From a virus, in the IMG/VR virus record IMGVR_UViG_3300046000_003404, positions 1-23,703 of that record: a stretch of 23,703 nt of DNA. One strand, given 5' to 3'. The notes beneath the pieces are model-generated. The model had not been told where the DNA came from and ran no database searches. It saw nothing but the letters and a program-made list of their open reading frames with translations. This document shows, piece after piece, positions 1-23,703 of this stretch (positions within the stretch are counted from its first letter, which is position 1; the number at the start of each line of letters is the position of its first letter). A program made the translations under genes and the position numbers.

Positions 1-62
1 AGATGCCAGTCGACCACCGGCAAGATGCGATGTTTGACTTCTACGAAGACAGTGTCGATTGA
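1..62 (+). CDS. C-terminal end of an unknown cassette gene (partial)
   Basis: The frame beginning at base 3 is open from the left edge and ends with TGA at 60-62, giving an acidic tail ending in DFYEDSVD. The stop lies two bases before the R'' box of the first attC-like site, as in the other cassettes, and this is why I prefer this frame. A second open frame, from base 1 to a stop at 79-81, would run into the attC L'' box and looks less likely. Nothing can be said about function. Confidence 0.5.
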   Translation, partial: MPVDHRQDAMFDFYEDSVD

Positions 63-64
63 TT

Positions 65-128
65 ACGCAACGCTGGCGTAACCGGCGCGCAGCGAAGCGG
101 AGCGTCCGCGTTGACGCAAATGTTAGAA
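65..128 (+). other. attC-like recombination site 1
   Basis: This is a 64-bp site. R'' is ACGCAAC at 65-71, followed by a 4-nt spacer. L'' is GCGTAAC at 76-82 and L' is GTTGACGC at 110-117. A 4-nt spacer leads to R' GTTAGAA at 122-128. L'' and L' pair over 7 bp with G113 extrahelical. The arm continues CGG/CCG and CGC/GCG, with C109 and T105 unpaired. The extrahelical G and T occupy the positions known for canonical attC sites. R'' and R' share only the AAC/GTT core, as expected when the neighbouring cassettes have different ends. R'' departs from RYYYAAC at one base. Confidence 0.78.
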
Positions 129-146
129 CTCAGGAGGGAATAGACC

Positions 147-353
147 ATGCAACTCAGAGAGGGCGAAGTGGCTTTTGTGATGGCGCAAATTGCGCTGCTG
201 AACTGCGAAGTGGCTGGCATGCAGGCCGAAAACACGCACCGCCTGAACTGCGGAAATTCCGTTGCCTACGGCGCGGACGAGTTCGCGGCCGTGCGGCAGC
301 AGTACGAGGCGCTGATCGGCAGCAACGCGATCTTAGAGATGGCGCGGTCATGA
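147..353 (+). CDS. Small phage-like protein of unknown function (cassette 2)
   Basis: This 68-residue product starts at ATG 147, nine bases after a strong AGGAGG at 132-137. A longer frame beginning at 59 has no such site and crosses attC site 1, so I rejected it. The sequence looks helical and acidic: an N-terminal helix (GEVAFVMAQIALLN), then AGMQAENTHRLNCG, a YGADEFAAVRQQYEAL segment and a short tail. It has no signal peptide or membrane segment. It resembles small uncharacterised accessory ORFs of phages, but I do not recognise a named family. It is the only gene of cassette 2. Its TGA at 351-353 lies inside the 11-bp terminal repeat that matches the cassette start. The strong ribosome binding site inside the cassette suits expression from read-through transcription. 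Confidence 0.75.
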   Translation: MQLREGEVAFVMAQIALLNCEVAGMQAENTHRLNCGNSVAYGADEFAAVRQQYEALIGSNAILEMARS

Positions 354-354
354 G

Positions 355-377
355 TTCTAACGAATGACGTGTTAGCC
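355..377 (+). other. Collapsed attC-like site 2 (R'' and R' only)
   Basis: R'' TTCTAAC (355-361) and R' GTTAGCC (371-377) are separated by only nine bases. The L''/L' arm and the loop are missing. R'' is the exact reverse complement of the R' box that opens cassette 2 (GTTAGAA, 122-128), and the match extends to 11 bp, so this is the cassette boundary. The simplest reading is that the central hairpin was deleted, which would leave cassettes 2 and 3 fused or poorly recombinogenic here. A sequence error is unlikely to remove a whole arm but cannot be excluded. Confidence 0.55.
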
Positions 378-397
378 ACGACACGCTAAAACGTGGC
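375..397 (+). promoter_or_regulatory. Short hairpin in the tad1-like leader
   Basis: GCCACG at 375-380 and CGTGGC at 392-397 form a perfect 6-bp stem with an 11-nt loop. It begins within the R' box of cassette 3 and ends about 14 bases before the ATG at 412. It could modulate translation or stabilise the leader. The stem is short and the role is inferred only from position. Confidence 0.3.
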
Positions 398-411
398 ACC
401 ACTGAGAGGAT

Positions 412-780
412 ATGAACGTGCGAACTTTGACTGACCATAAGATTAACCCCGGCAATGACACGCTGACCATTACCGTGCTGGACGAACCTGGGCACGGTGG
501 AGCAAACCACGCCTACGACATCGAAGGTGGCGAGGCGGTACCGACGCACCTGCGCTTTCAAAACGGCCCGATCAACGCGGACGGCAACGGCGTGAATGGC
601 ATTACTCACGAGGCGTTGCTTGCGGTGCTGTGTGACCGCCTGCGTGGGTTCCAGGCGGGGCAGTATGCCTGCAAAGCGAACGCTTGCGCACTGACCCACC
701 TGGAAGAAGCACAGCACTGGCTGCAACAGCGCACCATCGAGCGTATGCGGCGTGGCGTCGAAGGCACGCACACGGTTTGA
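412..780 (+). CDS. tad1: Tad1-like anti-defence protein (Acb2/Tad1 hairpin family), cassette 3
   Basis: The family sequesters cyclic nucleotide immune signals: Tad1 binds Thoeris gcADPR, and Tad1/Acb2 members also bind CBASS cyclic oligonucleotides, so the defence effectors stay inactive in the infected cell. The 122-residue product has the expected layout. An N-terminal beta part carries TLTDHKIN, LTITVLDEPG and GGANHAYDI; then come RFQNGPI and NGVNGITHEALL, followed by a C-terminal helical hairpin with DRLRGFQAGQYACKANA, LTHLEEAQHWLQQRT and a closing RGVEGTHTV. There is no signal peptide or membrane segment. GAGAGGA at 404-410 is only one base from ATG 412, so GTG 418 (giving MRTLTDHKIN) may be the true start, with better spacing. 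It is the only gene in cassette 3, with a strong hairpin just after its stop. The family assignment is from recognised sequence style; binding has not been shown. Confidence 0.8.
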   Translation: MNVRTLTDHKINPGNDTLTITVLDEPGHGGANHAYDIEGGEAVPTHLRFQNGPINADGNGVNGITHEALLAVLCDRLRGFQAGQYACKANACALTHLEEAQHWLQQRTIERMRRGVEGTHTV

Positions 781-787
781 TGTTATG

Positions 788-819
788 GCCGGCATGACGA
801 CGCGAGAACTCATGCCGGC
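788..819 (+). terminator. 10-bp perfect inverted repeat after the tad1-like gene
   Basis: GCCGGCATGA (788-797) and TCATGCCGGC (810-819) form a perfect GC-rich stem with a 12-nt loop. It starts seven bases after the TGA at 778-780. No T-run follows on the plus strand, so it is not a classical intrinsic terminator. It could protect the 3' end of the mRNA or weakly terminate. It overlaps the first bases of the next R'' box (817-823), so it may also compete with or extend attC folding. Confidence 0.45.
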
Positions 820-907
820 TAACGAACCAGCTAAGTGGCGCGCGTGACCAAGCCAAACGAAGCTGCGCCGGATGTTCGCGCGTCCCGCCTTGAGCGCCTT
901 GTTGGGC
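817..907 (+). other. attC-like recombination site 3
   Basis: This is a 91-bp site. R'' is GGCTAAC at 817-823, followed by a 6-nt spacer. L'' is GCTAAG at 830-835 and L' is CTTGAGC at 889-895. A 5-nt spacer leads to R' GTTGGGC at 901-907. L'' and L' pair over 6 bp with G892 extrahelical. The inner arm pairs 837-838 with 884-885 and 839-844 with 877-882, leaving T883 extrahelical. R'' is the exact complement of the R' opening cassette 3 (GTTAGCC at 371-377). R', L', spacer lengths and both unpaired bases fit the attC consensus. Confidence 0.82.
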
Positions 908-936
908 TTCTCTGGGCGATCATCTGGCGTCGATGG

Positions 937-1071
937 ATGACTGGGCCTGGCGGTCACAAGCGGCGAGTGGTGCGCGTTAAGGGGTGGCGCACAGCCATCG
1001 TCGAGAGCGACTGGGAAATGCGCGTGACGGTGACGCCGTGTTTCTCGGTTTTTGGATGGCGGTTCGATTGA
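937..1071 (+). CDS. Short basic protein of unknown function (cassette 4)
   Basis: This is a 44-residue product from ATG 937, rich in Arg, Lys, Val and Trp (HKRRVVRVKGWRTAIVESDW), ending CFSVFGWRFD. The same frame stays open back to GTG 835 or GTG 844, which would give 78 or 75 residues and add a hydrophobic LVGLLWAIIW segment. Those starts lie inside attC site 3, ahead of the cassette boundary at 901, so I chose the first ATG inside cassette 4. Neither start has a convincing Shine-Dalgarno sequence. The cassette is only about 175 bp long and the TGA sits four bases before the next R''. I do not recognise a family; it may be a real micro-protein or a cassette without a coding gene. Confidence 0.4.
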   Translation: MTGPGGHKRRVVRVKGWRTAIVESDWEMRVTVTPCFSVFGWRFD

Positions 1072-1075
1072 TGAC

Positions 1076-1143
1076 GCCGAACGCCTAGCTAACCGGCGCA
1101 GGCGGCCTTATCGCCTGCGTCCGGGTTGAGCGACGTGTTATGC
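1076..1143 (+). other. attC-like recombination site 4 (best preserved)
   Basis: This is a 68-bp site. R'' is GCCGAAC at 1076-1082, then spacer GCCTA. L'' is GCTAACC at 1088-1094 and L' is GGTTGAGC at 1124-1131. Spacer GACGT leads to R' GTTATGC at 1137-1143. L'' and L' pair over 7 bp with G1128 extrahelical. The arm continues GG/CC and an 8-bp stem CGCAGGCG/CGCCTGCG (1097-1104 with 1112-1119), leaving T1120 and G1123 unpaired around a 7-nt loop. R'' matches the complement of the R' opening cassette 4 (GTTGGGC) at six of seven bases. Confidence 0.85.
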
Positions 1144-1166
1144 CTTTGACAACGAAAGGATGCGCA

Positions 1167-1850
1167 ATGGAACACACAAAAGAGCGTTGGGAGTGGTCGG
1201 AGCACAAATTCAACGCGCCGCCGTTCGAGGGGACACTTGACCACGAATGCGGCATTTACCCACCAGACGGCGAGAGCGGCCCTGTGGCGATAGCCAGCGG
1301 GAAGAACGACGCACGGCGCATTGTGGCTTGCGTGAATGCTTGCGCCGGAGTGACGACGGAAGAACTTGAGCAGGGCGGGTTTGTTTCTGGACTGATTGAG
1401 CAGCGCGACGAGCTTGCAAAACTGTGCAACTACAACGAGCGCTTGATGCAGGACTGTTTGCGCCTGGCCGAAGAAGCGCCGCGCTGGCGTGATGTGGTTG
1501 ATGAGCTTCCGCAAGAGGCGCAAGAAGTGCTGTTTGTGCGTGACGGAAAGACAGTTCACGGCGCGTGGATTGGCGGGATATTCTGGCACAGCAACAAGAA
1601 GATGGCCGCTGCGCAATGGATGCCACTGCCGAAACCGCCAACGGCGGCGCTTGCGAGACGGCGGCCTGTGGCGTGGATTCGGTTTTGCAGCGACGGATGC
1701 TACGAGGGGCCGATCATGGACGCACAGATTGAAGATGTGCGAAAGCAAAGCGGGGCATGGACTCCGCTCTATAAGCACAACGACTTGCGACTGGTGCAGG
1801 TTGGTCCCTGCACATGCAGCGACCACGAATGCGGGGAGTGCATGCGATGA
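1167..1850 (+). CDS. DUF551-type phage accessory protein (cassette 5, first gene)
   Basis: This 227-residue product starts at ATG 1167, six bases after AGGA at 1157-1160. An in-frame ATG at 1140 lies inside the R' box and has no ribosome site. Residues 46-67 (KNDARRIVACVNACAG) match the segment common to small phage accessory proteins. Residues 107-157 form the DUF551 pattern: WRDVVDELP, VLFVRDGKTVHGAW, then AAQWMPLPKPP. Residues 167-202 (PVAWIRF, GAWTPLY) resemble the C-terminal module often joined to it. The tail has a Cys cluster (CTCSDHECGEC, residues 215-225) that could bind a metal. No biochemical role is known for DUF551. The last codons overlap the next gene as ATGA, so the two are probably translationally coupled. 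Confidence 0.8.
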   Translation: MEHTKERWEWSEHKFNAPPFEGTLDHECGIYPPDGESGPVAIASGKNDARRIVACVNACAGVTTEELEQGGFVSGLIEQRDELAKLCNYNERLMQDCLRLAEEAPRWRDVVDELPQEAQEVLFVRDGKTVHGAWIGGIFWHSNKKMAAAQWMPLPKPPTAALARRRPVAWIRFCSDGCYEGPIMDAQIEDVRKQSGAWTPLYKHNDLRLVQVGPCTCSDHECGECMR

Positions 1851-2089
1851 ACTTCGACGACTGGATGGCTACGCAAAACCCTAAGTACATGCCGACCGAC
1901 GACACTGTGGCGCTGAGGTTGCTGCGCGATTGCTGGAGAGCGGCGGAGTTCCACAGTGATAGAGCGCAGGAGCGCGAGCGGATGATTGCACTGATGCGAG
2001 ATAAGTGCAGGAAAGTCGGCGCTGACAGGACGGCGGCACCTCATGGGCGTTGCGGCATACCAGGAATGCTTGGACACCATGAGGCATAA
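1847..2089 (+). CDS. Small unknown protein coupled to the DUF551 gene (cassette 5, second gene)
   Basis: This is an 80-residue product from ATG 1847, overlapping the upstream stop by ATGA. An in-frame upstream ATG at 1814 lies inside the preceding gene and is less likely. The N-terminus (MNFDDWMATQNPKY) is acidic and aromatic. A helical, charged middle follows (LRLLRDCWRAAEFHSDRAQERERMI), and the tail is Gly- and Pro-rich. There is no membrane segment. It resembles unnamed phage accessory ORFs; I assign no function. Its TAA at 2087-2089 lies within the R'' box GCATAAC. Two coupled genes within one cassette is unusual, since most integron cassettes carry one. Confidence 0.7.
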   Translation: MNFDDWMATQNPKYMPTDDTVALRLLRDCWRAAEFHSDRAQERERMIALMRDKCRKVGADRTAAPHGRCGIPGMLGHHEA

Positions 2090-2090
2090 C
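2084..2090 (+). other. Left half of a truncated terminal attC site (R'' only)
   Basis: GCATAAC is the exact reverse complement of GTTATGC, the R' box opening cassette 5 at 1137. The match extends to nine bases (1137-1145 against 2082-2090). Downstream there is no recognisable L''/L' arm and no GTTRRRY box before the convergent Nudix gene ends at 2138. The array therefore stops at a broken site here. The 47 bases from 2091 to 2137 hold no gene and no obvious bidirectional terminator. Confidence 0.55.
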
Positions 2091-2137
2091 GCATGAGACA
2101 CAGCAGAATTGACGTATAACTGCGAAATCTAGATGTT

Positions 2138-3361
2138 TTACTTCATGCCAGCCTTGCTGATGACATCGTGATCTGCTTCGCTATCCAGATACAGATGAAG
2201 ATCTGACTCTGGAACAAGATGCGCTGCCTGGCTCTCCCAGCCAACGTCCGCAGGCGTTCCTCCGACACGAACCGCATGATAGTAGCGTGTTACAGATGAC
2301 GTCCGGTCGACGTCACAGGCATAGCCTACGATCTTCACCTTCAGGCCGGATTCTTCGAACACTTCCTTGATGGCATTCGCCTGCCAGGACATCTCGTCCT
2401 CGATTTTCCCTTTAGGGAACGTGTTTTTATAGCCGCCGAACTGGTTGGTCGGAGACACCAGCCAGACACGACCATCCGGCTCTTTGATGATGCAGCCTGA
2501 TGCCGGCTTGAGTCCTTGCTTCAGATGCATGACAGGCTCGTCCAGGTCTTCCATCTGCCCTTCGACGTAATCCCACTCTTCGTCGGTCTTGGGATGATCC
2601 AGCCAGGGTGACAACGCGAGTCCGTTCAATTCGTCCGGGCAAGCGCCACCAGGGATGAACGTCGCCGTCTTCTTCTGGTCGTGCCAGGTTTCAGGCGCAG
2701 TCTGATGATTCGGGTTGTAGATCCCGACCGGCTTACCGTTGTCGCCGTTCTTCGGGTGGTAGACCTTGGGCGGCGCTTTCGGCAGCGTGTGGAACAGGAA
2801 CGAGCCGCCACCCATGCCGTACTGCGGCGCGACAATCTTCTGGTGCGGCTGCGTACTCAGTTTCTTGATCTTGCCGGAGTCGGTGTGCTTGATGCGGAAC
2901 AGCGATCCTTGGCGCTCGTAGTCCTTGACGACCGTGCCGTCCTTCTTTGTGTGACCGTGGACGTGCGACTTCGCCATCGTCTCGCCACCGGCAAGCATTT
3001 TGTCTACTGCCTTCTTTGCGTCTTCAATGCCGCCAGGATTCGCCCATGCCTGCGCACGGTAGTGGTCAGAGGACTTCTCTCCGGTGGATGGGTTGACGAC
3101 CAGTTTGTAATCATGCCGGTCGAGTATCTCGAACACCGTGGTAACAGTTTTCTTCGTGCCAGCCTTCATCTGCCCAAACACAGATTTTGTTGCCTTTTTC
3201 GAGCCTTCACGCTTGAACACGCGCAACCGAAAGCCACGATACGGCTCGCCGACGTTGTGCTCAGTTCTTGAGTCCTCATGGGCGCGAACGGCTGTGCCGT
3301 CTTTGCGCACAAAGCCGTGGACGTGCGACTTCAACAACCCGGAGTCGGTGACAACGATCAT
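2138..3361 (-). CDS. Nudix-domain phage protein with duplicated SHVHG/KDGT module
   Basis: This 407-residue product starts at ATG 3361, overlapping the upstream stop by ATGA, with AAAGGA seven bases ahead. A longer frame to 3466 lies inside the upstream gene and is rejected. Residues 11-24 and 131-144 are two copies of a KSHVHG..(R/K)KDGT..V module. Residues 288-400 form a Nudix fold. The Nudix box (318-340) keeps G318, E333, E336, E337 and G339, but has Met at 324 where the first Glu is expected and Lys for Arg at 332. Nudix enzymes cleave nucleoside diphosphates linked to another group; the substrate here is unknown. It is the last gene of the late operon, close to the giant ADP-ribosyltransferase protein, so action on NAD, ADP-ribose or a nucleotide signal is attractive but inferred. 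Confidence 0.8.
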   Translation of the reverse strand: MIVVTDSGLLKSHVHGFVRKDGTAVRAHEDSRTEHNVGEPYRGFRLRVFKREGSKKATKSVFGQMKAGTKKTVTTVFEILDRHDYKLVVNPSTGEKSSDHYRAQAWANPGGIEDAKKAVDKMLAGGETMAKSHVHGHTKKDGTVVKDYERQGSLFRIKHTDSGKIKKLSTQPHQKIVAPQYGMGGGSFLFHTLPKAPPKVYHPKNGDNGKPVGIYNPNHQTAPETWHDQKKTATFIPGGACPDELNGLALSPWLDHPKTDEEWDYVEGQMEDLDEPVMHLKQGLKPASGCIIKEPDGRVWLVSPTNQFGGYKNTFPKGKIEDEMSWQANAIKEVFEESGLKVKIVGYACDVDRTSSVTRYYHAVRVGGTPADVGWESQAAHLVPESDLHLYLDSEADHDVISKAGMK

Positions 3362-3852
3362 GCCGGCATCCTTTCTTCTGCTCCCATCAGAACTTTGACC
3401 GCGTACTGCAGCGACGGCTTGAGCATCACACCAAACAGCATGTCGTCGCCATCGGCCAGCTTCCACTTCTCGATAACCAGCGCAGCCAGCCAGTCGAACA
3501 GGACCGCGACAGGATCATCGGCGAACTCATGCCGGTGAGCATGCCAATGCGGTCCCAGGTCAATCTTCAGCTTGTTGCCCAGCGTGAAGTCGTTATAGCC
3601 ATTGATGATGCTGTAACCAGGGTCACGCCCGGAGAAGATGCCGGCCAGACGGGTGATCTCAGAGCCAAGTTCAGCATGCGCAGAATCTCCCGGAACCTCT
3701 CCGGAAGACGCTGCCATGGCAATCGCTTCAACCTTGGCGGCGAATCCACCAACCAAGCCGGCGACTACATCAGGATTGCCAAGACTGGTCGCGCTTGACG
3801 GGTCCGAGAAGGCTCCTGGCGATACACGATAACGGTCTCTTTCTTGTCCCAT
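3358..3852 (-). CDS. Unknown 164-residue phage protein
   Basis: The start ATG at 3852 is preceded by AAGGAG with nine-base spacing (in the minus-strand reading). This supports translation even though the first 88 bases overlap the end of the giant gene in another frame. The sequence has a Ser/Pro/Gly-rich N-terminus and a helical part (VVAGLVGGFAAKVEAIAMAA), then GYNDFTLGNKLKIDLGPHWHAHRHEF. A hydrophobic helix follows (DDPVAVLFDWLAALVIEKW), then a C-terminal helix. The HWHAHRHEF segment is His-rich and could bind metal. I do not recognise the family. Its stop overlaps the Nudix start as ATGA, so the two are likely coupled. Its place beside the giant protein and MuF suggests a virion or chaperone role, by inference only. 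Confidence 0.75.
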   Translation of the reverse strand: MGQERDRYRVSPGAFSDPSSATSLGNPDVVAGLVGGFAAKVEAIAMAASSGEVPGDSAHAELGSEITRLAGIFSGRDPGYSIINGYNDFTLGNKLKIDLGPHWHAHRHEFADDPVAVLFDWLAALVIEKWKLADGDDMLFGVMLKPSLQYAVKVLMGAEERMPA

Positions 3853-6800
3853 TCCGAATTACTCCTTAACGATTTCGCCAGCGTCTGGCCTTTAAGTTGA
3901 GCCACGAAGCCAGTGTCTGGCGGCAGCATGATAACGTCGATGAATACGCCTTGCGGGTGGTTGTGACCGCCAGGCTGAACATCGACTACCAGATACCGCT
4001 GGCCCGGCAACGTTGTCAGTTCGCCCTCACTGCCGAGAGAGCCTGTGCCATACGTCGGCGTTGCTTTGCACCCTGCCGCGCAGCGAATCCGCATCTTGAT
4101 CTGCTTGCCGTCCCCGTTCGTAAAGTGCGGCGAGTCGCCCCAGCTTTCGTGGAACGAGGTACACATCGAGTCCGTGTTCTGCAGTATAGCGCCCGGCTTG
4201 GTGGCGAGAAGCTGCTTGGTCATCGACTTGCCAGCCGTGTCGTCGTCCATCCATCGCCACATCTGCGTGCCTTCAGGAAGATCCACAGCGTCGTCGTAGA
4301 TGCCAGCCGTCACCTTGTTGATCGGCGTCGAGTCGTATGACGACTTGCCATGCGACCACAGATGGTTTGCAGCACCAGAACCCTGCACACTTGAGATGTA
4401 GGTCTTGGTCGTGCTCCTGACCTTTTGATAGGCAGCCTTGAGCATTCCAGCGAACGATGTTCCTGACTTCTGCCAGAACCACTTCGTCCTTTTCAACAAC
4501 GCGACAGCATCGCCTTCATCGATCTGGCACAACTTCATGAAGTACCCGAGACGGTGCTCCTGCGGGATTGTCGTCACGTTCTGGCCTGGCGCGAAAGAAC
4601 CGACCGCATCGGCAATCTCGCTGACCAGACCGAAGCTGCCAAGCGACGGCATCTCCAATGTTTCGACAGGAGGATAGCCAATCGACTGCAGCGTCTGGAC
4701 CAGCGACGCCCACTGCTGCTGGATGTGGTTGGAAGGATGCTCTGTAATCGGCTTCTTGCCGATGGACTGGCCGGTCTCCTTGTCCACCGCGTCGTAGTGG
4801 TAATCCTTCAACGCCTTCAGGTTGCCTTGCATGGCGAAGGCTGCCAGAGCCGCGCTGTCGGCGCTGTTTTTGTCGTTGACGTGCTGCTTCGAAGATACCG
4901 GCTTTCCGCCGTTCAGCGTGTTGAAGTCAAGCGGCGGCTTGATGTCGGCCGGGTCGACGGTCAGCTTTGTCTCATCGACCGGAGGCGTATCCCACTGGTC
5001 GACAATTCCCATCTGCTTCAGGACGTCAGCGCGCCTGGCAATCAGCTTCTTGGCAAGCGCGGCCTTTTCCGCATCCGTGCCAGGCCCGGCAATTTTGCAG
5101 AGTTCTTCGATTTGCGACGGCTTCAACTTGTTCAACTGCTTGCCACCCCAGGCAATCGATGCGTCCGTAGCGCCGGCAAAGACCGCCGCAGCCTTGGCGT
5201 TCTTGCCGTAGTCCTTCATGGTCTTCAACTCGGCAACCGTGTCGCCGAAGTCCGCGCCCTTCTTGCCGCCCATGGCACGGTAGTCGAGCGAACCGCCCAC
5301 GTCGATGCGGACAGCGCCGCCTGAACTGTTGAGCAGCAGGTTGTCGTTCGCCATGCCGACGACATCCCAGTTGCCGATCCAGGCGTCGATGGCGAATGCC
5401 TGGTGTGCGCCAGCTGCGCTGGCAAGATTCTCAGCGCTGCCCTTCTTCATCCCATCAACCCACTTCGAGGCGATACCCAGCTTGCCGTCCTTTTCGACCA
5501 GCTTCAGCGTCGGAACATCGACGCCAAGCATCTGGTAGAACTTGGCAGCCAGGAATTCGCTGCGCACCATTTCGGCGTCGGCCGGGAACTTGCAATACCA
5601 CTCCTGCCCGCCTTTGTCCTTGAACTTTCCGCCAGGGTTTGAACCCAACTGCGGACCAGTCTGCGGCCAGGAATCCATTACCGAAACGTGGTCGCCAAGC
5701 TTTGACTTGGCAATCGAGATCGGCGCTGCCGGTTCAACTTTGTGCCAATGGCCGTTTTGGAACACCAGCATGCCATCCGCGCCCTGCTTGGTATCGCCGT
5801 CCTTCGGGCTGGCAGATTGAGCGGCAGTAGAACCCAGTGCAGCGGGGTCAACGCCTTCTGCTTCCGGATCGAACTTGCCAAGCGCAGCGGCATGCATTTG
5901 CTGGCAGAACTTGTAGAACTGTTGACGACGAACAAGCGTCGAGATCGATGTACATTTTCCTGTTTTGAATCCAGTGACGTTTTGCTTCGCCGAAACAGAG
6001 CCGTCGTTGTGGAAAGTGACGTACTGCTTCAACCCTGTAACTCCGCCATTCAATACTGCGTTCTTTATCGCAGTCGAGATGTTGACGTAGATTTTTGAGT
6101 TTTGATGCGGATCAAGCGTCTCGTAATCCGGTACCGGAACTGCCGCTATCTGCTGCGCCTTGGTCAGTTTTTTCTTCTTCTTGAAGACGATGACAATCGG
6201 CGGAATCTCGGTGGGTATTGGCTCGAAGCCGGAAGAGCCGACATAGCTGTAACCGTTTGCGCCCTTCATTCCGACCAGCTTGATCGCAGCCTTGACCGCC
6301 GCGTCGTTGCTGGCATGGACTTCGTCGCCGCTGTGGCCTTTCTGCCCGATCTTGCCGTAGGTCTTGGTCAAAACAGTGCCATGGACCTCGACCTTGTAGA
6401 ACTTGTTGTGCCCTGGTTTTTTGTTTTCCATGTGCGCAATCCACTTGTACCCGGTGGCAGGCTGCGCAGCAGGAGCCGCAGGAGCTGCAGCCACACCCTT
6501 GATCTTGTCCAGCATTCCGGAATCCGGCATGTGAACGCCGAACATCTTGTCCAGCGTGTTGCGGACGTCGTTTTTGTCGAACGCGGACCATGGGCCAGAA
6601 CCGCTACCATCGGCATCGGATGTGCCAATTTGGTACTCTTTCAGGTCATTGTCCCAGCCCACATAGATGGTTGATGTGGCTGTGTGCTCAAGCAGGATCA
6701 CGTTGTTCCCGCTGAACCCTTCGTCGTTCATCGACACTTGCCAGGTGCCGGATGGCGCAGGAGCATCGGACGCTGCCGGCTTGGCCGATTCCTGCTCGGC

Positions 6801-9476
6801 CTTTTCCTTCAGAAACTCCTGCTGTCCATTGGTCAAAGAATGCCAAAGCGCCCACATGGTCTTGTCCGTGTTGTCGGTCTGCGGCATGCCAGCCGAGATC
6901 CACAACTTGAGCGCGTGCTCGTCTTCAGCAGACACATTGGATGGAGCAACCTGCAAGTGCCAGCGACCGTTGAACAGGACGTAGTTCTTGCCGTTGATTT
7001 CCTTGACGTCGCCCTCTTTCGGCCCGCCTTCCTGCGTTTTCTGGCCTGGATGAAAGGCCAGGTTGAGCATCTTTATCGGGTCAGCGCCTTCGTTCTGGAC
7101 AGCAACCTCGACCGCAAGTTCATAGGACGCTGAGTGCATCGGCGGCGATGCGGGAGCAGGAATCTCGCCGGCCAGCATCGAGAACATGGCAGCCTTCCAG
7201 CCGTTCTTGCTGTAATCCTGTCCGGTCAAGATGTTCTTCCAGGAGCCGTCCTTCTGCTTCTGGTAGTTGTGCCCTTTGTACGAAGCGTTCACCGCCATCT
7301 TGCCAGCGGCAGCATCCATCTTGCCGGCCGTTTGCATGGCCTGGTCGAGCGCGTACATCGGAGAAGACCAGCCGTCGCCGTCCAGTTCATCGTCGATGAA
7401 CGACTGATAGAAGCCATCGGCAGTCTTGACGACCTTCACATGGTGCCCGTTTACGTTGTCGAACAACACAGTCTCGCCGGCAGCAGGAGGAACGTCAGGC
7501 ATTACCGGAGCACCGACCTTGCCGCCTTGTTTCTTGTTTTCCGCCTTCAAGTGCTGGACTGCCGTCTTCAACGCGGAAGGTTTCAGCCCTGCGTTGTTCG
7601 CCAGAGCCGTAACGACACGCTCCAGCGCTTCACTCGGAACGTGGGCGAGGACCGACATATGATCAATCACGGCGTTGATTGCTTCCTGCGACGGCATGTC
7701 GGGAGTGGATGGCTTCGAAGCTGCAAGCCACTGCTCTCCTGCCTTGTCGATCAAGTGACCAACTTTATCCAGCCCATGCTTGGCAATCGCCGCACTTATG
7801 TGCTGCTGGCCGTTCAGTTCCTCGTAAGTCATTGCTTCGTGCTGCTCGACAGTCGGCACCTTGCCGGCATCGAGCGAGGCGTGCCAGCCATCAACGCCAG
7901 GGATGGTGTGCGGGTCAACGTCTGGCGCGACCTCTGATTCATGCAGCCACACGGCAACCTGCTTCGGGTTGAATCCGTTCTTTTGATACGTCCCTTGATC
8001 GACACTGGATAGGTGGGCATACACCGTCTCGTCGGCCGAGAGCTTTGCGCCGATGGCGAGCAGATACCACTTGCCACCGTCGTAATCGACGACCTTCTTG
8101 TCGGCCATCTTCGCCTGGTATTCTGCCTTTTCTTTTTCGGCTAAAGACGGCGACTTGTGCCAACGCCCGTCCTTGAAGGTCAGCGTCCCGCCTTCGCCTT
8201 GCTTGGTGTCGCCATCCTTCGGCGAATCATCCGCTTGCAGCACCACCTTTGCAGTACCGGCAGCGAGCGCAGCGTGCAGCGTCTCCTTCGGGATTGAGAC
8301 GGTGTTCTTCGGGCCAGGCACCGTCGCTCCGACCTTGTGCATCTGGTAGGAGTCTGCGCTCTGGTTGTAGATCGTCCAGTCGCCCGCGTTCATCTTGGCG
8401 TACTGGCTGTCCAGCTTCAGCACAGCGCCGGTCTTGAGGTCCGGGTGCTTGGCAGGCTCTGGTACCGGAGCGGCAATGTTCGCGGCATTCCAGCCGACAG
8501 ACCACTCCTGCAGCGCGTCCATGTATTCGGCATACGGCAGATGGTTGTGCGCCTGCAAGAAGTCCTGGTCGATACCTGCTGCGTGCGGCTTTCCAGCAGC
8601 GAACGCCGCTGCGCCGTATTCCTTCGGGGTCATGGGCTTCTTGTCGTTCGCATCGACATGAACAGGCGACGTGTCGCTGTTTTCCGTTTTCTTCGACACG
8701 ACACCCATCAATGCCTCGGCCTTTTCAGCGCCAATGGCCGACTCGATATCTGTCGCCATTTTGGCGACTTTGACCGGGTACTTAGCTGCGTACTCGAAGT
8801 ACGCCTTCTTCTGGCCGGAAGTCGGCGTCTGGCCGGCGAGCATTGCCGCCTTCCAGCCCGAAACAGCAGCGGACAGCGAAGCCTCGGCCTGCAGATCGGT
8901 GGCGTGCGCCAGGACCAGCATCGCCTTGTCGTGGTCGCCAAGCGCGCCGAAGTCTTTCAGTTCCGCCGACAGCTTCTTGTGCGCGGCTTTCTGGTAGTGC
9001 GAGCCTTGGCCGTTTCCGACCTTGGCATGGTCGTGGTCGTCCGAGACGTTGACCATCTTGTGATGGGCATGGATTACCGTGCCGTCCTTCTTCACCGACG
9101 CAGGAATCCACATCTCCTTTTTCACGGTCGCCTTCAGCAAGTCCTCGGTGAACACCAGTATTGACTTGTGAATCGGCACGCCGGAAGACTTCGCGTTCTG
9201 AACAGCCGCATGCAACTGCTCGGCGGTTGCACCTTCGCCGCCGAATAGATCGTTCGTGCATTTTTCAGGCTTCTTCATGCATTCGTCAGAGAACGGCGAC
9301 GCCTTCATGGGTGGTGCTTTCGGACGGGCGAACAGATCAGACGTGTGCGCGTCCTTGGAGGCTCCGCGCGAGTTTGAATGCGGTGACACCTGGACGACGC
9401 GACCGTTGGCAAGGCGACGCTCGTAGCCACGCACAGCGCCCTTGATGATGTCGGTGACGAAAAACATGATGGTCAT
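3765..9476 (-). CDS. Giant polyvalent phage protein: WGR, HipA/PI3K-like kinase and ADP-ribosyltransferase signatures
   Basis: This 1903-residue protein starts at ATG 9476, three bases after the MuF stop, with GAAGGG ahead. Residues 10-30 and 124-135 carry the same R(R/K).(N/D)G..V module seen in the Nudix protein. A helical region with repeated GW.AA..AG..PT motifs spans about 200-890. Linker repeats of the form PK(D/E)GD.K...(F)..G.WH lie at 419-441, 818-841 and 1223-1246. A WGR-like domain lies at about 1010-1072 (KFYKVEV, YGKIGQKG). A kinase-like domain lies at about 1255-1495, with K1296, D1371, N1377/D1378 and an RIDVGG motif around D1392. An ADP-ribosyltransferase-like domain at about 1690-1890 has R1741, T1773/S1774 and an E1817-x-E1819 pair. 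Such polyvalent proteins are thought to be packaged in the head and injected. Catalysis is predicted, not shown; the kinase call is the least certain. Confidence 0.8.
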   Translation of the reverse strand: MTIMFFVTDIIKGAVRGYERRLANGRVVQVSPHSNSRGASKDAHTSDLFARPKAPPMKASPFSDECMKKPEKCTNDLFGGEGATAEQLHAAVQNAKSSGVPIHKSILVFTEDLLKATVKKEMWIPASVKKDGTVIHAHHKMVNVSDDHDHAKVGNGQGSHYQKAAHKKLSAELKDFGALGDHDKAMLVLAHATDLQAEASLSAAVSGWKAAMLAGQTPTSGQKKAYFEYAAKYPVKVAKMATDIESAIGAEKAEALMGVVSKKTENSDTSPVHVDANDKKPMTPKEYGAAAFAAGKPHAAGIDQDFLQAHNHLPYAEYMDALQEWSVGWNAANIAAPVPEPAKHPDLKTGAVLKLDSQYAKMNAGDWTIYNQSADSYQMHKVGATVPGPKNTVSIPKETLHAALAAGTAKVVLQADDSPKDGDTKQGEGGTLTFKDGRWHKSPSLAEKEKAEYQAKMADKKVVDYDGGKWYLLAIGAKLSADETVYAHLSSVDQGTYQKNGFNPKQVAVWLHESEVAPDVDPHTIPGVDGWHASLDAGKVPTVEQHEAMTYEELNGQQHISAAIAKHGLDKVGHLIDKAGEQWLAASKPSTPDMPSQEAINAVIDHMSVLAHVPSEALERVVTALANNAGLKPSALKTAVQHLKAENKKQGGKVGAPVMPDVPPAAGETVLFDNVNGHHVKVVKTADGFYQSFIDDELDGDGWSSPMYALDQAMQTAGKMDAAAGKMAVNASYKGHNYQKQKDGSWKNILTGQDYSKNGWKAAMFSMLAGEIPAPASPPMHSASYELAVEVAVQNEGADPIKMLNLAFHPGQKTQEGGPKEGDVKEINGKNYVLFNGRWHLQVAPSNVSAEDEHALKLWISAGMPQTDNTDKTMWALWHSLTNGQQEFLKEKAEQESAKPAASDAPAPSGTWQVSMNDEGFSGNNVILLEHTATSTIYVGWDNDLKEYQIGTSDADGSGSGPWSAFDKNDVRNTLDKMFGVHMPDSGMLDKIKGVAAAPAAPAAQPATGYKWIAHMENKKPGHNKFYKVEVHGTVLTKTYGKIGQKGHSGDEVHASNDAAVKAAIKLVGMKGANGYSYVGSSGFEPIPTEIPPIVIVFKKKKKLTKAQQIAAVPVPDYETLDPHQNSKIYVNISTAIKNAVLNGGVTGLKQYVTFHNDGSVSAKQNVTGFKTGKCTSISTLVRRQQFYKFCQQMHAAALGKFDPEAEGVDPAALGSTAAQSASPKDGDTKQGADGMLVFQNGHWHKVEPAAPISIAKSKLGDHVSVMDSWPQTGPQLGSNPGGKFKDKGGQEWYCKFPADAEMVRSEFLAAKFYQMLGVDVPTLKLVEKDGKLGIASKWVDGMKKGSAENLASAAGAHQAFAIDAWIGNWDVVGMANDNLLLNSSGGAVRIDVGGSLDYRAMGGKKGADFGDTVAELKTMKDYGKNAKAAAVFAGATDASIAWGGKQLNKLKPSQIEELCKIAGPGTDAEKAALAKKLIARRADVLKQMGIVDQWDTPPVDETKLTVDPADIKPPLDFNTLNGGKPVSSKQHVNDKNSADSAALAAFAMQGNLKALKDYHYDAVDKETGQSIGKKPITEHPSNHIQQQWASLVQTLQSIGYPPVETLEMPSLGSFGLVSEIADAVGSFAPGQNVTTIPQEHRLGYFMKLCQIDEGDAVALLKRTKWFWQKSGTSFAGMLKAAYQKVRSTTKTYISSVQGSGAANHLWSHGKSSYDSTPINKVTAGIYDDAVDLPEGTQMWRWMDDDTAGKSMTKQLLATKPGAILQNTDSMCTSFHESWGDSPHFTNGDGKQIKMRIRCAAGCKATPTYGTGSLGSEGELTTLPGQRYLVVDVQPGGHNHPQGVFIDVIMLPPDTGFVAQLKGQTLAKSLRSNSEWDKKETVIVYRQEPSRTRQARPVLAILM

Positions 9477-9479
9477 TGA

Positions 9480-10580
9480 TCAACCCTTCTTTAGATTCTG
9501 TTTCAGCCAGGCATCGAACTGGCTGTTGCTGCCACTAACCGTCTTCGTCAGTTTTTCCCACATGCCACGGCAATGCGGGTGGAACACGCCAGAAGAAGGC
9601 TTCCACATTTCAGAGTCCATGCGCTTGACCAGGCCGGTCGGCGTTTTCTTGTACGGCGATGAGGATCGGCCGACGTTGTTCTTGCCGACCCAAACCTGGG
9701 TGTCCCAGTTCTTCTCTTTGGCATCCGGCGACACGACGTCGAAGACCTTCCCGTTGACCGAAGTGCAGAACGCGCAAGCGCCGTCGTAACGCTCATGCCG
9801 GCGCACCTGATCACCCACTGCGCACGATGCGATAAACCCTTGGTTCGCGTTTTCGCCAGCCTCTGTAACGGCAATTCGCCGCCAGTCACGATTCATGTCG
9901 CCGAAGTCGTCCAGCAGCTTCTGCTGCAACGAGGTCCGACCTTCCTTGTCTGGCACGCCGAGAAACTTCTGCTCCTGCCAGTCGATGATCGAAGTCTTGA
10001 GTTTGGCGCGCATCTTATCGGTGATGCTGGTCACGTACTGGCAGCAGCGAGCCGATCCGAACTCCATCGCGGCTTTTTGCTGGCTTGCCATGCCGCCAAA
10101 CATCGCCTCTGTGGATTTGATGCTGAACGGTGCAGCCATCATCAGCGCGGTCGCCTGCGCAAACGTGATGCCGCTGGCGCGCGCCTGGACTTGCCCCATG
10201 ATGTTCGAGCGAACAGCCAACCATTCGGCTTCTTGCAACATCACGTCCTGCGGGAAGTAGCGCTGGACGAGGTAATCGACAACCATCATCCAGTCATCAA
10301 GCGTGAACAGTTCTGGCGGGACGTTTTCAAGGTAATGCCGCGCGGCCGAAAGCTCTCCAGGAGTCCATCTCTGGACCGAACCAGGCGTGACGACATAGCC
10401 AGGCCGGTCCTTGTTATCCAGCCAGCGAGACAACTCGGACTGCAGCGCGCCGAATTTATCCAGCCCCTTGTTGGTCCATTGCTCGATCAGGTGGCGGATA
10501 AACTGCGACTCATGCGGTCGCCATGGGTCATCGCCCGGACGGGCAGCCTTCAAGAGTTCTTCGTCGCAGTGTTCGCACAT
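9480..10580 (-). CDS. MuF-type minor head / head morphogenesis protein
   Basis: This is a 366-residue protein. Mu gpF-like proteins sit on the portal side of the head, help morphogenesis, and often lead to effector genes delivered with the DNA. The N-terminus has a CEHC pair. Residues 50-180 are mainly helical. The MuF core is at 233-345: RRIAVTEAGENANQGFI (234-250), DGACAFCTSVNGKVF (266-280) and HPHCRGMWEKL (334-344). The paired Cys residues and the final His/Cys motif are typical of the family. ATG 10580 has no clear Shine-Dalgarno, but an in-frame stop lies just upstream, so no longer start is possible. The preceding gene ends 23 bases upstream, and the giant polyvalent gene starts 3 bases after the stop. 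Confidence 0.85.
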   Translation of the reverse strand: MCEHCDEELLKAARPGDDPWRPHESQFIRHLIEQWTNKGLDKFGALQSELSRWLDNKDRPGYVVTPGSVQRWTPGELSAARHYLENVPPELFTLDDWMMVVDYLVQRYFPQDVMLQEAEWLAVRSNIMGQVQARASGITFAQATALMMAAPFSIKSTEAMFGGMASQQKAAMEFGSARCCQYVTSITDKMRAKLKTSIIDWQEQKFLGVPDKEGRTSLQQKLLDDFGDMNRDWRRIAVTEAGENANQGFIASCAVGDQVRRHERYDGACAFCTSVNGKVFDVVSPDAKEKNWDTQVWVGKNNVGRSSSPYKKTPTGLVKRMDSEMWKPSSGVFHPHCRGMWEKLTKTVSGSNSQFDAWLKQNLKKG

Positions 10581-10603
10581 TGCAACAGTCTTGCGTCACG
10601 ACA

Positions 10604-11053
10604 CTAAGCCGCCAGAAGGATCGCCATCATTTCAAGTTCGACGTCAACGAACTCTGCCGACGCACTGCAGTCTGCTGCGCCGACAGAATCAACTGAGGCG
10701 GATGCGACAAGCCGTACCGACTTCACCCTGCCGGAAGCAGAAACGTCCGCGCCGATTTGCTCTGCCGATATGCTGCCAGATAGAACGCGGCGAAGCTGCC
10801 GCTCGATTTCCTGGCGCTGATACTCCGCGACGATGAATGATGTCGACGGGATGATTCCGTGACGCCCGCCAGGCTGTCCGCCTGCGTACTGACCGACGGA
10901 GGCGAGTCTGAGCGATGCATTGCCGGATACTTCGAGTGCCCCGCACTCAACATCAATGTCACCGTGCAGGATTTCGCTGCGCGCACTTCGGCCTAACCCA
11001 TTGGCAACGAGTACGTCACCGAATAGTCCAAGTCCGCGTGCAACCAGTGCCAT
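10604..11053 (-). CDS. Probable virion protein, unknown function
   Basis: This 149-residue product starts at ATG 11053, with AAGGTGGG upstream. It opens MALVARGLGLFGDVLVANGLGRS, a style common to small phage structural proteins. A beta-rich part follows (VECGALEVSGNASLRLAS), then a helical stretch (AEYQRQEIERQLRRVLSGSI) and a Ser/Ala/Val-rich beta tail. There is no membrane span or signal peptide. It lies 25 bases after the repeat protein and 23 bases before MuF, so it belongs to the same late transcript. I cannot name a family; a head-tail or tail-associated role is inferred from context. Confidence 0.65.
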   Translation of the reverse strand: MALVARGLGLFGDVLVANGLGRSARSEILHGDIDVECGALEVSGNASLRLASVGQYAGGQPGGRHGIIPSTSFIVAEYQRQEIERQLRRVLSGSISAEQIGADVSASGRVKSVRLVASASVDSVGAADCSASAEFVDVELEMMAILLAA

Positions 11054-11078
11054 CGTCAGCCCACCTTGTCTTCAAACA

Positions 11079-13208
11079 TTACTGCAATCTCTCTCGGTGC
11101 TCTGCACCTTTACCTCGATACGTTTGTGTCTTAGCCGCATCTTCGTGCAACTGTGCCGTAAGGTACGGTGTCACGCCATCATCAGCATAGACGGTCATAA
11201 CGCCAGTTGTCGGGTCAGTGACCGTTTTGTTCCTCAAAATCGCACTACATATCAGCATCTTGTCTGCAAAATCTACGGCTGTTGCGTGCGTCCATACCGC
11301 ATCTGATACTTCGGTTTTGGTCGGGATCAAAGCAATCAGTTCTGCCAGCGTCATATCGCCATCCTCTGTATAGATAATTGTGCCAAGCGTATCGATGGTG
11401 GATAGCGACCCCACCGAAGACGTAATGGCCGCACCGATAAGCGACTTCGTGCGGAGTATATCGAACGCACCAAACCCTACGGTAACTTGCGATCCAGTAA
11501 CGCTGGCAGATCGTTCATTCGAAAGCGCACCAGCCGATGTCGTCGCCGAAGCGCCAGATAGTGCGATTGTTTTGTCGCATACAAGAGAACCTTCTGAGAC
11601 ATGGATTTCATCGCCATCAACCACCGCTGATCTGGCGATAGTGAACGTGCCAACGTCAGCCGAAACATGAGCACCGGTAAGCGCGACCAGAATCTCTTTG
11701 ACCGGCGTAACAGTACCAACTGAAGTTGTCGTCTGAGAGCCAACTAATGCAGCAGTTTTTCCTACGGTGGCTGATAGTGCGCCAACAGATGTTGTGGCCG
11801 ACACACCAGCCAAAGCTACAGTCTTCGCGTGACCCAATATCCCGGTTGAAGTTGCGGCATTCGCGCCAGTCAGTATGGCCGTTTGCGCGACCGTAGCGAC
11901 CAGCGTACCAGCATCGGTTGTGGCCGCGCTGCCAGAAAGCGGCTTGCTGACTTGAAGCGCTGTGGTGCCTGCCGATACCGTGACTTCCGCCCCGATAAGC
12001 GCCGCCTGCTTGGACTCAGCGTAGCTGACAGACCCGGATGACGCAGTGACCGACGTTCCTGTCAGTGCGACGGTCTTCGCGTGCGCCAGCGTACCAGCAG
12101 CGGTCGTTACTTCCGACCCAACCAGCGATGCTGCGCCTTCTACGACTGCGACAACTGTGCCAGCCTGGGTCGAGACTGATGAGCCAGCGAGTGCTACCGC
12201 GTTTGCTTGCGCCAGCGTACCGGCTGAGGCAGCGACTTGCTGCCCGGTAAGGGCTGCGGTCTTAGCATGGGCCAGTGCCCCCGCTGATGCTGCGACTTGT
12301 TCTCCAGTCAGCGCCCTCGTATTAACAACCGAGAGCGTGCCGGTTGAGGCCATGACTTGCTGGCCGGTCAGTGCAGCGGACTGTGCGGCGGTGGCTGTGA
12401 GCGTGCCGGCGTGAGTTACTACAGACACCCCAGAGATCGCGGAAGTTACGTCCGCACTGCCCAGTGCGTCGAACTGAACCCACGACACCTTGACGCTGAT
12501 GATGTGGAGCGTGCCCGCCGAAGCTGTGACTGAGCCGCCTGTCAGTGCAGCGGATTGTGCGACGGTCGCGGAGAGCGTGCCGGCTTGTGTGGTTGATGCC
12601 GCTCCCGCGAGTGCCTTGATGTGCTGCTCGGAGATGCTACCCGTAGAGGCAGTCGCTGCGCTGCCAGTCAGCGCGACAGTCTTTGATTGCGCCAGCGTAC
12701 CGGCTGAGACAGCGACTTGCTGCCCGGTAAGGGCTGCGGCCTTCGCGTGCGCCAGCGTGCCAGTTGAGGCAATGGCTTGATCGCCGGTCAGCGCCTTTGT
12801 ATTGACAGCCGAGAGCGTTCCGGTTGAAACGAGGACTTGTTGGCCGGTCAGCGCAGCGGACTGTGCGACGGTGGCTGTGATAGTACCCGCCTGAGATGCT
12901 GCCGAAGACCCAGCCAGCGCCTTGCTGCTCTGTACCGACACACTACCTGCTGTGGCAGTGAGTGCGCTTCCAGTCAGGGCAACATTGATGTCCGTTACCG
13001 CAGAAGCGGTGATTGTCCCGGTGGACGTTGTGACCGCACTACCACTCAGTTCAAGTGACTGAACCGCCGCAATCGTGCCGACCGACGCTGTTACCGCTGA
13101 TCCAACGAGCGCAACAGATACGTCCGTCACCGCCAGTGCATCGAACTGCACCCACGAGACTTTTACGTCTACTGCTGCAGACTTGCCATAGATTAGCAGC
13201 AGCGACAT
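11079..13208 (-). CDS. Long repeat protein, probable tail-associated (27 units)
   Basis: This 709-residue protein starts at ATG 13208, with only a weak ribosome site. After an N-terminal KVSWVQFDA segment there are 27 consecutive units, mostly 20-22 residues, of the pattern (A/S)L.G........(A/V)GT(L/I). They are rich in Ala, Ser, Thr and Val and predicted beta. The SWVQFDA segment recurs inside unit 10. The C-terminus (from about residue 600) is different: MTLAELIALIP, LRNKTVTDPTTG, MTVYADDGVTP and a closing RGKGAEHRERLQ, matching the end of many phage tail-region proteins. Such repeat arrays probably form an elongated or decorative virion part. At the DNA level a segment of about 210 bp is duplicated with a 480-bp offset. 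Confidence 0.75.
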   Translation of the reverse strand: MSLLLIYGKSAAVDVKVSWVQFDALAVTDVSVALVGSAVTASVGTIAAVQSLELSGSAVTTSTGTITASAVTDINVALTGSALTATAGSVSVQSSKALAGSSAASQAGTITATVAQSAALTGQQVLVSTGTLSAVNTKALTGDQAIASTGTLAHAKAAALTGQQVAVSAGTLAQSKTVALTGSAATASTGSISEQHIKALAGAASTTQAGTLSATVAQSAALTGGSVTASAGTLHIISVKVSWVQFDALGSADVTSAISGVSVVTHAGTLTATAAQSAALTGQQVMASTGTLSVVNTRALTGEQVAASAGALAHAKTAALTGQQVAASAGTLAQANAVALAGSSVSTQAGTVVAVVEGAASLVGSEVTTAAGTLAHAKTVALTGTSVTASSGSVSYAESKQAALIGAEVTVSAGTTALQVSKPLSGSAATTDAGTLVATVAQTAILTGANAATSTGILGHAKTVALAGVSATTSVGALSATVGKTAALVGSQTTTSVGTVTPVKEILVALTGAHVSADVGTFTIARSAVVDGDEIHVSEGSLVCDKTIALSGASATTSAGALSNERSASVTGSQVTVGFGAFDILRTKSLIGAAITSSVGSLSTIDTLGTIIYTEDGDMTLAELIALIPTKTEVSDAVWTHATAVDFADKMLICSAILRNKTVTDPTTGVMTVYADDGVTPYLTAQLHEDAAKTQTYRGKGAEHRERLQ
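12207..12900 (-). repeat. 480-bp-offset internal duplication in the repeat gene
   Basis: Bases 12207-12263 match 12687-12743 with two differences in 57. Similarity continues at the same 480-bp offset through about 12420/12900 (for example TGGCCGGTCAGYGCAGCGGA at 12361 and 12841). In protein terms units 12-14 mirror units 5-7. The offset is a whole number of codons, so unequal recombination between copies would keep the frame. Confidence 0.75.
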
Positions 13209-13211
13209 GGA

Positions 13212-13493
13212 TTAGCTCACTTCACCTGCAGGTGCTAGTCCGTTGGTAACCAAGTACGTGTAGATCGCATATGACAAGTCGTCTCTCCTGGTCAGCCCAG
13301 GCGTGGACATAGCGTCCAGTATTACAGACGTGTTCTCAGGCGAGATCGAAAGTTCCAGACAGTCAATCTCGTTCCACTCGCCATCTTCTTTAACGTACCC
13401 CTTGCGCAGAGTGACCATTGCGCTGCCGTCTGCATGCAAGATCAGCGGCAGCAGCTTGTACGCGATGCGTACCGTATCAGTGAAAATCGGCAT
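13212..13493 (-). CDS. Small phage protein, unknown function
   Basis: This 93-residue product starts MPIFTDTVRIAYKLLPLILHADG and continues with a beta-rich middle (AMVTLRKGYVKEDGEW, CLELSISPENTS). It ends with a helix (RDDLSYAIYTYLVTNG). Stop and start codons are three bases from the downstream repeat gene and nine from the upstream gene, so it is translated within the operon. The SD upstream (AAGGAG, about ten bases before the ATG) is good. I recognise no family. It lies between two probable tail proteins and is probably a virion or assembly factor. Confidence 0.7.
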   Translation of the reverse strand: MPIFTDTVRIAYKLLPLILHADGSAMVTLRKGYVKEDGEWNEIDCLELSISPENTSVILDAMSTPGLTRRDDLSYAIYTYLVTNGLAPAGEVS

Positions 13494-13502
13494 AACTACT
13501 CC

Positions 13503-15113
13503 TTAGACCAAGGGGATCATCTCTTGCGAGACGGTTGAAAGGTGAGACTGAAGCAGGATACAGTCGTAGTTGTCCGTGCCGTCGATAACGCAGTACGAAG
13601 CCATACGCTTACCTTGCGCCGCCGTGCCAGCCTGCAGGAAGTCGGTCGGTGTGAACGGTGCCATTACCCGGTTTTTCACATCGAAGCGGTACATCTGGTT
13701 GACCGCAGAAGCCACATAGGCGTTCATGTAGAACATGCGGCCCTCGTTTTCGTAGGGAGAATACGCACCGCATGACGCTGCGGTAAGTGTCACTGCACCG
13801 TCGATGGTCTGACCGTTGGTCCATGAGCCGTTTATGGCCCCCGCGATGTCCAGCATGTCAACCGTCGCCGAGCTACCCCGGAAGAAGTGACAGTGGCTAT
13901 GACGCGCATTACGAGCGTCATCCGGCTGAATACCCCACGACGGTGCCCACATACAGCCTGTGGCCATCGCATTACCTGCGGCTGCGAAGTAAGTAGTGCT
14001 CCAAGTGTCCGCAGTGATGCTGTTGGTGCCGTTGTTGATGGTCGCGTCGGTGTAGTTATAGGTGTAGACCGTGGTGGTCGCAGAGGAACGCGCCACAATC
14101 AGGTTCGGCAACTCGATGACGTACTTGGCAGAGGACGAAGGCGTTACCGTCCATGTTGTGCCAAGTGTGTAAACCGGCGAAGGGCCAGCCGTGTGCGAGG
14201 CAATGATGCGGCGCTGACCGACTGCCGTTGGCGTGGCGGTATCCTGCACGATGCGAATCTGGAAGTTGCGGTACTCGTTGGCGAGAATCACAGCGTCACC
14301 CAGCGTTGCCTGCCCGGTCAGCGTCCCTGGAGCCGCCGCAGTCGCAGCGAGCGCGTGGCGCGTCTCTACCCCGGAGTCATAGACGAATGTGCCCTGGATC
14401 ATGCCCTCACCCGGCATGCAGTCGTAAGGTGTGTACTGCTCGTCCAACACCATGAACGCGGTGTCGGTCGACACAGTGGCCGGTAGATTGGTGCTTACCT
14501 TGTTGGCAAGGAAGTTCGTCGCCAGTTCGTAGCTACGCAAGATTGAGGCGGCGAGAGCGCCGGCAGACAGCATGAACAGGCGACCAGCGACGATTTCGTA
14601 CCGTGCGCCAGTGGCCGGCGTAAACGAGAATGCGGACAGCACTTTTATCGTCGGGGTGGTGCTTGCTGTGTTGCCGACGATGTAGCGCTCTTCCGTCTTG
14701 CCCGCTGTGGTGTCGGTGATGCGCAGCTTGAAGCCGTAGTCACCTGAACCTCCACGATTCGCCAGCATGTTGATACCTACCGCTGCGGGGAGAGCGGTGG
14801 ACAGCACGACAGAGGTTGTCGTGGCACCGGCTGCGATGGTCCCGACCAGACCGAAGCTAGGTACGAAAACCGCTTCTGCACCGGCAGCGTAAGTGCCGCC
14901 AAGTGCGGGGGACCCAATGAGGTTCCACGCCTTCGTGACGATGTTGTATCGGTTGAACGTCGTAGCGTTGACTAGGTTGTAAACGAACGGGTTCCTGCTG
15001 ATGCCTGATCGCATGTCGGACGCGAGAATACCCGCAGCAGTATGGGCGTTAGGCGACGGAGCAACCTGTCTCCACGCCAGCATGTCGATGACTTTTTTGA
15101 ATGTGTTTGCCAT
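13503..15113 (-). CDS. Large structural protein, probable tail / beta-propeller type
   Basis: This 536-residue protein starts MANTFKKVIDMLAWRQVAPSP, an opening I associate with a conserved virion protein of proteobacterial phages. Its body is beta-rich and dense in Thr, Ala and Gly, with repeated aromatic elements such as RYNIVTKAWNLIG, GRLFMLSAG, GRMFYMNAYV and MYRFDVKNRVMAPF. These recall blades of a propeller or sheet repeats. There are no long coiled coils, so it is not a tape measure. GAGGAT lies nine bases before the ATG. The stop of the preceding gene abuts its start. Assignment as a tail or baseplate-associated protein is inferred from composition and position. Confidence 0.7.
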   Translation of the reverse strand: MANTFKKVIDMLAWRQVAPSPNAHTAAGILASDMRSGISRNPFVYNLVNATTFNRYNIVTKAWNLIGSPALGGTYAAGAEAVFVPSFGLVGTIAAGATTTSVVLSTALPAAVGINMLANRGGSGDYGFKLRITDTTAGKTEERYIVGNTASTTPTIKVLSAFSFTPATGARYEIVAGRLFMLSAGALAASILRSYELATNFLANKVSTNLPATVSTDTAFMVLDEQYTPYDCMPGEGMIQGTFVYDSGVETRHALAATAAAPGTLTGQATLGDAVILANEYRNFQIRIVQDTATPTAVGQRRIIASHTAGPSPVYTLGTTWTVTPSSSAKYVIELPNLIVARSSATTTVYTYNYTDATINNGTNSITADTWSTTYFAAAGNAMATGCMWAPSWGIQPDDARNARHSHCHFFRGSSATVDMLDIAGAINGSWTNGQTIDGAVTLTAASCGAYSPYENEGRMFYMNAYVASAVNQMYRFDVKNRVMAPFTPTDFLQAGTAAQGKRMASYCVIDGTDNYDCILLQSHLSTVSQEMIPLV

Positions 15114-15542
15114 TTAGGTGATCCTCGCTCTTACGTTTAAGTTCCATGCCGCGTTGATGTTTGCGCGAACTTGAGCATCCGCGTTGAATCCGCCGATGTT
15201 GGTTTGGTTGGTCAGGGTTCCCACCGTGGTGACACTACCAACGCTGGTGACACTACTCACCGTGGTGACATTTCCCAGCGTTGGCAGTGTCTCAACCACC
15301 ACCGTTCCGCGCTGCCGTTGCAGTGACTTGTCATAGCCCAGAGGCGACAGCAGCATCTGTAGGATGCGACCGAGTATTCCGTTGCCGTCGCTGTCTTGTA
15401 CTGGGACTGGGTTACTCTCAGAAGCATCTACAGCTTCGCCGTCGCCGCCATGTGTAAGCTTGACACGTTGGTACTTGACGCCGCCTATGTCGTCTGAGGC
15501 AATTACGTCCCCAGTTCCGGGTAAGGTGGTGTTATCAGACAT
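15114..15542 (-). CDS. Conserved phage structural protein, unknown role
   Basis: This 142-residue product has an acidic N-terminal part (GTGDVIASDDIGGVKYQRVKL) and a central SPLGYDKSLQRQRGTVVVETL. A V/T/S/G repeat then runs TLGNVTTVSSVTSVGSV, and the end reads QVRANINAAWNLNVRARIT. The Val/Thr repeat is probably a beta-structured fibre-like or linker segment. Its stop is immediately next to the ATG of the 536-residue protein, and its ATG abuts the stop of the gene before it. I cannot name a family with a known function; a tail-associated role is inferred. Confidence 0.65.
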   Translation of the reverse strand: MSDNTTLPGTGDVIASDDIGGVKYQRVKLTHGGDGEAVDASESNPVPVQDSDGNGILGRILQMLLSPLGYDKSLQRQRGTVVVETLPTLGNVTTVSSVTSVGSVTTVGTLTNQTNIGGFNADAQVRANINAAWNLNVRARIT

Positions 15543-16190
15543 TTATTGAGCCTCCAAGGTGACACTGAGATCGGCGTAGTCAGTGATCGCATCACACTCA
15601 GCGCCGGATAATGTGATGGTGTAGTCAGCCCAGGACGCGCCGAGACTGGTGAACGTGCGGGTGGCGATAGTCGTTGCACCCTGCTTCAAGGTAGCCACCA
15701 GATCATTACCGTTGGCTGACTGAGCGCGGATCGTGATGACCTGACCGGATGACGTTGCCGGGTCGGTGACTGCGTTGAGTGCCACTTCGCAGGTGCTTGC
15801 CGTGGTTGTCTCGATGTAGTCGGTGTCGCTGGCGGTCGTTTCGTCCAGCATGTCATAGAGGTCTGAGCCGGTTGAAGGTGTCCATGCGCCTGCTGAGATG
15901 TCGGAAGATGGTCGTGCAAAGCGAAGTGCAGCCCCACTCAGCGTCGTCCAAGTACCGACAACCTGCACAACATTGGAATACGTCGCGCCGTCATAGATTA
16001 CCGCTGCGCTGTCGTACTCAGTCGATGCGCTTAACCCGGTAGCTTCTAGATACTGACCCGATCCTGTCCATGCGGCATTGCCTGCCCACGATGCCGCTGC
16101 ACCTGTCGAATCCTGCCCGGCGACGATTTGCACATTTGACGGTGTGCCGGTGCCTGCGGGGTAGGTGACGATGTAGAGCGTTTGCGGCAT
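15543..16190 (-). CDS. Beta-sandwich virion protein (fibre or appendage type)
   Basis: This 215-residue product has two beta regions. Residues 1-85 (MPQTLYIVTYPAGTG to VVQVVGTW) look like an Fn3- or Ig-like fold, with SGQYLEATGLSASTEYDSAAVIYDG. Residues 90-215 resemble a carbohydrate-binding jelly-roll: LRFARPSSDISAGAWTPSTG, then TSSGQVITIRAQSANGNDLV and a closing LSVTLEAQ. No signal peptide is present. It sits three bases after the LamG-like gene. A role in surface or glycan binding is plausible but inferred from the fold style only. Confidence 0.65.
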   Translation of the reverse strand: MPQTLYIVTYPAGTGTPSNVQIVAGQDSTGAAASWAGNAAWTGSGQYLEATGLSASTEYDSAAVIYDGATYSNVVQVVGTWTTLSGAALRFARPSSDISAGAWTPSTGSDLYDMLDETTASDTDYIETTTASTCEVALNAVTDPATSSGQVITIRAQSANGNDLVATLKQGATTIATRTFTSLGASWADYTITLSGAECDAITDYADLSVTLEAQ

Positions 16191-16193
16191 AGC

Positions 16194-17036
16194 TTATGCG
16201 CTCGCGGTCAATCGTCCGCCGCTACTGGTGATGTTGCTCACCGCGAGGGAGGTGAGAACGGGGAATGATGATCCGAAGGAATAGATGACTTGCTTCTTAT
16301 TTTTATACAGGCCGAATATCTCACCTTTAGTCATCAATCTAGATATTTCTGAATCAGTCAGTGCCCTGTTCCAGTTAGCGGCAAAGTGCACCGCAGAATT
16401 GGATTCTCCAGATACATTTCTACCAACAATAATCAATCTATTTGCTTCAGATACCTGAATTAAATTAGTCAGTGATCCTGAGGTTGATACGATTGAACCG
16501 TTGTCTGTTCTAGCGTGAATTGAACTACTCGCGCCGTTAAACCGACCGATCACCATCACTACCGTACCGAGCGTATGGGGCGATATAGCGACGGATAAGG
16601 CTGATCCAACGTTATTATAATACAACTGAAATTTAGCATAAGCGACCCCAACATCCGTCCTTGTATGCAAGTGCCAACCTTGGCAATCTATACCGGAAAC
16701 ATAATTACCATCATAGAACTGAGAACCTATTGCCGTAGCACTGCTACTCATGATTGTGGCAATAGACATCACCGTGAATGGTTGCCCCGCTGCATATCTT
16801 GATTTTGCTAATTTTGTCTTATCTATTGTTTGAGCGACACCATTTCCATAGTAGGCATCTTTTTTGAAACTTGGTTGGTCAAAGTTTGCAGCTGAATATA
16901 ACGCTGCGTTATTGACAATCTCATGTGTACCGTTGAAAAGGTGTTGTAACCCCTTCGTAAGTGAATTGTTCCAATTTACGCCAACAGCCGATTGCGGCTG
17001 CTGCGTAAACCTCCGAGGCAGGATTATCGAAGCCAC
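16194..17036 (-). CDS. LamG / concanavalin-like phage protein, AT-rich
   Basis: This 280-residue protein starts at GTG 17036 with a weak ribosome site. The opening ASIILPRRFTQQPQSAV is typical of proteins of this class, and no later start fits better. Residues 20-240 look like a LamG/concanavalin domain: a GLQHLFNG strand early, FTVMSIATI strands, and a closing FAANWNRALTDSEISRLM, the usual last strand and helix of such domains. The tail is Ser/Gly-rich. These domains usually bind sugars, so receptor or surface binding is likely. The DNA is strikingly AT-rich: 16801-16860 is 35% GC by my count, against 62% for 13861-13920. This suggests recent acquisition of a host-range module. Confidence 0.7.
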   Translation of the reverse strand: MASIILPRRFTQQPQSAVGVNWNNSLTKGLQHLFNGTHEIVNNAALYSAANFDQPSFKKDAYYGNGVAQTIDKTKLAKSRYAAGQPFTVMSIATIMSSSATAIGSQFYDGNYVSGIDCQGWHLHTRTDVGVAYAKFQLYYNNVGSALSVAISPHTLGTVVMVIGRFNGASSSIHARTDNGSIVSTSGSLTNLIQVSEANRLIIVGRNVSGESNSAVHFAANWNRALTDSEISRLMTKGEIFGLYKNKKQVIYSFGSSFPVLTSLAVSNITSSGGRLTASA

Positions 17037-17039
17037 GAT

Positions 17040-17477
17040 TTAGGCCGAGTTCGCCGAGATATTGGCTTGGTAGACGTTGCCAGAAGTCAACGCTACACCA
17101 AGATCATTTTTAACCACCAGTTTCAGGTATCGCGCAGTCGGCAATCCTGAGATCGAGAAAAACTTGCGGTGGGTGTTGGTGTCGTTCATCGGCAACACAC
17201 CAAGAAAATGCAAATCAGATTCTTCCGTTGCCGTGGTTCCGCTTTCCGGACCTGAACCGTAATTGCTGTTATCAAGGCTGAACTTGCAGAACAGCACCAG
17301 TTGTTTGTTGCCTGATGGCGTTCCGTTGGCGTCAGCCTCCACCTCGAAGGTGACATCAATCGGAATGGCTGCGCCAAGGTCAATGGCGGAAGACATGACG
17401 TAAGTCGCACTTGCCAGCGTGCCAAGATTGAGAACTGATGCGCTGCGCGTACCTTGCGCTAGGGTGGTTGTGGTCAT
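17040..17477 (-). CDS. Beta-rich virion protein, unknown function
   Basis: This 145-residue product starts at ATG 17477 (MTTTTLAQGTRSASVLNLG). The sequence is dominated by beta strands: TYVMSSAIDLGAAIPIDVTFEV, QLVLFCKFSLDNSNYG, HRKFFSISGLPTARYLKLVV. It resembles small jelly-roll or discoidin-like phage proteins. It has no membrane segment. Start and stop are three bases from the neighbouring genes. Function is inferred only as structural, within the tail or decoration block. Confidence 0.65.
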   Translation of the reverse strand: MTTTTLAQGTRSASVLNLGTLASATYVMSSAIDLGAAIPIDVTFEVEADANGTPSGNKQLVLFCKFSLDNSNYGSGPESGTTATEESDLHFLGVLPMNDTNTHRKFFSISGLPTARYLKLVVKNDLGVALTSGNVYQANISANSA

Positions 17478-17480
17478 GGT

Positions 17481-17927
17481 TTATCCCCTTGTCGATTGCG
17501 CGATTTGTTCGATGGTCACGCTGCCGAGTCCTGCTTGTTCCGCCCGCGAAATCAGCGTATCGGCCAGGCTCAGAATCACCAGCTTGTTCGTTTCAGTGAA
17601 ATCCGGGATCAGTTCTTCAGCGACCAGACCATCCAGAACTTGCGTGAACTTGCCCAGGATCATCGGATTGCTCAGGTCGAAGATCGGGAATACTTCGAGC
17701 GCACGTTTAGCTGCAACGCAAGCAGGCTGCTGGCTGGCTTCGATAGCTATCAGGAGGTCCACCAACATCAGATACTGGCGAATGTCATGACTTGCGACTT
17801 TGCCTTTTGCTGGAATGTCTTTGCGGTTGAGGATTGCCTCAACTACGCCGTCTGCTCCGACGGCGATGTGCGGAGCGAGTTCTTCGGCCAGCGGGCCGGA
17901 GGTGAGTTCTTCAAGTAGTGTGGTCAT
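17481..17927 (-). CDS. Helical phage protein, unknown function
   Basis: This 148-residue product begins MTTLLEELTSGPLAEELAPH and is almost entirely helical: DIRQYLMLVDLLIAIEA, AAKRALEVFPIF, LGKFTQVLDGLVAEELI, KLVILSLADTLISRAEQAG. The composition contrasts with the beta-rich neighbours, so it may be an assembly factor, adaptor or chaperone rather than a decoration protein. I recognise no named family. It sits two to three bases from the genes on either side. Confidence 0.65.
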   Translation of the reverse strand: MTTLLEELTSGPLAEELAPHIAVGADGVVEAILNRKDIPAKGKVASHDIRQYLMLVDLLIAIEASQQPACVAAKRALEVFPIFDLSNPMILGKFTQVLDGLVAEELIPDFTETNKLVILSLADTLISRAEQAGLGSVTIEQIAQSTRG

Positions 17928-17929
17928 GA

Positions 17930-18352
17930 TTATGCGAACCGAACCAAGCCGGTCGTGCTGTCGTTGGTAGGCATCGTCAGCGTGAAGTTACCCGCCGTGA
18001 TGGTCTGGCTACCGAAGGTGAACACGCCGATGGAGCGATCCGAGTCAGTGGTGGAGTAGATCATCACGGCATCGAACGCGGTTGCCAAGGTGACGGTGGT
18101 CCAGGCGATAGACGCCGAAGGAGTCCAGTAAGCTGTAGTGCCAGTCAAGCCGGCACTGTTCGCATTGGTGACGGACGCGCCGGTTGCGGTGTAGCCAGTA
18201 CCGGAGACTTCGCCAGTGGCGGTGTACGCCGCGTTGGTCGGGCCAGTGGTTGCCGAGGCCAGATACAGCGAGCCTTTGAGGGTCTTGCCGTTGACGATGG
18301 CTGCGAGAGCTGCCTGTTTGGCAGCGCCGGTAATGCCTTGTGAATTCGCCAT
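17930..18352 (-). CDS. Small beta-rich virion protein
   Basis: This 140-residue product starts MANSQGITGAAKQAALAAIVNG and continues with Thr/Ala/Gly-rich strands (GEVSGTGYTATGASV, AYWTPSASIAWTTVTLATAFDAV, GNFTLTMPTNDSTTG). This layout, a short N-terminal helix then a small beta domain ending LVRFA, is common in phage decoration or tail proteins. It lies nine bases after the 66-residue gene. The exact role is unknown. Confidence 0.65.
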   Translation of the reverse strand: MANSQGITGAAKQAALAAIVNGKTLKGSLYLASATTGPTNAAYTATGEVSGTGYTATGASVTNANSAGLTGTTAYWTPSASIAWTTVTLATAFDAVMIYSTTDSDRSIGVFTFGSQTITAGNFTLTMPTNDSTTGLVRFA

Positions 18353-18361
18353 GATGGCTCC

Positions 18362-18562
18362 TTAATTCAAAGATTGGGTGATAGGTTCAGCGGTCAGCCC
18401 GCGCTTGGTCAAAACGTGCGCAGACTCACGCACAACTTCATCACCCAGCGAGTAGGTCTCTACCAACTTGGTGTATTCGTCGGTCACTTCCCAGCGTGTG
18501 GCGTAGGCCAAGTCGCTGATCGGGAGGTTTCCTTTGGTGGTGTAGATCATCGGTGTCGACAT
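18362..18562 (-). CDS. Short conserved phage protein, unknown function
   Basis: This 66-residue product starts MSTPMIYTTKGNLPISDLAY and has WEVTDEYTKLVETYSLGDEVVRESAHVL, ending TAEPITQSLN. This opening is one I associate with small uncharacterised proteins between structural genes of proteobacterial phages. AAGGG lies eight bases before the ATG. A 23-base gap separates it from the upstream amidase gene. No function is assigned. Confidence 0.65.
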   Translation of the reverse strand: MSTPMIYTTKGNLPISDLAYATRWEVTDEYTKLVETYSLGDEVVRESAHVLTKRGLTAEPITQSLN

Positions 18563-18585
18563 GGTCAGCCCTTATATGGTCATAG

Positions 18586-19041
18586 TCATTCAAGTGGTTT
18601 TGAAATCAGGTAGAGATGCTGCGGCGTCAGCCAGTGAGAATCATTCATATCAATGATTGGATGCCCCGTTTCCTGTGCGGCCCATGCAATCAACTCATGG
18701 CAGACCCATTTTTCTTTGTGCTGCCAGTTGCGCCTGAATACCCAGCCGAATAGGTACATCCAGTCATAGGGTTTGCCGATCTGGCTAAACGCAGCCGACC
18801 AAACAGCCACCGGATCAGGATGCGGAATCATTCTGAAATCCCAATCGCCGCGCGCTATGTAGGCATCGACCTCGCGCACATAAACACCAGACGGTTCTGC
18901 TATGCCGGATGACTCGATATAGCGGCGATTCATGCCAGGGTGCATCAGCATGCAGTGCGACCAGCGCCCGCGTGTCAACCACTCGATCATTCGACCAATG
19001 ATCGTGTTTGATCGAGAAAACCCGATGACAAGATGCGTCAT
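18586..19041 (-). CDS. Permuted NlpC/P60-like (YebB/YiiX-type) papain-fold protein
   Basis: This is a 151-residue product. In the permuted papain-like amidase family the catalytic His precedes the Cys. Here RGRWSHCML gives H29 and KWVCHELIAW gives C114, with IGKPYDWMYLFGWVF (88-102) as the usual aromatic segment between. E43 is a possible acidic partner. Members cut amide or peptide bonds in cell wall or lipids; in a phage this may be a cell-wall hydrolase or virion-associated enzyme. There is no signal peptide. Its ATG overlaps the stop of the preceding coiled-coil/transmembrane gene by one base, so the two are coupled, which fits a lysis or wall-entry pair. The substrate is inferred. Confidence 0.72.
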   Translation of the reverse strand: MTHLVIGFSRSNTIIGRMIEWLTRGRWSHCMLMHPGMNRRYIESSGIAEPSGVYVREVDAYIARGDWDFRMIPHPDPVAVWSAAFSQIGKPYDWMYLFGWVFRRNWQHKEKWVCHELIAWAAQETGHPIIDMNDSHWLTPQHLYLISKPLE

Positions 19042-19484
19042 CAGATTGTCACCCCCATGCTTTTCCCAAGCGCATACACACCGTATCCAATCGCTCCGAG
19101 TACGGCCGCAATCGGGATGAAGTTATCGCGCACCCATCGCATGACAGCCCAGAATCCCTGAATCTTTGCCCAAGTGTCTGGGAAGTCGGTCATCTTGGTC
19201 ATTGTGTTGGCAATCGTCTCGAGCGACGTATTGATAGATCCGATTGACTCGGTCATCTTGTGGACGTCTGCGCGCAGACCATGAACTTCAATCTTCACAG
19301 ATGTGACTGACTCCTGAATGCGCCCGATATCAAGCTCAAAAGTCTGCTTGCACTTGTCGACACGATGCTCAAGCGCCTCTAGCTTTTCGCATGCCTTGCT
19401 TGAGGCGCGACGATCGGGTCCGCTCCATGTATGAGCGTCTTCGCACGATTCGGATTGTCCTTCTTCCTGCATGGCTTCCCTCAT
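19041..19484 (-). CDS. Coiled-coil plus C-terminal membrane protein, XhlA-like holin partner
   Basis: This 147-residue product has an acidic N-terminus. A coiled coil follows at about 30-100 (CEKLEALEHRVDKC, IQESVTSVKIEVHGLRADV, IGSINTSLETIANTM). Then comes an amphipathic WAVMRWVRDNF segment and one membrane helix at about 121-140 (NFIPIAAVLGAIGYGVYALG), ending GKSMGVTI. This order matches XhlA-type proteins that act with holins, and also some phage membrane anchors. It overlaps the upstream gene by ATGA and the downstream amidase-like gene by one base. A lysis role is the likeliest reading, but a virion membrane-interaction role is possible. Confidence 0.6.
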   Translation of the reverse strand: MREAMQEEGQSESCEDAHTWSGPDRRASSKACEKLEALEHRVDKCKQTFELDIGRIQESVTSVKIEVHGLRADVHKMTESIGSINTSLETIANTMTKMTDFPDTWAKIQGFWAVMRWVRDNFIPIAAVLGAIGYGVYALGKSMGVTI

Positions 19485-19891
19485 GGTGAGACAACACGGT
19501 AGGCGACAGAGCCAATATGAAGCTCTCCACCGGGCTGCACCGTGAGTGATTCGTTGATATTCAAATTTCCTTCGTCGCCACCGGTCAGTCCGACAGTTCC
19601 ATCAAAAACAGAATCTCCGGAAACGGTTGACGCGCGGAACCAGACAGCATCTTTGCCGCCTGATGTGTTTGTATCCGGAGTCAACGGGAGCGATAGAATC
19701 ACACCGTTGACAGCAGGATTGAATGCCGGTAATCCGAACCGAAGCGTTGCGAGCGGAATGTCCGCCGGCGCTATGTCGCAAGATGCTGGCTTCGCATCCC
19801 CGTAGACGTGCAGATACCCGTCATCAAGACTTGAACCAACAGCATCCGCCTGCAGATTGACGGCGAACGTCGAAACCTTCGTCTCACGCAT
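19481..19891 (-). CDS. Small beta-rich phage protein, unknown function
   Basis: This 136-residue product starts at ATG 19891, with AGGTGAG ahead, and overlaps the portal stop by eight bases. It contains TFAVNLQADAVGSSLDDGYLHV, then PLATLRFGLPAFNPAVNGVI, KDAVWFRASTVSGDSVFDGTVG and a strand-rich end (LTVQPGGELHIGSVAYRVVSP). I associate this layout with a family of small phage proteins found near portal or connector genes. No enzymatic motif is visible. A head-closure or decoration role is inferred from position. Confidence 0.65.
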   Translation of the reverse strand: MRETKVSTFAVNLQADAVGSSLDDGYLHVYGDAKPASCDIAPADIPLATLRFGLPAFNPAVNGVILSLPLTPDTNTSGGKDAVWFRASTVSGDSVFDGTVGLTGGDEGNLNINESLTVQPGGELHIGSVAYRVVSP

Positions 19892-22331
19892 CGCTCACCT
19901 CAACACTCATCGAACCGTCAGGATTGCGGCGAACGGTCTGGCTGCGCGGCTTCTGTTCCGGCATCTGCAGCGTCAGGTTTATTTCCATCGGCTTGCGCTC
20001 TTCTGCGAGCATGGCGGTCAGCGCCTTGGTCATGTCGTCCGGTTTGCTGGCTGCATCCGCGACAGCATCGATGCGAACAGTTTGCTCGGCGAGCGCAGCA
20101 GAAAGTGCATTTGTCTGGTCGGCCATTGCCTTCTGCATGGCATCGACCAGCGGTTGCATGTCCGTTGCTGCAACATTGATCACAGGGGCTGGAGACTCGG
20201 CCGGAAGATAGACGGTTTTCTCAACCACGGTCGGATCTGACTTGACCAGCGGTTTGCCCAGCACAATCTCGCGCTCGTCGGCCATGTCTTCGTCGTCCTC
20301 TGGCATTTCGCCGGAAAGGAAATGGCGCTTGCCGGTCAGCGGGTCTTCGACAACGGAACCAGACTCGCCACGATCAACGACGTGGTACTGACGCTCGGCA
20401 CGTTTCTTGTGACCACGGAACGCATCCCAGAGCACGCCGCTAAACTTGCCGTCTCCAGCGTCTACGGTCATCCCATCCTTGCCAATGGCGCGGACACGAC
20501 CGGAAGTCACGCCTGATTCTGGGTGACTATAAAACACCTCGTCATCGATTCCGACACCGTACTGGTTCGCTTTTAGGAGGGATTCACCCAATGCGTCTCC
20601 AGACTTCGCAAGACCAGATTTGTCGTCATCGCCAGCACGATCCCCACCGCTATTGTCAGAACCGACAGAACCACTACCAGCGCCAACAATGCCGCCCTTT
20701 CCCTCATCGTCATCGTTTTCGTCTTTCTGTTCGCTACCGTCCTGCTCTTCTGCACCGTCTTCTCCATCTTCCTTGTAATCTGGGTGTTGCTCTTCGCCGC
20801 TTGTGTCCGGGCCTTGCTCGGCCTGTTGTTGCTGCTGCATGTCGTTCATCCACGCACCGACCAGCGACGGGTTTGCAGGCGCATCGCCCCAAACAGCGTC
20901 GCTCTTTTCGTACCCCTCTTGAGCGCGGATTTCGTTGATCGACAGAATCGCCTTCTTGAGTTCGTGCCGCTTCTCCTGGTCAACCTCGTCAACCCCGGTC
21001 CAGCGGAAAACGTACTTGTCGCCAAAGTCGCCCAGGACGTAATCGGTAAACAGGTTCTCGAAATAGGACAGCAGCGGGCGCAAGCCCTTGTCCTTCGAGT
21101 CCGCCAGGCGCTCTGCGGTATCGGAGCCGGACAGCGCGGACTTGCCTGAACTGAACGATTCGAAGTTGATCTCGTCCGGCGCAATGCCGTAGACGGCGCA
21201 GATGATCGAAGCCAGGAAGGTCATCCACTTCGAGAAGTACATCTCATTGAATTCGACGCCGAAGTTCTCGAAACTGGCCTTGCTCTCCTGGTCCTTGGAG
21301 ATCATCACCGGGACGGTCCAGGAGTTGTTAACCCCCTTCACCATCGAGTTCCAGTAACGCTTAAACGCCGCCAGGTCATCCGCGCCATAGTTGCCGGTCA
21401 TGTGCAGCACGCCGCGCGGGATGGAGTTGTCCGAGAAGCCCCGGATGTTCAAGGTCATGGCGTTCAGGAAGCCGGTGACAACGCGCACCAGAAGCTCGGT
21501 CTCGGACAGGCCATAGCCAGCGGTCAGCACATTCGACTGCGGGTTGCGCGGCTCGTAGACCAGATCGTAGTGCGAGTAGGCAGCCCTGATCTGCCCCTGA
21601 ATAACCTGCAGCGCGTAGATTTTGTCGTCGCCCCGGTAGCCTTCCTCGGAGCACAGGCGGATGGTCGCGCCATCGACCGCGTACAGGCCATCAATGCCGA
21701 GACTGCGGTCGCGCTTGAATTCCGTCTCAATGGCGCAGGAGTCCATGACCAGCGAGTCGCGCACCGCTTTAGCCATGAAGCTGCTGAACGTATCGCGGCC
21801 AAGGATTTTCCGTTTGCGCGGATTGAACTCCCAGCCGCAGTTAATGAAGAAGCGCTGCAAAAGCTGGACCGATTCGTCCTCGCTCTTGGTCAACTGGTGT
21901 GTCTTGTCGATGTGGTTGATCGTGAAGCCCGGACCGTCGCCAGACTCCTGCACTTTGCAGAAGGCGTTGACCTGGCGGATGCGGGTCAGCATCACCGCAC
22001 CGAGAACCGGAGTCTGATCGACCATCGCGCGCAGCATGTCGAACGACATATTGCCAGGACGTTCGATGTAGTCGCCCTGTAAGGTAATTGTAAGGTCGTC
22101 AATCTTGACCGACTGCATACCCTTCTTGCCGGCGTTCTTCGATGGGAACGGAATGACGTTGGCCTTGAGCATTTGCTGCTCACGCCAGAGATTCGCCACA
22201 TGATCAATCATCGGGCGGATATTGTCGGAATGGACGATATCGGCCCGCGAAATGGAGGCTTTTTGCAATTCCGACTGTGCGTCGTATCGCTCGTCGGCCG
22301 GAGCGCTCTGATCGAATGCTGGTGAAGTCAT
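19884..22331 (-). CDS. Portal protein with long acidic C-terminal extension
   Basis: This 815-residue protein starts at ATG 22331 with little visible ribosome site. Portals form the dodecameric vertex channel for DNA packaging. Residues 80-510 carry portal-like features: FDMLRAMVDQTPVLGAVMLTR, FNPRKRKILGRDTF, YDLVYEPRNPQ, GYGLSETELLVRVVTGFLNA, VYGIAPDEINFESF and FTDYVLGDFGDKYVFRW. A Gln run and then a very acidic Asp/Glu/Gly/Ser stretch follow (about 515-585). A small beta domain (GIDDEVFYSHPESGVTSGRV to GVLWDAFRGHKKRAERQYHVV) and a tail with helical Ala/Gln segments (MQPLVDAMQKAMADQTNAL) complete it. It is about 300 residues longer than a simple portal. It lies directly after the terminase, as usual. 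Confidence 0.82.
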   Translation of the reverse strand: MTSPAFDQSAPADERYDAQSELQKASISRADIVHSDNIRPMIDHVANLWREQQMLKANVIPFPSKNAGKKGMQSVKIDDLTITLQGDYIERPGNMSFDMLRAMVDQTPVLGAVMLTRIRQVNAFCKVQESGDGPGFTINHIDKTHQLTKSEDESVQLLQRFFINCGWEFNPRKRKILGRDTFSSFMAKAVRDSLVMDSCAIETEFKRDRSLGIDGLYAVDGATIRLCSEEGYRGDDKIYALQVIQGQIRAAYSHYDLVYEPRNPQSNVLTAGYGLSETELLVRVVTGFLNAMTLNIRGFSDNSIPRGVLHMTGNYGADDLAAFKRYWNSMVKGVNNSWTVPVMISKDQESKASFENFGVEFNEMYFSKWMTFLASIICAVYGIAPDEINFESFSSGKSALSGSDTAERLADSKDKGLRPLLSYFENLFTDYVLGDFGDKYVFRWTGVDEVDQEKRHELKKAILSINEIRAQEGYEKSDAVWGDAPANPSLVGAWMNDMQQQQQAEQGPDTSGEEQHPDYKEDGEDGAEEQDGSEQKDENDDDEGKGGIVGAGSGSVGSDNSGGDRAGDDDKSGLAKSGDALGESLLKANQYGVGIDDEVFYSHPESGVTSGRVRAIGKDGMTVDAGDGKFSGVLWDAFRGHKKRAERQYHVVDRGESGSVVEDPLTGKRHFLSGEMPEDDEDMADEREIVLGKPLVKSDPTVVEKTVYLPAESPAPVINVAATDMQPLVDAMQKAMADQTNALSAALAEQTVRIDAVADAASKPDDMTKALTAMLAEERKPMEINLTLQMPEQKPRSQTVRRNPDGSMSVEVSDA

Positions 22332-22514
22332 GCGCTAAATGTTGGCGTCACGACTGAAGACGATGAAGCCAGCGCGCCACATTCCAAGGCTGGCGCTTGG
22401 TTTAAGGAGTGGTATCCGTCAGTTTTCTCTGCCAGGCACGGAAACCGTCGTCACGCAACCGATGTGGCACGGTATAGCGCAAGTCGATATGAAGCCTGAG
22501 ATGTCATCTTCACG
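22332..22514. other. Non-coding gap between terminase and portal genes
   Basis: In this 183-base gap I find no open frame with a good start and ribosome site on the minus strand; only fragments of about 20-30 codons occur. One short inverted repeat is visible (GCCAGC at 22368-22373 with GCTGGC at 22389-22394), without a T-run on either side. It is the only gap above 30 bases in the late operon, so a promoter, processing site or lost small gene could lie here. Confidence 0.4.
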
Positions 22515-23703
22515 TCACGACGCGCGACGCGCGAAATAATCGCACGCTGGATCGTCTGACTTTACGCGGCATACTCTCTCCGTGCAGTGAAGGTCTGCCT
22601 CATAATTGCAACCACCGCATGTGTCCGATGTTTCGAGTGAGATCGTCTTTCCGGGCATGCCATTGATGGTCTTCAAGACGCGCCCCTCCTTGATGTTCGG
22701 GATGAATATCTCAACCTGAGAACTGCCAATCAGTTCCATGAATGCGCGAGACAGACCATCGACCTGATCGTCCCAGGTACCATTCGGGAACATTCGCATC
22801 TCGGAAATCAGCGCGTCGTTCCAGTCGGCCTTTAGCATCATGACGTTCCCGACGTTGATCTGGCTGGCGAACGGCTCTGCCCGCGTGATCTTGCTGCCAG
22901 TCTCCGGAGACGTTTTGACCGTGTAACCGGCCAGCTTGCGCACCAGATACTTGATCTGAGTCACACCAGCCTGTCCAGGGTCTTGTGGAATTGAGATGCG
23001 GCATGTGTCGCCGTCCCGAGCCGCTGTATTAACCAGCGCAGCATCCCGTTCATCAGGACCAACGCGGATGCGAACCATGTCGCCGATGATCAACCGCCCA
23101 TCCGGAAGCAGGCCAAGCTTCGGCCCAGCAGACCAGTCGCCGGTTGTTGTTGAGGCGAAGTCCCAGCCGCGCACCCAATCAATCGGGCCTGCAGGAATTG
23201 CCCCGACGATCTGGATGTTGTCCGGCTTGAAGATGCCACCAGCCAACGGAGACGGGCGCTGCATGTACTGGCCGGCGAACGTGTACGGGTCGGCCATTTC
23301 CATCTGGCGCAGCATTTCAATCGAGTGCTTCTCGGGCCAAAGCGCCTCGCCAGTTTCAGTGATCGCGGACAGGCATAGATGCTCCCATTCCTCTCCGCTG
23401 CCACCGTTCAGCAAGAAGCCAGTCATGTCGTTTTCATGCAAGCGCTGCATGATGACGATGATTGGCGTCTCGGGCGAGTTCGTCCGACTGGCAATCGTGT
23501 TCGTGAAGCGGCGGTTGATCCGGTCGCGCATCGTGTCCGAGAAAGCATCATCCGGCTTCAACGGGTCATCAATGATGATCGCGCCTGCAAATCCATCTGC
23601 CGGGCTTCCAGTTCCAACTCGACGCCGGCCCATTCCGCCAGCACCGAAACCGGTAATCGCACCGCCTGCTGCAGTCGCATACAAGCCGCCGCGCGCCTCA
23701 GTC
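22515..23703 (-). CDS. terL: Terminase large subunit, C-terminal part (partial at window edge)
   Basis: The frame runs off the right edge; the first visible residues are TEARGGLYATAAGGAITGFG, typical of the middle of the ATPase domain. Visible ATPase elements are a Walker B (GAIIIDDPLKP) and a coupling motif (IIVIMQRLHENDMTG). The nuclease part follows: VRGWDFAST with its first Asp, ISIPQDPGQAG with a second, and DDQVDGLSRAF with a third acidic site, the order expected for the RNase H-like headful nuclease. TerL packages DNA with ATP and cuts concatemers. The last 40 residues contain six cysteines (DTCGGCN, LHC, ERVC, PAC), an unusual tail that could bind zinc. The portal lies downstream after a 183-base gap. 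Confidence 0.9.
   Translation of the reverse strand, partial: TEARGGLYATAAGGAITGFGAGGMGRRRVGTGSPADGFAGAIIIDDPLKPDDAFSDTMRDRINRRFTNTIASRTNSPETPIIVIMQRLHENDMTGFLLNGGSGEEWEHLCLSAITETGEALWPEKHSIEMLRQMEMADPYTFAGQYMQRPSPLAGGIFKPDNIQIVGAIPAGPIDWVRGWDFASTTTGDWSAGPKLGLLPDGRLIIGDMVRIRVGPDERDAALVNTAARDGDTCRISIPQDPGQAGVTQIKYLVRKLAGYTVKTSPETGSKITRAEPFASQINVGNVMMLKADWNDALISEMRMFPNGTWDDQVDGLSRAFMELIGSSQVEIFIPNIKEGRVLKTINGMPGKTISLETSDTCGGCNYEADLHCTERVCRVKSDDPACDYFARRAS

Follow-up and report, generated by a model that had tools for sequence, protein, structure and literature searches.

Organisation of the array

The window, that is, the whole 23,703 nt stretch of viral DNA analysed here (IMGVR_UViG_3300046000_003404), opens with the end of an early phage gene, continues with genes lying between integron-type attC sites, and passes into a convergent phage late operon from base 2138 on, which the original prediction had already placed beside the array (Table 1). 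We searched the whole window, unfiltered and on both strands, with a covariance model, R1, derived from 26 bacterial integron attC sites and none from phage. The three attC sites of the original prediction prove to be real at the same coordinates, with three significant matches of 31.5-45.7 bits within 1.1 kb, and so withstand the covariance-model check that had been proposed for them; all three match on the minus strand, with the called cassette genes on the plus strand. The best match after sites A, C and D scored 9.6 bits (E 2.4), leaving no further significant match in the window, and Rfam gave no matches in the array.

Each of the three sites combines R′′ and R′ boxes (RYYYAAC/GTTRRRY), L′′ and L′ boxes, extrahelical bases and the model score expected of an attC. 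Read in gene direction, bacterial integrons carry the extrahelical bases on the left arm; here it is the plus-strand right arm that bears the extrahelical G and T, so that the plus strand corresponds to the attC bottom strand. The labels R′′/L′′ and R′/L′ of the original prediction need to be swapped, the match being to the minus strand. The inversion of the sites relative to the genes, the truncated site B and the box at the end of the array had been overlooked. Site B by itself falls short of an attC; its boxes pair 4/4 with those of both neighbours, and homology of the window to L091 and L097 starts at base 362, beside its core. Bases 1080-1141 of site D are 98% identical to an attC of the viral contig G005.

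Table 1. Features of the window, with the evidence for each (R1 scores and E-values from the whole-window search)
Position	Strand	Feature	Evidence
1..62	+	Last early gene before array, 3′ end (120 aa in 85-kb contig)	Gene calls
65..128	-	attC site A, complete	R1 31.5 bits, E 2.6e-5; left box ACGCAAC, right box GTTAGAA
147..353	+	Cassette 1 gene, 68 aa, no family match	ORF; called in 85-kb contig; 0 Pfam/PHROGs matches
355..377	-	Truncated attC B	Both boxes and short spacers, without L boxes or loop; R1 8.8 bits, E 3.6, not significant alone
412..780	+	Cassette 2 gene, 122 aa, predicted Tad1-family sponge	Profile, structure match, phrog_2428
817..907	-	attC site C, complete	R1 35.5 bits, E 3.1e-6
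835..1071	+	Cassette 3 ORF, <=78 aa, start uncertain, overlapping site C	ORF only; not called as gene in 85-kb contig
1076..1143	-	attC site D, complete	R1 45.7 bits, E 1.5e-8
1140..1850	+	Cassette 4 gene 1, weak DUF551-like	PHROGs 3.6e-4; Pfam 0.025 (below cut-off); called start 1167
1847..2089	+	Cassette 4 gene 2, 80 aa, no family match	ORF, gene call; Pfam/PHROGs searched
2084..2090	-	Orphan R′ box GCATAAC, closing end of array	Pairs 4/4 with right box of site D
2138..3466	-	NUDIX-domain protein, last gene of convergent late operon, start uncertain	Pfam PF00293 3.6e-10
19884..22331	-	Portal protein	phrog_12 4e-40
22515..23702	-	Terminase large subunit, running off contig	phrog_38 1.4e-61

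Cassette boundaries

Cassettes inserted as circles are expected to carry boxes that pair within their own cassette, and the boxes of the window do so at 4, 4, 3 and 4 of the 4 variable bases (the one mismatch lying in the C-D pair), against 0, 2, 2 and 2 within a site. By this pairing the window array shows four cassettes. Across arrays, own-cassette pairing averages 3.73 of 4 (192/233 perfect) versus 2.44 within sites and 2.47 (sd 0.04) in a shuffled control, pairs lacking AAC/GTT cores being left out of these statistics. A scan demanding strict R′′/R′ pairing within a site failed because, in an array, each site draws its two boxes from different cassettes.

A Tad1-family gene in cassette 2

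A profile of 28 relatives of the cassette 2 protein matches the PDB Tad1 chains (E 1.6e-25) over nearly the full length, its structural model matches Tad1 structure 7uaw (E 8.8e-9, TM 0.79), and PHROGs assigns it to phrog_2428; the Pfam hairpin model alone scores below its cut-off. By sequence and predicted fold, then, cassette 2 encodes a Tad1-family (Thoeris anti-defence 1) anti-Thoeris/CBASS sponge, which probably disarms bacterial immunity through a predicted Tad1 activity. It resembles Tad1 (PDB 7uaw, 8kbb-8kbh) in profile and fold, and differs in sitting in an integron cassette and in that its ligand binding is here a prediction. The cassette recurs in seven other viral contigs at 84-95% DNA identity, and 10/80 loci with a Tad1-family relative carry attC matches, two of these being the window's phage.

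Phage context

Bases 1-2143 are identical in two viral contigs of 85,367 b and 51,711 b, both with early phage genes upstream of the array and the late operon downstream; in the 85-kb contig, of the same phage, the array lies at the end of the early genes. This context supports assigning the array to a phage, as the original prediction of a phage-borne cassette array had it. A plasmid DNA similarity search returned no matches.

No IntI was found in the window, and none scored above the cut-off in the 85-kb, 51.7-kb and 18.1-kb contigs; among 46 contigs with an array or a Tad1 cassette only 3 have IntI above cut-off, one of them isolate-derived. The combination of intI and attI that makes a complete integron is accordingly missing from the window and, as regards IntI above cut-off, from the 85-kb contig. 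With three attC and no IntI the array is a CALIN, defined as at least two attC close together without an integrase.

Relatives identified by their portal or NUDIX protein number 44, and among the 24 contigs searched 2 have a weak site (27-30 bits). The original prediction held that related phages carrying these genes at the same positions without attC would speak against it, and here the outcome is mixed: phage backbone and Tad1-family gene do occur without attC sites, which fits a recent gain of mobile cassettes and leaves the sites themselves standing. No cassette turnover was seen in the window's phage, the array being without mismatch in all three contigs, and any exchange of its cassettes is something we infer.

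Orientation of cassette genes in phages and bacteria

In bacteria, cassette genes point away from intI, are transcribed from Pc and share the direction of their attC; in the window, with sites on the minus and genes on the plus strand, the two are opposed. The same inversion was found in 242 intervals of 67 viral loci, with 8 in sense and 2 without a call, duplicate intervals being removed and L274 left out; including L274, a locus from an isolate genome with mostly sense intervals (10/12, 2 inverted), the counts are 244, 18 and 2. These counts use 199/206 viral attC matches, the 7 left out being four of L311 beyond intI (three inverted intervals), two of L322 (one sense) and one of L284. A bacterial-trained gene caller, applied without deduplication to all viral loci among these matches, gave 275 inverted, 26 sense and 10 without a call. 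Sense viral arrays number 3/68; L322 has a sense array with its sites past the 3′ end of intI, and TJE1, a published phage CALIN from the set of Qi et al. (PMC9892861), has normal orientation in 2/2 intervals of our analysis. The circular GenBank phage MW202573 has the inverted arrangement. R1 found no sites in P12002L or in the first 50 kb of PH101, and so misses some site types.

Among 139 bacterial intervals, by contrast, 100 were sense, 21 inverted and 18 without a call. The bacterial regions, each about 2 kb or less, were 40 hand-picked from 140 genomes with IntI, of which 30 were scanned and 5 of these gave no matches; many of the 97 gene-direction matches are R1 training sites, and as gene calls came from our own caller, the 21/121 inverted bacterial calls may in part be error. 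Genes flipped relative to attC are thus, by these calls, widespread in phages, and we find the format characteristic of them.

That the viral contigs are mislabelled bacterial integrons or chimeric assemblies is very unlikely. Such an error could account for the mostly sense array of the isolate-derived L274 and for the few viral IntI rows that are class 1-like in the IntI tree; but terminase was detected at E <= 0.001 on 30/80 contigs, 28 over cut-off, with two families alone, neither of which picks up the terminase in the phage of the window. On terminase-bearing contigs 81 of 86 intervals are inverted and 5 sense (24 loci, L274 left out; 83 and 15 with it), the window's array recurs in two further contigs, and MW202573 is a circular phage genome. 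The 36 IntI loci of this terminase comparison were hand-picked from 50 with a match and include near-duplicates. An inversion of a whole array of normal host cassettes on entry into the phage, which would explain attC antisense to phage transcription, is virtually impossible and was rejected on geometry, since a block inversion preserves the relation of gene to attC and here that relation itself differs from the bacterial one.

The array could also be a relic, captured once by illegitimate recombination and now immobile phage DNA that no longer exchanges. The lack of a detected IntI in the window's phage, the identity of the array in three contigs, the truncation of site B and the suggestion of Qi et al. 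(PMC9892861) that capture occurs by homologous or illegitimate recombination all agree with it. We nevertheless regard it as possible but doubtful, because the window genes are inverted when 100/121 oriented bacterial intervals are sense, so that a host array is not an obvious source, because cassette 2 is spread over other viral contigs, and because the three sites still score 31-46 bits.

Phage integrases and exchange of cassettes

IntI is found in phages other than that of the window. One scores 465.7 bits against a cut-off of 265, on a contig that also encodes terminase, portal, primase and repressor, and the related phage contig G009 has both IntI and attI, the latter 63 nt upstream of the intI start codon, with flipped cassette genes. 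Phage IntI is 58% identical to IntI1. In the IntI tree, whose bacterial rows were those with the best HMM scores and IntI1-like ones and not a random sample, a viral clade of 56 rows (SH-aLRT 95) contains no bacterial rows, and the IntI of L316, with an inverted array, groups among bacterial IntIs. On this evidence some phages encode an IntI of their own, in most cases from a single viral clade and apparently transcribed with the cassettes.

Two contigs of closely related phages match at 99.9% identity for 7,186 b until the array begins, carry different cassettes, and agree fully again for 1,335 b across attI and intI. The junctions lie at TGCTAAC and at AACTTAAATTCG, exactly the attC and attI crossover points, and at the level of sequence show exchange at att cores between related phages. 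The contigs diverge beyond intI as well, which means that other recombination also acts on these phages. Of the predicted shuffling by an integron integrase, then, box pairing in the window and exchange in related IntI-carrying phages speak in favour, and the window's own phage has yet to display it.

These observations also bear on whether the sites might be RNA-level hairpins, terminators or processing sites between phage genes, that came to resemble attC by convergence. Although the position between co-directional genes and the conserved structure would suit such a role, it is highly improbable, as neither pairing of own-cassette boxes across a gene nor junctions at the crossover base have an RNA explanation, and a site of MW202573 is strand-asymmetric, at 51.6 bits against 8.9 for the opposite strand.

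Comparison with known integrons

Class 1 and chromosomal integrons of Proteobacteria share with the phage arrays the attC structure, R-box crossover and attI beside the intI 5′ end, but the phage cassette genes are flipped, being read from the phage side in the direction of intI. As in Treponema integrons (PMC3607928), intI and cassette genes are transcribed in one direction; there, as far as that account describes, intI runs toward attI, whereas in G009 attI lies upstream of intI and the cassette genes are flipped. The viral locus L322 resembles the Treponema layout.

Clusters of attC without an integrase have already been published for phages, including MW202573 (Qi et al. 2023, PMC9892861, Fig. 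2D). In that account 21 phages have an integron or parts of one, and where IntI is present the integrons are those of Vibrio, Shewanella or class 1; five of the six phage attC tested recombined with attI1. It further notes that site directions diverge in P12002L and that MW202573 has several ORFs between its sites. Integrase-less attC clusters, methyltransferase cargo and a few temperate phages with IntI are common to both studies; general gene inversion, a phage IntI clade and exchange between phage genomes are absent from its main text. Our searches of open-access literature turned up no account of the flipped cassette format or of a phage IntI clade.

A model for phage cassette arrays

We propose that the window very probably holds a phage-borne integron array without its own integrase (CALIN) in a phage-characteristic format, in which attC keep their usual polarity towards attI and intI and the genes are flipped. 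Sites, polarity, cassette boundaries, phage context and Tad1 family can all be read from the DNA itself, as can the exchange at att cores between related phages. An integron integrase would fold the attC bottom strand, in the window the plus, coding strand, and cut at the R′ box, and cassettes would enter or leave as circles at attC or attI cores. Phage cassette genes run towards attI and intI, forming the distal part of a phage operon, where read-through of phage transcription may express them; in IntI-carrying phages the usual order, with a single direction throughout, is phage genes, cassettes, attI and intI. The window's phage may have lost IntI or never had it, and gaining a cassette would then require an integrase supplied in trans by the host or by a co-resident phage.

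Most cassette genes cannot be named; the cargo that can appears to be largely counter-defence, in the window the putative Tad1 sponge, and among the 25 of 132 families listed the PADLOC matches for cassettes are almost all methyltransferases. It is likely, in our judgement, that phages own a separate integron system, with a dedicated IntI clade, an attI next to intI, and flipped cassettes in a pool distinct from the bacterial one, which would be read in phage operons and would be antisense to Pc in bacteria. This pool would hold counter-defence genes (Tad1, Tad2-like, Lar, DNA methylases, RNA ligases), and a phage without an integrase, like that of the window, would obtain cassettes from it in trans.

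The role for which integrons are best known is the assembly of antibiotic resistance. If this model is true, a phage-specific integron would be a mechanism by which phages trade counter-defence genes as units, and the flip of the genes would account for two cassette economies using the same recombination chemistry while staying separate in expression. The shuffling of accessory phage genes would become directly testable, and the unknown genes beside Tad1 and methylases in flipped arrays may offer an easy route to new anti-defence genes.

attC sites and cassettes of the window

The three attC sites of the original prediction were all recovered, on the minus strand, by a covariance model (R1) trained on 26 attC sites that lie beside intI in bacterial integrons, set in the gene direction and including no phage sites. 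R1 was run unfiltered on both strands, and after these sites the next match in the window stood at 9.6 bits (E 2.4). At bacterial loci 97 of 98 R1 matches were directed away from intI, the direction of the cassette genes, many of them being training sites and the single exception a weak mirror of a real site. As the window's sites lie on minus and its cassette genes on plus, the attC sites run opposite to the genes.

In an integron, pairing is expected between the two ends of one cassette, because the cassette was formerly a circle, rather than between the two ends of one site. The boxes of the window agree at 4, 4, 3 and 4 of four variable bases when paired by cassette, against 0, 2, 2 and 2 within sites, which delimits four cassettes. 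Over the whole viral set described below the own-cassette value was 3.73 of 4 (perfect in 192 of 233), compared with 2.44 for the boxes of one site and 2.47 after shuffling.

Features of the array and of the late region of the window
Feature	Position	Strand	Evidence or remark
attC site	65-128	-	R1, 31.5 bits
Cassette 1	147-353	+	box pairing
Truncated attC	355-377		boxes only, 8.8 bits
Cassette 2	412-780	+	box pairing; 122-aa protein
attC site	817-907	-	R1, 35.5 bits
Cassette 3	835-1071	+	box pairing; ORF doubtful
attC site	1076-1143	-	R1, 45.7 bits
Cassette 4	1140-1850 with 1847-2089	+	box pairing
Lone R' box	2084-2090		GCATAAC
Late protein	3765-9476	-	1,903 aa; repeated PKDGDTKQG-type segments
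Repeat protein	11079-13208	-	709 aa; built of short, degenerate repeats (ALTG..., SAGTL...); may be a tail or surface protein

Cassette orientation across viruses

The cassette flip is widespread in viral loci. IMG/VR was searched in two ways: an attC pattern gave 41 loci, and an alignment of IntI gave 226 stretches containing a relative, of which the best 80 were kept. Sites were placed by R1 and genes by our own rough script; intervals belonging to the same array do not count as independent, and, apart from MW202573, TJE1 and a small number of isolate-derived records, the contigs are metagenomic. After deduplication and with the isolate-derived locus L274 excluded, 242 cassette intervals from 67 loci were inverted, 8 were sense and 2 had no call; including L274 gives 244, 18 and 2, or, by array, 64 inverted, 3 sense and 1 tie. 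Seven R1 matches omitted from these counts would contribute 3 inverted and 1 sense intervals. Contigs bearing a terminase gave 81 inverted against 5 sense (83 against 15 with L274), and an earlier viral set, reached mainly via the Tad1 gene, 38 inverted, 2 sense and 2 without a call. The two bacterial control sets gave 33 sense, 8 inverted and 7 without a call (48 intervals) and 67, 13 and 11 (91 intervals). A bacteria-trained gene caller on the viral loci, not deduplicated, returned 275 inverted, 26 sense and 10 without a call.

In the circular GenBank phage MW202573, whose attC cluster lacking an integrase (CALIN) appears in Qi et al. 2023 (PMC9892861), all five R1 matches (52, 43, 41, 24 and 16 bits, the last at E 0.12) run opposite to the annotated genes. 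The clearest named exception to the flip is the CALIN of the published Tetrasphaera phage TJE1 (244-1519), in normal bacterial orientation with both intervals sense. In L274 the array is mostly sense and shares its contig (G069) with IntI and terminase; this record is possibly a prophage call extending into a bacterial integron.

Phages with their own integron integrase

A complete phage-encoded integron lies at L218 6645-10494 on G009, a 24.8-kb lambdoid phage contig with repressor, primase, RusA, terminase and portal genes; a single operon contains its IntI, attI and flipped cassettes. Its cassette genes and intI share one direction. The G009 IntI scores 465.7 bits against a cut-off of 265, is 58% identical to IntI1 and was found 100% identical in five contigs from different samples; its best bacterial match among 369 genomes (70% identity) adjoins phage-type recombination genes, the next by score being 62% identical and one partial match 66%.

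With intI set to plus, 203 of 206 R1 matches in the IntI set were on minus, the exceptions being two in L322 beyond the intI 3' end and a single distant site in L284. At 36 hand-picked IntI loci, the genes separating intI from the last site were co-directional in 38 of 40 cases, and a terminase of one of two families was present on 18 of the 37 IntI contigs searched. An IntI above cut-off occurred in 3 of 46 contigs reached via attC or the Tad1 gene (G009 not included), so the majority of arrays, many of them on fragments, are observed without one.

A quick, rough tree of 106 IntIs places 56 viral rows in a single group (SH-aLRT 95) that holds no bacterial rows and 31 of the 32 IntIs with inverted arrays. 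Six viral IntIs (L322, L350, L351, L357-L359) form a separate supported group outside this clade. The IntI of contig G060 (L316 / L264) accompanies an inverted array and groups with bacterial IntIs; the flipped format may have arisen a second time, or IntI may have been swapped. At L322 (8058-10836) the two plus-strand sites and the genes beyond the viral intI 3' end share one direction, a layout resembling Treponema integrons, in which intI lies in the cassette direction by running toward attI (PMC3607928). Four more minus-strand sites with plus-strand genes between them follow a viral intI 3' end at L311 (9544-10972), and these are inverted cassettes on the integrase's other side. The named virus record KX853513 (Virus Rctr41k) encodes an IntI-like integrase at 4686-5639, 45% identical to the phage IntI.

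Cassette exchange between related phages

Contigs L236 and L239 share 99.9% identity across the 7,186 b leading to the array and show no difference in the 1,335 b that extend from attI through intI, yet their cassettes differ, with five sites in one and a single site with zero called genes in the other. Homology ends at TGCTAAC, which is the first site's R' box, and restarts at AACTTAAATTCG, 63 nt before intI; such att-core junctions are what integron recombination would be predicted to leave. In L240 the sequence to the left of this attI base is a third one; L237 is of the L236 type and L238 of the L239 type. Past intI the contigs of this group diverge again into two types, and they thus represent closely related mosaic phages, not a single clone.

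The window's phage and its relatives

The window is a complete IMG/VR record of 23,703 b, and 13.5 and 13.2 kb of it match contigs of 85,367 and 51,711 b from other samples at 99.99%, bases 1-2143 being present in both with zero mismatches. Flanking genes, proposed as the means of deciding between phage, prophage and host, are early phage genes upstream of base 1, on the same strand as the cassettes, and, downstream, the convergent late operon already noted, which encodes a NUDIX protein, the portal and the terminase. Among named phages, Aeromonas phage ST4 and Bordetella phage PHB04 come nearest by DNA, with 73-75% in the portal. The leftward extension suggested for finding intI reached phage genes, and no integron integrase above cut-off was found in the window or its larger contigs; another part of the large contig has a weak match to tyrosine recombinases, and any integrase source proposed for this phage is a guess. 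Shuffling by an integron integrase, as first suggested, is supported by the cassette-end pairing in the window and by exchange between phages that carry IntI and are closely related to one another, but no cassette turnover was seen in the window's own phage.

Relatives lacking attC structures, which the original prediction would count against the array, do exist: of 24 backbone relatives searched (from 44 found by portal or NUDIX protein) 2 had a weak site (29.7 and 27.1 bits, one with a second match of 16.7), and of the 80 viral loci retained for a relative of the cassette 2 gene 10 had attC matches, 2 of these being the window's phage. This would fit a recent gain of mobile cassettes and leaves the sites themselves standing. 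At L361 and L362 (contigs G029 and G025, portal relatives of the window's phage) the weak attC-like sites could mark first insertions, or be relics.

Cargo of the cassettes

By profile and modelled structure the cassette 2 protein belongs to the Tad1 (Thoeris anti-defence 1) family, its activity being predicted. A profile of 28 relatives matched solved Tad1 chains at E 1.6e-25, and the predicted structure (pLDDT 81) matched Tad1 7uaw at E 8.8e-9 and TM 0.79. Pfam gave the protein itself a hairpin match only, below cut-off, and 10 of the 28 relatives the hairpin at E <= 0.01. Cassette 2 recurs in seven other contigs at 84-95% DNA identity; in L091 and L097 homology begins at base 362, adjoining the core of the truncated site. 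Over 62 b, the 1076-1143 site shares 98% identity with a site of viral contig G005.

A non-redundant set of 224 cassette proteins was assembled, and a Pfam scan of its 140 best-scoring members put a name to few: methylases (N6/N4 in 5, Dam in 3, C5 in 1), two RNA ligases (RLIG1 in 1), and one case each of Lar, the Acb2/Tad1 hairpin and a Tad2-like domain. Together the 24 families account for 33 matches, which leaves at least 107 of these 140 without a Pfam match at E 0.001.

Relation to published phage integrons

Phage CALINs, active phage attC sites and a few phages with IntI are reported in PMC9892861, and bottom-strand choice is described as determining cassette orientation for expression from Pc (PMC11023631). 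Judged by titles and abstract openings, searches of an open-access library, outside which subscription papers and most preprints lie, listed nothing on flipped phage cassettes, a phage IntI clade or Tad1 cassettes.
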